NCBI GenBank assembly: GCA_016180815.1
Contig: JACPAN010000006.1
Span: 62,001 to 126,000 of the forward strand
Origin: Elusimicrobiota bacterium
GTDB taxonomy: Bacteria > Elusimicrobiota > Elusimicrobia > JACQPE01
Length of the DNA stretch: 64,000 nucleotides
Direction: 5' to 3'
Shown here: positions 1 through 64,000 of the stretch, piece after piece
How positions within the stretch are numbered: the stretch's first letter is position 1
Layout: the number at the start of each line of letters is the position of its first letter
Program-made: the position numbers and the translations under genes
The notes under the pieces: model-generated
Told to the model about the DNA's origin: nothing
Databases searched by the model: none
What the model saw: the letters and a program-made list of their open reading frames with translations, nothing else

Positions 1-1
1 A

Positions 2-259
2 TGCCATACGCTCGCCCGCGCCATTAATTCTCCCTATGCCTTGCCCGAGGAATGGGAACCTTATGTCAAAAAAATGTCTAAAAAGAAGCGCTCTGGGCTT
101 AGTAATCCCGCAGTGGTCAAAAAAATCACTGAATTTTTGAAATACGACTCCTCTGTTCGCAAAAAAGACCTGATTGAAAAAAAACTCAGCGAGAAGAAGG
201 CTAAAAGCCCAAGCGAGGAAGAGAAAAAGGAAGAAGCCGAAAAGAAAAATGGCCAGTGA
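2..259 (+). CDS. c-type cytochrome, C-terminal part (5' end outside window)
   Basis: The frame is open from base 2 and begins inside a haem-attachment motif (the CH of CxxCH, followed by TLARAINSPYALPEEW). The gene therefore starts upstream of the window, and the TTG at 41 is not its start. The visible part reads like the C-terminal half of a small monohaem cytochrome c: a CH...R..NSP segment, a WEP.V.KM segment that could give the axial Met, then a helix (ITEFLKYDSS) and a very Lys/Glu-rich tail of about 30 residues. It is probably a periplasmic electron carrier serving the respiratory complex encoded downstream. The TGA stop overlaps the GTG start of the next cytochrome gene, which implies translational coupling. 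Confidence 0.75.
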   Translation, partial: CHTLARAINSPYALPEEWEPYVKKMSKKKRSGLSNPAVVKKITEFLKYDSSVRKKDLIEKKLSEKKAKSPSEEEKKEEAEKKNGQ

Positions 260-780
260 GAGACAAAGGAGCGCGCAATCTCGTTTTTCTTGTGGTTTTT
301 ATTGGAGCCAATCTGTTTTCCTTCTACGGTTTTTTAGCCTACCGCGCGAGACTATGGAGCCCTCTTTGGGCAATCCAGCCTACTGAAAAAGAGTTTACAT
401 CAGTTCCCGGACTTGCGGCGGATGGAGAGGATTCCCCTACGGCCCGTGGACGTCGTCTTTATCGGGAATTTCGCTGCGCTGTCTGTCACGGGCCCAGCGG
501 CGAAGGAGGGGTTAAAAATCCCAACGCCGATCCGGACGGTGTAATTCCCAACCTCTACGACCTGGCCGATGCCTTTACGTTTAGTGACCTTAAGGGCAAG
601 CTCCTCAAAGGAGCTCATCCTGCCAAGGTTGAAGAAAGTGGCCCGGAGCCAATTCTTGACATGCCTTCCTGGAAGGAAGCGTTTTCTGAAGATGAAGTAG
701 ACGCGATGGCCCAATATCTTTTCAGTCTCAAACCTTCTCTAGTGAGCGAGAAAGAGGAGAAGGAGGAAGAGGAACCTTGA
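256..780 (+). CDS. membrane-anchored monohaem cytochrome c
   Basis: This 174-aa protein has an uncleaved-looking N-terminal membrane segment (residues about 8-30). One haem-binding motif, CAVCH, lies at residues 74-78, and a likely axial Met is M136 in the segment LDMPSW. This is the usual layout of a class I cytochrome c domain tethered to the outer face of the inner membrane. The start is a GTG overlapping the stop of the preceding cytochrome gene (GTGA). The C-terminus is an acidic Lys/Glu tail, similar in style to the tail of its neighbour. It belongs to the respiratory operon that continues through the NrfD gene and may shuttle electrons to or from the pentahaem subunit. Confidence 0.85.
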   Translation: MRDKGARNLVFLVVFIGANLFSFYGFLAYRARLWSPLWAIQPTEKEFTSVPGLAADGEDSPTARGRRLYREFRCAVCHGPSGEGGVKNPNADPDGVIPNLYDLADAFTFSDLKGKLLKGAHPAKVEESGPEPILDMPSWKEAFSEDEVDAMAQYLFSLKPSLVSEKEEKEEEEP

Positions 781-832
781 GAGAGAAACAATATTTTGTG
801 AATCTGAAAAACAAAAAAAGGAGGAGTTAGAC

Positions 833-1735
833 ATGGGTATTCATCCACTGACACTAAGTCTGTTCGTGGCCTTTGCGGCCTTGGGGGGATTCGCCAGCGT
901 TCGGTTGGGCAATCCTTTGTTGGCGATTGCCGGGGCAATCATAGGCCTGACCATAGTCTTATCGGTGCGTATTGCCCGCCAGTGGCAGAAGGCCGTGATC
1001 TTGAGGCTGGGTAAGTTTCAAGGCATGCGCGGCCCGGGTCTTTTTGGAATCCTGCCGTTTTTTGACACGATTCCATACTGGATTGATCTTAGAACGGTCA
1101 CCACACCGTTTGCTGCAGAGCAAACGCTAACTAAAGACAGCGTTCCCGTAGATGTGGACGCGGTGCTCTTTTGGAGAGTGGTAGATCCTATGAAAGCGGC
1201 CTTAGAAGTGGAAAATTATCGGGAAGCGATTTCCTGGTCTTCTCAGACGGCATTGAGAGACATCATCGGCGAAACAGACTTGGCCGAGATGCTGGTGGGA
1301 CGACGAAAAATTGACACCCGACTATGCCAGATGATTGATGAGCGCACGGAATCTTGGGGAATTAAAGCGCTTTCCGTAGAAATCAGGGACGTCAAAATTC
1401 CCGTGGCTCTTCAAAATGCCATGTCTATGCAGGCTCAGGCCGAAAGAGAACGTCAGGCGCGCTTAATCCTGGGAGACTCGGAGCTTCAGATAGCCGACAA
1501 GTTCAGGCAAGCCTCCAGAGCTTACTCGGAAACCCCGGTGGCCCTGCATCTGCGGGCGATGAACATTCTTTTGGAGGGGATGCGCCAAAATTCAACGGTT
1601 GTGATTGTGCCTTCCAGCGCGGTAGAAACAATGGGTCTAGGAGCCATGTCAGGATTGACCTCCTTGGCCAAGGAGTTTGCTGGACCCAAAAATATGGCGC
1701 CTTCAGAAAAAGAATCGGAAAAGACGGCGAAGTAG
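833..1735 (+). CDS. SPFH / band 7 protein, stomatin-like (slipin)
   Basis: This 300-aa protein has N-terminal hydrophobic segments (residues about 5-45) followed by a band 7/SPFH domain. The domain opens with KAVILRLGKF, a hallmark of slipins, continues through the RTVTTPF...LTKDSVPVDVDAV region, and ends in a helical segment with AQAERERQAR. Slipins oligomerise as membrane scaffolds that organise proteins or lipids. A strong Shine-Dalgarno (AAAAGGAGGAG) precedes the ATG. It is unusual to find it between two cytochrome genes and a pentahaem/molybdopterin/NrfD module. It may scaffold the respiratory complex, but that is inference from position only. Confidence 0.9.
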   Translation: MGIHPLTLSLFVAFAALGGFASVRLGNPLLAIAGAIIGLTIVLSVRIARQWQKAVILRLGKFQGMRGPGLFGILPFFDTIPYWIDLRTVTTPFAAEQTLTKDSVPVDVDAVLFWRVVDPMKAALEVENYREAISWSSQTALRDIIGETDLAEMLVGRRKIDTRLCQMIDERTESWGIKALSVEIRDVKIPVALQNAMSMQAQAERERQARLILGDSELQIADKFRQASRAYSETPVALHLRAMNILLEGMRQNSTVVIVPSSAVETMGLGAMSGLTSLAKEFAGPKNMAPSEKESEKTAK

Positions 1736-1776
1736 GATTATTTGAAAATCGCATCCAAGGGGTTTAAGGAGGCCTG

Positions 1777-2286
1777 GTGTCCAAGGAAGAGTTGTACGGC
1801 TGGCTTGGCTGGTTAGCCGTCGTTCTTGTGCTTATCGCGTCGGGGTGGTGGACCTACCAGAGATGGGAGGTTTCTCAGCCTGTCCCCTTTGACCACAAAA
1901 AACATGTTGATTTTGGGATTGCCTGCGATGCGTGCCATGTAGGGGCCAAGGACGAGATCCGCGCCAGCGTTCCCAACACCCCCATCTGCGCCTTATGTCA
2001 TCAACCTGGCCAAGCGAGCCCCAAGACCCCAAAAACTCTTGAGGGATATATTCAAGAAATGAAAACGATCCCGTGGAAAAAAATTTACAAGGCGCCCCAG
2101 CATGTTCGGTTTTCCCACAAACGCCACGTGGAGATGGGGAAATTGGATTGTAAGGTTTGCCACGGTGATATCGGAAAAATGGAAAGGCCAGTTGCCAGGC
2201 AGGCGGTGCCTCTTGAGATGGAGGGATGTATGGAATGCCACAGGAGGGAAAGGGTAACGACAGATTGCATGGCGTGCCACAAATAG
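1777..2286 (+). CDS. pentahaem cytochrome c subunit (QrcA/ActA-like)
   Basis: This 169-aa protein begins with a GTG start, preceded by a TAAGGAGG ribosome-binding site, and a membrane anchor at residues about 9-27. Five CxxCH haem motifs start at C50, C71, C125, C151 and C164. Two FDHKKHV / FSHKRHV segments supply the extra His ligands typical of class III / c7-type cytochromes. In the Qrc complex (hexahaem QrcA) and alternative complex III (pentahaem ActA), a subunit of this kind exchanges electrons between soluble cytochromes and the molybdopterin/iron-sulfur subunits. It lies directly before the molybdopterin-family gene with a 13-base gap, so I read it as the haem subunit of the same complex. 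Confidence 0.88.
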   Translation: MSKEELYGWLGWLAVVLVLIASGWWTYQRWEVSQPVPFDHKKHVDFGIACDACHVGAKDEIRASVPNTPICALCHQPGQASPKTPKTLEGYIQEMKTIPWKKIYKAPQHVRFSHKRHVEMGKLDCKVCHGDIGKMERPVARQAVPLEMEGCMECHRRERVTTDCMACHK

Positions 2287-2299
2287 GCGAGAGTAAAAA

Positions 2300-4441
2300 A
2301 TGGATATGGAAATTTCACGCAGAAATTTGTTTAAGTGGGCCGGTTTTTTGGGAGCAGGACTGGCTCTGCCCAAGGTTGTTAAGGCCAAGGTCCTGACCCC
2401 AAAAGAAAAACCCCTGCCCTATCTTGATTCTGAGGTCTATAAGCCTGCCGTCTGCAAGCTCTGCCCTGCGCTTTGCATGCTTCAAATCAGGGTGGTCAAT
2501 GGTAGTCCCGTTGGGGTCGCTGGAATGCAGGGGCACCCCATAAGCCAAGGGGCGCATTGCCCGAAGGGAGGGGCTATTCTTCAGGATCTCTATCATCCGG
2601 ACCGGTTGCGCTCGCCTATGCGTCAGACGGGACCGAGAGACTCTGGCCAATGGGAGAGAATCTCCTGGGATGAGGCTCATCAGATTCTTCATGACAAGCT
2701 TTTCGATTTAATTCGTCGCGGTAAACCCGAAGCGTTGGCCATGCTAGCCGCTCCCATAAGGGACATCCGCCACGAAATTCAGAAGCGTTTTGCCCAAATT
2801 TTTGGCACGTCCAACTTCTGGGAATGGAATTGGCCTTTGGCAACAGGGCCTTTGGACGCGTTTAAGACCATGCACGGAACCTCCGAGGGATTGTTTTATG
2901 ATCTCGCCAACGCCAATCTTGTTGTTTCTTTCGGATGGGATTGGCTCCAATCTTTTCTCTCTCCGGTCGAGGCGCAAAGGGCCTTTAGCCTGCTTCGGCG
3001 CGCAAGATTAGAGAGAAGGACCAGGATGATTCAGATAGAACCAAGGCTCTCCGTCACCGCCAGCAAGGCTGACGAGTGGATTTCCATCAAGCCCGATACC
3101 GAGGGAGTTCTTGCGCTGGGCGTGGCCCATGTGTTGATTCAAGAGAACCTCTACGACAAAAATTTTATCGTTCAATGGGCATCTGGTTTTGAGGAATTCA
3201 AAAAACTGGTTCTTAAGGAATATGAGCCTCAAAAGGTTTCCGAGATCGTTGGGATTAAGACCGACCAGATTTTTCAGATCGCCCATGAAATGGCTTCCAT
3301 TCGTCCTGCTTTGGCCATTACCTGCCGCACGAGCCGTTTTAACCAAATCGCCGTTCACAGCTTAAACGCCCTTGTAGGTTCGATTGGAGTCAAGCGCGGA
3401 ATATTGGCAACGGAAGCCGAAAAATATCAATTAACCTTGCCTCCCCTATCAATTCCTAAACCCAAGACCGAACCCATTGCGTCTCTTGACGGAATTCCTG
3501 AGGCCATCCTTGCGCCTTCCTCGAGCCCCATCGAGATTCTTTGGATGGAACGAGTCAATCCCGTATTTTTAAGCCCCCAACCTGCCCAATGGAAAAAGGT
3601 TATGGAAAAGATTCCCTTTATCATCAGCTTTTCATCTTTTTTGGATGAGTCATCTCAAATGGCGGATATTGTGCTCCCTCCTCATCACTCCCTGGAGGCT
3701 TGGCAGTATGGGTTTTCACCCACCCTTGAGGGTCATGGAGTGATCAGCTTCGCACCTCCGGTGATTGACCCGATTTACAACACTGGGGATCATGGAGATT
3801 TTATCTTGGGCTTGGCTAAATCCTTGGGGCAAAGATTTGCTTCGGCGTTCCCTTGGGAGACCTTCGTGGAGAGCCTTCAAAAAGCTGTCAAAAAAGCCGG
3901 AGCGGACGAGCCTATGAAAAAAGGTGGTTGGTGGGAATATCAAGCTGAGATCGCTAACATCGCCTCCACCATAAAAACCGGATCAAAAAAAATCAAGCTT
4001 GCCTCTGAGGCTCTGACATCGGTGGTTGAGGGGGCTCAAGACCCTTCTCATCCTCTTAGGCTTTATATTCACGTTCCCATGGCCTATTCTTTTGGGGAGG
4101 GGGCACATCTCCCTTATCTGCACAGCCTAGCTGGAGCGCATCTTGGCGAGCAGTGGGAGACCTGGGTGGAAATTCATCCTTATACGGCAAAAAGATTGGG
4201 TATTGCTGACAAACAGGAGATTTGGGTGGAGTCTTTGGCCGCCAAGATCAAAGCGCGCGCCAGACTCTATGAAGGCATCCGAGAGGATACGGTATCCGTT
4301 CCATTTGGCTTGGGTCATACGGCCCTGGGGCGCTATGCCCGGGGGATCGGAAGCAATCCCGGAGAGCTTCTCTCCAGCGAGATGGATGTGTCGGGCCAAA
4401 TTGCCTGGCAAAGAGCTCGGGTAAAAGTTTATGGCGCTTGA
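2300..4441 (+). CDS. TAT-exported molybdopterin oxidoreductase-family subunit (QrcB/ActB1-like)
   Basis: This 713-aa protein starts with a twin-arginine signal (SRRNLFK at residues 6-12, then a hydrophobic core). A 4Fe-4S motif follows: C52, C55, C59 and C87. The rest matches the molybdopterin oxidoreductase fold (GAHCPKGGAILQDLYHPDRL, and WERISWDEA). In the region where PsrA/DmsA-type enzymes carry the Cys/Ser/Sec that binds Mo, the segment TGPLDAFKTMHGTSEG contains no Cys. QrcB and ActB are known not to bind Mo, so this is probably a structural or electron-transfer subunit rather than a catalytic reductase. The 3' end overlaps the next gene by 11 bases. Confidence 0.85.
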   Translation: MDMEISRRNLFKWAGFLGAGLALPKVVKAKVLTPKEKPLPYLDSEVYKPAVCKLCPALCMLQIRVVNGSPVGVAGMQGHPISQGAHCPKGGAILQDLYHPDRLRSPMRQTGPRDSGQWERISWDEAHQILHDKLFDLIRRGKPEALAMLAAPIRDIRHEIQKRFAQIFGTSNFWEWNWPLATGPLDAFKTMHGTSEGLFYDLANANLVVSFGWDWLQSFLSPVEAQRAFSLLRRARLERRTRMIQIEPRLSVTASKADEWISIKPDTEGVLALGVAHVLIQENLYDKNFIVQWASGFEEFKKLVLKEYEPQKVSEIVGIKTDQIFQIAHEMASIRPALAITCRTSRFNQIAVHSLNALVGSIGVKRGILATEAEKYQLTLPPLSIPKPKTEPIASLDGIPEAILAPSSSPIEILWMERVNPVFLSPQPAQWKKVMEKIPFIISFSSFLDESSQMADIVLPPHHSLEAWQYGFSPTLEGHGVISFAPPVIDPIYNTGDHGDFILGLAKSLGQRFASAFPWETFVESLQKAVKKAGADEPMKKGGWWEYQAEIANIASTIKTGSKKIKLASEALTSVVEGAQDPSHPLRLYIHVPMAYSFGEGAHLPYLHSLAGAHLGEQWETWVEIHPYTAKRLGIADKQEIWVESLAAKIKARARLYEGIREDTVSVPFGLGHTALGRYARGIGSNPGELLSSEMDVSGQIAWQRARVKVYGA

Positions 4442-5243
4442 AATATTAGATAGAAGAAATTTCCTTAAGACGATTTTGGCTGCTATGGGTTCGTTCGCGG
4501 CATTGGTCAGTCGCGGCTTTACGTTCGAATTCAATAGCAATGAACACGCTGCTTCAAGAGGCCATCCCCGCTGGGGAATGGTGATTGACCTTGACCGCTG
4601 CACAGGCTGCCAGAGCTGCGTTGTGGCCTGCTCCGTGGAGAACAACCAGATGTTAGGAAGCCCTGAGGAAGCTGCTATGGGAAGGATCATCCGATGGCTC
4701 AAGATTCTCCCTAAGACGGAGTCAGAGGGTTCCCGCGTGCGTCAAAGTTTAATTCCCATGCCCTGCCAGCAGTGCGATGACCCTCCCTGTACTCGGGTTT
4801 GTCCCACCTCGGCCACCTTTATTAATCCTGAGGGGATCGTGGGTCAAGTTTATGACCGCTGTATCGGCTGCCGTTACTGCGTAAATGCTTGTCCTTATAC
4901 CTGCAAGTTTTTTAATTGGGGCAAGTCCCAATGGCCAAAAGAGGTGGAACAATCCTTTAACCCAGATGTTTCCGTACGCGACAAGGGAGTCGTAGAAAAA
5001 TGTCTCTTTTGCCACCATCGCCTTCAAAGAGCCAAGGATGCGGCCAGAGAGGAGGGCCGGGATATTCAGGAGGGAGACTATGTGACGGCCTGCCAGGCGG
5101 CTTGTCCGGCCCAGGCCATTACGTTTGGGAACCTTAATAACCTCAACAGCGCCGTTTCGAGGCTAGCTTCCAGTCATCGCGCATTCAAGATACTGGATGA
5201 TCTCGGCACCCATCCGAAGGTCGTCTATCTAAAGGAGGGGTGA
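4431..5243 (+). CDS. ferredoxin-type 4x[4Fe-4S] subunit (QrcC/PsrB/DmsB family)
   Basis: This 270-aa protein begins with a TAT-like leader (DRRNFLKTILAAMG at residues 7-20). Sixteen cysteines sit in the four-cluster pattern of the PsrB/DmsB family: C57-C60-C63-C67, C112-C115-C120-C124, C144-C147-C150-C154, and C191-C194 with C221-C225. It should form the electron wire between the molybdopterin-family subunit and the NrfD membrane subunit on the periplasmic side. The start codon lies inside the upstream gene (11-base overlap) and the stop overlaps the next start, so the three subunits are translationally coupled. Confidence 0.92.
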   Translation: MALEILDRRNFLKTILAAMGSFAALVSRGFTFEFNSNEHAASRGHPRWGMVIDLDRCTGCQSCVVACSVENNQMLGSPEEAAMGRIIRWLKILPKTESEGSRVRQSLIPMPCQQCDDPPCTRVCPTSATFINPEGIVGQVYDRCIGCRYCVNACPYTCKFFNWGKSQWPKEVEQSFNPDVSVRDKGVVEKCLFCHHRLQRAKDAAREEGRDIQEGDYVTACQAACPAQAITFGNLNNLNSAVSRLASSHRAFKILDDLGTHPKVVYLKEG

Positions 5244-6598
5244 TGAGCGAATTGATGGACAAGGAGCTTAAAAATTCAAACGTACGATTTTCCTGGCCTG
5301 TGCCCCAGCCTGAGGAAGTGCACGACGTTGAATCGGAGGTGTTAAAGCCGATAACAAATGAGCCAACCACGGCTTTCTACGCGACGACGGCCATACTTGC
5401 TACGGTGTTCTTAGCCGGTGTCGCGGCCTGGGCGTGGCAGATCATCAATGGTCTCAAGGTAACGGGCCTCAATGTTCCCGTGTTTTGGGGGTTATACATC
5501 GTCAACTTCGTGTTCTTCATCGGCGTGTCGCACGCCGGAACGCTCATCTCGGCTATCTTGAGGATCACTGACGCGGCCTGGAGAACGCCTTTTACGCGGG
5601 TCGCTGAAAGCATCACTATTGCGAGCCTTCCTTTTGCTGCGAGCTCCGTCATCGTGGACCTGGGCCGGCCGGACCGGTTCTTAAACGTCATCTTGTATCC
5701 GCACCTCACCTCGCCCATCCTTTGGGATGTCCTGTGCATCAGCACCTATCTCCTCATGTCTTGTTTGTACTTTTACATAGCTTTGGTGCCGGATATCGCG
5801 CTTTGCCGGGACCGCTTGACAGGACTAGCTGCCTGGCGCTCGCATTTTTACCGGCTCCTGGCGCTCGACTGGCAAGGGACCCCGCAGCAGAAGCGGTTGC
5901 ATCATCAACTGATGTCGGTCTTATCCATCCTGCTCCTGGCCCTTGTTATTTCCGTGCATACGAACGTTGGGTTCATTTTCGGAATGACTACAAAGCCAGG
6001 TTGGCATAGCGCCGCGATTGGACCCTATTTCGTGGTTGGGGCAGCTTTCCAGGGCTTGGGGGGTCTCGCTGCGATTATCGTTCTAGTACGCCGGTGGTTT
6101 CATCTTGAGTGGATTATTACGGAGGAGCGCTTGGCGCCTTTGAAGAAGTTTTTTCTGGCCGTGGCCTGCTTCTGGGCTTATTTCACTCTGGTCGAATTTT
6201 TGACCACGTATTACGGCCGGCATACGGCGGAGATGGAGGTGTTTTGGGCCAAGCTTACCGGCGAATTCTGGCTGCCGACCTGGGGCATGCTGACTTTTTG
6301 CCTGTTCATCCCGTTGCCGCTATTGGCCTTAAGCCGCTGGCGTATTACTACGGCCCTTCTTATCGCAGGAATTTCAGTCAACATCGGGATGTGGTTGGAA
6401 CGCTATACCATTGTTGTCCCCAGCGGAGCGAGGCCCTACCTTTCATGGGGCATCGGCCACTATAATCCAAGTTGGGTGGAGTGGACGATTACGGCAGGTT
6501 GGTTTGCGGGATTTTGTTTATTCTTTTTGGTGCTCACTCGTTTATTTCCGATATTGACTGTTTGGGAAGTTCAAGAAGAAAAAGAAGGCTCCCACTGA
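5243..6598 (+). CDS. NrfD/PsrC-type quinone-interacting membrane subunit (QrcD/ActC-like)
   Basis: This 451-aa polytopic membrane protein has many hydrophobic helices from residue about 45 to 445. It shows NrfD-family signatures such as FFIGVSHAGTLISAILR and DLGRPDRF, where NrfD/PsrC/ActC proteins bind quinone. It is the membrane anchor of the complex encoded by the preceding three genes and would exchange electrons with menaquinone. A GTG at 5240 is possible, but ATG at 5243 is better placed behind AAAGGAGGGG. The start overlaps the upstream stop. Only one NrfD copy is visible, as in Qrc. Alternative complex III usually has two (ActC and ActF). Confidence 0.92.
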   Translation: MSELMDKELKNSNVRFSWPVPQPEEVHDVESEVLKPITNEPTTAFYATTAILATVFLAGVAAWAWQIINGLKVTGLNVPVFWGLYIVNFVFFIGVSHAGTLISAILRITDAAWRTPFTRVAESITIASLPFAASSVIVDLGRPDRFLNVILYPHLTSPILWDVLCISTYLLMSCLYFYIALVPDIALCRDRLTGLAAWRSHFYRLLALDWQGTPQQKRLHHQLMSVLSILLLALVISVHTNVGFIFGMTTKPGWHSAAIGPYFVVGAAFQGLGGLAAIIVLVRRWFHLEWIITEERLAPLKKFFLAVACFWAYFTLVEFLTTYYGRHTAEMEVFWAKLTGEFWLPTWGMLTFCLFIPLPLLALSRWRITTALLIAGISVNIGMWLERYTIVVPSGARPYLSWGIGHYNPSWVEWTITAGWFAGFCLFFLVLTRLFPILTVWEVQEEKEGSH

Positions 6599-6882
6599 TG
6601 GAGCTATATCAATTGAGGTTTAAGAACGATCAATCATTGGAAGATCTGCTGGGTCGCTTGGTAGACGCCGTTTATGATGTCCTTTTCAAATCTGACTTGA
6701 CGCCGGCTGTTAAACACGATGACCGATCGCGATTGACAATTGGTCTAAAACAGGTGTTTTCACGATTCATCGTGCGCTACGAGGACTGCGGACTTCAAAT
6801 TATCTGCGAGGAAAACATTAAACCCGCGCAGTGGAATGTCCGCCCCAGTGAGGAACTGTCGTCCAGGTCTCCCTGGTGTTGA
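6598..6882 (+). CDS. hypothetical 94-aa protein coupled to the NrfD gene
   Basis: The ATG overlaps the TGA of the NrfD gene (TGATG). The product is a 94-aa soluble protein with no signal peptide, membrane segment or motif that I recognise. It has a predicted helical N-terminal half (SLEDLLGRLVDAVYDVL), a mixed middle and three Cys (near residues 64, 70 and the very C-terminus). The tight coupling suggests a small accessory or maturation factor of the complex, but no function can be assigned. It is the last gene before the strand switch and an apparent change in base composition. Confidence 0.6.
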   Translation: MELYQLRFKNDQSLEDLLGRLVDAVYDVLFKSDLTPAVKHDDRSRLTIGLKQVFSRFIVRYEDCGLQIICEENIKPAQWNVRPSEELSSRSPWC

Positions 6883-6909
6883 CAGGGGAATTCCTGGGCA
6901 GATCAATTT

Positions 6910-8445
6910 TTACCAATTGGTCGGCTTGTAGTCCTTGAAGAATTTTCCCCAGAGGTGGCGGCCTTCCAGGAGTCCTGAAAAAAATGGATCGCAAACGCGG
7001 GCGGCGCCATCGACGATATCCAGCGGGGGTTCGAATCCGTGCTCTTCTTGCTTGCGCGCCGACAAATGGGCGGGGTCCTCATCGGTGACCCAGCCGGTGT
7101 CAACCGCATTCATATAGATGCCGTCCTTGGCGTAATCCGCGGCTGAGGTTACAGTCAGCATGTTCAGCGCGGCTTTAGCCATGTTCGTGTGCGGGTGCTT
7201 GTCCGTCTTGGTGTGCCGCGAGAAGCTGCCTTCCATGGCGGAGACATTGACGATATGTTTTTCCCATGTCGGTTGGCGCAGCATCAAGGGCTTAAGCTTT
7301 GAGCACAGAATAAAGGGAGCGACCGCGTTAATGAGTTGAAGCTCGATCATTTCAGCTGTGGGCACTTCGGCCAAGGGCATGCGCCAACTGTTCATTTTAC
7401 GCAGGTCCACTTGCTGCAAGTCGGCATCCGTGCGTCCCGGGGGGAATACCTCTAATCCCAAGTCGGCGTCATCGTAATTGTATTTGAGTTGAGACAGCAT
7501 GGCCGACTCCCTAACTCCGATGCCGAAGCCTCCGCGGTGCCAGATTGCCATGCCGGTGGCGTCGACCGGACCGGCTTGGGGCAACAAGGACGGTGTGTTG
7601 GCCAGCAGGCTTTTAAGGTGTTCGTGATTGCGCAACAGCCGCCGTTCATCCTGGGCCAGGGCCGGGTTCCCCGGTGTTTCGAATTCAAGCAGGTGTTGGT
7701 AAAAAGCCGGCGGGCGGCGCACCGTTTGCGCCGCATTGTTGACCAGAATGTCTAAGCGCTCAAGCGAGCTGTCGAGGTAGCGGCAGAAAATTTCGACGCT
7801 GGGCGAGTGGCGAAGGTCAAGGCCGTGGATTTGAAGCCTCGCGCTCCAGTCCCCGAAATCTTTTTCCCGTGAGTAGCGCCGGGCGGCGTCGTGCGGAAAT
7901 CGCGTGGTCGCTATAACCTTGGCCCCGGCGCGCAGCATCATCAGTGAAGCTTGATACCCGATTTTAAGCCGCGCCCCGGTAATAACGGCCGTTGTTCCCT
8001 TTAAGGACGCCGTCTGAAAGCGTTTGAAGTAATTAAATTCGGCGCAGGGGCCGCACATGGCGTCGTAGAAGAAATGGAGTTTGTCGAATTTTGTCTTGCA
8101 AACGTAACAGGTGCGCGGGGTGTTAAGCGCCGGCCCATCCTGCGCCGGCCCGATATCGAGAGTCGGCTTGGCCGGAGCGGCGAATACCGTCTCCCGGCGT
8201 AGGGAGCGTATCTGGGTTTCAGCCAGGAGCAAACGATCCTCGGTTCTGATGCGTTTGCGCTCTTGGCTGCGATAGGCCCGCCGCCGCAATATTTTTTCCA
8301 GGCGCGTGGGGCGCGAAACGCGCCCAGCCGCGGTCAGCAGAGCGATTTGATCTTTTTCCGGAAGCCCGATAAGAAGCGCGCGATTCTTAACGATCGCCTC
8401 AAGGAGTTCGATGCAGCGGCGGACCAAGTAGATGTCAAGCAACAA
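6910..8445 (-). CDS. SDR-fold protein with N-terminal zinc-ribbon-like insert
   Basis: This 511-aa protein has an N-terminal helical, basic region (residues 1-110) and a C113xxC116...C131xxC134 cluster that looks like a zinc ribbon. A short-chain dehydrogenase Rossmann domain follows (TGARLKIG near residues 156-163, NNAAQTVRRPP further on). At the SDR active site, the usual YxxxK is TNMAK (HTNMAKAALNML), so the catalytic Tyr is replaced by Thr. Similar NNAAQT/TNMAK proteins exist among divergent SDRs of unknown substrate. It is downstream of the MutS-like gene on the same strand with a 56-base gap, so co-transcription is likely. I cannot name a substrate. Confidence 0.8.
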   Translation of the reverse strand: MLLDIYLVRRCIELLEAIVKNRALLIGLPEKDQIALLTAAGRVSRPTRLEKILRRRAYRSQERKRIRTEDRLLLAETQIRSLRRETVFAAPAKPTLDIGPAQDGPALNTPRTCYVCKTKFDKLHFFYDAMCGPCAEFNYFKRFQTASLKGTTAVITGARLKIGYQASLMMLRAGAKVIATTRFPHDAARRYSREKDFGDWSARLQIHGLDLRHSPSVEIFCRYLDSSLERLDILVNNAAQTVRRPPAFYQHLLEFETPGNPALAQDERRLLRNHEHLKSLLANTPSLLPQAGPVDATGMAIWHRGGFGIGVRESAMLSQLKYNYDDADLGLEVFPPGRTDADLQQVDLRKMNSWRMPLAEVPTAEMIELQLINAVAPFILCSKLKPLMLRQPTWEKHIVNVSAMEGSFSRHTKTDKHPHTNMAKAALNMLTVTSAADYAKDGIYMNAVDTGWVTDEDPAHLSARKQEEHGFEPPLDIVDGAARVCDPFFSGLLEGRHLWGKFFKDYKPTNW

Positions 8446-8501
8446 GAGAGATTTTATCGTAATTGCCGGGAATTCCGGGGAGGTTTTCGGCCGGATTCAA
8501 A

Positions 8502-11501
8502 TCAGAGAGAGGCGGGCTGCAAATCATTGAAATGGCGCTGCTTGGCGTCATCGGTGGAGAGCATGGGGAAGCCCTGGGATTTTAATTTCATGATCAGTTG
8601 GGCCTGCCATTTCCGGGCGCAGCTTTTGCCTGCGGCCACGCCGGCGTAGATCAATTCCGCGTCTTTTTTGTCCGGGCTGTTGCGATGGGCGTTGATGCGC
8701 GCGATCAGGTTGTCCGTTTCACCGATGTAGAAGAACCCCTGCTTTGTTTTCAGCACATAAAGGCAGCTGCTGTTCATATTTTTAAAAAGAGGATACGCGT
8801 CCGGAGCCACATAGTGGATGGCGGGCTCGGCGATGCCCGCGATTTCGCTTAAAGCCAAACGGGCGTTTTCAATGGAGAATTTTTTATTTTGGGGCGCTGT
8901 TTCATAGGGCGCTTTGCGTTCGCCTAAATAGTTGCCGCTAAAATGCATCGAATAACCCTCGGCAATTTCCATGGCGCGTTCGATGATTTTTTTGTCCATC
9001 CCCAATCTCAGGGCGGTATCGAAGGCGCTGGAGCTTAAGCTGCTGTCGGCAACGACTTTGTAGGTCGGGCCGCCTTGGCGCACCTGCATCGAGTATTGGC
9101 CGATGCCCTCAAGATTGATTTTTGGATTGAAGAACAGCTCATGCCAGTGGGTGGCGAATAAGCCTTTGACTTGGCGTTGATTGAGGTGCTCCAAAACGGC
9201 GGCGGCGATGGCGTGTCCGGCTTTGGATTCCGTGCCTTTGCCGAGCTCATCAATGAAAATCAGGCTGTGCTCCGTGGCGTCGCGCAAGGCGATTTTAACG
9301 TCGGTCATTTCCACGGCGAACGCGGAAAGGCCTGATTGCGGGTCATCTTGAACACCGGTGCGCACGAACCAGCCGTCGATTTCATCCGAGCCCTCGACTT
9401 TGTCCGCGGGGAACATCCAGCCGGATGCGGCCAGAAGCGTGGTCGTAGCCAGGGAACGGATCAACGTTGATTTCCCGGACATATTGTGCCCGGTCAATAG
9501 CATGATGCCCTCAAGCCTTAAGGTATTCTTCACCGCTTCATGCGGGCTCATCCAATAGGGGAAAAAATTTTTCACAACAAGCGATTTTCCGGGCCGCCGA
9601 ATGAAACCCGCTTCAAGGCTCCAGCCTTTGGCCTGGCACTCTTTGACATGAAGGATCAGCGTGCGCATGAAATTGGAGAACGTGGCCAGATGCACGATGG
9701 CCGGATGATGCGAGGCGAGTTTTTGGCAGATTTGGCCTAAGAGCAAGGCCACGCCCAGCCGCGCTTTTTCGGCATTTTCTTTGTATTCCTCAAGGGCGCG
9801 CTCAACTTTAGCCGTGCTCCAGCGGTCTTTGACCGGTTTGCCGTGTCGGTCATGAGGATGAATCAGCCGTCCGGCGTTCGCCGGACCCCTCAGCCAAATA
9901 GCCAGATTGTGAACGTCATAGGAGAGCGCCAGCGCGGGATTGGCATCGATGGCAGGAATCAAATCTTCGGCGAGGGCTTCTTCGTAGCGTCCGGCCGCGC
10001 GCTCCACCGCCTCGTAAAGTTTGGTAATTTCCGGATGCGCGGTCTTAGCCACCCGGCCTTTGAAGGCATCTTCAACCGTCTCGAAAAGATTTACGGAAAT
10101 CCCCTCGCGGCGCGGTTCATAGGGGATGTCGTCTTCGTGGGGAAGAACGGGTTCCAACGTTTCAAGGATCACGCGCGCGCTCGCTTTTAACGCGGTTTCA
10201 TTGATTTTCGTGGACAGAATATGGGAAATCACGGACAGAGCCGACGGCATGGACGCGGCAAAATCCATTTGATAGCAGGAGAGAAAATTCTGAGCCAGTT
10301 TATGCAGGTCTTTTAAGATATCCGGCCCGGCTTCTCTTTTAATGAGGGTCTTGACGTAGCGCGCCGGGTTGGAGATCGGAAATTCGTTGAAAAACGTGCA
10401 TGTGGACAAAATCGCGTTTAAGGTGAAGCGCAATTCATCCGCGGTTTGTTTTGGGGGAGGGTTGAGCAAAAAATTGCGGATTAAGTTTTGTGCAGCCGCG
10501 GGGCTGCCTTTAGGCAGCATGTGTTCGATCAAATCCGGGATGCCGCGCTCGGGCAGGATGCCGATTTGATTGGCCGTGCGCTGATAAACCGGTCGCGGCG
10601 CCTGAACCGGCCGGTCCTCAAGAGGCCGAAGCCGCATGAAGGGCGTTTCGATATCCAAGGACAAATCGATTTTGATCAATTCCTCAACGCGTTTGGAAAA
10701 ATCCTTGGGTAAATACCCGGAAATTTTGATCAAACGCTCATAATGAATGCCGCTGCGCTCAAGAAACTCCTTATCCGTATTTTCATGGCAGAAAATCCGG
10801 CCCAGACGCCCCCCGTAGCGCGTCAAGCGCATGCACGCGGCTTCCCGCGTCAATCCTTCATAAGTCCAGAGTGTGCGCAAATCGGGATTGACCTCAACCA
10901 CAATCATGCCCCTGGCGTCCGCGGCAATGCCGAATTCCGGTGGACAATCGGGGAACAAAGCGTTGCCCCGGTCTTTGTTCATGGCCAAGCCGTAGGTGTA
11001 CACCGGCGACGAGGGCGTGACGATTTCCGAGATAAAGCGCGTTTTTCTGCCGGTTTGCGTGATATCGTTGGTTTGTTCGCACACGACCACGGCAAAGCCG
11101 GCTTGGGTCAAGCCGTCTAAAACCGCCTGGATATTGGCCAAGGGCGCGCCCGCTCGCGGCCCGCGTTTGCCCATTCTGTTTAAACCGCAGTATTCCACGA
11201 GAAAGACGGAGTCGATCCCCCATGTTTCGTAGAATTCGCCGACTTGGATCAAGACGATTTTCTCCGGATGCTGTTTTTTTACCCGGAACAAAAAATCGAC
11301 GGTCGCCTCTTTTTCCCCGTATGCGTGTTTGAAGCCTTTCCAAAAAGGATTGTTGCCCGCGCCGATGCCCAGGGCTCCCGAAGGATCCAAATCATGCGCC
11401 ATGCGGACCGCGGAAGGATGAACGATGCAGTTGAGCTTTTCTTTCCAGAAAGGGGAAGAAATTAAAAGATGGGACAACTCATGATGTTCTTGCAGGCGCA
11501 T
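8502..11501 (-). CDS. MSH1-like MutS with C-terminal GIY-YIG nuclease domain
   Basis: This 999-aa protein has a MutS domain I (residues about 65-190; VGEFYETWGIDSVFLVEYCG, PRAG.PLANIQ..LD.LT) and long MutS core helices. The ATPase has Walker A TGHNMSGKST at about 669-678, Walker B LIFIDELGKGTE and FATHWHELF. The final 90 residues are a GIY-YIG domain (LYVLKTKQGFFYIGETDNL, then GKSCARKWQAQL and DDAKQRHF). This architecture, and the wording of the N-terminal and GIY-YIG segments, match my memory of plant organellar MSH1, not bacterial MutS1 (which has no nuclease domain) or MutS2 (Smr domain). It probably recognises mismatches or recombination intermediates and cuts DNA. Its start is only 26 bases from that of a divergent stand-alone GIY-YIG gene. 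Confidence 0.93.
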   Translation of the reverse strand: MRLQEHHELSHLLISSPFWKEKLNCIVHPSAVRMAHDLDPSGALGIGAGNNPFWKGFKHAYGEKEATVDFLFRVKKQHPEKIVLIQVGEFYETWGIDSVFLVEYCGLNRMGKRGPRAGAPLANIQAVLDGLTQAGFAVVVCEQTNDITQTGRKTRFISEIVTPSSPVYTYGLAMNKDRGNALFPDCPPEFGIAADARGMIVVEVNPDLRTLWTYEGLTREAACMRLTRYGGRLGRIFCHENTDKEFLERSGIHYERLIKISGYLPKDFSKRVEELIKIDLSLDIETPFMRLRPLEDRPVQAPRPVYQRTANQIGILPERGIPDLIEHMLPKGSPAAAQNLIRNFLLNPPPKQTADELRFTLNAILSTCTFFNEFPISNPARYVKTLIKREAGPDILKDLHKLAQNFLSCYQMDFAASMPSALSVISHILSTKINETALKASARVILETLEPVLPHEDDIPYEPRREGISVNLFETVEDAFKGRVAKTAHPEITKLYEAVERAAGRYEEALAEDLIPAIDANPALALSYDVHNLAIWLRGPANAGRLIHPHDRHGKPVKDRWSTAKVERALEEYKENAEKARLGVALLLGQICQKLASHHPAIVHLATFSNFMRTLILHVKECQAKGWSLEAGFIRRPGKSLVVKNFFPYWMSPHEAVKNTLRLEGIMLLTGHNMSGKSTLIRSLATTTLLAASGWMFPADKVEGSDEIDGWFVRTGVQDDPQSGLSAFAVEMTDVKIALRDATEHSLIFIDELGKGTESKAGHAIAAAVLEHLNQRQVKGLFATHWHELFFNPKINLEGIGQYSMQVRQGGPTYKVVADSSLSSSAFDTALRLGMDKKIIERAMEIAEGYSMHFSGNYLGERKAPYETAPQNKKFSIENARLALSEIAGIAEPAIHYVAPDAYPLFKNMNSSCLYVLKTKQGFFYIGETDNLIARINAHRNSPDKKDAELIYAGVAAGKSCARKWQAQLIMKLKSQGFPMLSTDDAKQRHFNDLQPASL

Positions 11502-11527
11502 CTTTAACCTATATTATCATCTTGTCC

Positions 11528-11803
11528 ATGGCGAAGAGAGCGAAACTAAAGCCTTCGTGGTTCGTTTATATCGCCTTATGCGCCAACGATACTTTTTACA
11601 CGGGAATCACGACGGATATCAAGCGTAGGTTTCAAGAGCACGTATCTTCACGAGGCGCTCGCTACACTCGCTCATTTAAACCAATCAGATTGCTTTGGAA
11701 GGAGCCGCATCCCGAGCGTTCCAGCGCCCTTAAACGTGAAGCTCAGATCAAGAGCTGGAGCCGGCCGCAGAAAGAAGCGTTTATTTACGGCAGGGCTTTA
11801 TAG
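11528..11803 (+). CDS. GIY-YIG nuclease family protein (UPF0213/YhbQ-like)
   Basis: This is a 91-aa single-domain protein. It has [20 protein letters not shown] (the GIY-YIG strands), the conserved Arg (IKRRFQEH), [11 protein letters not shown] and a C-terminal [10 protein letters not shown] helix, all typical of the small UPF0213 group. Function in the cell is not established for most members, though DNA-related roles are assumed from the fold. ATG 11528 is preferred over TTG 11522. There is no Shine-Dalgarno, and an AT-rich box (TATATTAT) lies 11-16 bases upstream. The 3' end overlaps the convergent nitrite-reductase gene by 19 bases. Confidence 0.88.
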
Positions 11804-12804
11804 ATTTGCGGCGCCTCGGCGCCGGTCGCGTTGATGATGCCCACTGCTCCTTTCTCAATCCTGAAGATGGAATGATCCACCAACGTGTAGCTGCCCGGAA
11901 CTTCCAGGCCGAATTCCACGATGGCCGCGCCCCCGGCCGGGATCAGCGTGGTCTGCACGTTTTTTAACCCGGAAGCGTCCATGCTGCCTTCTTTGTAGAC
12001 GCGGTCGAAGATTTCCCCGATGATATGGAATGAGGACACCAGGTTGGGGCCGCCGTTGCCCAGAAAGAGGCGTATTTTTTCCCCGGTTTTGGCGGTCAGG
12101 GCGTTGTCCTCCGTCAGGGCGCCGTAGCGGCCGTTGAAAACCACGTAGGTCGGTTTTTCTTCGGCGGCTTTATCGCGGTCGTATTGGACAAGCCTTTCGG
12201 TGCCGAATTCTTCTTTCGTGTAGAATTCGCTTTGCAGCACGTAGAATTCCCTGTCCACCTTAGGCAGGCCTTCGGGCGGCTCCACTAGAATGAGTCCATA
12301 CATGCCGTTGGCGATATGATCCGTCACCGGCGGCGCCGCGCAGTGATAGACGTAGAGACCGGAATGCATCATTTTAAATCGGGCGACCACGGTTTCTCCG
12401 GGTTTGGCCAACGTGACGGCTGCGCCGCCTCCCGGGCCGGTGACCGCATGAAGATCGATGTTGTGGCTCATCGTGCTTTCCGCGGGATTTTTCAGATGCA
12501 GTTCCAAGGTGTCGCCTTGCCGAACCCGGATGAACGGGCCCGGAACATGGCTGTTGAACGTCCAAAAAATATATTCGGTCGGCTGATCCAAACCTTCCAT
12601 GAGGACGCCTTTGACCTCCGGCGTTTCCAACTTGACGCGAACGACCACGGGTTTTTTCCGGGCAATAGGGACCGGAACATGGGGCGCGTAGGTTAGTTCG
12701 GCATCGATGGTTTCTTCGGTTTTAGCCGGCGCGTCAGCGGCAAAGGCGAGGATGCACGCAATGACGGCGAATGCGGCCAAAGGACTTCTGATATTAATAT
12801 TCAT
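11785..12804 (-). CDS. nirK: copper-containing nitrite reductase (NirK)
   Basis: This 339-aa protein has a Sec signal peptide (residues 1-27) and two cupredoxin domains. The type 1 copper site is H114, C155, H163 and M168 ([16 protein letters not shown]). The type 2 site is H119, H154 and H311. The catalytic pair appears as D117 (HNIDLH) and H260 ([11 protein letters not shown]). It reduces nitrite to nitric oxide in the periplasm, taking electrons from cytochrome c or a cupredoxin, and the cytochromes at the left end of the window are possible partners. It lies 10 bases downstream of a small secreted-protein gene on the same strand. No NO reductase is visible here, so the window does not show what happens to the product. 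Confidence 0.95.
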
Positions 12805-12814
12805 TTGATAACTC

Positions 12815-13381
12815 CTAATTTTGATTTAGATTTGCGTGCAGCTCGCGAAACCGGTCGGGGTATTCTTTTTTGAACCGTTCGTTCAAATTTTTACGGTGCT
12901 TGATCCATGCTCCGGCATTGACTCCGGTTTTGCGGGCCAGCGAATCATAAACCAAGAATTGCCGTAAGGCTTTGGCTTCTTTTAGGCTTAAAACAGGGCA
13001 AGCACCGCAGCAAGGCGGTTTTAAACGGATGGCTTCCACTCTTTTTTTCCAGCCCATCGGGACGAACTGCGCGATTTGCGCGTCGGAAAACTCAGGATGA
13101 TTTCTTTTCTCGACGTTTTCCAGGTTGGGGTCCGCTTCGATTAAGGGCGAGTTGATGACCCGGGCCGCGGTTCCGAAAAAGCCGAAGACTTCTAAAAAGA
13201 TTTCGCGGTATGTTTTTTGGTGCTCCGGTGGATAATGGGAAACGTCGATTTCAGTCGGGCCGAGATCGGCCGGATACAGAATTTTGGCGGCCGGTGCGGA
13301 AGCATGGGTATAAGTCAGCGTTGCGCAGGCCGCGGCCAGAAGTCCTAAATGGCGACAAAACGATTTCGAGCGCGATTTCAT
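12815..13381 (-). CDS. secreted Cys-rich protein in operon with nirK
   Basis: This 188-aa protein has an N-terminal export signal (hydrophobic residues 12-27) and a soluble domain rich in aromatic and charged residues. A C124-C125-x-x-C128 cluster (CCGACP) precedes [17 protein letters not shown]. That arrangement recalls the helix after the haem motif of small c cytochromes, but there is no CxxCH, so haem attachment cannot be claimed. The cluster could bind copper. It is co-directional with nirK and 10 bases upstream, which suggests a role as electron donor, copper chaperone or assembly factor. A TAAACT box ends 6 bases before the ATG, so the message may be leaderless. The function is unknown. 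Confidence 0.7.
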
Positions 13382-13387
13382 GGCAGT

Positions 13388-13414
13388 AGTTTAGCCAAAA
13401 TTAAAAAAATTTGG
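13388..13414 (-). promoter_or_regulatory. putative -10 box and dyad upstream of the nirK operon
   Basis: Reading the minus strand, TAAACT (13388-13393) lies 6 bases before the ATG of the nirK-partner gene. A dyad CCAAA-N10-TTTGG (13395-13414) sits just upstream of it, where an activator or repressor could bind. No good -35 is visible, which would suit an activator-dependent promoter. This is pattern-based only. Confidence 0.3.
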
Positions 13415-13435
13415 GAATTTTAAGCCCTTATTTCC

Positions 13436-13441
13436 TACGAT
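13436..13441 (+). promoter_or_regulatory. putative -10 box of glpK (leaderless start)
   Basis: TACGAT ends 6 bases before the glpK ATG at 13448, with no Shine-Dalgarno between them. Transcription starting about 7 bases downstream would begin at or next to the start codon. The possible -35 (TTGGGA) is 19 bases away, so the call is weak. Confidence 0.3.
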
Positions 13442-13447
13442 GAATTC

Positions 13448-14935
13448 ATGACGAATCATATCCTCGCCATTGATCAGGGCACAACCGGCTCCACCGTGTT
13501 GTTGATGGATGAAGACCTTAACCGTCTGGCGATGGCGGATATGGATTTTAAGCAGCATTTTCCCAAACCCGGATGGGTGGAGCATGATTTAAACGATGTC
13601 TGGAATTCCGTGGCCCGCACCGTCAACAAAATCATGCGTGGGCGCGATGCCAAAAAAATTGCGGCCATCGGCATCACCAATCAGCGCGAAACCCTCTGCT
13701 TTTGGGACAGGAAAACTTTGGAGCCTTTGGCCCGGGCCATTGTTTGGCAGGACCGGCGAACCGCGTCTTTGTGTACGGCGTTGAAAGACAAGGGGCTCGA
13801 ACCCTTTTTTCAGAAACAGACCGGGCTTTTGCTCGATCCCTATTTTTCCGGGACCAAGGCGGCCTGGGCGTTCAAGCACTGGCCTCAAATCAAACGGGCT
13901 TACCGGCAAGGCCGGTTGGCCGCAGGCACCATCGACAGCTATTTGATCGCGCGTCTTTCCGGCGGCGCGCATGTGACCGAGCCCAGCAATGCGTCAAGAA
14001 CCTTGGCTTTTCACCTGACGCGGCATCATTGGGATGATGAGTTGTGCGCGGCTTTGGATGTGCCGAACAATATTTGGCCCGAGCTGCGGCCTTCGATCGG
14101 GGTTTTCGCTAAAACGCGCCATGCTCCCGGTTTGCCGGACGGCATTCCCATCGCCGGCGTTCTGGGGGATCAGCAAGCCGCTTTATTGGGCCAGGCTTGT
14201 TTGCAAGAAGGCTCGGCTAAATGCACGTACGGTACCGGAGCTTTTCTTGTTTTTAACACGGGCGCCAAACCCGTGGCCAGCAAGCACCGGCTGTTGAGCA
14301 CCATCGCCTGGGCGCTCGATGATAAGAATTACACCTATGCCCTGGAAGGCAGCGCTTTTATCGCCGGAGCCGCGGTCCAATGGGCGCGCGATGGGCTCCA
14401 GCTTTTCAAAAAAGCGGGCGAGATCGAGACCTTAGCCGGCCGGGTTTCTTCTTCGGAGGGCGTGGTTTTTGTTCCTGCTTTAACCGGCCTGGGTGCTCCT
14501 CATTGGCAGCCGGAGGCCAAAGGCTTGTTGATGGGCATCACGCGGGGCACCGAGCGAGCGCACATTGCCCGCGCCATTTTAGAAGGCATCGCTTTTCAAA
14601 ATGTCGGGATTCTTCAAGCCATGCAAAACGATATCGGCCGGCCCTTGAAAAGCCTGAACGTGGATGGAGGGGCGGCGGCCAATAATTTGTTGATGCAGTT
14701 TCAGGCGGATATTTTGGGCGTCGAACTGAAACGGCCGAAATTTCTCGAAACAACCAGCCTGGGCGCGGTCTTTGCCGCGGGTTTGGGCATCGGGTTATGG
14801 TCCAATTTGTCCCAAATTAAAAAAGCTTGGAAAAAAGACCGGATGTTCAGCCCAAGAATGAGCGCGGGCGCGCGCCGTCAAGCCTTGGCCGGATGGAAGC
14901 GTGCCATTGATTTTCTCGCCGGGCGCGCTTATTGA
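13448..14935 (+). CDS. glpK: glycerol kinase
   Basis: This 495-aa protein has the usual length for GlpK, with the FGGY-kinase N-terminal phosphate loop (AIDQGTTGSTVLLMDED), TNQRET, the glycerol-site region (GWVEHDL, VWQDRRT), LGDQQAALLGQACL and the C-terminal DGGAAANN motif. It phosphorylates glycerol to sn-glycerol 3-phosphate in the cytoplasm, feeding glycolysis or phospholipid synthesis. No glpF or glpD is adjacent, but an OPA-family organophosphate transporter is encoded about 26 kb away. The final 7 bases overlap the convergent helicase gene. Confidence 0.96.
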   Translation: MTNHILAIDQGTTGSTVLLMDEDLNRLAMADMDFKQHFPKPGWVEHDLNDVWNSVARTVNKIMRGRDAKKIAAIGITNQRETLCFWDRKTLEPLARAIVWQDRRTASLCTALKDKGLEPFFQKQTGLLLDPYFSGTKAAWAFKHWPQIKRAYRQGRLAAGTIDSYLIARLSGGAHVTEPSNASRTLAFHLTRHHWDDELCAALDVPNNIWPELRPSIGVFAKTRHAPGLPDGIPIAGVLGDQQAALLGQACLQEGSAKCTYGTGAFLVFNTGAKPVASKHRLLSTIAWALDDKNYTYALEGSAFIAGAAVQWARDGLQLFKKAGEIETLAGRVSSSEGVVFVPALTGLGAPHWQPEAKGLLMGITRGTERAHIARAILEGIAFQNVGILQAMQNDIGRPLKSLNVDGGAAANNLLMQFQADILGVELKRPKFLETTSLGAVFAAGLGIGLWSNLSQIKKAWKKDRMFSPRMSAGARRQALAGWKRAIDFLAGRAY

Positions 14936-16776
14936 CCCGACCATTCATAGGAACTGCGATGGGCTTCGTGCCGGGCGGCATAGTCGATAAATTGAGCGTA
15001 AAAGGGATGGCCGGCAATGCTGGCGCTGTCTCCGATCACGATTAACAAGCGCCGCGCGCGCGTCATCCCCACGTTCATACGCCGCGTGTCCGAGAGAAAA
15101 CCCACTTCGTTTTGATCATTGCTGCGAACCAAGGACAGAATAATCGCTTCTTTTTCGCGCCCTTGAAAGGCGTCGATGCTGGCGATTTCAAGACCCGGTT
15201 CCTTGAGCAGGCTCTTGATCAGGCGCACCTGGGCCACATAGGGCGTGATGACGGCGATTTGATTGGCTTCGACGCCTGAGAGCCGGAGTTTTTGGTAGAG
15301 GCGCACCGCTAAATCAGCCTCCCCTTTATTTTCCCTGCTTTCCAACAGCTCATTCCAGGTTTCCTCAAAGCCCGCGCCCGCGGTATCGATGTAAATCAAG
15401 GGCTGCGTGGTCAGTTCCGAGGCCTCGGTATTGGGCAAATCCGAAAGGAGATGCGTTTTAACCGATTCATCGGCGATGAGTTTCCCCTCATAAAATTGCT
15501 GCGATGAAAAGCCCATGATGGCTTCGTGCATCCGGTACTGCACGCGCAACAGGGCTTGCAGTCCTTTGGGCAGAGTTGTTTTGAGGCGCTCCAATAGCGT
15601 CACGGCCAAGCCTTCCCGTGCCGCTTCTTGGGAATAAATCGTGGGGGGAAGCTGGCAGACGTCTCCGGCGAGAATCGCTTTTTTGGCTTTGACCAGGGGG
15701 ATCCAGGATAGAGGTTCCGTTGATTGAGAAGCCTCATCCAGCACCACAAGATCGAAGTTTTCGCGAAACATATTGAGGTTCAGTCCTCCGTGCGTGGACA
15801 GCACGACCTGCGCGGATCGCAGCACGGAGCGGAAAATATCTTTTTCCATGGCGCGAATTTCTTTTTTAAGCCGGAAAAGATCGCCTCTGGGCGTATCTCG
15901 CTTGTTCATGCGGTCGAACTCTTGGCGCATTTTGCGGACATCGTTTTGAACCGGATCATGCGCGATGAGCGCGTCCAAAGTGGCGTGGCGCAGGGCTTCG
16001 GAAATCCGCGCCGGATGCCCCAGGCGCACGGCCCGGATTTTGCAGGCGAGCAGTTTTTCAAGAATATTGTCCACCGCGATATTGCTCGGCGCGCCGGCTA
16101 AGATGCGCAGTTTTTGTTGGACGGCCTGGCGGATGATTTCGACTAAAACCGTGGTTTTGCCGGTGCCGGGCGGGCCGTGGATAATGGCGACTTCCGGGGC
16201 GCCCAGCGCGGTTTCCACGGCGCGACGCTGGAATTCATTAAGCGATTCATTCAAAAAGTTCACTTTGGCGGGTTTGCCGATGCGCGGTTTTAAATCGCCC
16301 AAGAAAATATCGCGGAGCCTGGCGGTCACGCCCAGGCGTTCCTTGTCGACTCTGGTCAGGGCCTCGGCCATGCGCCGGTACGTGGCGTCGCTGCCCAAAA
16401 GATCGACTTGATACGGCCCGGAAGGCAATGATCGGGGGAGTTCTTTATTCAAGGCGATGGTGATGGCCGCGTCTTCGACTTTATACAGCGTGCCGTCTAA
16501 AACGCCCGCGCCGTCGGGGAAAACGATTTGGACGATATCGCCGGAGTCCATGGCATGAAAAGGAGACGGGTCCCCTTCGCGCAAATGGCGCGTCAGGGAA
16601 AGAAGAGGGTAGTTGCCGACGCCGGTATCCGTGCCCGCGAAGGTCAATCGCGTGGCTGTTTTACCCAAGGCTTCGCGAACTTCCAGCGGGTAGCGCGCCA
16701 ACTCGCGTTTATTCTCCTGCCATTCGGCCTCGCGTTCAACGTCCAAGAGCCTGAGCAGGCGTTCGAAATGTTCCAT
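14929..16776 (-). CDS. UPF1/IGHMBP2-like superfamily 1 helicase
   Basis: This 615-aa protein has an N-terminal beta-barrel-like nucleic-acid region (residues about 1-170). The SF1B helicase core of the UPF1/SMUBP2 type follows: Walker A GPPGTGKTT, motif Ia (GAPSNIAVDNI), Walker B LDEASQSTEP, motif III (LAGDVCQLPPT), the QYRMHEAI motif, DAFQGREKEAIILS and VGMTRARRLLIVIGD. Such proteins unwind RNA or DNA 5' to 3'. Bacterial members are found in many phyla with no settled role. The start faces the M23 peptidase gene divergently (84-base gap). The 3' end overlaps glpK by 7 bases. Confidence 0.93.
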   Translation of the reverse strand: MEHFERLLRLLDVEREAEWQENKRELARYPLEVREALGKTATRLTFAGTDTGVGNYPLLSLTRHLREGDPSPFHAMDSGDIVQIVFPDGAGVLDGTLYKVEDAAITIALNKELPRSLPSGPYQVDLLGSDATYRRMAEALTRVDKERLGVTARLRDIFLGDLKPRIGKPAKVNFLNESLNEFQRRAVETALGAPEVAIIHGPPGTGKTTVLVEIIRQAVQQKLRILAGAPSNIAVDNILEKLLACKIRAVRLGHPARISEALRHATLDALIAHDPVQNDVRKMRQEFDRMNKRDTPRGDLFRLKKEIRAMEKDIFRSVLRSAQVVLSTHGGLNLNMFRENFDLVVLDEASQSTEPLSWIPLVKAKKAILAGDVCQLPPTIYSQEAAREGLAVTLLERLKTTLPKGLQALLRVQYRMHEAIMGFSSQQFYEGKLIADESVKTHLLSDLPNTEASELTTQPLIYIDTAGAGFEETWNELLESRENKGEADLAVRLYQKLRLSGVEANQIAVITPYVAQVRLIKSLLKEPGLEIASIDAFQGREKEAIILSLVRSNDQNEVGFLSDTRRMNVGMTRARRLLIVIGDSASIAGHPFYAQFIDYAARHEAHRSSYEWSGQ

Positions 16777-16860
16777 GTCAGAGGATCATAGCTTTACGGA
16801 GCGCCGGGCGATTATTTTCGCCACCTTCCAAGCTTAACGGATATAAGAGAAAATTCGCTG

Positions 16861-17772
16861 GTGCGTATTTTCAACACTTGGCCGGCCTTGTTTTGGACGC
16901 TGATGCTTTTTGTTCTGTGCGGTTGTTTTAGACCTTCGTTCGCCGCAGGGAAAAGCAAATTCTTGTCCGTTGATTGGCCCCAAACCGTGACTCAGGGAGA
17001 GGCTTTCGTCATCCGCGTCGTGAGCCCCAAGAAATTGAAAGAGTTGAAAGGCGAGCTTGCGGGCAAGCCGGTGTATTTTGCCGAAATCAGTTCGTCGGTC
17101 TATTTGGCTTTAGCCGGGATCGATGTGGAGGAGGCTCCGGGCCGGCGCGATTGGAAAATCGCCGCGCTGCCGGAGAAAAGATGGTTCCGTTGGAAAGCGG
17201 AGGGTTCCTTCGAAATCAATGCCGGCACTTTTCCCGTTCAGCGTCTGACCCTGCCTCCAAAAATGGTGACGTTCGATGAGGAAACGCAAAAACGCGTGGA
17301 CCGGGATTCGGCCAAATTAAAGGAGGTGTTCGGTTTGAATTCCGGGGAGCGTCTATGGCATGAGCCTTTCGTTTATCCCGTCCGGAAAATGCGCATATCA
17401 TCGGCGTTCGGGCTTCAGCGCATCATGAACGATGAACCCCGGCCCCGGCACACGGGCGTTGATTTCCGCGCCCCGGTGGGCGAGCCGATTCTAGCGGTCA
17501 ATGCCGGGCGCGTGGCGTTGGTGGATAATCAATATTTAGGCGGAAACGTCGTGGCCATCGACCATGGCTGGGGGATTTTTTCAGTTTATTCCCATTTAGA
17601 CGCGACGACCGTTAAAGAGGGCGAACGCGTTCTAAAAGGCCAAATGATCGGCCGGGCCGGGCAAACGGGGCGCGCGAGCGGACCTCACCTTCATTTCGCC
17701 TTCCGGCTTAACGGCGCGCGCGTCGATCCCATGACTGTTTTTAAAATCAACCGGGCGCGGCTTGGTTTTTAG
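16861..17772 (+). CDS. secreted M23 family metallopeptidase
   Basis: This 303-aa protein begins with GTG and an N-terminal export signal (residues 8-29). A Cys at about 22 could act as a lipobox residue but fits poorly. The N-terminal domain (residues 35-150) is unassigned. The C-terminal LytM/M23 domain has the zinc motif HTGVD (about residue 196), YSHLD, and GPHLHF near the end. It should cleave peptidoglycan cross-links or peptide stems in the periplasm during growth or division. The last 4 bases overlap the convergent Omp85-family gene. Confidence 0.92.
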   Translation: MRIFNTWPALFWTLMLFVLCGCFRPSFAAGKSKFLSVDWPQTVTQGEAFVIRVVSPKKLKELKGELAGKPVYFAEISSSVYLALAGIDVEEAPGRRDWKIAALPEKRWFRWKAEGSFEINAGTFPVQRLTLPPKMVTFDEETQKRVDRDSAKLKEVFGLNSGERLWHEPFVYPVRKMRISSAFGLQRIMNDEPRPRHTGVDFRAPVGEPILAVNAGRVALVDNQYLGGNVVAIDHGWGIFSVYSHLDATTVKEGERVLKGQMIGRAGQTGRASGPHLHFAFRLNGARVDPMTVFKINRARLGF

Positions 17773-19061
17773 AAAAATTGTTGGAGTCCGAAGCTTAACC
17801 CCCATTGGCGCAGGGGCTCCTGGGTTCGCGCCGCGTCGAGCCGGATAATCGCCCGGTAAATGCGCGGGACAATCAGGCGAAGCCCGGCGCCGAAGCTCAG
17901 AAAAGGGTTTCGGAATCCTTCCGCGCCAAAGCCCCGAGCATCCCAGGTTTTGCTCGCATCCGCGAACAGATTGCCCTGAAGCGTCCAGAGCGGACGCTCA
18001 AGAATCGTAGGCCGGGCTTCGAGATTGACGAGCCACATATGTTCCCCGCGAAATTGCCCGTCCAGGAAGCCGCGCACCGTGTCCAAGCCGCCTAAGTAAA
18101 ATTTATGCTGAAACTCATGGCCGCTTTTCGTCCCCATCCGGGCTTGCCCGGCCAGATTCCAGCGTTCCCCGGCCACGAGCGCGGCCGCGGCTTCGGCTTC
18201 GAGTTTCACGAATTCAAATTGAGAGCCTAACGCGCGATCGGCCAACTCAGCTTGAATTTTCAGCCGCCGGCCTTCGACCAAATGATCGTCCTGATCGAGC
18301 CGCCCCCAGATGGCGCCGGGCGTCAGTGAAGCGGTGCGGCCGGAATTCAGCCGGTTGTTTTGAAGGAAGGCTCCGTTGCGAGCGGCTTGTTCGGCCGTTG
18401 AATCGTCGGCTTCGAAGCCGTTGCGATAACAATTAAGCGTGAGCGCCGTTTTGAAGCGCGGGCTGATTTCGCGCTCAAGCCATAAATGCCCGCGGATTTC
18501 TTCATTATCAAAATGCGCTTGGGGCTCTCCTTTTTTGCTCAATAGCGGCAGGTTCAAGGTGTGGGCGTAAAGCTCGGCGCCCAGGCGGTTTTTTCTTAAA
18601 CCGAAGTAAGGATGCCTGAACCAAACGACGCCTCCGTCTTTTGCGTTCATGCGCTCATACTGGCCGCCGATTTCCAGCAAGCGATGGAAGGCGTTGACTT
18701 CATAGAGCCCAACAGTCAGTTGTGATGTGCCCCCGCCTTGCTTGAATTTGAAAATAGGGATGGTCGAAAATTTATTTTTTAAATTCAGATCCAGATGGAT
18801 TTGACCCGGCCCTGCGGCGCGGGAGCCGCCTTGCACGTCGTAAAAATACCCGCTGTTGGCCAGGCGACGCAGGTCCTCGGACCATAATGCCGGGGTAAAA
18901 GAAGCTCCGGGCTTGGTATCCAAAAGGCGGCCGATGATCTCGGGTTTGGTCGTCGAGCCGTTGATGAGAAGGCCGCCGACGGTGCTTTGCTCGGCAGCCG
19001 CCGGCAGGATCGCCGCCGCCAGCACAGCCGGAAAAAAGAGCAGCCGATTCATGATCACCAT
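17769..19061 (-). CDS. Omp85/TamA-like outer-membrane protein with one POTRA domain
   Basis: This 430-aa protein (ATG 19052 is an alternative start) has a signal peptide at about residues 4-23 and one POTRA-like domain (residues 24-95, GLLINGSTTKPEIIGRLLD). The C-terminal half forms an amphipathic beta barrel. The barrel carries the conserved Omp85 motif VRGF (TVRGFLDGQFRG) and ends in FGLQQFF, with a terminal Phe as expected for recognition by the Bam machinery. It is much shorter than BamA (five POTRAs) and resembles small surface-antigen/patatin-type Omp85 members. It probably inserts or exports a protein or lipid at the outer membrane. The partner is not visible here. Confidence 0.85.
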   Translation of the reverse strand: MVIMNRLLFFPAVLAAAILPAAAEQSTVGGLLINGSTTKPEIIGRLLDTKPGASFTPALWSEDLRRLANSGYFYDVQGGSRAAGPGQIHLDLNLKNKFSTIPIFKFKQGGGTSQLTVGLYEVNAFHRLLEIGGQYERMNAKDGGVVWFRHPYFGLRKNRLGAELYAHTLNLPLLSKKGEPQAHFDNEEIRGHLWLEREISPRFKTALTLNCYRNGFEADDSTAEQAARNGAFLQNNRLNSGRTASLTPGAIWGRLDQDDHLVEGRRLKIQAELADRALGSQFEFVKLEAEAAAALVAGERWNLAGQARMGTKSGHEFQHKFYLGGLDTVRGFLDGQFRGEHMWLVNLEARPTILERPLWTLQGNLFADASKTWDARGFGAEGFRNPFLSFGAGLRLIVPRIYRAIIRLDAARTQEPLRQWGLSFGLQQFF

Positions 19062-19119
19062 TACATAAAATGAACGGTATGACCGTGCGTTTTAACCGGC
19101 CCGCCCAGGAATCCGCCGC

Positions 19120-19968
19120 ATGAGTTCGCCGTCCACGCGCCGCCGGATTATGGCCATCACGAGCTCGCCTTCTTATCGGAAAGCCTTCGAAGATATCGGA
19201 TTCTTAAAGAGCGAAGGCTTGAGGCCCGTGCGTTTGCAGCTCGAGCTTTTAAAACCGGATGTCATGCTGGAGAAACAGGGCGTTAAAGCCACGGTCGTTG
19301 TTTTCGGCAGCGCCCGAATCACCGAGCGCGCCCACGCTCAGCGCCAATTGCAACGGCTTGAGCAGGACTTTGGGAAAAGGCCGAAAAACCGCGCTCTGGC
19401 CCTTCGCCTGGCCGCGGCCAGGGCCCTTGTGCGCAAAGCCAAATATTACGACGAGTCCCGGCGTTTCGCGGCTCTTATCTCGCGTCACTATAAAGGCAAG
19501 GGCGTGACCATCGTGACCGGCGGCGGGCCGGGCATTATGGAAGCGGCCAATCGCGGCGCGGATGATGTCGGCGCCAAGTCCATGGGGCTCAATATCACGC
19601 TTCCATTCGAGCAGGATCCCAACCCCTTCATCACGCCTGAGCTGTGTTTTCAGTTTCATTATTTCGCCGTCCGCAAAATGCATTTTTTGCTCAGGGCCAA
19701 AGCCCTGGTCGTGTTTCCCGGCGGCTACGGCACCATGGACGAGCTTTTTGAAGCCCTGACCTTGATTCAAACCGGCAAGATGCCGCGATTCCCGGTGATT
19801 TTGGTCGGCCGGCAATATTGGGCCAAAGCCGTTAATTTTCGTTATCTTGTCGAAGAAGGCGTGGTCGCCCCTAAAGACGAACATCTTTTTCACGTGGTGG
19901 AAACCGCCCAAGAGGCGTTCGCCATTGTCAAGCGTTCCTTTAGGATCGCCAAATCATCGAACAAATGA
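19120..19968 (+). CDS. LOG family protein (TIGR00730-like Rossmann fold)
   Basis: This 282-aa protein has the LOG-family signatures: VTGGGPGIMEAANRGA around residue 130 and VVFPGGYGTMDELFEAL around residue 200 (the PGGxGTxxE active-site motif). Characterised homologues hydrolyse nucleoside 5'-monophosphates, releasing a base and ribose 5-phosphate (cytokinin activation in some organisms). They are often mislabelled lysine decarboxylase. The N-terminal 90 residues form a longer helical extension than in the shortest members. Its stop overlaps the start of era (ATGA), so the two genes are coupled. Confidence 0.9.
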   Translation: MSSPSTRRRIMAITSSPSYRKAFEDIGFLKSEGLRPVRLQLELLKPDVMLEKQGVKATVVVFGSARITERAHAQRQLQRLEQDFGKRPKNRALALRLAAARALVRKAKYYDESRRFAALISRHYKGKGVTIVTGGGPGIMEAANRGADDVGAKSMGLNITLPFEQDPNPFITPELCFQFHYFAVRKMHFLLRAKALVVFPGGYGTMDELFEALTLIQTGKMPRFPVILVGRQYWAKAVNFRYLVEEGVVAPKDEHLFHVVETAQEAFAIVKRSFRIAKSSNK

Positions 19969-20858
19969 CGCCTCAGGCGCATCGCGCCGGTTTTGCCGCT
20001 ATCTTGGGCCGCCCAAATGCCGGCAAGTCGACGTTAATGAACGCGCTGTTAGGCCAAACCCTATCCATTGTTTCGCCCAGGCCGCAGACCACGCGCCATA
20101 AAATTTTAGGCATCGCCAACAGTGGCGATTACCAGTTGATTTTCGTGGATACGCCCGGTTGGCTGGATGCGGCCAAGGATCGCTTGCAGGGAGCGTTGCG
20201 TTGGGCCAGCCAAAGCGCGGCGCGCGATGATACCGATATTTTAATCTGGGTGGCGGATGACGCCGTTCAAGAAAGCGAACGGGCCCTGATCGAATCCTTA
20301 AGCCGGTTCCAGCGGCCTATGATTTTGGTCCTGGCCAAGGCGGATATTAAGGAGATCTCCGGGCGGTTGCGCGCGGGAGAAGCTGCTTGGCGGGCCATGG
20401 CCCGGTGGGACTCCGTGTTTCACGTCTCAGCGAAAACCGGGCAAGGAGTGACCGCGCTTAGGAGCCGGTTGATCGCTTTGCTGCCGGAGTCCCCTCCTTA
20501 TTATCCGAAAGATCAGGCTTCGGACCGTTATGAGCGTTTCTTCGCGGCGGAAATCATCCGGGAGCGCATCTTTGAGCTCTATGACGAGGAAATCCCCCAT
20601 GCCGCCACCGTGGAAATCGAGAGTTATCGCGAGGAACCGGGGCGGTCGGACCGGATTTCAGCCTCTGTGATTGTGGAGCGGGAAAGTCAAAAAGGCATTG
20701 TCATCGGCAAAGGCGGCGCCGCCATCCGGCGGTTGAGGGAACAATCGGTTCAAGGCATCGAGGCGTTCACGGGCCGCCCGGTTGAGTTGGAGATTCGCGT
20801 CCGTGTTGAGAAAAATTGGCGCCAGAACAGCGAGTCGGTGCGCCGTTTGGGCTATTAA
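19965..20858 (+). CDS. era: GTPase Era
   Basis: This 297-aa protein is of normal Era length, with G1 GRPNAGKS (residues 15-22), the switch region PRPQTTRHKI, G3 DTPG (62-65) and G5 SAK (155-157). The C-terminal KH domain carries VIGKGGAAIRRL. Era binds the 3' end of 16S rRNA and assists 30S maturation. One departure is clear: the G4 motif, normally NKxD, reads AKAD (124-127), so the Asn that contacts the guanine base is missing. The gene is otherwise intact and coupled to the LOG-family gene upstream. Confidence 0.95.
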   Translation: MTPQAHRAGFAAILGRPNAGKSTLMNALLGQTLSIVSPRPQTTRHKILGIANSGDYQLIFVDTPGWLDAAKDRLQGALRWASQSAARDDTDILIWVADDAVQESERALIESLSRFQRPMILVLAKADIKEISGRLRAGEAAWRAMARWDSVFHVSAKTGQGVTALRSRLIALLPESPPYYPKDQASDRYERFFAAEIIRERIFELYDEEIPHAATVEIESYREEPGRSDRISASVIVERESQKGIVIGKGGAAIRRLREQSVQGIEAFTGRPVELEIRVRVEKNWRQNSESVRRLGY

Positions 20859-20894
20859 GAGCAAGTCCTGTTTCATCGATCAAAAAACACCTCG

Positions 20895-20923
20895 TTGACA
20901 GTTGTTTGTTTTGGGGCTACCTT
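20895..20923 (+). promoter_or_regulatory. sigma70-type promoter of the 21.0-kb lipoprotein gene
   Basis: TTGACA (20895-20900), a 17-base spacer and TACCTT (20918-20923) lie 38 bases before the ATG, which also has a good AAAGGAGAGGGGG ribosome-binding site. Confidence 0.65.
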
Positions 20924-20960
20924 AGCTAGGCATCAATATTAAAGGAGAGGGGGTTCATTT

Positions 20961-21689
20961 ATGAAAGCAAATGCAGTGTTGCGTTATGGATTGGGAACGG
21001 TTCTTTTATTGGGCGGGTGCACGGGCGGCAGTCATTACAAGGCCAAGGGCGACATGAAAAAATTAATGACGGGAAAACGCGTCGCCATTTTGGCGTTCGA
21101 TGGGACTACGGTGCTCACGGGCGAGGGCAATCTCGCTTCATTGGCGGCGCGTTCCGCAGCGGCCAAGGGCACGGAGGGAAGCGCGGTTTTAGATCAAGGA
21201 TTCATCGATTGGTCTTACGACCTTTACGTCAATGCGTTTAAAGGCGAAGGGTACCAAGTGATCCCGACGGATGAGGTTTTGAAAAGCCCGTCTTACCGGA
21301 GCGCGTCGACGCTGGCTTTACCGACGACGCTTCCGGCCAGGGGCCTTCGGCCCGTCAACATGAAAAAGGAATCCGTGACGGCCATCGCCAAGGACCTTAA
21401 AGCCGATTATGTGATCCGCATCATGAACGGTCATCATCTCTTTAATAAAACCGGTCATTTGCCGTTCGTGGGCCGTATGTTGGGGAAAAACGTAGGGCAG
21501 GCCATGATTGATATGAGCGTTTTTGATCCCGCGGGCGAGCGTATTCTATGGGTGAACGCCGCGGAAATTTCGGATCAAGGCGCATTGCAGGTGGGAGGCG
21601 TTCAGGACCCGAAAAAAGCCATCCCCATGTTCAAGGACGCGAATCAGAAATTGGCGTCCAAAGTCGCTGCCGAGCTCGCAAAAAAATAA
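20961..21689 (+). CDS. predicted lipoprotein of unknown function
   Basis: This 242-aa protein has a lipoprotein signal (VLLLGGC; lipidated Cys at about residue 20) followed by a soluble domain. The domain starts MTGKRVAILAFDG, a strand-turn pattern seen in periplasmic proteins of the LpoB/CsgG-like alpha/beta type. It also contains DYVIRIMNGHHLF and SVFDPAGERILWVNA. By this pattern I suspect a CsgG/LpoB-like fold, but that is only a suggestion. The gene stands alone between its own promoter and a strong terminator. Confidence 0.75.
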   Translation: MKANAVLRYGLGTVLLLGGCTGGSHYKAKGDMKKLMTGKRVAILAFDGTTVLTGEGNLASLAARSAAAKGTEGSAVLDQGFIDWSYDLYVNAFKGEGYQVIPTDEVLKSPSYRSASTLALPTTLPARGLRPVNMKKESVTAIAKDLKADYVIRIMNGHHLFNKTGHLPFVGRMLGKNVGQAMIDMSVFDPAGERILWVNAAEISDQGALQVGGVQDPKKAIPMFKDANQKLASKVAAELAKK

Positions 21690-21713
21690 TCGCTGATTCC
21701 GAACGTTTGTTTG

Positions 21714-21750
21714 ATGGGGCGAGGCTAAAAGAGCCTCGCCCCATTTTTGT
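21714..21750 (+). terminator. intrinsic terminator after the lipoprotein gene
   Basis: A 13-bp perfect stem (ATGGGGCGAGGCT, 21714-21726, with its complement at 21732-21744) with a 5-base loop runs into a T-rich tract (TTTTTGTTT). It is the clearest factor-independent terminator in the window. Confidence 0.88.
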
Positions 21751-21829
21751 TTATTTGGCCGGTTTGTTGCTTTTTAAAAAACCGCTGGTCTTTGTGTGAA
21801 GCCGTGTTAAACTTTAGAAGGAGGGTACG

Positions 21830-22744
21830 ATGAGCAAAGAGCGCGTTCCGGAAATTTTAAGCTGTTACGGGGCGGACAGCCCGGCGACCATCGCCAACTT
21901 GACTCGCTTGTTGAATCAAGGACGCTTGGGCGGAACCGGACGTTTGCTCATTTTGCCCGTCGATCAAGGTGTCGAGCACGGCCCGGCCAGAAGCTTCGCC
22001 GCCAATCCTCCCGCCTACGATCCCCGTTACCATGCGGAATTGGCCGTGGCCGCAGGCCTCTCGGCCTATGCCGCGCCTTTAGGTTTCATCGAAGCCGTAG
22101 CGAAAGATTTCGCCGGTGAAATCCCTTTAATCCTTAAAGTCAACGGCAATGAGATTTTGAGTAAATCCACGGACCCAATTCCGGCGGTTACCGCTTCGGC
22201 CCAAGACGCTTTGCGTTTAGGCTGCGCCGCGGTCGGGTTCACGATTTATCCGGGGTCCGCTCGCTCGAAAGAAATGTATCAAGAAGCCCGACAAGCGATC
22301 GCCGAGGCCAAAGCCTTGGGGTTGGCGGCGGTTCTCTGGGCTTACCCCAGGGGCGGCGCTTTGTCTAAAGAGGGTGAAACCGCTTTGGATGTGATCGCTT
22401 ATGCCGCGCATCTGGCTTGTCAATTGGGCGCCCATATCGTCAAAGTCAAGCTGCCGAGCGCGTTCATTTTCCAGGAAGAAGCCAAAAAAATTTACGCGCA
22501 GAAGAAAATCAAAACCCAGCCGTTGGCCGAGCGCGTCCGCCATGTGGTTGAGTCGGCTTTTAACGGGCGGCGGCTGGTCGTTTTTTCCGGCGGCCCGGCC
22601 AAAAGCGAGGCGGAAATTTTGGATGAGGCACGCGCCATCCGCCAGGGCGGCGGCACGGGCTCCATTATCGGCCGCAACGCTTTTCAGCGGCCGAGAAAAC
22701 AAGCGCTGGCCCTTTTGAGCCGCGTCATCGGTATTTATTCCTGA
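21830..22744 (+). CDS. class I fructose-bisphosphate aldolase (DhnA/archaeal type)
   Basis: This 304-aa protein belongs to the DhnA-type class I aldolases. LILPVDQGVEHGP near residue 45 is the family signature, GFTIYPGS and LWAYPRG follow, and the Schiff-base Lys is probably in IVKVKLPS. It cleaves fructose 1,6-bisphosphate to two triose phosphates in glycolysis, or runs in reverse. An AAGGAGGG ribosome-binding site precedes the ATG. The last base of its stop is the first base of the phosphofructokinase start (TGATG), so consecutive glycolytic enzymes are made together. Confidence 0.92.
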   Translation: MSKERVPEILSCYGADSPATIANLTRLLNQGRLGGTGRLLILPVDQGVEHGPARSFAANPPAYDPRYHAELAVAAGLSAYAAPLGFIEAVAKDFAGEIPLILKVNGNEILSKSTDPIPAVTASAQDALRLGCAAVGFTIYPGSARSKEMYQEARQAIAEAKALGLAAVLWAYPRGGALSKEGETALDVIAYAAHLACQLGAHIVKVKLPSAFIFQEEAKKIYAQKKIKTQPLAERVRHVVESAFNGRRLVVFSGGPAKSEAEILDEARAIRQGGGTGSIIGRNAFQRPRKQALALLSRVIGIYS

Positions 22745-23985
22745 TGATGAAACGCCGGTTGGGCATTGTCGTCGGCGGGGGGCCTGCTCCGGGCATCAAC
22801 GGCGTCATTTCTTCGGCCACTATCGCAGCGGTTAATTCGGGTTTCGAAGTCATCGGCATCTATGATGGTTTCAAATGGCTTTCACGCGGCGACACGCGCC
22901 ATGTCCGGCACCTAACAATCGCGGATGTTTCCCGGATTCATTTTACGGGCGGCTCCATCCTGAGCACGTCGCGGGAAAATCCCATGGATGTGCCCGAGGG
23001 CATGCAGCGGATCGTGCAGGCCGTCAAGAAGCTGGGCATCACGCATTTGATGACCATCGGCGGCGAGGGCACGGCTTCGTTGGCCGCGCGTTTGGGGCAA
23101 GTCGCGGGCCGGGCCTTGCGTTTGGTTCACGTGCCGAAAACCATCGACAACGACATCCCCTTGCCCGGCGCCACCTCGACCTTCGGTTTTCAGACCGCGC
23201 GCCATGTGGGCACGTACCTGGTGCAGAATTTGATGGAGGATGCGCGCACCACGAACCGCTGGTACTTGGTCGTGACCATGGGCCGTCGCTCGGGATTCTT
23301 GGCTTCGGGCATTTGTTTCGCCTCGGGCGCGACCTTGGCCGTCATCCCGGAGGAGTTTTCAGGCAAAGTCACGCTGGCCCGCGTTGTCGACGTGCTGGAG
23401 GCTGCGGTGATTAAAAGAAAATGGCTGGGTCGTTCCGACGGGGTGGCGATTTTAGCCGAGGGCCTGGCCATGCGCATCGCCAAGGATCGGGCCGATCTTC
23501 AAAATACTCAGCCCGATGAATTCGGCCATTTGAAGCTGCCGGAGCTGGATTTCGGCCGGGCCGTCAAAGAGGAATTGGAGCGTCGTTTGGCCCGTGCCGG
23601 GCAGAAAATCACTTTGATCGCCAAAGATATCGGATATGAATTGCGTTCCTGCAACCCGATCCCTTTCGATGTGGATTACACGCGGCGTTTGGGCTACGGC
23701 GCGGTTGGGCGTTTGATTTCAGGGGAAGACCGCGTCATCATCTGTTTTAAGGGCGGCGCCATGGCGCCCGTGCGTTTCGCCGATATCCTTGACCGTAAAA
23801 CGGGCCGCGTGCGCGTGCGCCATGTCGATATTCATTCGGAATATTATCAAGCCGCCACCAGCTATATGATCCGGTTGAAACATGAAGATTTGCGCAATCC
23901 CGAAACATTGGCGGGCTTGGCTAAAACCGCCGGGCTCTCACCCCGGGAATTTTTGACGCGTTTTCAAAAAATCGCGGTCGATTGA
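22744..23985 (+). CDS. 6-phosphofructokinase
   Basis: This 413-aa protein of the PfkA superfamily has the nucleotide region GGGPAPGINGV, IGGEGTASLA (residues 105-113), PKTIDNDIPL (131-140) and TMGRRSGFLA (178-187). The residue deciding between ATP and pyrophosphate is Gly in the GGEG motif (ATP-like). The Lys of PKTIDND is typical of PPi enzymes and of the trypanosomal-type ATP enzymes. ATP is thus my first guess but PPi use is not excluded. It follows the aldolase gene with a one-base overlap. Confidence 0.92.
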   Translation: MMKRRLGIVVGGGPAPGINGVISSATIAAVNSGFEVIGIYDGFKWLSRGDTRHVRHLTIADVSRIHFTGGSILSTSRENPMDVPEGMQRIVQAVKKLGITHLMTIGGEGTASLAARLGQVAGRALRLVHVPKTIDNDIPLPGATSTFGFQTARHVGTYLVQNLMEDARTTNRWYLVVTMGRRSGFLASGICFASGATLAVIPEEFSGKVTLARVVDVLEAAVIKRKWLGRSDGVAILAEGLAMRIAKDRADLQNTQPDEFGHLKLPELDFGRAVKEELERRLARAGQKITLIAKDIGYELRSCNPIPFDVDYTRRLGYGAVGRLISGEDRVIICFKGGAMAPVRFADILDRKTGRVRVRHVDIHSEYYQAATSYMIRLKHEDLRNPETLAGLAKTAGLSPREFLTRFQKIAVD

Positions 23986-24048
23986 GCCTAATCCGGAAAT
24001 CAAAATCAAAGCTGGCAATTTTTTCTTGTCCTGTTAAGCTTCGAAGGG

Positions 24049-24510
24049 ATGAGTAATAACGGGGGGAAAAACGGTGATTCAAGCGGCCACAAAAACGGCG
24101 GCGCGCGCCTTCATGTGGCCAGCCATACGCCTTGGGAATCCAAAGTAGGCTACTCGCGCGCGGTGCGCGCCGGCTCCATGGTTTTTGTCTCGGGTACCAC
24201 GGCCACGAATGAAAAAGGGGAAATCGTTTCGCCCAGTGATCCCGCTGAGCAGGCGCGCCAAGCCTTGAAGAATATCGAGAAAGCGTTGAAGGGCGCCGGC
24301 GTTGCGTTAAAAGACGTGGTTCAGACCAGGATTTATGTCGTGGATATCGACCATTGGGAGGAAATCGGCCGCGTACACGCCGAATTTTTCAAAGACATCC
24401 GTCCCGCCACCTCGATGATCGAAGTGAGTTCTTTGGTGCACCCGGACATGCTCGTTGAGATCGAAGCCGTGGCCGTGGCCCCGGAACAATCAACTCAGGC
24501 TCAGGTCTGA
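24049..24510 (+). CDS. RidA family protein (YjgF/YER057c/UK114)
   Basis: This 153-aa protein has the RidA fold signatures GYSRAVRAGSMVFVSGTTA, ALKNIEKALKGAG, VQTRIYVVDI and a C-terminal VEIEAVAVAP. The family hydrolyses reactive enamine/imine intermediates formed by PLP enzymes. The substrate-binding Arg is in the QTRIYV segment. About 25 extra polar residues precede the domain. The gene ends 8 bases from the convergent MurU-like gene, with no terminator between them. Confidence 0.9.
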   Translation: MSNNGGKNGDSSGHKNGGARLHVASHTPWESKVGYSRAVRAGSMVFVSGTTATNEKGEIVSPSDPAEQARQALKNIEKALKGAGVALKDVVQTRIYVVDIDHWEEIGRVHAEFFKDIRPATSMIEVSSLVHPDMLVEIEAVAVAPEQSTQAQV

Positions 24511-24518
24511 TTATTCGA

Positions 24519-25253
24519 TCAGCCGGGGAATCCTTTTTTGCCGATATAGCGCTCGGCGGCGTCGAGCTTCTCCAAAGTACCGATGTCCTGACTCCAGCAC
24601 CCGTCCGTCCGGAACGCGAGGATTTTCGTTCCTTGCGCGGCCAGACGCAGATAGGCGTCGATAATCGAGAAAGCGCCTGATTCGGCCAGGCCGTTTAAGA
24701 GCGCCGGGGAAATAACATGGACGCCGTTAAAGGCCAGGCGCTCCCCTTCTTTTGTTCGCAGCGCGGCCACTTCGCCGCGTCCGTCGTTTTTTTCATGACC
24801 GCATAGATTCCCCGTTTGGTTAAAAAGCAAGTAGCGGCCGCTTATTCTTTTTTCCGCGGCCAGCGTAGCCCAGGCGCCCGTCTGCCGGTGTTCGCCGTAC
24901 ATGCGGGTCAGGTCGATGTTATTGATGATATCCACGTTGTGCAGAAAAAAAGGCTGCCCGTCGTCAAAAAACCAGGCGGCTTTTTTAAGACCGCCGCCGG
25001 TATCCAGCAGAGTTTCTTCCCGGCTGATTTCAACGCGTAGGCCGAAGTTTTTATTTTTGGCCAGGTAATCCGCGATCAGGCCGGGGAAATGATGAACGTT
25101 GACGATGATTTCCGTCACTCCGGCCGCCATCAGCCGCCGGGCGATGATTTCCAGCATGGGCCGCCCGTTGATTTCGATCAAGGCTTTGGGGCGGGCGTCG
25201 GTTAAGGGTTTCAGGCGGCTGCCCACTCCGGCCGCCAGAATCATGGCCTTCAT
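24519..25253 (-). CDS. sugar-phosphate nucleotidyltransferase, MurU-like
   Basis: This 244-aa protein has the nucleotidyltransferase N-terminal signature LAAGVGSRLKPLTDARPKAL, LDTGGGLKKA and a catalytic-site HNVDI. Its length and its position behind an AmgK-like kinase match MurU, which makes UDP-MurNAc from MurNAc 1-phosphate in the peptidoglycan-recycling bypass. Mannose 1-phosphate guanylyltransferases look similar, so the substrate rests on context. The start overlaps the kinase stop by 4 bases (ATGA). Confidence 0.85.
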   Translation of the reverse strand: MKAMILAAGVGSRLKPLTDARPKALIEINGRPMLEIIARRLMAAGVTEIIVNVHHFPGLIADYLAKNKNFGLRVEISREETLLDTGGGLKKAAWFFDDGQPFFLHNVDIINNIDLTRMYGEHRQTGAWATLAAEKRISGRYLLFNQTGNLCGHEKNDGRGEVAALRTKEGERLAFNGVHVISPALLNGLAESGAFSIIDAYLRLAAQGTKILAFRTDGCWSQDIGTLEKLDAAERYIGKKGFPG

Positions 25254-26713
25254 GTCGCTGAAGGGACGGGAACGCTTTTTTCCAGTTCCCGGTGGCGCAC
25301 CCCGACCTCCGCGCCCATTGTTTCCTTTAGGTGCCTAGCCAGCGCTTCGGCGCAATAGACCGAGCGGTGCAGGCCGCCCGTGCATCCGAAACTGACCATC
25401 AAGTCCGTGAAGTTGCGGCTGCGGTAATTGGAGACATTCGCGTCCACGAGGCCGGCCACATGCTTCATGAATTCTTTGACCGCCGGCTCCTTGTTAAGAA
25501 AAGCCGCGATTTCGGGATCGAGCCCGTTTAGCCGAGCGTAAGCTTCGTGGCGGCCTGGATTCGGCAGAGCCCGGCAATCAAACACATAGCCGCCGCCGTG
25601 GCCCACCTCATCCGACGGGATTCCTTGCCGGTATGAAAAACTTTGGATGCGCACGGTAAGGTTCAAGGAGGCTTTGCCGAACTGCCTTAAGTAGGAGGAG
25701 CCTACGATGCGGCGCATCACGGTGATTAAGGCGGGGATATGCGTCGGAAAGCGCGCCGTTCTCAGCAGAAATTCGATATTGCGGACGGCATAGGGGATGC
25801 TTTGCAGGAAATGGGTTTTTCGTTCATAGAAACCGCGCAAGCCGTAGGCGCCCATGGCTTGCATGATGCGGATCAGAACGAATCCCCAGAAGTATTTCAT
25901 GAATTCGCCGCGATTGACGGGGGTCAGTTCGCCCGCGGCCTCAAGGTAATCATCGAGCAGCTTCCGGCGCGTATCTTCGGATAAATCGGCTTTGGCGTCG
26001 AAAAGGAGAGAGGCGATATCGTATTGCAGCGCGCCTTTTCGCCCGCCCTGGTAGTCGATGAACCAGGGTTTGCCTTCTCTGATCATGATGTTTCTCGATT
26101 GAAAATCCCGATAAAGAAAAAAATCCCCCGGCGCGGCCAGGAGAAAATCAGCGAATTCGTTGAAGTCGTTTTCTAGGGCCTGTTCGTCGAAAGGGATGTC
26201 GGCTAATTGAAGGAAGTAATACTTGAAGTGGTTTAAATCCCACATCATGGATTGTTTATCGAAGCCGGCGCGCGGGTAGGAATAAGCGTAATCGACGCTT
26301 TTGGCAGCGGTGATTTGAAATTGGGGCAGAAGCCGCACGACTTGCTTGTAGACGTCGAGAACTTTCGGAGCCGGGCCTTTGGGGGTCCGGTTTTCCGAAA
26401 GAAAGGCGAAGAGCGTGGTGTCGCCCAAATCTTCTTCAAGGTAGACGTCCTGTTTTTCATCGACCGCATAAATTTCGGGAACCGGCAGTTTGGCCCGGCG
26501 AAAATGGCGGGAGAAATAGAGGAAAGCCCGGTTTTCTTTTTGGTCCGGGCCGATCACGCCGATGACGCTGCGTCCGGCGCCGTGAAGCCTTAAAAGGCGG
26601 CGGTTGGAGCCGTCGCCTTTAAGATTTTCGATTTTTTCCGGCGTTTCGCCGAATTGCTTTTGGAAAATTTCCTTAAGCGCTTCTTCGGGAGTAGGCAAGT
26701 TAAAAAGCCGCAT
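25250..26713 (-). CDS. AmgK-like sugar kinase fused to a RapZ C-terminal domain
   Basis: This 487-aa protein has two parts. Residues 1 to about 335 are an aminoglycoside-phosphotransferase-fold kinase ([11 protein letters not shown] as catalytic loop, [10 protein letters not shown] as metal loop) like AmgK, which phosphorylates N-acetylmuramate and GlcNAc at C1. Residues about 355-480 match the C-terminal domain of RapZ/YvcJ ([40 protein letters not shown]). In E. coli that domain binds GlcN6P and RNase E. The RapZ N-terminal P-loop domain is absent. With murU downstream and asnS upstream (14-base overlap) it forms a recycling operon. Confidence 0.88.
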
Positions 26714-28133
26714 TCCCTGGCGTCCGAGGGAAGGGGATCACGTCGCGTATATTGGCCAAACCCGTGGCGTAAAGGATGGTGCGCTCAAAGCCCAGGCCGA
26801 AGCCGGAGTGAGGCACGGTGCCGTAGCGGCGCAAATCCCGGTACCACCAATAGGCTTTTGTGTTTAATTTGGATTCTTCCAGGCGCCGGTCCAGAACATC
26901 CAGGCGCTCTTCCCGCTGGGAGCCGCCGATGATTTCTCCGATGCCCGGCGCCAGCACGTCCATGGCCGCGACCGTTTTGTCGTCGTCGTTTAAACGCATG
27001 TAAAACGCCTTGATTTCCTTGGGGTAATTCATGACCACGGCCGGCCGGCCGATATATTCTTCGGTCAAATAACGTTCATGTTCGGTCTGCAAATCCATGC
27101 CCCATTTGACCGGGTACTGAAAATTTTTGCCCGATTTCTGCAGCGCTTCGACGGCCTGAGTGTAGGTGATGCGCTCGAAGCTGGCTGTGATGAATTTTTC
27201 CAGGCGATTGACCGCGTCCTTGTCCACGCGCTCGACGAAAAATTTCATGTCCTGGGGGCGTTCTTCGAGCAGGGCTTTAAATATGTATTTCAAGAAATCC
27301 TCGGCCAGATTCGCGTCGACGTTCAAATCCGCGAACGCGATTTCCGGCTCGATCATCCAGAATTCGGCCAAATGGCGCGGCGTGGTGGAATATTCCGCGC
27401 GAAACGTGGGTCCGAACGTATAGACCTTGGACATGGCCAGGCAATAAGCTTCCACGTTTAATTGCCCGGATACCGTTAAAAACGCGGAGCGTCCGAAGAA
27501 GTCCTTGGCCTCATCCACCCGCCCTTCCGGGGTTTTGGGCAAATTCGCCCAATCTAAAGCAGACACCCGGAACATGGCCCCGGCTCCTTCGCAATCCGAG
27601 GCCGTGACAATGGGCGTGTGAATCCAATAAAACCCGCGTTCATGAAAGAAGCGGTGAACGGCCATGGCTAATGTATGGCGCACGCGGGTCACGGCCCCAA
27701 AGGTATTGGTCCGGGGCCTCAAATGAGCCACGTCGCGCAAATACTCGAAGCTGTGCGCCTTAGGGGAAACGGGGTAAGTGTCCGGATTTTCCACCCAGCC
27801 CACAACGTCAATTTTTAAGGCATGAAGCTCGACAGCCTGACCTTTGGCAGGAGAAGCTTTCAATTCACCTGTGGCCAGCACGGCACATCCGGCCGTTAAT
27901 TTAAGGATTTCGTTTTGATAATTGGGCAGGCTGTTCGCGGCGACGATTTGAATCGAGTCAAAACAGGAGCCGTCGTTGAGGTGGATAAAGGAAAAACCGG
28001 CCTTGGAATCCCGTCGTGAGCGCACCCAACCTTTAACCGTGACCGCGCCGCCGGCCGGACGCGCGCCGGCTAAGGCCTCGGCTACGGAAACGCCGGACGA
28101 TATTTTGAGCGTCTGAGTCGATTCGGTCATCAT
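26700..28133 (-). CDS. asnS: asparaginyl-tRNA synthetase
   Basis: This 477-aa class II synthetase has an N-terminal OB-fold anticodon-binding domain ([22 protein letters not shown]), motif 2 ([10 protein letters not shown]...[10 protein letters not shown]) and motif 3 ([10 protein letters not shown]). The length and the bacterial-type middle fit AsnRS. It charges tRNA-Asn in the cytoplasm. It is the first gene of an operon with the AmgK-RapZ fusion and the MurU-like gene, with which it overlaps by 14 bases. Confidence 0.95.
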
Positions 28134-28196
28134 GAACCCGCCCAGCGGGGGCGGACATGAAAATCATAGCGCAAAGGAATCATTCTGTGGGAAGGT

Positions 28197-29117
28197 TTAC
28201 GGCCGGTCGTAGATGGGAACGAAAAAGCAGGTTTCCAGGTCGACGCCCGGGGCTTTGCCTTCGACCATCAGCTCCCAGTGAACGGGATTCGGCGTTTCCC
28301 GGCGCGTGCCCACGGCATCGCGGGGGATATTAAAAGTTGCCGGAATACCGATATGCTGGGCGATGGCGTTTTTGTCCAGGACAATCTGATCGGCGTGACG
28401 TTCGAAGAAAGCCGTTTGGCGTTCATTGTCCGGGGTCTTAATCCGGCCCACCTCGATTTGGCGTAAGGTTAAAGTAAGATGTTCAAGGTCCCGTGCGTTG
28501 GACCCCAAAACAAGCTCAAAGGCCGCCTGTTCACCCGGATGATAGGGAAATTTTTTGAAACGCAGATACGCCGAGCCGAAGCGGCGTCGACCCAGCGTGG
28601 CCTTGACCGTCCGGTACAATCCGAACAGCCAAAAACAGTCGAAAATTAGGGCCACGATCAGTAGGCCGAACAGCCGTTCGAAATCCAAAAACGTGACCCA
28701 GTGGACCAGGGCCAGGAAAACGCCCATAGCCCATGTTTCAATCCAGTAGCGCGCCAGGCGCCTGCCGGAACCGTCGGCAATGCCTTGGAAATCCCAATCA
28801 TAATCCCAGAGCCAGGGCTCCTGAGGATGAAGCTCCCGATTGCATTCCAACGCGTTCTCCCGGGATTTTTTCTTGACGGAAAAATGAAGAAGCCCCAGGC
28901 TTAGACTGAGCATGGTGGCCCCGAATGTCAGAAGCAGCAAAACCGGGGTATGCCGCCAAACTTCAGGGAACGGTCCCAGGCCGAGAACCAGGCATAAAAC
29001 GCCCAAGCCGAAAAAAACCAAGCCGAACGCCAGCGCCGTTGAGGCTGATGTTTCGGTGCTCAGCGGTCCGGTGTAATAAAGGAGCAGTTTTCCAGGGTTA
29101 TCGGCTTGTTCCGCCAT
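28197..29117 (-). CDS. hypothetical membrane protein with DUF3592-like layout
   Basis: This 306-aa protein (counted from the ATG at 29117; an upstream TTG at 29159 would add 14 residues) has two N-terminal membrane helices (about residues 28-75) and two more in the middle (about 130-170). A soluble C-terminal beta-rich domain (residues 185-306, ELVLGSNARDLEHLTLTLRQ) follows. That layout is common in DUF3592-like and other envelope-stress membrane proteins. I see no catalytic motif. It lies between the msrBA gene and asnS on the same strand. Confidence 0.7.
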   Translation of the reverse strand: MAEQADNPGKLLLYYTGPLSTETSASTALAFGLVFFGLGVLCLVLGLGPFPEVWRHTPVLLLLTFGATMLSLSLGLLHFSVKKKSRENALECNRELHPQEPWLWDYDWDFQGIADGSGRRLARYWIETWAMGVFLALVHWVTFLDFERLFGLLIVALIFDCFWLFGLYRTVKATLGRRRFGSAYLRFKKFPYHPGEQAAFELVLGSNARDLEHLTLTLRQIEVGRIKTPDNERQTAFFERHADQIVLDKNAIAQHIGIPATFNIPRDAVGTRRETPNPVHWELMVEGKAPGVDLETCFFVPIYDRP

Positions 29118-29164
29118 ACGGCAAGTGTAAGGCGGGCCGGACGTTTCAGCCAGCGTCAATCAGA

Positions 29165-30259
29165 CTAATGAGCCTGAGTTTTTTTCTTGGCTTTTTTGGG
29201 CGGCGGTGGGAGGTGGCAGCCCACGCCGTTTTTTTCGTTATATTTTTGATGATAATCCTCGGCCGGGTAAAACTCGGCTGCGGCCGCTATTTGCGTGACA
29301 ATGGGATTTTTAAACCGTCCGGATTGATCGAGTTTGGCTTTCAAAGCCAAGGCCGATCTTTTTTGTTCTTCGTTGTAATAAAAAATAGCGGAGCGGTATT
29401 GGCTGCCCGTATCCGGCCCCTGGCGATTGAGCGTGGTCGGATTATGCATGATCCAAAAATAATCCAGCAGTTCTTCATAAGAAACCCGGGAGGGATCGTA
29501 TTCCACCAAGACGGCTTCGGCGTGCCCGGTTTGATCCGAGCAAACCTGTTTGTACGTGGGATTTTTGACATGCCCGCCTGTGTACCCGACGCTGGTGCGG
29601 ATGACACCCTCCATTTGATCGAACGCCGCTTGAACGCCCCAAAAACACCCGGCCGCAAACGAGGCTTTTTGGGTTGTGGAAGGAGCCGCCGCTTGAGCGG
29701 CTGCGGTGGTTCCGAAGAGCGAGGCATATTGCCCGTATCCTTCTTTATTGAGTTGTGACGCTGGAATAAAGCGCAAGGATGCGGAGTTGATGCAATAGCG
29801 TTTGCCCGTGGGCTTGGGACCGTCGTCAAAAACATGGCCCAGATGGGAATCCGCGTTTTTGGAGCGCACTTCGGTGCGGGTCATCCAGAGTTTTTTATCC
29901 GTATGCTCGGTAACATTAGCGGGTGACAGCGTCCGGGTGAAACTAGGCCAGCCCGTGCCTGAATCGAATTTATCGGTTGAGGCAAACAGCGGTTCCCCGG
30001 AGACAATATCCACGTAAATGCCCGGCTCATGATTGTTCCAATAAGCATTCTCAAAAGGCGGCTCCGTGCCTTCTTCCTGGGTGACCCGGTATTGAAGAGA
30101 GTTCAGCTTTTGCTTTAACTCTTCTTTACTCGGGCGCTTCCAATTCGATTCCATAAAACCCTCCTTGGTTTTAGCCGGCTTGGCGCCGGCCGCAAAGCCG
30201 GTCGCCGTGAAAACCGTCAGAATCATTATAAGGTTCGATAGTGTTTTGGTTATTTTCAT
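29165..30259 (-). CDS. msrBA: secreted MsrB-MsrA methionine sulfoxide reductase fusion
   Basis: This 364-aa protein starts at ATG 30259, preceded by GGGAG at good spacing; an ATG at 30277 is less likely. It has a Sec-type signal (about residues 10-27). An MsrB domain follows ([21 protein letters not shown], catalytic Cys in [11 protein letters not shown]) and then an MsrA domain (GCFWGVQ catalytic motif, SVGYTGG). MsrB reduces the R form and MsrA the S form of methionine sulfoxide. The order MsrB-MsrA is the reverse of the more common MsrA-MsrB. The CxxC zinc cysteines of many MsrB proteins are absent. It should repair oxidised proteins in the periplasm. Confidence 0.93.
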
Positions 30260-30300
30260 TGTTTTACTCCCAATCATAAGTGCAACTGAAAGGGAGAATA

Positions 30301-31848
30301 TTACAAGTCAAATAGAGTGGGTTGAGGCCGCGGTTTAGGTTTGTATTGGGAGCGGTCCTCCCGCATCAGGCGCAGGCGTTCTTCGATATCGTGAATGAAC
30401 GGGGAACACGGGCTTATCCGGGTTTTGCCGAACAAGAATCGTTTCTTGGCCGAGGAAAGAAAAAGACGCTTCCCGGCGCGGGTTATGCCCACATAAAAAA
30501 GCCGGCGCTCTTCCTCGATGCGTTCCCCGGAACGATCATTGTCCTTTTGATAAGGCACAACGCCGTCCTCGCAGCCGGCGATAAAAATAACCGGAAACTC
30601 AAGCCCCTTGGCCCGGTGAAGGGTCATCAAACTGATCATTTCAGCCCGTTGAGCGTTCCCCGGGACCGCCGATTCCTCGGCGGCAATATCCGTCAAATCA
30701 ACGGTTTTCGAAGTTTCGCCGTCGCCGCTGTTTTTCGGCCCATAGACGCGCAGAGGAAGCCCGGCGCTCTCCAGCGCTTCTTTGATCAAGCGGGCCTGGG
30801 CATGAAGGCGGTATAAAATAGCGATGTCATTGAGGGAATAAACGGCGCTTTCTTGTTCTTTGACCGCCCATTCGCTGTCGATGGTGAAAAAACTGCCGCC
30901 GCCTAAAAGGCCTTCGATGCGGCGCGCGATCATTTGAGCTTCCTGGCGGTCGCTTTGATAAACATTGATTTCAATAGGCAATCCGGTTTCGAGTTTGGCC
31001 TCGAGCCGGCGCCCCGGAGGGCTTGGGTTTTTGGCGATCACTTGCTTGGCGGCGTCGATAATCATCGCCTGTGAACGGTAATTTTGAGTGATCGAAAATT
31101 CACGGCAGCCGGGAAAATCCCGGCGGAACGTTTCTAGAGGATTGAAGGCGTCGCCCGCGAACGAATAAATGGCTTGGTCGGGATCGCCGATCACGCAGAT
31201 ATTTTTTTGGGCCAACAAGCGCAGAAGCCGGTATTGAGCCGGGCTTGTATCTTGGAATTCATCAACCAGGATATAACGAAAACGCTTTGTCCAGCCTCGT
31301 CCTTCTTGATTTTCAAGAAATTCAGCGCCATGGAGCAGGAGATCGTCGAAGTCCAGCAGCCCGGCTTGGCTCAGGCGTTCTTGGTACATTCGGCCGGCCG
31401 GGTCGCCGGGATTGAAGCCGTTTCGTTTGAGCCGGCTTAATTCTTCCAAAAAACGCTTGATGTTTTTGGCTGGGACTAAATTTTTAAGGCAGCCGCTTTT
31501 TTCCTCGTCGCCGATTATGGAGAACGGCCGCCCGGGCCCAAAGGGGCGGCCCTCGGTTCTAAGAATTTTAAACGCAGCGGAATGGAAAGTTTCAACCCAA
31601 AGCCCTTCGCCTAATTGTTGACCAAGCATCTGATTTAAACGTTCCTTGATTTCAAGGGCCGCGCTTCTTGTGAAGGTGACGGCCATGATGGCCTGGGGCG
31701 GAATTTGCTGCGCGCTGATGAGGTGGGCGATTCGATGGACCAAGGTCCGGGTTTTTCCTGTTCCCGGCCCCGCTGCGATCAACACAGGCCCCTCGGCCTC
31801 CATGACGGCGCGGCGTTGTTGATCGTTTAATCCGTCAAAATTATTCAT
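30301..31848 (-). CDS. UvrD/Rep-family helicase, compact form
   Basis: This 515-aa SF1A helicase has Walker [12 protein letters not shown], Walker [13 protein letters not shown], motif III ([13 protein letters not shown]), motif IV (QNYRS), [17 protein letters not shown] and [15 protein letters not shown]. UvrD and Rep have about 670-720 residues, and the missing length appears to be the 2B subdomain region. The last residues (PQPTLFDL) fit the beta-clamp binding pattern QxxLF. It lies next to an EndoQ-type gene on the same strand (20-base gap), as would suit a repair pathway in which the helicase displaces a nicked strand. Confidence 0.92.
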
Positions 31849-31868
31849 AAAGAAAGGGGAGTTGACGT

Positions 31869-33149
31869 TTAGAAAAGAGACGGCTCTTCGGTTTTTACGA
31901 AATCCGATTCTTTAAGCGCGCGGATCACGCCGTACTCGCCGTCATAGCCGGCTTGAACGCTGACTTTTCCCTGGCGCATCCGGGAAATGGCCAAGGCCAG
32001 AAGGGGAAATTCGGTTTCGAGCCGTTCCATGGGGAGCTCTCTTAGAATGTTCAATTCCGGCCCGAAATTATTCAACAGCCGGTGGTATTGACGATCCACC
32101 TTCACGCTGCCGGGCTTGACCCTGAAGGTTTCGGCGATTAGTTCTTTCAGAGGCACGATATGTTCAAATCCGGCGGCCTGCCGAGGGGTTGTTCCTTCCG
32201 GACGATCCGCCAATTTTTCGACGCGGTGAAGAACGCCGACCGTGACCGGGGTTTGGCAGACCGGGCAAAGGTTGCGCCGTTTAATTGTTTCAGAGGGCGT
32301 CAGGCGCGTTTGACATTTGCGGTGCCCGTCCACGTGGTATTTGCCTTCTTCCGGGAAGAATTCCAGCGTTTTAAGCAGCCGTCCAGGGCCTTTTTGTTTC
32401 ATGGCGTCGAAGAGCCCGCGATAGGAAAGCTCGGTATCGAAAAGATTGGTTTCGCGCGCTAATTTTTCCGGGGAGTGGGCGTCCGAATTGGAAATCAAGG
32501 TGATCCGGTCCAGGCCTGAGATGCGCCGGTTCATGGACGGGTCCGAGGACAATCCCGTTTCAATGGCGAAAATTTGAGGCGTCAAATCCTCGAAGCATTC
32601 CTCGAGGGAATCAAAGCCGGATTCCGAGCCGAAAATGGCGAAATGAGGCGTCCAGGCATGGGCCGGAATCAAGCAGGCTTCGGGGGAAGCGTTGAGTACG
32701 ATGTCGAGCAAATTTTTCGAATCCAGGCCCAAAATCGGCCGCCCGTCGGAGCGGATATTACCGATTTTTTCCAAGGCTTTGTTGATTTTTTCCGCGACTT
32801 CAAAAGAGGGCGCAAACACCAGGTGATGAACTTTACGCACCCGTGCTCCCTTTTTATAAATGCAGCTGATTTCAACGCCCAAAACGAAGCGGACTTGGGA
32901 CCGGCAGGAAGCCGGGATGTTGTCGTCAACGCGCCGGGCCGGTTCTTTTTTTAAGGCGAACAGTCCGTCCTCAGCCGACTCCAGATGTTCTTTGAGTTCG
33001 GCGATCCATTTGGGATGAGTGAAATCACCGGTGGTGAGCACGGTGATGCCTTTGAGCTGGCACCAGCGGTACAGGGATTGAGGCGTCAACTCCCGGCTGC
33101 AGGCCCGCGATAAATGGGAATGAATGTGGAGATCAGCGACGATGCGCAT
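31869..33149 (-). CDS. endonuclease Q-like PHP-domain protein
   Basis: This 426-aa protein begins with the PHP metal motif DLHIHSHLS, then TGDFTHPKW, HLVFAP, IPAHAWTPHF and SNSDAHSP, all metal-ligand positions of PHP enzymes. A Cys cluster (CQT..., then CPVCQTP) forms a zinc-binding insertion as in archaeal EndoQ. EndoQ nicks 5' of deaminated bases such as uracil and hypoxanthine. The C-terminus ends EEPSLF, which may contact the clamp. It precedes the compact UvrD-like helicase gene in the same operon. Known EndoQ occurs mainly in Thermococcales and a few bacteria. Confidence 0.85.
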   Translation of the reverse strand: MRIVADLHIHSHLSRACSRELTPQSLYRWCQLKGITVLTTGDFTHPKWIAELKEHLESAEDGLFALKKEPARRVDDNIPASCRSQVRFVLGVEISCIYKKGARVRKVHHLVFAPSFEVAEKINKALEKIGNIRSDGRPILGLDSKNLLDIVLNASPEACLIPAHAWTPHFAIFGSESGFDSLEECFEDLTPQIFAIETGLSSDPSMNRRISGLDRITLISNSDAHSPEKLARETNLFDTELSYRGLFDAMKQKGPGRLLKTLEFFPEEGKYHVDGHRKCQTRLTPSETIKRRNLCPVCQTPVTVGVLHRVEKLADRPEGTTPRQAAGFEHIVPLKELIAETFRVKPGSVKVDRQYHRLLNNFGPELNILRELPMERLETEFPLLALAISRMRQGKVSVQAGYDGEYGVIRALKESDFVKTEEPSLF

Positions 33150-33217
33150 GAAAATTGCCTTGCCCGTTTATCCTATCATAATCACCGGTTAACGATTGCG
33201 AAGGGGACTGCTGGGGT

Positions 33218-33232
33218 CCCGCCTGAGGCGGG
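33218..33232. repeat. short GC-rich hairpin (REP-like)
   Basis: CCCGCC-TGA-GGCGGG is a perfect 6-bp stem in the 5' region of the coiled-coil protein gene. I see one copy only in this window. Palindromes of this wording recur as dispersed repeats in some uncultured bacterial genomes. Confidence 0.35.
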
Positions 33233-33272
33233 CCAGCGTCCTCGTAGCTCTGCGAATGAGGAGGTTGTTGAT

Positions 33273-33815
33273 ATGAAAAAGCGCTATTTACCGTTTGTTT
33301 TAGTCGCGGCCGCCGCGATTTATCCGGTTTCAGCCGAAGAAGGGGCGGAAGAATTTCAGGAACCCAAGCAGGAGCTCACGAACGAAGCGATCGAAGGTCA
33401 GAAAGCTTATTTAGACGAACTTTTGCAAAAACGGATTGAAGCGATTGAGCGCGAATTTTCCGAAGAGCAGACCTTCCGCGTGATGATGAAGGGCGAGCGG
33501 ATCGCTTTTGAGCGGAGCATGCTCGGCGAACGCAAGTCTTTTTTGGATACCTTAAAAAACATGCCGCCCGACGCGCGGCGCGCGTCCATCCTGCAGTTCA
33601 ATCAGAGGCAGCGGGAGAGCCGCCGGAAATTTCATGAATCTCAGAAGAAAAGGCGCGAGGATTTTCAAAGCGCCCGCCAAGGCCGCAGAGAGGAGCACCG
33701 TCAGGAACATAAGACCGATCGTGAAAAAATGAAGGAAGATCGGCGTCAAAAAAGAGAAGCGTTGAAGGAGAAGCGGCGGGAAAGCAGGAAATCGGATCAG
33801 GGCGCCAAGCCTTAG
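33273..33815 (+). CDS. secreted highly charged coiled-coil protein
   Basis: This 180-aa protein starts at ATG 33273, behind GAGGAGG; the longer upstream frame is not needed. It has a signal peptide (residues 1-21, ending VSAEE). The remainder is almost all helix: a Glu-rich first half and a strongly basic second half with many Arg/Lys/Glu/Gln (RREEHRQEH, KMKEDRRQKREA). This composition is a coiled coil, perhaps a periplasmic chaperone-like or structural protein. No family is recognised. The stop is 2 bases from the convergent gene. Confidence 0.7.
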   Translation: MKKRYLPFVLVAAAAIYPVSAEEGAEEFQEPKQELTNEAIEGQKAYLDELLQKRIEAIEREFSEEQTFRVMMKGERIAFERSMLGERKSFLDTLKNMPPDARRASILQFNQRQRESRRKFHESQKKRREDFQSARQGRREEHRQEHKTDREKMKEDRRQKREALKEKRRESRKSDQGAKP

Positions 33816-33817
33816 CG

Positions 33818-34441
33818 TTAGGGAGTTGCCGGTTCGGCGCGCGTATAAATCGTGCAACCGGTCCTGCGTCGCGTAAGGCGACAAACGGCGTCGGCGACGT
33901 TTTGTTGATTGACGGTTTCAGGGGTTTCAGGATCAAATTCGATTTGAACGGCCCCTTTTTTATTGGCCCTGGCCCAGAATTCTCCTTCCCGCCATCGGGT
34001 CACAGGGCTGTTGATCGCTGCGGGTACGCCATTGGCGCCGATTCGGTAGTATTGATAATTGGTTCTAACGGCGCTGAAATACCCGGAAAAAAGCAATAAG
34101 TAACGGGCAAGCCTATCAGGTTTATCATCACCGCAATCAGGGTTATCCCAAGTGCCGCCGATTCGTTCTATGGCCGCCGGGTCGAAGCCCTGCTCCGTCT
34201 GCGGAAATCCTGCCGTCCACCCTTCTTCCGCCGCTCTCGCTTGAATTTGGTCGGGGCATGTATTCAAGAGAATGTCTCCATACCAATCCCTCAGTTTTTC
34301 GGGCGGAGAAGCTTCCGCTTGATCAGGGGGAGGCGTGCAAACGCCCAGGTCGCCGCCGTCGCATGTGTAGTCATCGGCCAGCGCCGGAATATTTAAGGCT
34401 GAAATAAGCATCGATAGGACGATTAGGTATCGGTAAACCAT
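33818..34441 (-). CDS. hypothetical secreted protein
   Basis: This 207-aa protein has a signal peptide (residues 1-22, ending PALA-DD). The mature part has seven Cys (CDGGDLGVC near the start, NTCPDQ, DNPDC, AVCRLTRRRTGC near the end), which suggests disulfide bonds in the periplasm. There is a hydrophobic stretch YLLLFSGYF in the middle. I recognise no family. It is convergent with the coiled-coil gene and divergent from the MscS gene. Confidence 0.65.
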   Translation of the reverse strand: MVYRYLIVLSMLISALNIPALADDYTCDGGDLGVCTPPPDQAEASPPEKLRDWYGDILLNTCPDQIQARAAEEGWTAGFPQTEQGFDPAAIERIGGTWDNPDCGDDKPDRLARYLLLFSGYFSAVRTNYQYYRIGANGVPAAINSPVTRWREGEFWARANKKGAVQIEFDPETPETVNQQNVADAVCRLTRRRTGCTIYTRAEPATP

Positions 34442-34526
34442 CTCTATCTATTTAACAGACTCGTAGATTTTTTGCCAGGCAGCCAATGCGCGCCCTTGGG
34501 GGAGCCGGTTGGATCAGCGCGACCCC

Positions 34527-34556
34527 TTGACGATGGGGCGCCATGCGGGATATAAC
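34527..34556 (+). promoter_or_regulatory. promoter of the mscS gene, deciding its start
   Basis: TTGACG (34527-34532), an 18-base spacer and TATAAC (34551-34556). An in-frame ATG at 34543 lies inside the spacer and cannot be the start if this promoter is used. ATG 34564, 8 bases after the -10, would give an essentially leaderless message. Confidence 0.6.
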
Positions 34557-34563
34557 GCCCTTG

Positions 34564-35601
34564 ATGAAAATGTCTTTTTTACAACCTTGGATCGCGCCCT
34601 TGATTTTGGCCGGCCTTGGCATTTTAGCCGGGTATCTTTTTGATCGCGTTGTTTTGGGCCGCTTGGGCCGATTGTTTCAAACCACGAAATCCGTCATCGA
34701 CGACGTTCTGTTGGAGACATTCGGCGGCCATATCGGCTTGTGGCTGGTTTTAGCCGGTTTGGCGGCTGCGGCCCAGACCGCGCCTATCGCAGGCGCTCAT
34801 CGAGCCCTGGCGGCGAAGATTTTGGTTTCAGCTTTCTTTTTCTCCGTCACTTGGGCTTCAGCCCGCCTGGCCGGGGATTTGATGCGCCGTTTCAGCGCGC
34901 AGCGCGCTATTTCCCAGGCTATGGCCGGACTCATGAACAACTTAGTCAAAATCGCGGTGATTGCCCTGGGTGTGCTGCTGATTCTTTCCAACCTGGGCAT
35001 TTCCATCACCCCGTTGTTGACGGCCTTGGGCGTCGGGTCGTTGGCCGTGGCTTTAGCTCTTCAAGACACATTGACCAATTTATTTTCCGGCATTCATATC
35101 GTCGCGAGCAATTTGGTGGAAGTGGGCGATTATGTGAAGCTTGATTCCGGCCAGGAGGGCGTTGTCATGGATATTAATTGGCGCACCACGCGCATTAAAG
35201 AATTGCCTAATAACGTCATCCTCGTCCCCAACGCCAAGCTGGCCCAGGCCATCATCATTAATTACGCCCGACCGGAGCCTGAAACCGCGGTTTTGGTTCA
35301 GATGGGCGTTTCTTATGATGCCGATCTGCAAAAAGTGGAGCGTGTGACTATTGAAGCGGCCAAAGATGTGCAACAAACCGTTGACGGCGCGGTCAAAAAC
35401 TTCGATCCCTTCATCCGCTACCATACCTTCGGCGATTCTTCGATCAATTTCACCGTGATCCTGCGCGCCCGGCAATTCACCGACCGGTTTTTAATTACGC
35501 ATGAATTCATCAAACGTATCCACGAACGCTATCGAAAAGAAGGCATCGAGATTCCGTTTCCGCAGCGCGTGGTTCATCTTTATGATGCGCACGCCGTTTA
35601 A
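34564..35601 (+). CDS. small-conductance mechanosensitive channel (MscS family)
   Basis: This 345-aa protein has four to five membrane helices. The pore helix plus beta-domain signature is typical of MscS: TALGVGSLAVALALQDTL, the NLFSGIHI segment and the VGDYVKLDSGQEGVVMDINWRTTRI motif. The C-terminal domain ends IEIPFPQRVVHLYD, where MscS proteins have the IPFPQ signature. It opens on osmotic downshock to release solutes. The 3' end overlaps the start of the ABC substrate-binding gene by 20 bases. Confidence 0.93.
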   Translation: MKMSFLQPWIAPLILAGLGILAGYLFDRVVLGRLGRLFQTTKSVIDDVLLETFGGHIGLWLVLAGLAAAAQTAPIAGAHRALAAKILVSAFFFSVTWASARLAGDLMRRFSAQRAISQAMAGLMNNLVKIAVIALGVLLILSNLGISITPLLTALGVGSLAVALALQDTLTNLFSGIHIVASNLVEVGDYVKLDSGQEGVVMDINWRTTRIKELPNNVILVPNAKLAQAIIINYARPEPETAVLVQMGVSYDADLQKVERVTIEAAKDVQQTVDGAVKNFDPFIRYHTFGDSSINFTVILRARQFTDRFLITHEFIKRIHERYRKEGIEIPFPQRVVHLYDAHAV

Positions 35602-36829
35602 GAAACTCATTCCCGGTTTGTTCGCGTTGGCTTTGGCCGGCTGCAAGGGCGAATCTTCCGGGAAAATTTTGGTGCGGTTCTTGGAGGCCCCTGATGTCGG
35701 CGGCGCGTGGGCTCAAATCATTGAAAGTTTTGAGAGGGCCAATCCTTCCATTGACGTCGTGATGGTTGAAGGGCCGGCCGCCACCAACGCCCGTGAGGAC
35801 ATGTATGCCACGGCTTTTTTGACGGGCGCGGACGCTTATGATGTGGTTTACATGGACGTGGTTTGGGTGGCCAAATTCGCGGCGCAGGATTGGCTGCTCC
35901 CTTTGGATTCATTCATCAACGCGGAGGAGCTCGACAATTTTTTGCCCGGGGACATGGCCGGTTCCTATTATCAGGGGCGTCTTTATCGCGTCCCGGCTCA
36001 GGCCGACGCCGGCGTCCTTTATTATCGAAAGGATTTGCTCGAGCAGCATGGAATCCGCCCGCCGGAAACCTTCGACGAATTATTGGCTTTAGCCCGACGC
36101 TTCCACCATCCACCGGAGTTTTACGGTTTGGTTTTTCAAGGTAAACAATACGAGGGATTGACCTGCAATTTTCTCGAGTATCTTTGGGGCATGGGCGGCG
36201 AGCTGTTTAATGAAGACGGGACCGTGGCCGTCGGCGCCCCGGCGCGTCAAGCCTTGGGATTCATGACCGATCTCATCCGCAAGCATGAGCTCGTTCCCAA
36301 AGGCATTTTGACTTATCAGGAAGAGGAGTCCCGACATTTATTTCAAGAGGGCAAAGCGCTTTTTATGCGCAATTGGCCTTATGCCTATACCTTAATGCAG
36401 CAGGAAGGCTCTCCCGTGCGAGGGAAAGTCGGTTTGATGCCTATGGTCAAGAAAAAAGGCGCTTCCCCGGCCGCTACCTTGGGCGGATGGGGCTTGGGCG
36501 TGGCGCGTTTTTCTAAAAATCCCGCTGCGGCGTTGGCGTTCATTCGCTATGCAACCAGTCCGGAGGCCCAGAAATTGCGCTATTTGAAATCCGGACTTTT
36601 GCCGACGCAAGAAAGCCTGTACCGCGATTCGGAGCTCTTGAAGAGCTCGCCTCATTTAAAAGATATTCACGCGATTTTGATCAAAGCGCGCCCGCGTCCC
36701 GTTCATCCGCAATATGCCCGCATTTCGGACGCGGTGCAAAAAGAAGTGAGCGCGGCTTTGGCCGGGAAAATAGGACCCGATAACGCCGTCGCCAATATGG
36801 AGCGACGCTTGAAAGAGATCGTCCGGTAA
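35582..36829 (+). CDS. ABC sugar transporter substrate-binding lipoprotein
   Basis: This 415-aa protein starts at ATG 35582 (or 35585) within the end of mscS. It has a lipoprotein signal (FALALAGC; Cys at about residue 19) and an extracellular solute-binding family 1 domain (FERANPSIDVVMVEGP, TGADAYDVVYMDVVWVAKF, FMRNWPYAYTLMQ). The C-terminal region RPRPVHPQYARISDAVQ is common in trehalose/maltose-type binding proteins. Together with two permeases and an ATPase downstream it forms a complete importer. A di- or oligosaccharide substrate is likely but not provable here. Confidence 0.92.
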   Translation: MMRTPFKKLIPGLFALALAGCKGESSGKILVRFLEAPDVGGAWAQIIESFERANPSIDVVMVEGPAATNAREDMYATAFLTGADAYDVVYMDVVWVAKFAAQDWLLPLDSFINAEELDNFLPGDMAGSYYQGRLYRVPAQADAGVLYYRKDLLEQHGIRPPETFDELLALARRFHHPPEFYGLVFQGKQYEGLTCNFLEYLWGMGGELFNEDGTVAVGAPARQALGFMTDLIRKHELVPKGILTYQEEESRHLFQEGKALFMRNWPYAYTLMQQEGSPVRGKVGLMPMVKKKGASPAATLGGWGLGVARFSKNPAAALAFIRYATSPEAQKLRYLKSGLLPTQESLYRDSELLKSSPHLKDIHAILIKARPRPVHPQYARISDAVQKEVSAALAGKIGPDNAVANMERRLKEIVR

Positions 36830-37665
36830 TGCCGGCGTCCGTGGGCCGACGCTGGCTTTATTGCCTGCCGGTTGGGCTATTGTCCGCCGTTTTTATTTTT
36901 TTGCCCGCCGTCACCTGCATCGTCTTGGCCGCGCAAGACCCCGGGTTGTTCCTGCGCATGGTCAAAGACGGCGAGTTTTGGGCCACATTGGGCAATACCG
37001 TCGGGTTCGCTTTTTTCTCGGTGAGCTCGGAACTGGTATTGGGCTTGGCCCTGGCCTTGCTGCTTAATGCGCGTTTTGCGGGGCGGGGATTCGTCCGCGC
37101 CGCCGTCCTTATTCCTTGGGCTTTGCCCGCGGCCATCATGGCCATGGGCTGGTCCTGGATGCTGCATGATCATTACGGCGTTATCGGCGACGCCCTCGGG
37201 CGTTTGGGTTTTTTGTCCGGCCATCAAAAGGCCTGGCTGGCTGAAACCGGCTGGGCTCGTTTTTGGATCGTGGCCACCGATGTTTGGAAAACCACGCCGT
37301 TCGTCGCCTTGATCGCGTTGACCGGATTATGTTCGATTCCGAACGATATCTTGGAAGCGGCGAAAATGGACGGCGCCGGCGCTTGGGCGCGCTTTCGTTT
37401 GGTTATTCTGCCGTTGATCAAACCTTATTTGCTGACGGCCCTTTTGTTCCGCGCCATCCAGGCCTTCGGGATTTTCGATCATATTTGGGTGATGACCGGC
37501 GGAGGCCCGGCCGGAGCGACCAAAACCTTGGCGCTTTACATTTATGAAGTCGTGTTCCGCTATTTGGACTTGCGCTACGGCGCGGCATTAACCTTGGCCT
37601 TGGCCGCGATTGTGATTCTCTTCGCCGGGGCGGGGCGTCTGGTGATGCGTCATGGCGAGGTTTAA
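36829..37665 (+). CDS. ABC sugar transporter permease (MalF/UgpA type)
   Basis: This 278-aa protein has six membrane helices and the EAA loop EAAKMDGAGAWARFRLVILP, which couples to the ATPase. The start overlaps the stop of the binding-protein gene by one base (TAATG). It lacks the long extra N-terminal helices of E. coli MalF. It pairs with the next permease to form the channel. Confidence 0.93.
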   Translation: MPASVGRRWLYCLPVGLLSAVFIFLPAVTCIVLAAQDPGLFLRMVKDGEFWATLGNTVGFAFFSVSSELVLGLALALLLNARFAGRGFVRAAVLIPWALPAAIMAMGWSWMLHDHYGVIGDALGRLGFLSGHQKAWLAETGWARFWIVATDVWKTTPFVALIALTGLCSIPNDILEAAKMDGAGAWARFRLVILPLIKPYLLTALLFRAIQAFGIFDHIWVMTGGGPAGATKTLALYIYEVVFRYLDLRYGAALTLALAAIVILFAGAGRLVMRHGEV

Positions 37666-38479
37666 ATTTCTGATTGTTGCGGCCGCGGCTTTAGCCGCGG
37701 CCTGGAGTCTGGCTCCTTTTTTATGGCAGGCGGCGAGCTCGGTCAAATCAACCGCCGAGATTTTTCGCACCCCGATTACCTATTGGCCTCGGCATTGGAC
37801 ATTGACCAATTATGGCGATCTTTTTTTCGTGCGTCCCTTCGCTCGTTATATCGCCAACTCGCTGTTGATCGCCGGAGCTTCCTCTATCTTGTCTTGCGCC
37901 GCCGCGGCCCTGGCCGCTTATGCATTGACGCGTTTGGGTTTGGCCAAAGCAGTTTTGTTGGCGCGTTTGGTTTTGTTGGCCGCGCTTTTGCCCCCGACAT
38001 TGCTGGTCATCCCTCTGTATAAAGTCATCCAAAGCATGGGCTTGATCAATCATCCCTTGGGGTTGATTCTTTGTTACGCTACGCTGAATCTGCCCCTAGC
38101 CTTGTGGCTGTTGACCCATGCCTTTCGGCAATTTCCTTTGGAAATCGAGGAAGCGGCAAAATTGGACGGATTCGGTTCGTGGGCTATTTTTTGGCGATTC
38201 ATACTGCCGTTGTCTTTGCCTGCGGTCGTGACCAGCGCGATTTTGGTTTTTATTTTTTCTTGGAACGAATTTCTGCTCGCCTTGGTGTTGATGACCCAGG
38301 ACGCCCGCCGCACCGCGCCCGTAGGCATCGCCATGCTCTCCGGAGTATCAAGTTACGAAATTCCATGGAATCAAATCGCGGCTGCGGTGGTGGCGACGAC
38401 CTTGCCCATCGTTGCCTTGGTTTTGGCCTTTGAGCGGCGCATCGTTGAGGGCCTGACCGCCGGAGCGGTTAAAGGGTAA
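37652..38479 (+). CDS. ABC sugar transporter permease (MalG type)
   Basis: This 275-aa protein has six membrane helices and the EAA motif EEAAKLDGFGSWAIFWRFIL. A MalG-like N-terminus (SLAPFLWQAASSVKS) and C-terminal ERRIVEGLTAGAVKG are typical of CUT1 carbohydrate transporters. Its start lies 14 bases inside the previous permease gene. Confidence 0.93.
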   Translation: MARFKFLIVAAAALAAAWSLAPFLWQAASSVKSTAEIFRTPITYWPRHWTLTNYGDLFFVRPFARYIANSLLIAGASSILSCAAAALAAYALTRLGLAKAVLLARLVLLAALLPPTLLVIPLYKVIQSMGLINHPLGLILCYATLNLPLALWLLTHAFRQFPLEIEEAAKLDGFGSWAIFWRFILPLSLPAVVTSAILVFIFSWNEFLLALVLMTQDARRTAPVGIAMLSGVSSYEIPWNQIAAAVVATTLPIVALVLAFERRIVEGLTAGAVKG

Positions 38480-38488
38480 GGAACTCCC

Positions 38489-39556
38489 ATGGACCGTCTT
38501 GTTTTATCTGGTATCGTCAAACATTTCAATAAAATTCCTATTTTGTCCGGCATCGACCTTCGCGTGCGGGAGGGGGAATTCGTTTCGCTTTTGGGCCCCT
38601 CCGGATGCGGCAAGACCACGTTATTGCGCCTGATCGCGGGGCTGGAAAGGCCGGATGAAGGACGGATACTGCTGACCGGCCGGTTGCTCAACGATGTGCC
38701 CGCCGAAAAAAGAAACATCGCCATGGTTTTTCAAAGCTATGCGCTGTACCCGCATTTGAGCGTGCGCAAAAACATCGCTTTGGCGCTCGAACTCAGAAAA
38801 ACCGACCCCGCTGAAATCGACCGCCGCGTCCGCGAGGCGGCGGGGCTTTTGGATATCGCCGGGTTGCTCAACCGCCGGCCGCGAGAGCTTTCCGGTGGAC
38901 AGCGCCAGCGCGTGGCGTTGGCCCGCGCCATTGTACGGGAGCCCGCTGTTTTTCTGTTGGATGAGCCCTTGTCCAATCTTGACGCTTTATTACGCGAAAA
39001 AACGCGGGCCGAGCTGAAACTGCTGTTTCGCCGTTTGGGCGGCACGGTGGTTTATGTGACGCACGACCAAATCGAAGCCCTGACCCTTTCCGACAAAATC
39101 GTGCTGTTGAATCAGGGCTGCATCGAGCAGGAGGGGACGCCCGACGAACTTTACCGCAATCCCCAAAGCATGTTCACGGCCTCTTTTATCGGAAGTCCGC
39201 AAATCAATTGGGTCGGAGGGAGGCTCGAAGGGCGCCGCTTCAGCGGACCGTCCTTTACGGTAAAAATTGCCGATGTGCCGGATCAAGCTTCAGGGGAGGC
39301 CATGTTGGGGTTGAGGCCCGATGAAATCGTTTTTGCCGCGTCCGCCGGTCCTTCCTGCGCGCCGGCCGAGATTGTTTTGGGAGAAGCCATGGGCCGTCAA
39401 ACTCTATGGACGCTCAAGCTAAACAGCGGCGTGGAAATCCGCGTTTTATCCGTCCACCCAAATCCCGGCGCCGCCGGTCAAAAGGTTCATCTTGATTTCG
39501 CCGGTTGCCGCTTGCATTGTTTCGACGCCGCTACGGGCCGGCGCCTCAATCTCTGA
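38489..39556 (+). CDS. ABC sugar transporter ATP-binding protein (MalK/UgpC type)
   Basis: This 355-aa protein has Walker A GPSGCGKTTLLR, the Q-loop FQSYALYPH, signature LSGGQRQRVALARA, Walker B VFLLDEPLSNLD and the H-loop THDQIEALT. A C-terminal OB-fold domain (GLRPDEI...) as in MalK/UgpC binds regulators or completes the dimer. It energises the importer encoded by the three genes upstream. MalK-type ATPases can serve several sugar importers. Confidence 0.94.
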   Translation: MDRLVLSGIVKHFNKIPILSGIDLRVREGEFVSLLGPSGCGKTTLLRLIAGLERPDEGRILLTGRLLNDVPAEKRNIAMVFQSYALYPHLSVRKNIALALELRKTDPAEIDRRVREAAGLLDIAGLLNRRPRELSGGQRQRVALARAIVREPAVFLLDEPLSNLDALLREKTRAELKLLFRRLGGTVVYVTHDQIEALTLSDKIVLLNQGCIEQEGTPDELYRNPQSMFTASFIGSPQINWVGGRLEGRRFSGPSFTVKIADVPDQASGEAMLGLRPDEIVFAASAGPSCAPAEIVLGEAMGRQTLWTLKLNSGVEIRVLSVHPNPGAAGQKVHLDFAGCRLHCFDAATGRRLNL

Positions 39557-39603
39557 TATAATTTCTTTTCGTTTTTATCAACCATCAACAAAGAGGTGCT
39601 TCG

Positions 39604-40977
39604 ATGATGACGGCAACAGACGTTTCGGACGCAGTCCGCCCCGTTCACTCCCAAGAATACCGCCGCCGCCGGTTTTTAAACTGGTTCCCCTTGGGCATCA
39701 CTTACGCCACCTTCTATATGTCCCGGTACAATTTAAACGTCGCTTCCACGGAATTCATGAGCCGTTTCGATTGGACAAAGGCTCAATTCGGTTTGATCGC
39801 CACCGCCGGCTTCTGGACTTACGCCCTTTCCGTCATTTTAAACGGCCCCCTGACCGATCGCATCGGCGGGCGCAAGGCGATTTTAACCGCGGCGTTGGGC
39901 ACGGCCGCGATCAATATTTTGGTCGGCGTTTTGTTCCTTAATGCCTGGGCGACCAAGGTGTTGGTCGGCATGAGTTTGCTCTGGGCCGTCAATATGTATT
40001 TTCAATCCTTTGCCGCATTGGCCATCGTCAAGATCAACGCGCCATGGTTTCATGTGCGCGAAAGGGGCGTCTTCGGCGGCGTGTTCGGCATTATGATTTC
40101 CTCGGGCTATTTTTTGGCCATGACCATCGGCGGATGGATTTTAGCCGGTTTGCCTTGGTACGCGGTGTTTCTCATTCCCTCGGCCGCGGTGCTGACCATG
40201 TATTTGATCGACCGGCGCTTCATCGCCGATAATCCGAAAGAAGCGGGTTTCGCTGATTTCAACACCGGCGACGCGACAAGCCATCATACCGACAAGGAAA
40301 AACCCGTTGACTTGGGCTACCTGATCAGGAATGTGTTGGCGAATCCCGTGATTTTGACCTTGATGGCGGCTGAGTTCTGCACCGGTTTTGTTCGTCAGGG
40401 CGTGCTGCTTTGGTTCGTGCCTTTTTTAAAAGAGGTGCATCACGTTCATCACGGCACCGCGCTTTTTTCTTTGGCCACCATCGGCATCACGGTGGGGGGC
40501 ATTTGCGGCGGGCTTCTGTGCGGTTTTCTTTCGGATAAGATGTTCCAATCCCGCCGCCCTCCGGTCGCTTTTATTTTCTACATGGGTCAAATCGTTTCGC
40601 TGGTTGTTTTAGGCCTGGTTCAGGCGCCGGCGGCCGCCGCTTTTATGGTCGGGTTCACCTGCATGTGGGTGTTCGGCGTTCACGGCATGTTGACCGGAAC
40701 CGCGTCCATGGATTTCGGGGGGACCAGGGCCGCGGCCACGGTCACCGGACTGTTGGACGGGGTTCAATATATCGCCGCGGGCTTAACCGGTTTTCTTCTG
40801 GGCCGCTTCCTGGACGCGTACGGATGGAGCGCCTGGACGTACATGATCGTTCCTTTCTCGCTGGCCGGGGGCTTGTTGATGCTTAAGCTTTGGAACGCCA
40901 CCCCGAAAAACACCAAGGTCCGCATCCCGCCGAAAACCCAAACGCCGGAACCTGAGCGCGAATTGGCGGGGGTTTAA
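39604..40977 (+). CDS. OPA-family MFS transporter (GlpT/UhpT-like)
   Basis: This 457-aa protein has 12 predicted helices with the organophosphate:phosphate antiporter signature (YATFYMSRYNLNVASTEF in helix 1, then GPLTDRIGGRKAIL). It also has the basic FHVRERG loop. OPA members exchange phosphate for glycerol 3-phosphate, hexose phosphates or phosphoglycerates. The substrate is open here, though a glycerol kinase gene occurs elsewhere in the window. A TATAAT box (39557-39562) precedes it, but without a clear -35. A HAD phosphatase gene follows after 3 bases. Confidence 0.85.
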   Translation: MMTATDVSDAVRPVHSQEYRRRRFLNWFPLGITYATFYMSRYNLNVASTEFMSRFDWTKAQFGLIATAGFWTYALSVILNGPLTDRIGGRKAILTAALGTAAINILVGVLFLNAWATKVLVGMSLLWAVNMYFQSFAALAIVKINAPWFHVRERGVFGGVFGIMISSGYFLAMTIGGWILAGLPWYAVFLIPSAAVLTMYLIDRRFIADNPKEAGFADFNTGDATSHHTDKEKPVDLGYLIRNVLANPVILTLMAAEFCTGFVRQGVLLWFVPFLKEVHHVHHGTALFSLATIGITVGGICGGLLCGFLSDKMFQSRRPPVAFIFYMGQIVSLVVLGLVQAPAAAAFMVGFTCMWVFGVHGMLTGTASMDFGGTRAAATVTGLLDGVQYIAAGLTGFLLGRFLDAYGWSAWTYMIVPFSLAGGLLMLKLWNATPKNTKVRIPPKTQTPEPERELAGV

Positions 40978-40980
40978 CCG

Positions 40981-41727
40981 ATGATTGCGCCGGCTCTTGT
41001 TCAGGCTCAGTCCGAAGTTTTAAGGGCGGTTCTTAAAAAAATCGAAGAAACCGCGACGCCCGGATTAAAGCCTGCGGTTATTTTTGATTTGGACGATACG
41101 TTGTTGTCGACATCGTTTCGCCATGTGCGTATTTTGAAGGAATTCGCGGCCCATCCGGAAACTCAACAAAATTATCCCAGGGAGGCCAGCGCCCTTTTAT
41201 TAGTCGAACCCGATTCCACGCGTTATCTGATCACTGATACGGCGCGCGCCGCCGGGGTTCATGACGAAGGATTGTTGTCCTTATTGCGCGATTTTTGGTT
41301 CGCCCGTTTTTTTAAGAATGATTATTTGACCGTGGATAAACCGCTGTTGGGCGCCGTAGCTTATTGCGTCGAAGTTCTGGCGGCGGGCGGGCGTATCATC
41401 TATTTGACGGGGCGCGATGACGGCATGAAAGAGGGGACGCTGCTGAACCTATCGCGGAACGGATTCCCCATGCCCGATGGCGAGTCCATCAGGCTGATCT
41501 TAAAGCCTCGTTTCGATATGCCGGATTTGGAGTATAAGAGGGATGTCTTCGAAAATTTATTGAATCAAGGGGGCGTGTCCGCCGGTTTCGACAACGAGCC
41601 CGCCTATGTGGATTTGCTGGCCGATTATTTTCCGCGCGCGGCCGCCGTGTTCGTGGACAGCCGGCACTCGGGAAAAGTCGCCGAGCCCAGGGTCGGGCTC
41701 CCTTGGATTAAGAATTTCCTCTTTTAA
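40981..41727 (+). CDS. HAD-superfamily phosphatase
   Basis: This 248-aa protein has HAD motif I VIFDLDDTLL (residues about 33-42), motif II in IIYLTGRDDG, a likely motif III Lys in ILKPRF...EYK and motif IV in FDNEP. Cytoplasmic location is expected because there is no signal peptide. The 3-base gap to the OPA transporter suggests that it acts on an imported organophosphate, but this is inference from position. Confidence 0.85.
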   Translation: MIAPALVQAQSEVLRAVLKKIEETATPGLKPAVIFDLDDTLLSTSFRHVRILKEFAAHPETQQNYPREASALLLVEPDSTRYLITDTARAAGVHDEGLLSLLRDFWFARFFKNDYLTVDKPLLGAVAYCVEVLAAGGRIIYLTGRDDGMKEGTLLNLSRNGFPMPDGESIRLILKPRFDMPDLEYKRDVFENLLNQGGVSAGFDNEPAYVDLLADYFPRAAAVFVDSRHSGKVAEPRVGLPWIKNFLF

Positions 41728-41735
41728 TTTCCTAT

Positions 41736-41754
41736 ATTGAAATAGAATTTCAAT
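41736..41754. promoter_or_regulatory. Fur-family operator at the regulator's own start
   Basis: ATTGAAAT-AGA-ATTTCAAT is a perfect 8+8 palindrome with a 3-base centre. It overlaps a possible -10 (TATATT, 41733-41738) and the first two bases of the regulator's ATG. An identical palindrome lies in front of apbE. The placement implies autorepression. Confidence 0.8.
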
Positions 41755-42286
41755 GAAGGAAACAGCCGAACTCGTCTATTTTCCCACCTGGACCGCGGGC
41801 CGTAAAGGCTACGCCGAACGCATCCGTCAGCTTTTTGAAGAATATTTAAACGAGAAGGGTTTAAAGCAAACCACGCAGCGCCAGGCGATTTTGGATTATT
41901 TGCTGCAAGCCAGCCGGCATTTAAGCCAAGAGGATATTTACCGGGCGTTGAAATCACGGGGAATCGGCCGGGTCACGGTGTTTCGGGCTTTGAAAACGCT
42001 CGAAGACTGCGGGCTCGTTGCCCGGGTCAGCGGCCCCGGCGCCATGGCCCGCTACGAGGTCAAGAAAGAGCGCCCGCATCATGATCATTTGATCTGCGTC
42101 GACTGCGGCGCGATTTTGGAAGTCCGCTGGCCCGAGGTCGAGCGCCTGCAGGATAGAACCTGCCGCGATGTTGAGTTTACCCCGCTCTGGCACCGGCACG
42201 AGATTTTCGGCCGCTGTAAAAACTGCGGCCAAGCGCCGGGGCCCGTCACCGGCCGGTCCCACCCGGCGAATACCCGGAAAAAATAA
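41753..42286 (+). CDS. Fur-family transcriptional regulator
   Basis: This 177-aa protein has a winged-helix domain (LKQTTQRQAILDYLL, HLSQEDIYRALKSRGIGRVTVFRALKTLEDCGLV) and the C-terminal dimerisation/metal domain (HHDHLICVDCGAILEV, then HRHEIFGRCKNCG). The two CxxC pairs form the structural zinc site, and the HHDH and HRHE segments hold sensing-site ligands. A roughly 25-residue N-terminal extension precedes the usual Fur start. The start codon overlaps a perfect palindrome that recurs before the next operon, so it probably represses itself and the apbE operon. Whether it senses Fe, Zn, Mn, peroxide or haem cannot be told from sequence alone. Confidence 0.92.
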   Translation: MKETAELVYFPTWTAGRKGYAERIRQLFEEYLNEKGLKQTTQRQAILDYLLQASRHLSQEDIYRALKSRGIGRVTVFRALKTLEDCGLVARVSGPGAMARYEVKKERPHHDHLICVDCGAILEVRWPEVERLQDRTCRDVEFTPLWHRHEIFGRCKNCGQAPGPVTGRSHPANTRKK

Positions 42287-42319
42287 GCCATGCTAAAAAT
42301 AAAACGCCCAAAGCTTGCA

Positions 42320-42348
42320 TTGCAATTGAAATTAAATTTCAATATGAT
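42320..42348 (+). promoter_or_regulatory. apbE operon promoter enclosing the Fur-family operator
   Basis: TTGCAA (42320-42325), a 17-base spacer and TATGAT (42343-42348) surround ATTGAAAT-TAA-ATTTCAAT (42325-42343), the same palindrome as at the regulator gene. A protein bound there would cover both promoter elements. The -10 ends 9 bases before ATG 42358 (6 before GTG 42355), so the message may be leaderless. Confidence 0.75.
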
Positions 42349-42357
42349 CCCATTGTG

Positions 42358-43407
42358 ATGAATCGGCCGTTATTGTTATTCGTTGCGGCCTGGGTCGCTT
42401 TGACCGGGGCGGCCGAAGCCGCCCAAACGCGCCGGACCCGCTACCTGATGGGCACGCTGTGCGAAATATCCGCGCATGGGCCCCAGGATAAAGCGTTGGA
42501 GGCGGCCGTCGGACGCGCCTTTGATGAGATCGCCAGGCTCGAGGGCATGATGAGCAATTGGCGCTCGAGCAGCGAGGTCAATCGTTTGAACCGGCAGGGT
42601 CGCCGTCCCTTGGTTTTAAGCCCGGAGCTTTTCGACGTGCTGTCAACCGGACAGAACATCGCGCGGGAGAGCGGCGGGGCTTTTGACATGACGGTCGGAC
42701 CGTTGATCGAGCTATGGGATTTGCGCGGCAGCGGGCGCGTGCCTTCGTCCGGTGAAATTGCTCGGACGCGCCGAAGGGTTGGTTTTAAGCATTTGCGTCT
42801 TGATCCTCGAAGCCGCAGCGCAACCTTTATTAGAGAAGGCATGGCCGTTGATTTGGGCGGAATCGCCAAGGGCTATGCGTTGGATCAAGCCGCGCAAATT
42901 TTGATGAACAACGGCGCGCGGGGCGCCATGCTTAATTTCGGCGGGCAGATTTTGGTGGCCGGGGAACCATTCGAGGGTCGCCGTTGGACAATTGAAATCG
43001 CCCACCCCGCGCGCGCCGGCGTTCCCCATCGTTTGGAGCTGGTCAAGGGTTCGGCGTCCACGTCGTCTCAGAGGGAACGCTTTATTGAATCCGAAGGGAA
43101 GGCGATCGGCCATGTGCTTGACCCTGGCAACGGCCGCCCGGCGTCTTTTCAAGGTTCGGTCACGGTGATCGCGCCCACGGCCGTGGAAGCGGATGCGTTG
43201 TCCACGGCCCTTTTGGTTATGGACCAGAAAAAAGGATTGGCTTTTATCGAACGTCAAGAGCAGGCCGCCGCTCTTTATTATGTGCCCGGGATTGATTCAA
43301 GCGAGCCCTGGCAAGTGAAGGCATCCAAGCGATTGAGTCTTTATCAGATTTCGGATAAGCAACCGGCATCGTCGGGGGTTGATGCCCGGGCCGCTGGAAA
43401 TCAATAG
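42358..43407 (+). CDS. apbE: exported FAD:protein FMN transferase (ApbE)
   Basis: This 349-aa protein has a signal peptide (residues 1-22). It carries the ApbE signatures RYLMGTLCEI, a SGGAFDMTVGPL motif, VDLGGIAKGYALDQA, GHVLDPGNGRP and the Mg-binding EADALSTALLVM. It transfers FMN from FAD to a Thr in exported proteins and so builds covalent flavin redox centres outside the cytoplasm. The probable substrate is the FMN-binding protein encoded two genes downstream. ATG 42358 is preferred over the adjoining GTG 42355. It is the first gene of an operon controlled by the Fur-family palindrome. Confidence 0.95.
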   Translation: MNRPLLLFVAAWVALTGAAEAAQTRRTRYLMGTLCEISAHGPQDKALEAAVGRAFDEIARLEGMMSNWRSSSEVNRLNRQGRRPLVLSPELFDVLSTGQNIARESGGAFDMTVGPLIELWDLRGSGRVPSSGEIARTRRRVGFKHLRLDPRSRSATFIREGMAVDLGGIAKGYALDQAAQILMNNGARGAMLNFGGQILVAGEPFEGRRWTIEIAHPARAGVPHRLELVKGSASTSSQRERFIESEGKAIGHVLDPGNGRPASFQGSVTVIAPTAVEADALSTALLVMDQKKGLAFIERQEQAAALYYVPGIDSSEPWQVKASKRLSLYQISDKQPASSGVDARAAGNQ

Positions 43408-43417
43408 GAGGAAAAAA

Positions 43418-44734
43418 ATGAAATACGCATTGTTGATCGCCATGTTGTGCGGGGCTCAGGCTTCGGCTCAACAAACAACCCCTGTGGAAGAACTTGAGCG
43501 AAGAATCGACATCTTAAGCCGTGAAGTGGAGAAACTCAAATTAGGCGACACGGCCGCCGAACCCGCCTATCAATCGGCTTACGGCTTTGCCCCGGCCGCG
43601 GCCAAGGTGTACCACATCAATCGGGGCGTTTCCATCGGCGGGTACGGAGAAATGACGGTTCAGGACTTCAAAGGCACAAAGGACAACGGGGCCGCTTCGG
43701 GCAAAAAACGCGAAGCGGATTTTCTTCGCGCCATTGTGTACACAGGATTCAAATTCACCGACCGCATCCTGTTTAATTCCGAAATTGAATTTGAACATGC
43801 GACAACCGGAGGCGGAGCCGGCGCCAGAGGCGAAGCCAGCCTTGAATTCGCCTACCTTGATTTTTTCTTGGCCAAACCGCTGGCTGTGCGGGCCGGTCTT
43901 TTGCTGGTGCCCGTGGGATTCGTCAATGAGCTGCATGAACCCACGATTTTTCACGGCTCAAGGCGTCCCAACGTGGAATCGAATATTATCCCCACCACAT
44001 GGCGGGAAAATGGGGCCGGCCTTTTCGGCGAGTTGGGGCCGTTGAGTTATCGGACTTATGTGATGACGGGCTTGCAGGCCGTTAAAGACGCTGATTTGGC
44101 CGCCGGCGTTAAAGGGCCCGTCCAAGGATTCAGCGCCTCAAGCGTTTTGAGGAACGCAAGGTCCAAGGGCGCCAAAAGTCAGGCGGAGGATTTGGCTTGG
44201 ATCGGGCGTCTCGATTACAAAGGGATACCCGGAATTCTTTTGGGCGGCTCCTTTTATAGCGGCCAGGCCGGGCAAAATAATACCAATGCCGCGGGTGAGG
44301 ATATCGACGCTCCCGTAACCCTTTCCGAAATGCATGGATCGGCGGAATACCGCGGCGTGGAGATCAAAGCCCTCTATGCTCAAGGAAGCATCGGAGATGC
44401 GGCCGATATCAATACTAAAAACGGCTTGGCAGGCAATGCCTCGGTGGGCGAACGTTTCTACGGCGGTTATGCGCAGGCGGCTTATGATGTTTTGTCCTTG
44501 CTGGGCTCAAAACAATACCTGGCTCCGTTCATCCGTTACGAAAAATACGATACACAACAAAGGGTGCCCGGCGGATTTTCCCGGAATCCGGCCAATAAAC
44601 GAACGGAATACACTTACGGGTTGACGTACAAGCCTCATCCCAACACGGTGATTAAGGCTGATTGGCAGAACATGAAAGATGACGCTGATACGGGGGTGGA
44701 CCAATTCAATTTAGCCGTTGGTTATCTCTTTTAA
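43418..44734 (+). CDS. outer-membrane porin (phosphate-selective porin O/P-like)
   Basis: This 438-aa protein starts at ATG 43418, behind AGGAGG. It has a signal peptide ending ASAQQ and a short coiled-coil stretch (VEELERRIDILSREVEKL) of the kind that trimeric porins use to contact peptidoglycan. A long beta barrel of alternating residues follows and ends in AVGYLF, with the terminal Phe of outer-membrane proteins. The region GGYGEMTVQDF and the Gly/Tyr pattern resemble the O/P porin group. In this operon it may admit a metal complex or small ligand to the periplasm. Confidence 0.85.
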   Translation: MKYALLIAMLCGAQASAQQTTPVEELERRIDILSREVEKLKLGDTAAEPAYQSAYGFAPAAAKVYHINRGVSIGGYGEMTVQDFKGTKDNGAASGKKREADFLRAIVYTGFKFTDRILFNSEIEFEHATTGGGAGARGEASLEFAYLDFFLAKPLAVRAGLLLVPVGFVNELHEPTIFHGSRRPNVESNIIPTTWRENGAGLFGELGPLSYRTYVMTGLQAVKDADLAAGVKGPVQGFSASSVLRNARSKGAKSQAEDLAWIGRLDYKGIPGILLGGSFYSGQAGQNNTNAAGEDIDAPVTLSEMHGSAEYRGVEIKALYAQGSIGDAADINTKNGLAGNASVGERFYGGYAQAAYDVLSLLGSKQYLAPFIRYEKYDTQQRVPGGFSRNPANKRTEYTYGLTYKPHPNTVIKADWQNMKDDADTGVDQFNLAVGYLF

Positions 44735-44742
44735 CGATTCTC

Positions 44743-45246
44743 TTGACCCTGGCCTGGGCACAAACCCCCGCCCAGGCCAGGGTCCTGCTCACCCAGGATC
44801 AGGCGCTGGCGATCGCTTTTCCGGGCGCGCGCGTCGAACGCCGGACGGTTTTTTTGACCAAAGAGCAGATGGCCCGGATTGAAAAAAAAGCCAAAGCCAA
44901 AGTCGCTGATGAGATGTTCGCCTACTATGTTGCCCGCAGCACGGACGGCATTTTAGGCTATGCTTTTTTTGAAAGCCATATCGTGCGCACCATGCCGGAA
45001 ACGTTTATGGTTGCTTTAAATCCGGGAGGCGATATCCGCGTTGTCGAACTATTGGCTTTCTATGAGCCCGAGGATTACAAGCCTCATCCCAAATGGCTGA
45101 GAACATTCAAGGGCCGCGAGTTAAGCGATCAGCTTTGGGTCAAGCGAGGCCTGCGCAACATAGCCGGCGCCACGCTCACGGCCCAGGCCATTGCCGAAGG
45201 TGTGCGCCGCATTTTGGCCGTCTATGAGGTCGCCGTCAAACAATGA
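44743..45246 (+). CDS. exported FMN-binding domain protein (probable ApbE substrate)
   Basis: The frame gives 167 aa from TTG 44743, but that start removes most of a signal peptide. The frame stays open upstream to 44689 and would encode WLSLLTILLTLAWA, a proper export signal, if translation began near ATT 44704 (180 aa). The domain has YVARSTDGILGYAFFES and NIAGATLTAQAI. The GAT is the flavin-attachment motif of NqrC/RnfG-type FMN-binding domains, with T144 (TTG numbering) the acceptor. The usual Asp six residues earlier is Arg here. It should carry covalent FMN in the periplasm and accept electrons from the next protein. Confidence 0.8.
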   Translation: MTLAWAQTPAQARVLLTQDQALAIAFPGARVERRTVFLTKEQMARIEKKAKAKVADEMFAYYVARSTDGILGYAFFESHIVRTMPETFMVALNPGGDIRVVELLAFYEPEDYKPHPKWLRTFKGRELSDQLWVKRGLRNIAGATLTAQAIAEGVRRILAVYEVAVKQ

Positions 45247-45740
45247 AGTACATGCAAAACGGGGGATTCCAGCACAATCCCCATATGCGCCTGACCCTGC
45301 TCCTGACCTGCCTGCTTCTGGCGGGGTTATGGGTGACGAACGGGCTTCTTTATTTTTCCAGGATGGGGCTGACGCCTCAGTCGGTGGTAAATTATTACCT
45401 GGGTTCGGAGGCGAATTTCACCTTGCCCCGGACGTACCAGTCCATGCTCGAAGTGACGCATATGCATTTGCCCATGATGGCTTTGGTTATTTTACTGGTC
45501 ACTCATTTGTTGATTTTCGCTCCGTTCAGCGATCGGGCGAAGAAAGTGTTCATTAGCGGAACATTCCTGGCCGCTTTTTTGGGCGAAGCATCAGGATGGC
45601 TGGTACGCTTCGTTAATCCGGTTTTTGCCTGGCTGAAAATCGTTTCGTTCGTAACCCTGGAGTGTTTGTTTGGATTTTTGCTGGCAGCGTTGATTTTATT
45701 TTTGATGAAAAGCTCCGTCCGTCGCCATCCCCGAACATGA
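45243..45740 (+). CDS. four-helix membrane protein with conserved-looking His residues
   Basis: This 165-aa protein has four membrane helices (residues about 16-38, 74-92, 102-122 and 130-156). H73 and H75 (EVTHMHLPM) and H88 (LLVTHLL) sit in or near helix 2 and could ligate haem. That resembles small cytochrome b-like partners of flavinylated proteins (for example DUF4405-type), but no family can be named with certainty. The start overlaps the FMN-binding gene by 4 bases (ATGA). A reasonable role is to pass electrons from quinol to the periplasmic flavoprotein. Confidence 0.75.
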   Translation: MKYMQNGGFQHNPHMRLTLLLTCLLLAGLWVTNGLLYFSRMGLTPQSVVNYYLGSEANFTLPRTYQSMLEVTHMHLPMMALVILLVTHLLIFAPFSDRAKKVFISGTFLAAFLGEASGWLVRFVNPVFAWLKIVSFVTLECLFGFLLAALILFLMKSSVRRHPRT

Positions 45741-45768
45741 TCGAATCAAAAATTCTAAAGTACGCATC

Positions 45769-46719
45769 ATGCTTCGTCGGTTGAGCCTGGTAGCACTCTT
45801 GGCATCGGCGGCCCCGGCTGTTTGGGCTCAGGCCAAGGCGCCCATCGCCGTTCTTTTGCTGGCCCACGGCGGTTCGGCCAAATGGGACGCCCAAATCACC
45901 CAGGTTAAAAAAGCCGTGGAGAAGGCGGGCTATCCGGTTGAGATCGCGCTCGGCATGGCGGATCCCGCCAATATCGAAAAGGCCCTGGCAAAGCTTTCGG
46001 CCAAACGGCCTTCCAAAGTCGTGTGCGTGCCGATTTTGATCAGCTCCAACTCGGAGTTGTACGAGCAATTCGCTTATGTTCTCGGCTTGCGCGAACAACC
46101 ATCGGCCGATTTTTTAGAAGGCATGCGCCAAGCCGCCAAGTTGGGCCAAGGCGAGGAGCGTTCAGCCGGCTTCGGCAAAAAGGGCCGGGACAAGGGCCAT
46201 GATCATCGCCACCACACAAGCCTCGACGCCAGGCAGGTGAAGACCAAACTTGATCTTAAATTAGCCTCGGCTTTGGATGACCATCCCTACGTGGCGCAGA
46301 TTTTGTTGGCCCGCGCGCGCGCAGTTTCCAAAAATCCGGCGAAAGAGATCGTCGCCATCGTGTCTCATGGGCCTTATACGGACGCTATGGAAGGCCCATG
46401 GATGGAAACCGCGGATAAAGCGGCCAGGCAATTGGCCCAGTTGGGCGGTTTCGCCGAAGCCAAGGCTTTTAATATGAGGGATGACGCGCCCATCCCTGTC
46501 CGGCAAGCCAAGGCGAAAGAATTGCGGGCGTATTGTCAGCAGCGCTCCAAAGAGGGCAAACAAATCATTATCGTGCCTCATCTGGTCTCCATGAACGGGA
46601 TTGAGAAGCATATCACCAAAGCTTTGGACGGACTCTTTTATAAAATAAGCCGGGAAGCCCTTCTGCCTCACCCGCTGGTGGAGCAATGGGTTCTGGCCCA
46701 GATTAAAAGTCATGAGTGA
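45769..46719 (+). CDS. exported CbiX/sirohydrochlorin chelatase-like protein
   Basis: This 316-aa protein has a signal peptide (residues 1-20, ending VWAQA). It is followed by a duplicated chelatase fold: VLLLAHGGSAKWDAQI in the first half and IVAIVSHGPYTDAMEGPW in the second, each with the active-site His of CbiX/CbiK enzymes. A linker (residues about 137-152) holds a His-rich cluster, DKGHDHRHHT. CbiX proteins normally work in the cytoplasm, inserting Co, Ni or Fe into tetrapyrroles. An exported form in a Fur-controlled operon points to periplasmic metal or tetrapyrrole handling, as known for periplasmic CbiK in Desulfovibrio. Confidence 0.85.
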   Translation: MLRRLSLVALLASAAPAVWAQAKAPIAVLLLAHGGSAKWDAQITQVKKAVEKAGYPVEIALGMADPANIEKALAKLSAKRPSKVVCVPILISSNSELYEQFAYVLGLREQPSADFLEGMRQAAKLGQGEERSAGFGKKGRDKGHDHRHHTSLDARQVKTKLDLKLASALDDHPYVAQILLARARAVSKNPAKEIVAIVSHGPYTDAMEGPWMETADKAARQLAQLGGFAEAKAFNMRDDAPIPVRQAKAKELRAYCQQRSKEGKQIIIVPHLVSMNGIEKHITKALDGLFYKISREALLPHPLVEQWVLAQIKSHE

Positions 46720-47458
46720 AATAACGATGACCGCCGCCCAGGAAATTCTTGAAGAAAATGTTTTGGATAAGGGTTTTATCCGGCTGATCGAATTCATGGG
46801 CGGCGATCCCGCCGTTGTTTTGGGCGCGCGCGTGTCTTATGCCCAGGGGTTGAAGGGCGACGAAAAAGATAAAAAATTAGTTTTTTATTTGATGCAGCAC
46901 AGCCACATGACCCCTTTCGAGCAGGCGGTGTTGAAGTTTCATGTGAAATGCCCTATTTTTGTCATGCGGCAATGGATCCGCCATCGGATCGGCTCTTTTA
47001 ACGAGCATAGCGCGCGTTATTCCGAAATGGCCGATGAATTTTATATCCCGGCCGAGTTCCGCAAACAAGACGTGAAAAACAAGCAAGGTTCCCTGGCGGC
47101 CGGGGCGGAAATTGACCAGAAGGAAGCTCTAGCGGAATATACCCGGACCATCGGGCAAACATATGCGACTTATCAGAGCCTGATTGCGGCGGGAGCCGCC
47201 AGGGAAATGGCCAGGATGGTTTTACCCACCGCTTTGTATACGCAGTTTTATTGGACCGTCAACGCACGCAGCCTGATGAATTTCATCCTGCTTCGCGCCG
47301 AAGGGCACGCCCAGTGGGAAATCCAGCAATATGCGCTGGCCCTGGCTAAGTTTTTTAAAATGAGAATGCCCTGGACATGGGAAGCCTTCCTGCGTTTTAC
47401 CTGGAAGGGAGGCAACCCGGTCCTGGATCAGGAGAAGGCGCAATTTAATGGAAGTTAA
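46712..47458 (+). CDS. thyX: flavin-dependent thymidylate synthase
   Basis: This 248-aa protein has the ThyX motif RHRIGSFNEHSARY (residues about 90-103) and ARMVLPTALYTQFYWT near the folate/dUMP site. It makes dTMP from dUMP with methylene-tetrahydrofolate and FADH2. Its start overlaps the chelatase gene by 8 bases (ATG 46727 is a second possible start). Its end overlaps the next gene by 11 bases, so it shares the operon. Confidence 0.95.
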   Translation: MSEITMTAAQEILEENVLDKGFIRLIEFMGGDPAVVLGARVSYAQGLKGDEKDKKLVFYLMQHSHMTPFEQAVLKFHVKCPIFVMRQWIRHRIGSFNEHSARYSEMADEFYIPAEFRKQDVKNKQGSLAAGAEIDQKEALAEYTRTIGQTYATYQSLIAAGAAREMARMVLPTALYTQFYWTVNARSLMNFILLRAEGHAQWEIQQYALALAKFFKMRMPWTWEAFLRFTWKGGNPVLDQEKAQFNGS

Positions 47459-48176
47459 AACATCCGCAGAAGAGAAAACCGAGGCTAAGCAGCCGCTCGT
47501 GCGCCAGTATGTGCGTTTTGTCTGCTACAAACTGGATTTGGCTTTCCGCAAACTCGATCCCAATGTCCGGCATCAGGCCAAAGAGGAAGTTTTTTCCGCG
47601 CTCGATTTATTCCGCGACCGGATGATGCTGTTTACCTATAACCTGACCGCGACCAGGGCGGACGCGGATTTCATGTTTTGGCAAATCGCCGAAGATTTGG
47701 AAGTGTTCGAGGAGTTCTCTTCGCGCCTGACGCGCAGCGGCTTGGGGCTCTATATGACGCGCACCCATTCTTTTTTATCCATGACCAAACATTCGCTATA
47801 TGTGGATAAAATCAATCCGGAGCATCCCCAGGGCCGCTCCCGCATTCAGCCGGGGCAGCATCGTTTTCTTTTCGTGTATCCGTTCGTCAAGACGAAAGCC
47901 TGGTATCAATTGCCCATGGCTGAGCGGCAAAAAATGATGGATGAGCATATCGTCATCGGCAATAAATATCCCTCGGTCAAGTTGAACACGACGTATTCCT
48001 TCGGTTTGGACGATCAAGAGTTCGTGGTGGCCTTTGAATCGGACAGTCCTCAGGATTTCTTGGACCTGGTTCAGGAGCTAAGGGGATCGAAGGCCAGCCA
48101 ATATACCCTGCGCGACACGCCCACCATCACCGCCATTGCCAGGGATCCCAAATGGATCCTCGACGCGCTCGGTTAA
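47448..48176 (+). CDS. chlorite dismutase-family haem protein (HemQ-like)
   Basis: This 242-aa protein has the ferredoxin-like double fold of the chlorite dismutase family: an RQYVRFVCYKLDLAFRKL start, the FVYPFVKTKAWYQL segment, HIVIGNKYPSVKLNTTYSFG and FVVAFESDSPQDFLDLV. The length and the absence of a signal peptide fit the HemQ/ChdC group, which converts coprohaem to haem b. True chlorite dismutase is usually exported. A haem role also fits the neighbouring chelatase and Fur-type control. The distal Arg of chlorite dismutase could not be placed with confidence. Confidence 0.82.
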   Translation: MEVKTSAEEKTEAKQPLVRQYVRFVCYKLDLAFRKLDPNVRHQAKEEVFSALDLFRDRMMLFTYNLTATRADADFMFWQIAEDLEVFEEFSSRLTRSGLGLYMTRTHSFLSMTKHSLYVDKINPEHPQGRSRIQPGQHRFLFVYPFVKTKAWYQLPMAERQKMMDEHIVIGNKYPSVKLNTTYSFGLDDQEFVVAFESDSPQDFLDLVQELRGSKASQYTLRDTPTITAIARDPKWILDALG

Positions 48177-48805
48177 CTCGAATCATCCGGTATTTTTTTG
48201 TCGCGGCCGCCGCGATTTTAGCCGCTTGTCCCCGGGCCGAGGCGGCCAAGCTTGCGCCGGGTCTTTATGCGTCCTTGAAAACAAGCAAGGGCGCGATCAT
48301 TTGCCGGCTCTTCGACGATAAAACCCCGGCCGCAGTTAGAAATTTCGGGCAATTGGCCCAAGGGGTGACCAGTTGGGTGGACCCTGAATCCGGTAAGCGG
48401 GTCAAGAAAAAGTTCTACGACGGCCTTTCCTTTTATAAGGTCGTTCCCGGCGGTTTTGTAGAAACCGGCGATCCTTTAAATGACGGAACCGGAGGACCGG
48501 GTTTTACATTTCCAGACGAAATCCTGCCCGATTTAAAATTCGACCGGCCCGGCCGCCTGGCCTTGGCCAATGACGGTAAACCCGGCGCCAACGGCAGCCG
48601 GTTTTTTATCACGGTTAAAGCCCTGCCTGAATTCGACGGCAAATACACGATTTTCGGCCAGGTGGTTGGCGGTCAAAACGCCGTTGATAGAATAAGCAAG
48701 GTGAAGGCGGATGAGAAGAAAAAGCCGATTAAATCTGTTATTTTAGAGAGCGTCGAGATTTTTCGGGTCGAAGAACCTGCCTCGCCCAAGCCAAAAACTA
48801 AATAA
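48152..48805 (+). CDS. exported cyclophilin-type peptidyl-prolyl isomerase
   Basis: This 217-aa protein has an export signal (residues 10-31) and a cyclophilin domain: GAIICRLFDDKTP, FYDGLSFYKVVPGGFVETGD, GSRFFITVKALPEFDGKYTIFGQVV. It catalyses proline isomerisation in the periplasm and helps fold exported proteins. The start lies 25 bases inside the HemQ-like gene, making it the last gene of the apbE operon. Confidence 0.92.
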   Translation: MDPRRARLTRIIRYFFVAAAAILAACPRAEAAKLAPGLYASLKTSKGAIICRLFDDKTPAAVRNFGQLAQGVTSWVDPESGKRVKKKFYDGLSFYKVVPGGFVETGDPLNDGTGGPGFTFPDEILPDLKFDRPGRLALANDGKPGANGSRFFITVKALPEFDGKYTIFGQVVGGQNAVDRISKVKADEKKKPIKSVILESVEIFRVEEPASPKPKTK

Positions 48806-48874
48806 CGATCTTTATCGGCTCGTTGAGCATGTGAATTTAATCACGTGCCCCCCGAAATCAGCGGCCGACCCCTC

Positions 48875-48903
48875 TTGACGGTTTTCACCATCCCTTTTAC
48901 GCT
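48875..48903 (+). promoter_or_regulatory. promoter upstream of the 49.0-kb secreted-protein gene
   Basis: CCCCTC-TTGACG (-35 at 48875-48880), a 17-base spacer and TACGCT (48898-48903). It is nearly the same wording as the promoter at 51491 (CCCCTC-TTGACA, N17, CACGCTT). The leader of about 55 bases holds a GGGAGGGA ribosome-binding site. Confidence 0.6.
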
Positions 48904-48966
48904 TGTATGGTGAGGTCAGCTCAACCTCTATAGTTAGACGCCAGGCAGGCCCACCAGGGAGGGAAT

Positions 48967-49623
48967 GTGAGCAAGCAGAAAGTAATGGCCCCCATGTTGG
49001 CTGTTTTGTTTTATTTTTTCACCGCACCTGCTTTCGGCCAGGATGCCCCGCCGGTGGATTTTCAAAGGGCGGATACGGACGGGCATGGGGCTTTGCGCCT
49101 TTACGATAGTCAAGGTAAATTAGTGCGTGTTTTAGTGCCTGTGAAAAACGAAAAAGCGCGCGAGGCCGTTCATGGCAATAAGGGAAAGGCCGACGTTGCG
49201 CCCGCCTGCTCGGCGCCCTCGGCGATGATCATGAACGATTTGACCGGGGCTGCGGATAATATCGCGGCCAACGGAGCCTTTTTAGCGCTTCAAACTTACG
49301 ATCAAAACGGCGGCGGGGTGAATTTGGGGTTTCTGGTTCTCTGGAACGGCCAAGGTTTCTATCTCGACGGGGAGACCGATGCTTCCGGGCGGCCGTTGAC
49401 TATTCACATCGCCAATCCGGGCTGGTTGCCGGGTGATTTTACGATCAACGCGGGGGAATCCGTCAACATCAGTCACAACGGCGGTTCCATGACGATTACC
49501 TTCCCGGTCAGTATTTCCGTCGGCCCCCAGGGAACGTCCGGCGCCATGTTTGTGGACACGACCGGTCGTTTGTTTTCCGACGCCGCTTTAACCCAGCCCT
49601 TGGACGGCAAAACCTGCCCTTAA
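48967..49623 (+). CDS. hypothetical secreted protein
   Basis: This 218-aa protein starts with GTG behind AGGGAGGGA and has a signal peptide (residues 1-25, ending AFGQ). The mature part is Gly/Asn/Asp-rich and beta-type (HGALRLYDSQGKLVRVLVPV; FTINAGESVNISHNGGSM), with a Cys in the middle and one at the C-terminus (TCP). It looks like a small surface or pilin-like beta protein, but no family is recognised. It has its own promoter. Confidence 0.7.
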   Translation: MSKQKVMAPMLAVLFYFFTAPAFGQDAPPVDFQRADTDGHGALRLYDSQGKLVRVLVPVKNEKAREAVHGNKGKADVAPACSAPSAMIMNDLTGAADNIAANGAFLALQTYDQNGGGVNLGFLVLWNGQGFYLDGETDASGRPLTIHIANPGWLPGDFTINAGESVNISHNGGSMTITFPVSISVGPQGTSGAMFVDTTGRLFSDAALTQPLDGKTCP

Positions 49624-49686
49624 CGATCACCCCGTTATCCGTCGGTGCTTATTGAATAAAGAGAGTTTTACGTTCATAATTACTTC

Positions 49687-50643
49687 GTGCATGCACCGGC
49701 CGCCCCTAATGTTTCAGAGCGCGAGTCCTGGAACCGGCAAAAACGTTTTTTGTTGACGGCCATCGCCGCGCTGGCGGCCGGGTGGTTATTGACCGGTGTC
49801 TATTTTTGGCGGCAGAATCATCAAGCCCGCGCGGATGTTTTCCAGGAGAGAACCGTTCAAGAAATTCTCCCTTTTGAACGGGAGATCAGGGAGGTTTTGG
49901 AACCGCTCCGGTATTCGGGATTGCAAAGCATCATGAAGCCGGGCGTCAGCCTGGCGCTTCATTTTAAGGAACGATCGTGGAGCCTCCTTAATGTCCGAAG
50001 TTTCGATTCAGACGGCAATGTGGTTTTAGACGAGAGGCGTTTCGGCGCTTGCGGGGAGCTTTCAACTTACGCGGCGGGACGAATCAAGAAAATAACGGGC
50101 GGGCGTTTCGCCCTTAAATTCATCAAGGTGGGAGAATCCGATTTCTTCGCGGCGCCGGCGGCTTCCCATCACGCCCTTCTATTGATCGATGAACAGCCGC
50201 CGCACAAAGTTTATCTTGTCGACCCTGCGTTTCATCGTTACGGCGGCATCGAGCAATTTTTAGACCGCTATTTTATTTTCAGCGTGCATGACGAGCTTCC
50301 TTTCATGAAAACGAAAAGCCGCGGGGCATTAAGCCCCGTTGACAAGGCCTTGCCCATGTTCATCAAGAAAAATTTCATGCTTTCTTTTTCGGTTCAATCC
50401 ATCAACGGTATTTTTGACCGGAACAATTATGCCGCGGCCTGGATCGCCACGGAACGCGGCAAATTCGCCGGGCGCAGCGTTTTAATCGTCAGCAAGGAAA
50501 ATGGCGAGGTGCGCATCGGCGACGATCCGGATTTAAGCCGGTTTCTGTTGAGCGCCAAGGAATACGGCGAGTTAAAAGACCGGTTGGTCCAACTTTTTTC
50601 ATCGGCGGAGCCCCGGCCGCTGATACCGGCAAACCAGCCTTAA
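49687..50643 (+). CDS. membrane-anchored protein with predicted Cys-His-Asp protease/transglutaminase-like site
   Basis: This 318-aa protein (GTG start, no clear Shine-Dalgarno) has one N-terminal membrane anchor (residues 20-42) and an extracytoplasmic domain. FGACGELSTYAAGRIK (about residue 120), ASHHALLLID (about 160) and KVYLVDPAFHRYGG (about 180) follow the Cys, His, Asp order and spacing of transglutaminase-like cysteine enzymes. This is a motif-based prediction with no named family. The C-terminal third is unassigned. The gene ends 15 bases from the convergent toxin gene. Confidence 0.65.
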   Translation: MHAPAAPNVSERESWNRQKRFLLTAIAALAAGWLLTGVYFWRQNHQARADVFQERTVQEILPFEREIREVLEPLRYSGLQSIMKPGVSLALHFKERSWSLLNVRSFDSDGNVVLDERRFGACGELSTYAAGRIKKITGGRFALKFIKVGESDFFAAPAASHHALLLIDEQPPHKVYLVDPAFHRYGGIEQFLDRYFIFSVHDELPFMKTKSRGALSPVDKALPMFIKKNFMLSFSVQSINGIFDRNNYAAAWIATERGKFAGRSVLIVSKENGEVRIGDDPDLSRFLLSAKEYGELKDRLVQLFSSAEPRPLIPANQP

Positions 50644-50658
50644 CAGACCCTTAGATCA

Positions 50659-51087
50659 TTAGGCGGGGCGGTTTTTATGCAAAATTTCGCTTAAAGATGC
50701 GGCGAATTCTGCGGGTGATACGACGGCTGTTTTTTCTGTTTGGCGCGGAAAATGCCGTTTGTTGCCGGTCACCAAATAATCGGCCATGGCCGCCGATGCG
50801 CAGTCCAGAAATTTTTGATCCAGAGGATCAAGCGCCGTATGGGACGAAGCTTTGGCAGGATTCACCTTGACGCCATGGCGGGCGATATCTGAGATCAGCC
50901 GGTCCACCGCTGTTGCGGAAAAATTAAACTTTCCTCTTGAGAGAACATCGCGATATTCTTCCATAATGGCATCGCTGAAGCAGATCGTGTAATAGCGGTT
51001 TATTCCCAAAGCCAAGACATAGGCAGGCAAACTTTGAGCGTACAGCGTTGCGGATACGATGATATTCGTATCTAATACCGCTTTCAC
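50659..51087 (-). CDS. PIN-domain toxin (COG1569-like)
   Basis: This 142-aa PIN domain has the acidic residues of the ribonuclease site: D6 in VLDTNIIVSA, the Glu of EEYRDVL, and FLDCASAAMADYLVTGNKRHF near residue 95. It likely cleaves RNA when freed from its antitoxin. The start overlaps the antitoxin stop by 4 bases (ATGA). Confidence 0.9.
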   Translation of the reverse strand: MKAVLDTNIIVSATLYAQSLPAYVLALGINRYYTICFSDAIMEEYRDVLSRGKFNFSATAVDRLISDIARHGVKVNPAKASSHTALDPLDQKFLDCASAAMADYLVTGNKRHFPRQTEKTAVVSPAEFAASLSEILHKNRPA

Positions 51088-51389
51088 GCGACTCGCGATT
51101 TTTTAATGCGGCGAATTTCCGTTTTGACCGAGGGGAGGTTCAACAAATCCAACCCCTTGCGTTTGGCTTCGGTTTGCAAGGCCAGCAGGCTTTTGGGCCA
51201 AACGACGAAATTTTCAAGAAAGTCTTGCATGCCCAAGATGACAGCCTGGGGTTCTCCTCTGCGGTCCACGATGAAGCGGGTTTTGCCTTCCTTCGTTTTT
51301 TTCAAAATTTGCCCGAATTGGGTGCGGGCAAGGAAAGCAGGCACGTGTTTGGTTTCACCTTCAAATGGCGAGCGTCTTGCTTCATTCAT
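51084..51389 (-). CDS. Phd/YefM-like antitoxin
   Basis: This 101-aa protein has a Phd-like N-terminal DNA-binding fold (FLARTQFGQILKKTKEGKTRFIVDRRGEPQAVILG) followed by a longer tail (residues 55-101) that should wrap around the PIN toxin. The gene is first in the operon, directly behind a good promoter. A perfect 12-bp palindrome covers its start codon, as expected for autoregulation. Confidence 0.88.
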   Translation of the reverse strand: MNEARRSPFEGETKHVPAFLARTQFGQILKKTKEGKTRFIVDRRGEPQAVILGMQDFLENFVVWPKSLLALQTEAKRKGLDLLNLPSVKTEIRRIKKSRVA

Positions 51390-51395
51390 ATGAAT
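51384..51395. promoter_or_regulatory. palindrome at the antitoxin start
   Basis: ATTCATATGAAT is a perfect palindrome that includes the antitoxin ATG and lies next to its -10 box. It is a plausible operator for the toxin-antitoxin complex. Confidence 0.45.
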
Positions 51396-51424
51396 AGTAT
51401 AATAGAATTGATTAATTAATTCAA
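51396..51424 (-). promoter_or_regulatory. promoter of the toxin-antitoxin operon
   Basis: On the minus strand: TTGAAT (51424-51419), a 17-base spacer and TATACT (51401-51396), with the antitoxin ATG 7 bases after the -10. This predicts a leaderless or nearly leaderless message. Confidence 0.65.
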
Positions 51425-51490
51425 GGTATCGCCGAACAAAGTTTTGGGGCTTGCTCTTGGTTGGTCCCCCAAAATACGTAAAAACCCCTC

Positions 51491-51519
51491 TTGACAGGTA
51501 TAAATTTTAGGGTCACGCT
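51491..51519 (+). promoter_or_regulatory. promoter of the riboswitch-led transcript
   Basis: TTGACA (51491-51496), a 17-base spacer and CACGCT (51514-51519), preceded by CCCCTC as at 48869. Transcription would start near 51526, about 35 bases before the riboswitch core. Confidence 0.6.
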
Positions 51520-51560
51520 TAGTTCAGTAATACAGCCTTAGTCAAGTCCTCGAAACGAAA

Positions 51561-51625
51561 CGGCAAACCTCGGGCAACCGGGGGGCGCAAAGCCGAGATT
51601 CCCTTTGGGAAGGTCGGGTTGCCGA
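51561..51625 (+). ncRNA. cyclic di-GMP-I (GEMM) riboswitch
   Basis: The GEMM-I layout is visible. GGCAAACC (51562-51569) is followed by a 6-bp hairpin CCTCGG/CCGGGG with a GCAA (GNRA) tetraloop. Then come the conserved GCGCAAAGCC, a second hairpin TTCCC-TTT-GGGAA, and GGGTTGCC (51616-51623), which closes on GGCAA. The tetraloop and its receptor side, and the GCAAAGCC ligand-site wording, are as in the Vibrio Vc2 type. It ends 5 bases before the AGGAGA ribosome-binding site of the next gene, so c-di-GMP probably controls translation or transcription of the secreted protein and the giant gene behind it. Confidence 0.9.
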
Positions 51626-51637
51626 AAACGAGGAGAC

Positions 51638-52141
51638 ATGGGTAGGGAATTATTTTTAGTCGTCAGCCTGTTGGCTTTAGCGCCTCACGCTAAAGTTTTC
51701 CAAACAATCCCGCCTTCCACCCAAGTTAACTTTTTATCTCAGCAAATACGCATGGAGCGCCCCTCGCTTCTTGCTGTCAGCGCCGAGGGGTTTGATTTTC
51801 GCGATGAACATAATCATCCCACGGCGGGGAATCAGCCTCAGGCCGACGCTTTGTTTTTGGAATCAGCTTGGAACCTTCTTGTTCTGGGTCAAACATGGCC
51901 GCGGGTTTATGCCGGAAAGCTTTTGAGCGCAGCCGGCGATTTGATCAAACGCTTGGTTCTGTCGGTTGAAAAAGCGAAGACGCTGACGCTGTCGGCCATT
52001 AATTCTTGGCGCAGCGTTGCCAGACGTTCCGCAGTCGGCCGCATGGTCGGACGTATTCTCAATCGTAGTTTTTCCCTATCTCTTACCCATCGTCTCTTGT
52101 TTCGAATTTTTCTCTCACAAAATATTCCCCTTCGTTTGTGA
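51638..52141 (+). CDS. small secreted protein directly behind the c-di-GMP riboswitch
   Basis: This 167-aa protein starts at ATG 51638 with GAGGAGA 6 bases before it. The N-terminus is hydrophobic (ELFLVVSLLALAPHA), like a short signal peptide. The middle is polar (DFRDEHNHPTAGNQPQADA), and the last 70 residues are helical and strongly basic (SWRSVARRSAVGRMVGRIL). No family is recognised. Because it follows the riboswitch and precedes the giant repeat protein on the same strand, it may be an export or anchoring accessory of that protein. It could also be a remnant. Confidence 0.6.
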   Translation: MGRELFLVVSLLALAPHAKVFQTIPPSTQVNFLSQQIRMERPSLLAVSAEGFDFRDEHNHPTAGNQPQADALFLESAWNLLVLGQTWPRVYAGKLLSAAGDLIKRLVLSVEKAKTLTLSAINSWRSVARRSAVGRMVGRILNRSFSLSLTHRLLFRIFLSQNIPLRL

Positions 52142-52149
52142 GAAAGCCG

Positions 52150-52170
52150 CCTTCGGTTTTAAACCGAAGG
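52150..52170. other. hairpin between the small secreted protein and the giant gene
   Basis: CCTTCGG-TTTTAAA-CCGAAGG, 9 bases after the stop codon. There is no T-run after it, so it may be an mRNA-processing or stabilising stem or a weak terminator rather than a standard intrinsic terminator. Confidence 0.4.
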
Positions 52171-52242
52171 TTGAACCCCCGAACCTTAGTTTGTGTCGCT
52201 TCTGTATTTTGGGTTTTTAAGCAGCGTCAAAGAGTAGGGTTC

Positions 52243-55200
52243 ATGGAAAAACATTGGTCCGTCGAACCTGAGCGGCAAATGGGCCCCTCAAAAAAGAGCG
52301 CAGCGGGGGGAAGGGGGAGGGCTTTTGCCGTTTTTCAATTTTGGGTTTTAAATCTCAAATTAACGCTGATTCCGGTCATTGTGGCTTTATTGACGGCATT
52401 CCCTATGGAAGCGGCGCAAAGAAAAGTGGGCAATGCCGGCGCTTCCACGGCTTTCGGGGGACAAAAGAACGTCATTTATGTGCCTTCTGTCGGTTATTGG
52501 ATTTTTTTCAAGGATATCAATGCCGACCGTTCAGTCTGGCGTTTTTCCACAGATGGCCAGGATTGGACGAGTTCCTCGGACATATTCCCTTATCTTCAGT
52601 TGGCTCCGGATGCGGCTGCTCCCGAGCCTTCCGTGTGGCATGTGCCCAGCTTGGATAATGACGGCGTAACTTATACGGGTCGCGTTTATGTGTCGGCCGG
52701 CGACGCCACCTCCGATGTCAATGCCACGGCGCCATCGGCCAACTTGTCCATGGTGGACAACAGCGGTAATAAGATGTTCGTGCGCTGGGGTAAGTTAAGA
52801 GTGGATGGGGGTATTGATTGGGACAGCGCAACAGGCATTAGGCGTCAGCGCGTGGGGCTTCGCATCCAGAATGCCTTTTGTCAGTATGTGGAGAACACGA
52901 CGGGTTCTACCGTATGGGACGTGTTGGGGGGCGGGAAGCCCGCCGTTGTGGTTTATTCAAGTTCTACCGCCGGCGGTTATGTGGCTCTTTTCGGCAATGC
53001 CAGAAATGCGATCGCTACAGTCAGCAGCATCGGCGGCATCGGTGTCACTAATTTGACCGAGGATCTCAGCGGTTATATAGACGGTTCGTTTAATGTTTAC
53101 GCTTTTTGCAATGAAAATGACGCAGTCGCGACAGGTTCGGGCGGCGACTACACGGCCTTGAGCCCGGCCGGTCTGTCGATCGCCCCTGTTTTGGACAACG
53201 GCGTGGCTAATTTTTTCATGGGAGTCCGGGTTGATAATTCCGTTGCCGCCAGTTATGGAGGCAAGGGAGCTTTGGTGCGTTTGAGTTCCTCAAGCCTCAG
53301 ATTAACAAGCCTTGACGGTACCCCGGATACCACCGGCTCGACAAGCGTAGACAATACAAATACCCTCAGCGCGACGGATGCTTTGACTATTTTAAATCCC
53401 GGCGTCCATGGTTTCAGGAATACCGAAGAGGAGAATAATATTGAGGGTTTTAATTTCAGCATCATTAATGAGGTGGCCAAGAGTTCAGCTCACATTGCTT
53501 ATATCGACAATTTAGCCGGCGTCGCTTATAGGAGGAAAACAGCTCCGACAACGGTTACCGCGCCCATTGTGCTTGTTTCTTCGCCGGCGGGCGGCACAGG
53601 CAGTTTTCCTCCGCAGAGCCCGGCCATCACTCTTGTCAATAACGCTAAAGGTCAGGCAAATTACAATGAAGTTTATGTTTTGTGGGTTAGCTCAGACAAT
53701 GCCGCCATTCGCTACAGGGTGGGACCGGCGACGGCGACTGCGGATGCTGATTTTGGAGCGACGACCACATTTAAGACGGGAACCGGCCTGAATTACCCCA
53801 AAGTCGGTTTTTCGGTTGATTACCCGAAACCCATCGGCATTATTTGGGAGGCATCCGACGGCGTTTATTTCGACAAAATTATCACCTCGACCTGGATCCC
53901 GCCTGTTATTTCAGCCGTCAGTTCCGCTCCTGCATCGGCGCCCTATAGCGCACAGGCTTACGATTTGGTGGTTGACGACAGTTTAAGCGGTTTCAGGACG
54001 CTGGGTAATGAAAAACCCGACGTCAAGCTTCTGGTCAATGACGAGGTGGACGATGATATTGCCATCACCTCCGTTACTTTTGTGAGCAACGGCCAAATAA
54101 AAGTTTCGGTCATTGTTTCTACATTCGTTCAGGCAGGGACGGGGTACACATTGCGCGTCACCAATCCGGACGGCCAGGAAGTGTCGCGCTCCTCGGCCAT
54201 CACGATCAATAAGCCGACGATCACCAGCATCCGGGACACGGACGCAAACAATTTCACTTCATGCGGTATTTTCCCCAATAACGACGGCACGACGAACAAA
54301 AGCTGCAAAATTATGGTTTCAGGAAACTATTTTCAAAATTGGACCGGCATCACGGGAACCACGGTTTTGCCGAGCACGAATGCGGTCGCGGTACTGATCG
54401 CCACGGAAACGGCCAATGGCGTGACTGTTTCCTCGCTGGCTTATACGGGAACGCCGCCGGCGTCCGTTGATTTGTTCCTGAAGATTTCGACGCAAAACGC
54501 AGCCGGTGTGTACACGTTTAATTTGACGAACCCGTCGTCGGGCAGCGTGCTTCAACCCACGACGTTTTACATCACCGTGCCCACCGCTTCCATTTCCGCG
54601 CCCATGGCCGGGGTGACCACGGGATTTACCGTGATTGTGGGAAGTTTCGGTTACACGCCTAATGTGGGGCAAGCGACGAATGATACAAGCCAGATCAAAA
54701 TCACTTATTTAGGCACACCCAGGAAGGTGTGGAACGGTTCTTCGATGAAACTGGAGACGGATACCGGCGAGTTCCCAACGGAAGAGGCCAAGTGGAAGGA
54801 TGTCGGCTCTCAGTTCATCAGCTCTTGGACATACACGTTCATCGCCACCAACACCGTGGCCGTGCCTGATGACGGCGATTATGAAATTTTGGCACGGGCC
54901 AGGACCTCCGACGGCGGCATCGGCGAGCCTTTTAAGTCGCCGTTTTTTTCGACCGTGGCTGTTGTCCTGGACCGCAAGCCGCCCAGCTGGGCGATCACCA
55001 GCCCGGGTAATGACGCGGCGATCAACACTCTGGCCTTTGATCCCGTGATTCAAGTCAGTGATTTGGGCGCGGGTTTGACCACCGTGGAAATGTTGATTCA
55101 GGACATCGGGTTGCCACAAGCCGCGGAAACCAATTGGCAGGCTTTTAATTCAACGGGGACTTTGGGTTCGGCTCCGGCCGGAACGCAGATTTGGCTGTCG

Positions 55201-58200
55201 ACGAACGCCGGTGATTCTTCCAAAACCATTTTTAATTTCGTGCGCACCACCCAAACCATCACCACCAACGGCACAGCCACGGCCATTGACCGGCCTCTAT
55301 GGGAAGACGGGCATCAATACCGGATCTCGATCAAAGCCACGGATTCCCGTTTTATTGTGGATACATCGTCCGGCGGCGCGGACGCGTTCTCCTGGCGTTT
55401 TATTTACGACATCACGGCCCCGACCGTGACCTTGGCGACCCCGGCTCCCGCCTTGCTTTATGATACGACCGATCAGGCGGACGCCGGGAATCCCCTCAAA
55501 ACCTTAAGCTCTATCGACGGCACGGTTCAGGACAATGTCTCCGGAGAGACGAGGGATGACCGGGTCATCTGGGTGCGCATGGCCAGGCTCGACGTCAACA
55601 ATCTTGACGCGGGGTATCTGGATCCCACCAAGACCTCGGACGGGGATTCCTCGCCGGATTTCGTGGATTTATCCGGCGACGCTCAATGGAAGAAGATAGA
55701 AGCCCAAGGCACGGATAATTGGAATTGGGACATTTCGGGCTTGGATATCGCGGACTCCGACGCCACTTATCCTTTTTACCGGCTTGATGTTTTTGCCAAG
55801 GACGAAGCCGGAAACTCGACGGGCAGCGTTGCCTCCCCCGTTTACCGGAGGTTTTTTAAGCTGGATAAAACAGCGCCGACTTTATCTTTTGTCGAAGTCA
55901 GTTCGACGGCGGCGGCCGGCGTTGGTTATCCGGTGCTGGACAGTCAGGCGTTTTACGGGCTTTTGGCCGACGGTTCAACGCCCATTTTCTCTATTCGCGG
56001 CTCGGCCGCGGATTCCAACGGCATTTCAACCGTGAGTTGGCGGGTTTGCTGGAACGGCGACGGCGCCTGCGATCAATACTTCGACGATCAAACCGCGTCA
56101 TCATGGACCAATACCACGGCGAAGTGGTACAACGCGCGAACCACCACCACGCCGTCGTTCCAAGTCTGGCAGGCGACCGGCATTCCGTGGATTAATGGCC
56201 GCATTTATAAGTTTTCCGTGACCGCCTGGGACAACGCCGGCAACCAGGTTTCAACCATTACGCGCACCTTCGGTTTCGACACGGTGGCGCCGGATTTCGA
56301 AATGGTGAATTTCACATCGGGAACCACCTATGGCAGCCAGCTTCCGACCCAGTTTGAATTCGACGTGATCGACTGCCCTCAGGACAGCGCCCGCTGTGTC
56401 GGCCAGCATCCCAGCGCCAAAAACGCCGGGGTTTTGAATACGGATATTTTCGCGGGCGTTCAACGAAATTCGGACGGGTATTGGTACTCGGATTACACGG
56501 TGCCGCCCGGCGGCTGCGTCGGGCAGTGGTGCCCGGAGGCTCTGCGCAAGGATTATAACGTCAGCTCGATTTCCGGAAGCCTGTGGAAATTGACGGCCGG
56601 CGCTTCATTCTGGGCCTCAAGGAATACGGAAACATATAAGGTTCATGTTTGGACTCAGGACCAAGTTAACGCTGCTTATAGAAACAAAACCTCATCGCAG
56701 ACTCAAACCGCGATTTTCCATTGGGAGACCCAGGCGCCTTCCTCGACCTTGATCACCCCGATTTTGGCCACCTGCGACACAAGCAATGTCGGTGAATGGT
56801 ACAGCGATATTTCCGGTTTCACCCTGCCCCAGATTTTAGGCACGGCGTTCGACCGGCCCACGGCCTCCACCGATGTCGGCTACGGCCCTTCTCCCGTGAC
56901 CATTATTGACGATCAGCTCGAAAGCATCGGTCATTGCGGCGCTTTGCCTTGCGAAACATTTCAGGATTTTGCGGAAGCCCAGATTAAAGATACGGCCTTG
57001 GGCACCTGCTGGGACGGCACGGAATTTCCGGGAACCCAGAGCCCGGCCTGCGGACCATCGACTTGGCGTCAAATGACGTTTTCCGCCACAAGCTGGACAT
57101 ACCCGACATCCGTTCTATGGCCCCTGACCGCCACCGGCCGCCGTTATGAAGTGAGGATGCGCGGCAAGGATAATGCCATCGACACGGCCAAACCGCCGAC
57201 GAAAACCGATCCCGTCGATGATGGAATAGTTTATGAGTCCAATCCCAATATCGAATCCATCATTGAAAACACCAGAAACTGCCGGTCCTTCCGCGTGGAT
57301 AAAACATCGCCGACAGCCACCTTTACCACCATTGTCCATAACACCCAATATTCCACGTTGTCCACCATCACCGGCGCGGCCGCGGATTCCGGAACATCCG
57401 GCACCGTAGCGCTCTCATCCCATGTCCAGGTTGCTTATTGGGTAGAGGAATCCGACGCCACCAACGGCAATTGCTCCCCGCCGGCCGGCTCTTTGCAGCG
57501 GTTTTGGAATACCGCGACCCAATCCTATGATGTGGCCGGTTCTTCGAATGCCCCGCCGTCCTCGGCTTGGATCAATGTCACAAGCTTCGACGGCAGCGAG
57601 TGGACGGCCACTGGAACCTCCACGCCCACGTTCACTAATGCCTGCGAATACCAGGTTTATGTGCGCGCCATCGACAAAGTGGGATTAAAAACAAATGTTC
57701 CCGCAGCGCCCGGTTCCGGTTTGGCGCGGGTTCTCATTAAATTTTCCCCGGTGACGCCCCAGGCCGTCATCACCTTGCCTTCGGCGGACGACGCTTATTT
57801 TCGTCTTTCATCGCCCAATGCGTTGACCATGATCACGGGCACGGCCTCTGATGCAACCAATGTCCGGGTGCAGGTGATCGTTTCGACATCGGATGCGATT
57901 TTCCCCGAAGGCGGCGGCGACGCCAAAGATAATCTTTGCTGGAGCGGTCCCGGCTCCGGTAATGCCTGGATTGAGTGCGACTCGGACGGCGTTGAAGATG
58001 GAACGTTTAATTTCAGCAAGGCGAATTCGACGTATGTGGCCGTCTCAGTCAATACTGTGCCTAATCCCGATGAGTGGAGTTTCGGCAATCCCTTCCCCGG
58101 CGGTTTCCCCGGCGCTTACGACGACAACAAGCTTTGGGTGAGGATCCAGGCCTTCCAGGGCAATGACGATCAACCCGGACTGCCGCAGCGAGTTCTCTTT

Positions 58201-61200
58201 TTTGACACGACAAACCCCAACAGGGGCTTTACGGTGCCCTTCCCCAGTTCTGCGGCGTTTAAAACAGGGGAGTTGAATTACTTGGCAGGGACGGCTCAGG
58301 ACCCGACCAACGCGACCACGGCTTCGGGCATGGATAATTCCACGTTTAAGTTCAGGATTGTTTTAGCCAGCAACACCTCCACGGCTTGGTGTCCGGAATT
58401 AAGCGCTTATGCGGATGTGAGCGCATGCTCCGGTTCGAACGAAGATATTTTGGGCAATTTTACCGGCGGCGTGAATTATTCGACGGCGCCGCCTTATACA
58501 TCCTGGCCGTCGACCGGGCCTTGGCGGGACGGTTACCGATTCAAGGTTATTTTAGGCCCCGGGGGAACATTAAAGGACTTGGCGCAGAACGCGCCCTCGG
58601 AACTGGAGTCGCATGCCTCGGGCTTCCGTTATGACTTGCAAAAACCGACGGCCTCCATTACCTTGCCTTTGTCGGACGTGGGCAAGGTTTCCTCATTGTC
58701 GGTTTTGTCCGGCACGGTCGCGGACGTCGACCCCAGCGCCACCAGCGAAGGTGTCGACGGCATCAATGCTTCGGGTATTTTTACGGCTCAGGCGTCCTCC
58801 GGCGTGGCCGTTAAAATCATTCGCGACGACGGGTTTGTGTTCGATGCCGGCGGACCTCCTTATTGGCCGGACAATGATTCGGGGGACGCGCGCTGGTTTG
58901 CGGCCACCGGCGTTGGAGATGTTAATTGGGATTCCATTGATCCCGATCAGACGACGTGGACGTATACCCATGCCGAGCTCAATACGCAATTAGCTAATAA
59001 CAGGCGTTACACCATTTTGACGCGCGCCCGCGATAAAGCCGGGAATCAACAAAATCAATACCTGACGACAACCATTTCGTCTGTGACCGTCGCCATCGAC
59101 AAAGAGGCTCCTGTTTTGAGCATTACCGATCCGCTCTCCAATCAAGAGCCGTATAACGCGATTGCGACGGGCCACAGCAAGCACATTACGGTCGTGGATA
59201 TTAAAGGTACGGCTCAGGACGGCCCCTCGGACACCAAGGCCGGGTTTAAAGTCGCTTTAGGCGATGTCGACGTTCAATTGTGGTATTTAAACAACAGCAC
59301 CTCTTATTACTGGAACGACACCATCGGCGGCTGGCAGGCCGCCGTCACGTCATTCCCTGTCGCCATGACGAATCAAACGAATTGGTCTTTTGAAGTCGGC
59401 GCCGCCGGCTGCTCGCCGGGCTCAGGCTGTATCGACTGGGGGGTTTCGATTTCAACGGAACGGGTTTATTATGCGGCGGCCAGGGCCAGGGACAATGCCG
59501 TGGACGGTTCCTCGGCTGCGGCGCGCAATATTTCTCCATTTTTATCCACCCGAACCTTTGTTGTGGATACGTTGATCCCAAGCTCGACGTTCACCGTCCC
59601 CGGCGTCGGCATTAATTTTGTCAATACTTTGGCGGATTTAAGCGGAACCGCGGACGGCGGCCTTTCGGGATTTTTCCCGGCCGGGAATCCCGGAGGCAAG
59701 GTGGAGTTAAAAATTTTGCATTTGACCGGAGCGCCGGAGTATTGGGCGGGGTCGTCCTGGACCGCGACCGAGACTTGGTCCACGGGCACCGTGGTTTCCA
59801 ATAACGGATGGAAATACGACCGGCTGCCCGTGACCACGGTGACCAGCGGCGATGATTACCGGGTATCCTTGAGAACTTATGATCGGGCCGGGAATCAAAG
59901 CGTCGAGGTGACCAGGGATTTCCGCGTGGACTTTACCAGCCCGACGGTCAAAATCAAGCTTCCCGATCAAAACGAAGGCGCGGGAGCGCCCTATTCCAAT
60001 TCAATCGTCAATGCCGAGTCCACGCGCACCATCACCACAACGCTTGAATTTTGCGCGGGCTCCACCGGCAATTGCGGCGCGGGCGATGCGGATGCCAGCG
60101 GCTTGGCCGAAGGGTGGCTGGCTGTTTCTTCTGGAACGGGCGTGACCATGAGGTGGTGGGATCAGGCCACCGCATCGTTCACCGTGGTTCAAACAACGGT
60201 TCATTGGAATCAAGGGACCTCTCTTTTCACTTCCTCGTTTGTTTATACCCAGGGGACATTGGGCTCCGTGCTGCGCGACGGCATCACTTATAGAGTTTAC
60301 GCCAAAGCCAAGGACGTGGCCGGCAATTGGAAGGGCGCGGGAAGTTTTGAAACAGCCGATACCTCCCCGCTCAATTGCGAAGATACGGGCGTCGATCATA
60401 TTTGCCAAGAATTTCGCTATGACCTGACCCGGCCGGTTTCAACCATCACCCAGCCGGATACTCCTTATGAAAATTTAATTTCTTCGTTTTCGGGCACGAT
60501 CACCAATGCGGGGTCTAATCCCAGCGCCATCAAACGCGCGCGCGTGGCCGTTAAATGCTTGGAGGGTTCGGCCTGCACGCAAGGCGGCGGCAGCGTTAAT
60601 AATTATTGGGATTGGGGCGCGGGCGCCTTTTTGGCGGGTAATTTGGGTTTGGCTTCGGCCTGGACCGAAGCCCCAATCGTCGGCCTGACCTGGTCCACCT
60701 CACCGGTGCTGACAGCTATGTTGGTTTCAGGGTCAACCTATACCGTCATAGCCCGGATTCAAGACCACGCCTTAAATGAAGAGCAAGACGGGGACGCCCA
60801 GGGCAGCACCTTCCTTTATGATACCGTGGCGCCGACGACAACCTTGACCCTGCCCAGGCCCTCAACTTATTACTACAGCTTGCCGGAGATTACCGGCACA
60901 TTCAGCGAAACGTTATCGAATATGACGACGGTACAGATTTTGCTTCAAAAAGAAGGACCCACGGCATGTTGGGACGGTTCTGTTTTTGTCGACCCGTGCA
61001 ATGCCTCGTTTCATTGGCGCGGGGCGACCCTGTACTCTTCAAGCTGGTCGATCGCCGCGCCCGTAAGTTTGTTGACCCCGGGCGTCAATTATTGGGTGCA
61101 AGCCCGCGGTCAAGACGGCGCCGGCAATAAAAATTTTCCGGACGCCGTCCCTACCCAAGGAGACAGCGTTAAATTCACCTGGGATACCTTAAAACCGGTT

Positions 61201-64000
61201 TCCGTGACCACGACGCCGGCTAATTCTTCCGCTTTCGCCCGGACCTTCGCTTCCGTCTACGGCACGGCCTCGGACACCGGCGGCGCCGGGGCCAAAGGGG
61301 TCACGCTGCGCGTTCGGCGTTCCGACGGCGATTATTACAGCCGGGCCAACGAAGTTTGCGGAGACAATCTTTGGGATTCGGCCTCGTCGAATTTCCCCAT
61401 CGGCACGACCTTGACCGGCGGCGCTAATTGGTCCGTTGCCAATTTGGCGTCTTGTAAATTTGAGGAAGGATACCGGTACGAGGCTATTTCCCGGTCCCGG
61501 GACAATTCAAGAAACGCCACCATCGCCGAGGGCGATGACACGGCTTATTCCCAATACGAAATCGTCTATACGACCAATACCTTTGTCATTGATTTTACGA
61601 CCCCGACCCACGCCATCACGCAGCCGGTTACGGCTTGGCCTGCCTTGGGATTCGTGAAATCCATTTCAACTTTCACCGGAACCGTCAACGACCGCATCGA
61701 TGATTTTGTTTTCCCGATCGACGACGGTTTCCGCAATTACGAGGCCGGCATCGGCACCCGAACCGCGGACCGGTCCATACATGTGGCCATTCAGCATCGC
61801 ACGGACGGCAAATGGTGGGATGTGGCCGCGGATTCATTCTCCGTCACCTATTCCACGCCGCATTGGCAATACGGCGTCGCGCCAAGTTTTTATAACGACG
61901 GCACTTCTTTGGCCGGACAATCCTCGGGCACGTGGGAATTTTATGTCAATCCCAACGATCTTCAAAACAACACGAGCTACTATATTAATGTCCGCACCCG
62001 GGACTTGGTGGACAATTATGAGGTTGATTGGTCCACCCGCGTATTCACCGTGGACACCTCGACCCCGTCTACGGCTTTAGTGGAGCCGGCCAATGCCTGC
62101 CCCACGGCCTATGATACGCTGACGGAAGTGACCGGCACTGCGGATGATCCGCCCATCGGCGAATTGTCCGTGGTGAGTTTGCGTTTCCATCGCATCAGGG
62201 ATCAAGGCGTGGCCTCTGATACCTATTGGAACGGCGCCTCCTGGCAAGGGAGCGAAGTTTGGATCGATTCGGGAACGGTCAGCGCCCCCACTAGCGCAAC
62301 CTGGGATTATGACCTGCCCGTCGGCTTTTTGACCAATGACTCGGAATACGAAGTCACGGCCCGGGCCAAGGATAAAGCCGGCAACGTTCATGGTTTTACT
62401 TTGCCGGTGGTCGGCACGTTCGACCGTTGCGTCAAATTTTCCGAAACAGCGCCGGTGACCACTCTTTCGGCTCCGGGCAGCACAAAACCCAGGTTTAAGA
62501 GGAACGTATTTAACTTGGTTTCCGGCGGCTCGACGAATTCCCAAGCCGTGCAGGTGCGCGTCATCAGGGAATCAGATAAACAACAGTGGGATCAGATCAA
62601 TAAAATTTGGGTTTCATCCAGTCCCGATTTTTGGAATCCTGAAATTTCGACCGGAGCGGGAGGCAATTGGAATTGGTCTATTTCAACGGATGCTTTTAGC
62701 GGGGCTACAAACTCAACGTACACTATTAAATCGATGGGTCGTTCACCGGGCAGCGTTTATGAAGGCGGGAGCAGCGGCAATGCCGGGCGTTTATTGGTGG
62801 TGGATGAGGCGTTGCCCACGGGCGGCATTGTGACACCCGGCAATAACGCGATTTTGAATTCATTGACGCAAATCACCGGAACGGCGACGGATGTTAATGA
62901 TTGGGGCCGGGTGACGACTTCGGGCGTTAAAATCCGCATTCAAAATGCGGGCACGGGCAATTGCTGGAATTCAGGCGCGTGGGCGGGCTGCGGTGGGCCT
63001 TCCGATATCCCAACCAGTTTCGCGGGTGTGGAATGCGAAGGCGCGGCTTGCGCCAATATTCAATGGTCCACGCAAACGCATACCAACGGCTGGAATTTGG
63101 AATCCGGTTATTTCTACGACATTTTCCTTCGTCCCACGGACGAGGCGGGCAATTTAAACGATACCATCCCTTCGTTCCGTGTCACCTATGACACCACGCC
63201 CCCTGTGGCTGTCACCACGCAGCCGGTGCCTAATAACGTTTATCGCGAATTGCTGCAATTAGCCGGCACGGCCGTTGATCCGGCGGATGGCGCGTCGCCT
63301 CGGGACAAAATCGCGACTTTGGACCGGGTGGAGATTCAGATCATCGCCTTGGATGATTTAAACAAGCAATGGGGCGGTTCGAGCTTTGATTTTTACGCGG
63401 ACAGCTGGGTTGTGGTCTCCGGCACGCACCCCTGGTCCTACGACGCCGCGAGCTTGAATGCCAACCTGGCGACCGGGCGTTATGTGATTAAATCCCGTGG
63501 CCGCGACAAGGCGAATAACCAGCAAACGGTTTATTCAACGGTTGATAATTCCAGCTTTACCTTTTATGTGGACCGCGCTTCGCCCACCGCGATCATCGTG
63601 CAGCCCGCGCATAACACGAATTACAAATCTACGCAGCTTCAAGGTTTAGGCGCTTTAAGCGGCACAGCCTCCGATCCCCAGGCCGCCTATTACGCGTCCA
63701 CTCTGCCCGAGCTGGGCGTGACGCAGTTTAAGACATGGTACCTGGACGCGGGAACGAGCTATTACTTTTACGGCTCTTCATTTTCCGCGGGCGGAGAGTT
63801 CTGGGACAATGCCACGAATTCCTCTTCATCCCCGTGGACCAGAACCTTGGGCGCTGTTTGGGTTTCGGATAAGCAATATTACATTCAGGCCCGGGCGCGC
63901 GACCGGGCGTTGGCAACGTCCGGCGCTCTGAGTCCGAACATTCAGAACGAATTCGGGGTCCCGAGCGGCAACTCCAGCTACCATGCGTTTAAAGTGGATG
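52243..64000 (+). CDS. giant secreted Ig-like/IPT repeat protein (3' end outside window)
   Basis: I found no stop in this frame from ATG 52243 to the end of the window, which gives more than 3,900 codons (ATG 52279 is an alternative start). Residues about 38-58 form a hydrophobic export segment ending PMEAAQ. Residues about 60-450 are beta-rich and unassigned. One or two IPT/TIG-like domains follow (around 53.9-54.6 kb). From 54.97 kb a tandem array of Ig-like units begins, each starting like FxVDTxxPT..T.P and ending Y.v.aRA.D.AGN. Trp, Thr, Ser and Gly are abundant. It is probably a cell-surface adhesin or sheath protein. The riboswitch upstream may couple its production to c-di-GMP. Confidence 0.85.
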   Translation, partial: MEKHWSVEPERQMGPSKKSAAGGRGRAFAVFQFWVLNLKLTLIPVIVALLTAFPMEAAQRKVGNAGASTAFGGQKNVIYVPSVGYWIFFKDINADRSVWRFSTDGQDWTSSSDIFPYLQLAPDAAAPEPSVWHVPSLDNDGVTYTGRVYVSAGDATSDVNATAPSANLSMVDNSGNKMFVRWGKLRVDGGIDWDSATGIRRQRVGLRIQNAFCQYVENTTGSTVWDVLGGGKPAVVVYSSSTAGGYVALFGNARNAIATVSSIGGIGVTNLTEDLSGYIDGSFNVYAFCNENDAVATGSGGDYTALSPAGLSIAPVLDNGVANFFMGVRVDNSVAASYGGKGALVRLSSSSLRLTSLDGTPDTTGSTSVDNTNTLSATDALTILNPGVHGFRNTEEENNIEGFNFSIINEVAKSSAHIAYIDNLAGVAYRRKTAPTTVTAPIVLVSSPAGGTGSFPPQSPAITLVNNAKGQANYNEVYVLWVSSDNAAIRYRVGPATATADADFGATTTFKTGTGLNYPKVGFSVDYPKPIGIIWEASDGVYFDKIITSTWIPPVISAVSSAPASAPYSAQAYDLVVDDSLSGFRTLGNEKPDVKLLVNDEVDDDIAITSVTFVSNGQIKVSVIVSTFVQAGTGYTLRVTNPDGQEVSRSSAITINKPTITSIRDTDANNFTSCGIFPNNDGTTNKSCKIMVSGNYFQNWTGITGTTVLPSTNAVAVLIATETANGVTVSSLAYTGTPPASVDLFLKISTQNAAGVYTFNLTNPSSGSVLQPTTFYITVPTASISAPMAGVTTGFTVIVGSFGYTPNVGQATNDTSQIKITYLGTPRKVWNGSSMKLETDTGEFPTEEAKWKDVGSQFISSWTYTFIATNTVAVPDDGDYEILARARTSDGGIGEPFKSPFFSTVAVVLDRKPPSWAITSPGNDAAINTLAFDPVIQVSDLGAGLTTVEMLIQDIGLPQAAETNWQAFNSTGTLGSAPAGTQIWLSTNAGDSSKTIFNFVRTTQTITTNGTATAIDRPLWEDGHQYRISIKATDSRFIVDTSSGGADAFSWRFIYDITAPTVTLATPAPALLYDTTDQADAGNPLKTLSSIDGTVQDNVSGETRDDRVIWVRMARLDVNNLDAGYLDPTKTSDGDSSPDFVDLSGDAQWKKIEAQGTDNWNWDISGLDIADSDATYPFYRLDVFAKDEAGNSTGSVASPVYRRFFKLDKTAPTLSFVEVSSTAAAGVGYPVLDSQAFYGLLADGSTPIFSIRGSAADSNGISTVSWRVCWNGDGACDQYFDDQTASSWTNTTAKWYNARTTTTPSFQVWQATGIPWINGRIYKFSVTAWDNAGNQVSTITRTFGFDTVAPDFEMVNFTSGTTYGSQLPTQFEFDVIDCPQDSARCVGQHPSAKNAGVLNTDIFAGVQRNSDGYWYSDYTVPPGGCVGQWCPEALRKDYNVSSISGSLWKLTAGASFWASRNTETYKVHVWTQDQVNAAYRNKTSSQTQTAIFHWETQAPSSTLITPILATCDTSNVGEWYSDISGFTLPQILGTAFDRPTASTDVGYGPSPVTIIDDQLESIGHCGALPCETFQDFAEAQIKDTALGTCWDGTEFPGTQSPACGPSTWRQMTFSATSWTYPTSVLWPLTATGRRYEVRMRGKDNAIDTAKPPTKTDPVDDGIVYESNPNIESIIENTRNCRSFRVDKTSPTATFTTIVHNTQYSTLSTITGAAADSGTSGTVALSSHVQVAYWVEESDATNGNCSPPAGSLQRFWNTATQSYDVAGSSNAPPSSAWINVTSFDGSEWTATGTSTPTFTNACEYQVYVRAIDKVGLKTNVPAAPGSGLARVLIKFSPVTPQAVITLPSADDAYFRLSSPNALTMITGTASDATNVRVQVIVSTSDAIFPEGGGDAKDNLCWSGPGSGNAWIECDSDGVEDGTFNFSKANSTYVAVSVNTVPNPDEWSFGNPFPGGFPGAYDDNKLWVRIQAFQGNDDQPGLPQRVLFFDTTNPNRGFTVPFPSSAAFKTGELNYLAGTAQDPTNATTASGMDNSTFKFRIVLASNTSTAWCPELSAYADVSACSGSNEDILGNFTGGVNYSTAPPYTSWPSTGPWRDGYRFKVILGPGGTLKDLAQNAPSELESHASGFRYDLQKPTASITLPLSDVGKVSSLSVLSGTVADVDPSATSEGVDGINASGIFTAQASSGVAVKIIRDDGFVFDAGGPPYWPDNDSGDARWFAATGVGDVNWDSIDPDQTTWTYTHAELNTQLANNRRYTILTRARDKAGNQQNQYLTTTISSVTVAIDKEAPVLSITDPLSNQEPYNAIATGHSKHITVVDIKGTAQDGPSDTKAGFKVALGDVDVQLWYLNNSTSYYWNDTIGGWQAAVTSFPVAMTNQTNWSFEVGAAGCSPGSGCIDWGVSISTERVYYAAARARDNAVDGSSAAARNISPFLSTRTFVVDTLIPSSTFTVPGVGINFVNTLADLSGTADGGLSGFFPAGNPGGKVELKILHLTGAPEYWAGSSWTATETWSTGTVVSNNGWKYDRLPVTTVTSGDDYRVSLRTYDRAGNQSVEVTRDFRVDFTSPTVKIKLPDQNEGAGAPYSNSIVNAESTRTITTTLEFCAGSTGNCGAGDADASGLAEGWLAVSSGTGVTMRWWDQATASFTVVQTTVHWNQGTSLFTSSFVYTQGTLGSVLRDGITYRVYAKAKDVAGNWKGAGSFETADTSPLNCEDTGVDHICQEFRYDLTRPVSTITQPDTPYENLISSFSGTITNAGSNPSAIKRARVAVKCLEGSACTQGGGSVNNYWDWGAGAFLAGNLGLASAWTEAPIVGLTWSTSPVLTAMLVSGSTYTVIARIQDHALNEEQDGDAQGSTFLYDTVAPTTTLTLPRPSTYYYSLPEITGTFSETLSNMTTVQILLQKEGPTACWDGSVFVDPCNASFHWRGATLYSSSWSIAAPVSLLTPGVNYWVQARGQDGAGNKNFPDAVPTQGDSVKFTWDTLKPVSVTTTPANSSAFARTFASVYGTASDTGGAGAKGVTLRVRRSDGDYYSRANEVCGDNLWDSASSNFPIGTTLTGGANWSVANLASCKFEEGYRYEAISRSRDNSRNATIAEGDDTAYSQYEIVYTTNTFVIDFTTPTHAITQPVTAWPALGFVKSISTFTGTVNDRIDDFVFPIDDGFRNYEAGIGTRTADRSIHVAIQHRTDGKWWDVAADSFSVTYSTPHWQYGVAPSFYNDGTSLAGQSSGTWEFYVNPNDLQNNTSYYINVRTRDLVDNYEVDWSTRVFTVDTSTPSTALVEPANACPTAYDTLTEVTGTADDPPIGELSVVSLRFHRIRDQGVASDTYWNGASWQGSEVWIDSGTVSAPTSATWDYDLPVGFLTNDSEYEVTARAKDKAGNVHGFTLPVVGTFDRCVKFSETAPVTTLSAPGSTKPRFKRNVFNLVSGGSTNSQAVQVRVIRESDKQQWDQINKIWVSSSPDFWNPEISTGAGGNWNWSISTDAFSGATNSTYTIKSMGRSPGSVYEGGSSGNAGRLLVVDEALPTGGIVTPGNNAILNSLTQITGTATDVNDWGRVTTSGVKIRIQNAGTGNCWNSGAWAGCGGPSDIPTSFAGVECEGAACANIQWSTQTHTNGWNLESGYFYDIFLRPTDEAGNLNDTIPSFRVTYDTTPPVAVTTQPVPNNVYRELLQLAGTAVDPADGASPRDKIATLDRVEIQIIALDDLNKQWGGSSFDFYADSWVVVSGTHPWSYDAASLNANLATGRYVIKSRGRDKANNQQTVYSTVDNSSFTFYVDRASPTAIIVQPAHNTNYKSTQLQGLGALSGTASDPQAAYYASTLPELGVTQFKTWYLDAGTSYYFYGSSFSAGGEFWDNATNSSSSPWTRTLGAVWVSDKQYYIQARARDRALATSGALSPNIQNEFGVPSGNSSYHAFKVD
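54970..64000 (+). repeat. tandem Ig-like domain repeats within the giant gene
   Basis: About 21 units are visible. Their opening motif (D-T/x-x-P-T, as in DITAPTV, DKTAPTL, DTVAPDF, DKTSPTA, DLQKPTA, DKEAPVL, DFTSPTV, DTVAPTT, DTLKPVS, DTSTPST, DTTPPVA, DRASPTA) occurs near 54970, 55405, 55861, 56275, 56722, 57295, 57742, 58201, 58630, 59095, 59563, 59929, 60418, 60820, 61180, 61591, 62050, 62440, 62800, 63187, 63571 and 63991. The mean spacing is about 430 bases (about 143 aa). Units are conserved in motif but strongly diverged in DNA, so they are old duplications. Confidence 0.85.

What the first reader, a model, noticed from the sequence alone, without database searches (positions are those of the whole stretch)
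8502..11501. Bacterial MutS with the plant-MSH1 architecture (MutS core plus C-terminal GIY-YIG nuclease)
The protein combines MutS domain I and ATPase with a GIY-YIG domain at the C-terminus. Plant organellar MSH1, which suppresses mutation and ectopic recombination in mitochondria and plastids, has this arrangement. Segments such as VEYCG, PRAG.P.ANIQ..LD.LT, FYIGETDNL and the DDAKQRHF end follow MSH1 wording as I remember it. Bacterial MutS1 and MutS2 do not have this nuclease. A bacterial homologue bears on where MSH1 came from and would be a single-protein mismatch-recognition and cutting system.
Basis: partly seen in the sequence, partly recalled or inferred. Interest (0 to 1): 0.82.

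Follow-up and report, generated by a model that had tools for sequence, protein, structure and literature searches.

The report
Plant-type MSH1 as lone bacterial MutS
This bacterium carries a full-length relative of the plant organelle DNA-repair protein MSH1 as its only MutS protein, with no standard mismatch-repair genes left, but the cutting domain has lost the one residue such nucleases need, so it probably senses and binds bad DNA pairing rather than cutting it.

Summary
The 999-aa ORF at 8502-11501 (-) has MutS domain I (with the mismatch-reading F-Y-E), a MutS ATPase and a C-terminal GIY-YIG domain. It matches Arabidopsis MSH1 along its whole length (E 2e-101), including a middle region where MutS1 proteins show nothing; the Arabidopsis sequence was recalled from memory and checked against published length and domain coordinates. 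It is a plant-type MSH1.

Two corrections. Bacterial MSH1 is not new: a small gammaproteobacterial clade is published. And the nuclease is probably dead: Tyr, Tyr, Gly, Arg and His are kept, but the metal-binding Glu is Gln966, the same change (E79Q) that inactivates Slx1.

New here: it is the only MutS in a 99.5%-complete genome; MutS1, MutL and NucS were not found, and MutS1 and MutL are missing from all four genomes of its family. In a same-family genome the two flanking genes are direct neighbours with no msh1, an empty site indicating gain by insertion. No other genome of the phylum's 341 has it.

Best reading: an acquired MSH1 that surveys heteroduplex or branched DNA without cutting, in a lineage that lost MutS-MutL. 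Function is inferred; phylum (Elusimicrobiota?) and donor are unconfirmed.

The parts
8502..11501 (-). msh1 gene, 999 aa, plant-type MSH1 (MutS core plus C-terminal GIY-YIG domain); only MutS of the genome
11010..11294 (-). MutS domain I (residues 70-164), mismatch-recognition domain
   Evidence: Pfam PF01624, E 1.9e-12
11226..11234 (-). F90-Y91-E92, counterpart of E. coli MutS Phe36/Glu38 mismatch-contacting motif
   Evidence: sequence GEFYE; role of Phe36/Glu38 from PMC12292046
8961..9503 (-). MutS domain V ATPase (residues 667-847)
   Evidence: Pfam PF00488, E 1.1e-35
9468..9491 (-). Walker A, residues 671-678 (GHNMSGKS)
   Evidence: sequence
9231..9260 (-). Walker B region (IFIDELGKGT, residues 748-757), followed by the MSH1-type Glu of 'GTE'
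   Evidence: sequence
8526..8768 (-). GIY-YIG domain (about residues 912-992), Slx1/UPF0213 type
8604..8606 (-). Gln966 (CAG) at the catalytic metal-binding Glu position of GIY-YIG nucleases
   Evidence: all eight aligned GIY-YIG domains from the same bacterial family or class and recalled AtMSH1 have Glu
6910..8445 (-). flanking SDR-type oxidoreductase gene, same strand, 57 bp downstream of msh1; left border of the insertion
   Evidence: 86% identical orthologue in G003; nucleotide homology to G003 ends at window 8479
11528..11803 (+). divergent UPF0213/YhbQ-type GIY-YIG gene with intact catalytic residues (KREAQI Glu present); right border of the insertion
   Evidence: Pfam E 9.4e-20; orthologue adjacent to the SDR gene in G003

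Best explanation
The gene encodes a true plant-type MSH1 that was acquired horizontally by this bacterium, entering between an SDR gene and a yhbQ-like gene, in a lineage that had already lost MutS1 and MutL. It most likely works as a homodimeric MutS that recognises mismatched heteroduplex or extrahelical bases through domain I (F90-Y91-E92) and undergoes ATP-driven changes in domain V. It then uses its Slx1-like GIY-YIG domain to bind branched DNA without cutting, because the metal-binding Glu is Gln966. The net effect would be surveillance of recombination intermediates (blocking homeologous recombination), perhaps with mismatch repair through host nucleases and RecA/RuvC rather than MutL. 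Shown: architecture, MSH1 homology, lost Glu, sole MutS, no MutL or NucS found, empty site in a same-family genome. Inferred: direction of transfer, lack of cutting, DNA-level function.
For: Single BLASTP alignment of residues 8-991 to recalled AtMSH1, 334 bits, E 2e-101, against two short separate hits to MutS1. Each region matches on its own: N-terminus plus domain I 1e-27, middle 3e-28 (50 shuffles reach 29 bits against 104; MutS1 proteins give nothing above about 17), ATPase 2e-37, GIY-YIG 8e-17. The recalled sequence fits published AtMSH1 length (1118 aa) and domain positions. Only MutS_V match in the genome. The MutL model finds only 23-bit ATPase noise in G000 and no over-cut-off hit in the other three genomes of the family. 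No NucS. RecA and RuvC present. Empty site in G003. No MSH1 in the other 340 genomes of the phylum. Gln966 in place of Glu; Slx1 E79Q, Eco29kI E142A and ANKLE1 E551A are inactive, and Eco29kI E142A still binds DNA. The GIY-YIG domain is otherwise conserved to the last motif, so it is not simply decaying.
Against: No close relative was found, so Gln966 cannot be checked in a second sequence and selection cannot be measured. No plant, viral or gammaproteobacterial MSH1 could be fetched; the plant sequence is recalled. Codon usage fits the host, so there is no compositional sign of recent transfer. Three of the four family genomes are only 81-91% complete. Purified plant MSH1 showed no mismatch preference in vitro (PMC12292046), so mismatch recognition is not assured.
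Confidence: 0.6

Rival explanations
1. Active single-protein mismatch-cutting system as proposed for plant MSH1: the GIY-YIG domain cuts near mismatches and the break is repaired by RecA-dependent recombination, with Gln966 tolerated or another residue holding the metal.
For: Rest of the active site intact; RecA and RuvC present; plant MSH1 model of break induction and recombinational repair (PMC12292046); no other mismatch-repair endonuclease found.
Against: E79Q in Slx1, the same substitution in the same subfamily, is inactive (PMC6902002); Eco29kI E142A and ANKLE1 E551A show no activity.
Confidence: 0.15
2. MSH1 senses the mismatch or branched DNA and a separate catalytically intact GIY-YIG enzyme, for instance the divergent YhbQ-type neighbour or UvrC, cuts in trans.
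For: YhbQ-type gene with all catalytic residues lies next to msh1 and is of the same Slx1-type cluster as the MSH1 domain (PMC1564403).
Against: The yhbQ gene already sat next to the SDR gene in G003 without msh1, so the adjacency is an accident of the insertion site; no shared operon (divergent strands).
Confidence: 0.08
3. Ordinary MutS1 that independently gained a GIY-YIG tail (convergence with MSH1).
For: MutS_I and MutS_V domains match MutS1 as well.
Against: Middle region and GIY-YIG domain match recalled AtMSH1 specifically; far below the MutS1 family cut-off; tree pairing 100/100.
Confidence: 0.03
4. Vertically inherited MSH1, lost in the relatives, rather than an insertion in this lineage.
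For: Codon usage fully host-like; deep divergence from plant MSH1 (29% identity).
Against: Absent from all 340 other genomes searched in the phylum; flanking genes are direct neighbours in G003; vertical descent would need many losses.
Confidence: 0.1
5. A passively acquired, decaying gene without function.
For: Loss of one catalytic residue; no consensus sigma-70 promoter found near the gene.
Against: 999-codon intact frame, host-adapted codon usage, all ATPase and mismatch motifs kept and the extreme C-terminal motif conserved.
Confidence: 0.07

Closest known systems
Plant MSH1 (CHM; Arabidopsis AT3G24320, Q84LK0)
   Same: Same order of domains, full-length colinear similarity (29-33% identity), FYE, MSH1-type GTE motif after Walker B, Slx1-type GIY-YIG tail with the same C-terminal motif.
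   Different: No organelle targeting region; catalytic Glu of GIY-YIG replaced by Gln; lives in a bacterium without MutS1 or MutL. Comparison used a recalled sequence that agrees with published length and domain positions.
MSH1 of Gammaproteobacteria and nucleocytoviruses (PMC12292046, citing Wu et al. 2020)
   Same: MSH1-type protein outside plants, spread by horizontal transfer, with GIY-YIG.
   Different: Apparently another bacterial phylum; their sequences could not be fetched, so identity and the state of their Glu are not known here.
Slx1 and UPF0213/YhbQ GIY-YIG proteins
   Same: The GIY-YIG domain is of this type: invariant Tyr, Tyr, Gly, Arg, His; best structural matches; published assignment of the MSH1 domain to the Slx1 cluster (PMC1564403).
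   Different: Those carry the catalytic Glu; here Gln, equal to the inactive Slx1 E79Q mutant.
NucS/EndoMS
   Same: Also a stand-in mismatch-repair protein in lineages without MutS-MutL (PMC5290159).
   Different: Unrelated protein; not found in this genome.

Membership tests
Plant-type MSH1 | MutS domain I with mismatch-contacting F-x-E | tested here: met
   PF01624 E 1.9e-12, residues 70-164; GEFYE at 88-92
Plant-type MSH1 | MutS ATPase domain V with Walker A and B | tested here: met
   PF00488 E 1.1e-35; GHNMSGKS, IFIDELGKGT
Plant-type MSH1 | C-terminal GIY-YIG domain of Slx1 type | tested here: met
   Pfam 17.7 bits (weak), alignment with 5 invariant motif residues, fold match to UPF0213 and Slx1
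Plant-type MSH1 | Intact GIY-YIG catalytic residues (Tyr, Tyr, Arg, His, Glu) | tested here: not met
   Glu replaced by Gln966; the others present. I take architecture and homology, not activity, as what defines the family, so membership stands but the claim of cutting does not
Plant-type MSH1 | Colinear full-length similarity to MSH1, including the middle region not shared with MutS1 | tested here: met
   E 2e-101 over residues 8-991; middle region alone E 3e-28, against a recalled AtMSH1 checked by published length and domain coordinates
Plant-type MSH1 | Falls in the MSH1 clade of a MutS tree | tested here: inconclusive
   Pairs with recalled AtMSH1 at 100/100, but only two MSH1 rows, long branches, and no verified MSH1 could be fetched
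Plant-type MSH1 | Suppresses mutation and ectopic recombination | not testable with these tools
   needs experiment
MutS1 | Scores above the NCBIfam MutS1 cut-off; co-occurs with MutL | tested here: not met
   TIGR01070 164.5 bits against 641.7; no MutL in genome
MutS2 | No domain I, C-terminal Smr domain, above cut-off | tested here: not met
   domain I present, no Smr domain found, TIGR01069 122.6 bits against 400
MutS7 (octocoral mtMutS type) | C-terminal HNH endonuclease domain | tested here: not met
   no HNH match in Pfam scan; GIY-YIG instead

The most novel reading that the evidence does not exclude
A horizontally acquired MSH1 has replaced the whole MutS-MutL pathway in a bacterium and does its job without cutting: mismatch sensing coupled to a nuclease-dead GIY-YIG domain that clamps branched DNA, so that mismatch repair or the barrier to homeologous recombination runs without MutL, MutH or NucS.
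Probability: 0.25. Interest if true: 0.8.

Novelty: new variant of a known kind. Interest (0 to 1): 0.58.

Why it matters
Plant MSH1 keeps organelle mutation rates among the lowest known and is thought to come from horizontal transfer, but its donor and its mechanism (does the GIY-YIG domain cut?) are open. A bacterial member in another phylum widens the pool of possible donors. A natural E-to-Q version, identical in kind to the laboratory-dead Slx1 mutant, separates mismatch sensing and branch binding from cutting. Because it is the only MutS in a genome where MutS1, MutL and NucS were not found, it is also a clean candidate for a third, MutL-free way of handling mismatches in bacteria.

Tried and rejected
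MSH1 in viral contigs: six scans with protein, alignment and motif patterns gave no MSH1, only phage GIY-YIG homing endonucleases. Phage and plasmid collections: only MutS1/MutS2-type partial matches. The one genome-contig scan returned only two MutS_I-like pieces in Firmicutes, so the gammaproteobacterial MSH1 clade could not be reached; E. coli could not be used as a search centre. 399 Bacillota genomes: nothing, but without a positive control this shows little. Full-length AlphaFold from a single sequence failed (pLDDT 36) and is not used. Idea that msh1 and the neighbouring yhbQ form a pair: weakened because yhbQ stood there without msh1 in G003. Contamination of the assembly: rejected, since both flanking genes have orthologues side by side in a genome of the same family. 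Second MutS1, MutL or NucS hiding in the genome: searched, not found. The weak NucS_C hits in relatives come from frames of about 137 aa, too short to be NucS. Promoter and terminator scan gave nothing above chance; RNA fold of the msh1-SDR gap is unremarkable.

Full report
Observation. The ORF at 8502-11501 on the minus strand is intact and 999 aa long. Pfam finds MutS domain I (residues 70-164), MutS domain V (667-847) and, weakly, GIY-YIG (913-946). Solved-structure matches are MutS proteins over the ATPase. The GIY-YIG assignment is secured by an alignment with the Slx1-type GIY-YIG proteins of the same family of bacteria, in which Y915, Y925, G927, R935 and H939 are invariant. A domain model built only from window sequences has core pLDDT about 80 and the beta-beta-alpha-beta-alpha order. 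Its best PDB matches are UPF0213 BH0048 and Slx1; Foldseek E-values are weak (0.01-0.1) with probability 0.96-0.99.

Membership. No plant MSH1 is in the collections at hand. I therefore wrote out Arabidopsis MSH1 from memory, used it as a lead, and checked it against print: the published length is 1118 aa, with MutS_I at 125-228, the MutS ATPase at 761-947 and GIY-YIG at 1024-1091 (PMC6651420). The recalled sequence has 1118 aa, with VGEFYE at 144, Walker A at 767 and the GIY motif at 1025. Against it the window protein gives one alignment over residues 8-991, 29% identity, E 2e-101. Every section matches by itself, including residues 170-640 (E 3e-28, 104 bits; best of 50 shuffles 29 bits), where five MutS1 proteins, among them E. 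coli's, give nothing. NCBIfam MutS1 and MutS2 models score far under their cut-offs. A tree of 25 MutS proteins pairs the two MSH1 rows at 100/100, with the caveat of long branches and only two MSH1 rows. I take membership in plant-type MSH1 as very likely (about 0.95).

The nuclease. GIY-YIG enzymes need a Glu that holds the metal. All eight GIY-YIG domains aligned from this family and class (YhbQ-type and UvrC) and recalled AtMSH1 have it; the window protein has Gln966, codon CAG. UvrC and UPF0213 structures carry Glu in the same column. Slx1 E79Q is catalytically inactive (PMC6902002), Eco29kI E142A neither cuts nor nicks but still binds DNA (PMC1952068), and ANKLE1 E551A is inactive (PMC10287932). 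The most likely state is a DNA-binding, non-cutting GIY-YIG domain (about 0.7). The rest of the domain, to the C-terminal DDAKQRHF, still follows MSH1, which argues against simple decay.

The genome. The window lies in a 2.85-Mb genome, 99.5% complete. This gene is its only MutS_V match. The MutL model finds only a 23-bit ATPase match, and NucS is not found. The three other genomes of the family (81-91% complete) also lack MutS and MutL, while most genomes of the class have both. RecA and RuvC are present. MutS1-MutL was therefore probably lost in the family, and msh1 is the only MutS-type protein left in this one. Some prokaryotes are known to lack both MutS-MutL and NucS, and further routes have been suspected (PMC5290159).

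The insertion. In G003, same family but another genus, the SDR gene (86% identical protein; nucleotide homology to window 6911-8479) and the divergent yhbQ-like gene are neighbours with roughly 100 bp between them and no msh1. In the window msh1 occupies exactly that gap: 8502-11501 between SDR at 6910-8445 and yhbQ at 11528-11803. No other genome among 341 searched in the phylum has msh1. Gain by horizontal transfer is the simplest account. The transfer is not recent by composition: msh1 codon usage is among the best fits to its neighbours. The contig is not foreign contamination, because both flanks are native to the family.

Which organism. A single-contig genome of the same class has 1,643,562 bases (G051), which I remember as the chromosome length of Elusimicrobium minutum; that would make this Elusimicrobiota. 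This is memory, not a test; a paper search did not confirm it.

Known and new. MSH1 in a small clade of Gammaproteobacteria, in protists and in nucleocytoviruses is published, and nucleocytoviruses are favoured as donor to plants (PMC12292046). So 'a bacterial MSH1' is not new. New, as far as the held literature and collections show: the different phylum (if the identification holds), the sole-MutS setting without MutS1, MutL or NucS, the empty site, and the natural loss of the catalytic Glu.

Mechanism. Shown from sequence: mismatch motif, ATPase motifs, branched-DNA-type GIY-YIG without its metal ligand. Inferred: a MutS dimer that samples DNA, locks on mismatched heteroduplex or branched intermediates, and by binding blocks or marks them, leaving resolution to host enzymes. 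In plants MSH1 suppresses point mutation and recombination between short repeats, and the purified protein acts on recombination intermediates but did not prefer mismatches in vitro. I therefore favour recombination surveillance as the primary task (about 0.5), with mismatch correction possible.

Limits. One sequence only; no verified MSH1 in the tree; collections capped; no experiment.

Noticed in passing
window 52138-63999, + strand: One reading frame of at least 3954 codons runs off the end of the window: a giant protein gene.
   Followed up: no
window 256-6598: Cytochrome c, multihaem cytochrome, molybdopterin oxidoreductase, 4Fe-4S and NrfD genes in a row (alternative complex III or polysulfide-reductase-like respiratory cluster); its codon usage fits the window least.
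   Followed up: partly
window 11785-12804: Two-domain multicopper oxidase or nitrite-reductase-like protein of 339 aa.
   Followed up: no
G043 (same class, 95% complete); also G016, G022, G042: No MutS, and no MutL match above noise: possible further independent losses of mismatch repair in the class.
   Followed up: no
L040:251-574, L041:862-1074: MutS-domain-I-like stretches in Firmicutes metagenome-assembled genomes; in L041 the FYE motif sits in a 422-aa open frame that does not look like a mutS gene.
   Followed up: partly
L035, L036, L037, L038 (IMG/VR contigs): A 256-aa GIY-YIG homing-endonuclease-like protein, identical over the stretch held, recurs on four viral contigs, in L035 just downstream of a 464-aa ORF that may be a capsid gene.
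   Followed up: no

Follow-up and report, generated by a model that had tools for sequence, protein, structure and literature searches.

A probably Fur-controlled module of a porin, an FMN-binding protein and a four-helix membrane protein in Elusimicrobiota as a candidate ferric reductase

The window analyzed here, a stretch of 64,000 nucleotides from the genome of an Elusimicrobiota bacterium, contained genes in the order fur, apbE, porin, FMN-binding protein, four-helix protein and chelatase-fold protein, and this order was verified in the genome (Table 1). The row of five genes from apbE onwards, which had been placed at 42358-46719 in an earlier note, was found complete, with the FMN-binding gene and the four-helix gene joined by an ATGA overlap. 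TTG was the only in-frame start of the FMN-binding gene, and the open frame upstream of it encoded a good signal peptide. The top NCBIfam model of the hemQ-like protein was HemQ_actino, with 127 bits, under the model cut-off of 235. The region contained four promoter-like hexamer pairs, assigned by consensus match only, against 5.1 expected.

Table 1. Features at the locus, with positions in the window
Feature	Position	Strand	Remarks
Fur-type operator TTGAAAT-AGA-ATTTCAA	41737..41753		Perfect 7-3-7 palindrome; overlaps fur start codon
fur, FUR-family metalloregulator	41753..42286	+	PF01475, 4e-28
Promoter-like hexamers TTGCAA / TATGAT of the apbE operon	42320..42348	+	Spacer 17; consensus match only
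Fur-type operator TTGAAAT-TAA-ATTTCAA	42326..42342		Fills spacer of the apbE promoter-like hexamers
apbE, exported FAD:protein FMN transferase	42355..43407	+	PF02424, 2e-76; alternative ATG 42358
Outer-membrane porin, Porin_O_P-like	43418..44734	+	Start probably ATG 43418, preceded by AGGAGG; family matches to PF07396; conserved beside FMN-binding gene
FMN-binding protein, RnfG-like, AGATLT flavinylation motif	44743..45246	+	Family matches; start codon uncertain
Four-helix membrane protein, HxH(x12)H in helix 2	45243..45740	+	Conserved His; modelled helices
Exported two-domain class II chelatase-fold protein, His-rich linker	45769..46719	+	Judged neighbour, not core
thyX	46712..47458	+	Conserved partner of chelatase gene
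hemQ / chlorite dismutase family	47448..48176	+	PF06778, 3e-56

The genome search found a single Fur gene, and perfect 7-3-7 sites occurred three times in the 2.85 Mb of the genome, 5' of fur, of apbE and of a cytochrome c–FTR1 iron permease gene. With up to two mismatches allowed, 25 sites were found against 10 in the reversed control, and the imperfect sites are for the most part background. Among those rejected, a one-mismatch site (G000:C15:25062) was inside an obg-like gene, probably by chance, and a two-mismatch site (G000:C7:100089) had by eye no iron gene in front. No operator with up to two mismatches was present in front of the genome's own FeoB gene. In relatives, the operator was also located ahead of fur or apbE; genomes G012 and G007 carried perfect operators at both operon positions, and the reversed-pattern control gave none in eight genomes. 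Tested against shuffles, the operator reached p<=0.05 in 23 of the 31 regions upstream of strong-family Elusimicrobiota loci (17 of the 20 testable loci), in 1 of 19 upstream regions in other phyla, and in neither of two from distant homologues. Both a FUR-family regulator and an operator common to iron genes, as expected of a Fur regulon, are present. Judged from sequence, iron control of the module by Fur is well supported, in agreement with the Fur-type control proposed earlier for the operon, and the metal handled by the module is most likely iron.

The neighbourhood of porin, flavin and four-helix genes, whose conservation in relatives the earlier note had named as a check, was retained as a core (usually with apbE) in Acidobacteria and KSB1-type genomes as well as in further families of Elusimicrobiota. 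Beside the four-helix gene at the 26 strong Elusimicrobiota loci, the FMN-binding gene was found 26 times, the porin 23 times, apbE 22 times (the remaining four loci being cut by contig ends) and fur 10 times; L060 was one locus without the porin. The 16 KSB1-type loci had the FMN-binding gene in 15 cases, the porin in 12 and apbE in none. By distribution, the gene row separates into the conserved core and the chelatase as a neighbour. Among 57 loci surveyed, FeoB adjoined the module in 10, seven of which were of KSB1 type, and a DtxR-type iron regulator adjoined it in five KSB1 loci. The neighbour protein sets were drawn from loci other than the own one, L061/L062 and near-duplicates within a genus; from these sets, 93 of 106 proteins (KSB1 set) and 120 of 155 proteins (Elusimicrobiota/Acidobacteria set) were scanned, with long, short and evidently antisense proteins and all of L036 omitted. 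FeoB domains ranked first (7) in the Pfam count over the 93 KSB1-set neighbours, and the DtxR domain occurred in 5; hemA, hemC, hemD and hemE were also among the commonest neighbours of this set. DsbA-like domains were found in 6 of the 120 proteins of the other set. Such frequent heme-synthesis and DsbA-like neighbours would be in keeping with a function related to heme or cytochromes. No TonB receptor was found in the genome of the Elusimicrobiota bacterium.

The FMN-binding protein of the window scored 17.3 bits against FMN_bind (cut-off 22), and 16 of 16 family members matched this domain at E<=0.1, the best at 2e-5; the family profile retrieved RnfG from the PDB (1.6e-5). The AGATLT motif, read by eye, ended with T in 27 and with S in 4 of the 31 sequences. 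The window locus thus combines an acceptor motif of the GA[S/T]-x-[S/T] type with a nearby apbE, and the last Thr of AGATLT may carry covalent FMN. The window porin itself had no Pfam match. In its family, from which row L031 (stops or unknown bases) was left out, 12 of 23 members matched Porin_O_P (PF07396), with a best value of 1.3e-7. These matches represent the likeness to the phosphate-selective porins O and P, from which the module porin differs by its linkage to iron genes and, for the window protein, by lying below detection.

Three histidines of the four-helix protein, H73, H75 and H88, were located within the modelled helix 65-90 and were conserved in 31, 31 and 29 of 31 sequences, which confirmed the conserved helix-2 histidines proposed earlier; E70 and E115 were conserved as well. 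No credible relative by sequence was found in Pfam, NCBIfam or the PDB, a PDB sequence search with L061 found nothing, and the PepSY, MsrQ, NapH and DUF4405 families gave no match at E<=0.1 among 30 members or among 14 diverse ones. The fold search with the model returned generic helical bundles only (Foldseek best E 0.36; VIA best Z 8.4, a designed protein), with heme A synthase (E 1.5) and styrene oxide isomerase (8pnu, rank 13, E 1.9, TM 0.40) among the noise-level Foldseek matches. Styrene oxide isomerase had no sequence match to the four-helix protein; the two helices 2 may resemble each other, and this was not used as evidence. That enzyme binds heme b through H58 at a subunit interface (PMC11374702). 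Two distant relatives of the four-helix protein, L157 and L159, had a heme c motif (CxxCH) ahead of the same domain. A Pseudomonadales homologue (L035) was rejected, as the match fell in a trigger-factor-like gene. As the fold search recovered nothing beyond generic helical bundles, the case for heme binding draws on the conserved His and the gene context; the four-helix protein is probably an oligomeric b-type heme protein.

The chelatase-like protein contained a signal peptide by eye, two domains and HDHRHH at residues 144-149. Its model (pLDDT 89) had the two-domain chelatase fold and matched SirB (Z 21.2, rmsd 2.5 over 227 residues), CpfC (18.6), periplasmic CbiK (17.7) and P. gingivalis FetB (17.7). 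The protein scan gave a CbiX match of 28.3 bits (cut-off 22), whereas searching the own genome for the CbiX family by a different method found nothing at E 0.001; a PDB sequence search with the chelatase alone also found nothing. The exported two-domain fold is shared with D. vulgaris CbiK-P (2xvz), exported according to its PDB title, and with FetB (9b86), which we take to be exported, whereas the window protein is distinguished by a Glu as the second metal-site residue of domain 1, the His-rich linker and the link to thyX-hemQ. Among the 26 of 31 rows left after removal of shortened or duplicate ones, the first His of each domain (His33 in domain 1) was kept in 25, and Glu took the place of the second domain-1 His in 22. 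Hence the active-site histidines assumed earlier held for the first of each domain, but the pair within one domain, which we take to be the CfbA/CbiX site, was not found. The His/Glu pair in domain 2 presumably resembles that of ferrochelatase, and a regular-expression check of HemH genes returned nothing.

The chelatase adjoined the module in 2 of the 26 strong Elusimicrobiota loci, both of one family (the window genome and G012), and its own family was present in 61 of 192 genomes. The order chelatase-thyX-hemQ was observed at L192, L193, L202 and L203, and several inspected chelatase loci had alongside them either thyX-hemQ or hemA with the cytochrome c assembly genes ccsA and resB. In G012, the gene of an exported paralogue of the chelatase had a perfect operator in front of it and a ZIP transporter gene behind it, and the own genome also carried a ferrochelatase-family gene. 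On its distribution, the chelatase was rejected as a core part; the earlier view of it as a working part of the unit is not supported, and we judge it to be an iron- or heme-linked neighbour in one family, outside the reductase.

We consider it fairly probable that the module reduces ferric iron for assimilation, as a flavin-based reductase that is repressed by Fur and from which FeoB/FTR1 would receive Fe(II). The gene order, the operator set and its footprint, the core conservation, the iron-gene neighbours and the conserved residues were computed, and we infer flavinylation, heme binding, the electron donor, the Fe(III) acceptor, the porin cargo and the direction of flow. Under iron limitation, the single Fur would leave the operators at fur, apbE and FTR1, and the Porin_O_P-like porin would let small Fe(III) complexes into the periplasm. 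Electrons from the membrane, most likely from quinol, would enter the four-helix protein, whose heme ligands would be H73/H75 close to the periplasm and H88 close to the cytoplasm, and would be passed to the FMN that ApbE would attach to the last Thr of AGATLT. The flavin would turn Fe(III) into Fe(II), which would be imported by FeoB and/or the cytochrome c-FTR1 permease. The lack of apbE at KSB1-type loci, of a porin at L060 and of an operator at the own FeoB gene speaks against a ferric reductase.

It is unlikely that the module instead serves the maturation of heme or cytochrome c, as a redox chain in the envelope that would maintain heme iron or the thiols of apocytochromes in the reduced state. 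Such a chain would be consistent with the heme-synthesis genes frequent in the KSB1 set, thyX and hemQ downstream in the window, the DsbA-like neighbours, and the chelatase relatives beside hemA, ccsA and resB, and its iron control would be explained because heme needs iron; however, the module has FeoB and iron regulators of two unrelated families as neighbours, the third of the perfect operators belongs to FTR1 and not to heme genes, and the porin has no obvious role in making cytochromes. Still less probable is one pathway of porin, flavin chain and periplasmic chelatase, in which reduced metal goes into a tetrapyrrole or, in reverse, iron comes out of heme. The chelatase gene downstream of the module in the window and G012, its class II fold with the CbiK and FetB matches, and the G012 operator at the paralogue point to such a pathway, but the rare adjacency, the independent thyX-hemQ and hemA/cytochrome-assembly linkage, the Glu in domain 1 and the ferrochelatase-family gene of the genome argue against it. 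Equally improbable is that the four-helix protein is an iron-binding membrane carrier or sensor taking Fe(II) from the flavoprotein, for although E70, H73, H75, H88 and E115 could bind a metal ion and no cytochrome family or fold was matched, the flavoprotein would then have no visible electron source in the operon, CxxCH precedes the domain in L157 and L159, and a separate transporter, FeoB, adjoins in seven KSB1-type loci.

The closest published systems are the PepSY-like flavinylation clusters (ApbE, DUF2271, PepSY), which are Fur-repressed in Shewanella and Caulobacter (PMC8238504); the novelty claimed in the earlier note was therefore overstated with respect to iron control. A presumably ApbE-dependent extracytosolic flavoprotein, a small putative membrane electron carrier, iron regulation and a proposed assimilatory iron reduction are shared with these clusters, whereas their DUF2271 substrate, TonB receptor and VIT1 are replaced in the module by an RnfG-like FMN_bind protein, a porin and FeoB/FTR1, and the four-helix protein has no PepSY match. 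In another study, DUF4405 adjoins apbE, and FezC, linked to a putative ferrous iron transporter, is proposed to form heme sites by homodimerisation (PMC11334425). These flavinylation- and ferrosome-associated cytochromes resemble the four-helix protein in having His as the most conserved residues of a membrane protein, but 0 of 30 module members match DUF4405 and the conserved His of the module are all in helix 2. The P19-FTR1 iron assimilation clusters likewise tie an FMN-binding protein to the FTR1 permease (PMC8238504), but no P19 was among the Pfam matches of the module operon, FTR1 shares its operator and not the operon, and the module adds a membrane partner and a porin. In openly available main texts, only an unrelated paper came up for Elusimicrobiota flavinylation, and none for the combinations FMN-binding/FeoB/ApbE/porin and flavinylation/FeoB/ferric reductase. 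Flavin-based iron reduction is already published, and what is new is the unnamed four-helix partner with the dedicated porin.

Roughly one in two genomes that encode ApbE flavinylation machinery is reported to have no previously characterised system (PMC11334425), and the conserved four-helix partner can be tested as a candidate for an additional electron route in the membrane. The HxH of this family, at the outer end of its helix 2, is invariant, and members of the main branch have another His 13 residues on. Tentatively, and with somewhat less than even confidence, we propose that the family may be an unrecognised class of membrane cytochrome with inter-subunit heme sites. It would deliver the electrons for a reductive iron uptake that is fed by a porin, is independent of TonB and occurs in three or more phyla, where iron regulators of two unrelated families control it. 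In a bacterium in which TonB-dependent receptors are not found, such as the one analyzed here, iron acquisition could run via a dedicated porin and periplasmic flavin reduction. As the module has a defined operator and iron-gene neighbours, predictions of its function can be made and put to the test in several phyla that are mostly uncultured.

The module of the window, in which the genes of a porin, an FMN-binding protein and a four-helix membrane protein stand together with apbE, is very probably an iron-starvation operon. The genome carrying it (2.85 Mb, completeness 99.5%) holds the order fur–apbE–porin–FMN-binding–four-helix–chelatase-like–thyX–hemQ, with all genes on the plus strand and with short gaps or overlaps between them. 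The ATGA overlap that joins the FMN-binding and four-helix genes suggests that the two are translationally coupled. When the whole genome was scanned without mismatch, the 17-base palindrome TTGAAAT-NNN-ATTTCAA was found in three copies, against about 0.01 matches expected from our own arithmetic with equal base frequencies. The Fur-type control claimed in the earlier note was supported by these perfect operators at fur, apbE and a cytochrome c–FTR1 gene, as well as by their recurrence in Elusimicrobiota relatives. A search of the genome returned only a single gene of the FUR family. The apbE operator occupied the whole 17-base spacer between TTGCAA and TATGAT, a promoter match that gives position and not proof, as such hexamer pairs were no less common in shuffles. 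Imperfect operators in this genome were mostly background (25 sites at up to two mismatches versus 10 in the reversed control), and no operator within two mismatches was present in front of its FeoB gene.

Applied as a fixed motif to the upstream regions of other loci, the operator scored at p ≤ 0.05 relative to shuffled sequence in 23 of 31 regions (17 of 20 loci) of the Elusimicrobiota strong family, the close homologues of the four-helix protein, and in 21 of 29 without the two regions of the window; these loci are not independent, because several share one genus. It did so in one of 19 regions from other phyla and in 0 of 2 of the distant homologues. Perfect operators numbered three, two and two in three of eight related genomes and zero in the other five, and the reversed pattern gave no perfect site across all eight. 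Both perfect operators of genome G007 and two of the three of genome G012 lay inside the flavin-module operon; the third of G012, upstream of a chelatase paralogue and a transporter, marks a second candidate metal-uptake operon. In genome G002, one perfect operator preceded fur close to a contig end, with a near-perfect box behind that fur, and the 448-residue protein at another is possibly a further regulon member.

Positions of the features discussed (window or locus coordinates)
Feature	Location	Coordinates	Strand
Perfect operator 1, over the fur start codon	window	41737..41753	
Perfect operator 2, upstream of apbE	window	42326..42342	
Perfect operator 3, upstream of a protein with cytochrome c and FTR1 iron-permease domains; ferritin-like gene farther on	own genome		
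Chelatase-like gene	window	45769-46719	+
Small neighbouring genes resembling a PIN-type toxin and an antitoxin (read by eye)	window	50659-51389	-
Perfect operator upstream of exported chelatase paralogue and ZIP-family transporter	L189 (G012)	3088-5050	
Perfect operator where a 448-residue protein without Pfam match begins	L191 (G002)	1864-3210	
Exported chelatase-fold gene next to hemA as well as genes for cytochrome c assembly	L195	3367-7578	
Same	L198	5276-8134	
Exported chelatase-fold gene beside hemA	L204	5339-7239	
Distant relative of the four-helix protein, with a CxxCH (heme c) motif immediately ahead of its HxH helix	L157	4613-5020	
Same	L159	426-821	
Distant four-helix homologue with apbE and FMN-binding gene, other gene setting	L061	9170-12682	
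Same	L062	9520-13042	
Heme-synthesis genes beside the flavin module, KSB1-type	L162	1884-5902	
Same	L168	11487-15557	
Same	L171	2705-7798	

The neighbourhood was conserved in part: the porin, FMN-binding and four-helix core recurred across phyla, but the chelatase gene was adjacent in only 2 of 26 strong loci. Among 196 genomes of the class, the four-helix protein was found in 28, 26 times as a strong match and twice as a distant one. At the strong loci, the FMN-binding gene adjoined it in every case (all 26) and the porin at 23; contig ends cut off two of the three exceptions, and the third, L060, has no porin. The apbE gene was adjacent at 22, with contig ends interrupting the other four, and fur at 10. 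The phylum of the Acidobacteria locus gave matches in 12 of 396 genomes. Ten of these loci were retrieved, and six contained both the FMN-binding gene and the porin, one porin being a partial match; the Acidobacteria locus itself, L033, reads fur–apbE–porin–FMN-binding–four-helix. For the phylum of the KSB1 locus, matches were found in 18 of 82 genomes, and the 16 loci fetched contained the FMN-binding gene in 15, the porin in 12 and apbE in none. The distant loci L061 and L062 gave no porin match, and their four-helix homologues had no third histidine.

Pfam and NCBIfam scans of 30 and 14 members of the four-helix family gave scattered single weak matches, none common to two members; its profiles found no relative in the PDB, and fold searches with the AlphaFold model (four long helices, mean pLDDT 84) returned generic bundles only. 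The histidines noticed earlier in helix 2 proved conserved, with H73 and H75 invariant in 31 of 31 sequences and H88 kept in 29. The HxH motif was also invariant in the 14-member set, whose identities to L061 were 16-34%, except L062 with 70%. H75 and H88 are 13 residues apart in the same helix, a distance that also occurs between the paired heme ligands in b-type cytochromes. By the positive-inside rule, H73 and H75 would lie outside and H88 inside. The CxxCH motif of two distant Acidobacteria relatives (L157, L159), placed ahead of the same domain, fits a redox role.

The earlier note had also made the exported two-domain chelatase a part of the pathway, which is unlikely given its rarity at the strong loci and its separate linkage. 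Its family was present in 61 of 192 genomes, and thyX and then hemQ followed it in the window and in G012, G002, G020, G132 and G001. With this linkage and that to hemA (L195, L198, L204) and to cytochrome c assembly genes (L195, L198), the chelatase appears to be an independent part of heme biology, joining the flavin operon only in the window's family; the latter neighbours, in other Elusimicrobiota, hint that heme is handled outside the cytosol in a step not recognised so far. The confidently predicted model (pLDDT 89) matched SirB (Z 21.2) and coproporphyrin ferrochelatase (18.6), and, among exported relatives, the periplasmic D. vulgaris CbiK and the P. gingivalis FetB (both 17.7). The active-site histidines were retained in part: the first of each domain was kept (H33, H200; 25 of 26), and so was a glutamate in each (E96 in 22 of 26, E279 in 23 of 26); the PDB-profile alignment sets E96 against a histidine of CfbA, its second active-site one. 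Bacteroidota have a heme de-chelatase, HmuS (PMC12583661), so the exported protein may, by analogy, release iron from heme.

The general idea of flavinylation with iron reduction or control is already known, because PMC8238504 and PMC11334425 describe flavinylation carriers, iron links and Fur repression. The former names five membrane electron-transfer classes, links flavinylation to iron transporters and has Fur repressing PepSY-like clusters, and the latter adds DUF4405 and FezC. The words porin, Elusimicrob and FeoB are absent from the main text of PMC8238504, and the portion of the main text of PMC12052999 covered contains neither porin nor FeoB. Of the novelty claimed earlier, Fur control of PepSY-like flavinylation clusters was thus already in print, but literature searches turned up no published account of the four-helix protein as membrane partner, of this porin or of this operator set.

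Pfam families were also counted over neighbouring proteins, unselected for iron. In the KSB1 set, FeoB domains were the top family (7 of 93 neighbours); 5 neighbours had the domain of a DtxR-type iron regulator, and each of the hemA/C/D/E domains was counted 3 to 5 times. Among the Elusimicrobiota/Acidobacteria neighbours, DsbA-like proteins came first (6 of 120), followed by FeoB, FUR and others with 3. The heme-synthesis genes at L162, L168 and L171 were read by eye as hemA, hemC, hemD, or hemH plus hemL. No TonB-dependent receptor was found in the genome of the window, G012, G007 or G040 (4 of 11 genomes). Direct checking of the loci showed FeoB in 10 of 57 (3 Elusimicrobiota, 7 KSB1-type) and DtxR in 5, and FTR1-like genes were close to the module in L033 and L166. 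From phylum to phylum, the core thus has different iron genes at its side, drawn from two iron importers and two regulators of unrelated families. The best mechanism for this core is probably a ferric reductase with a putative four-helix electron carrier.
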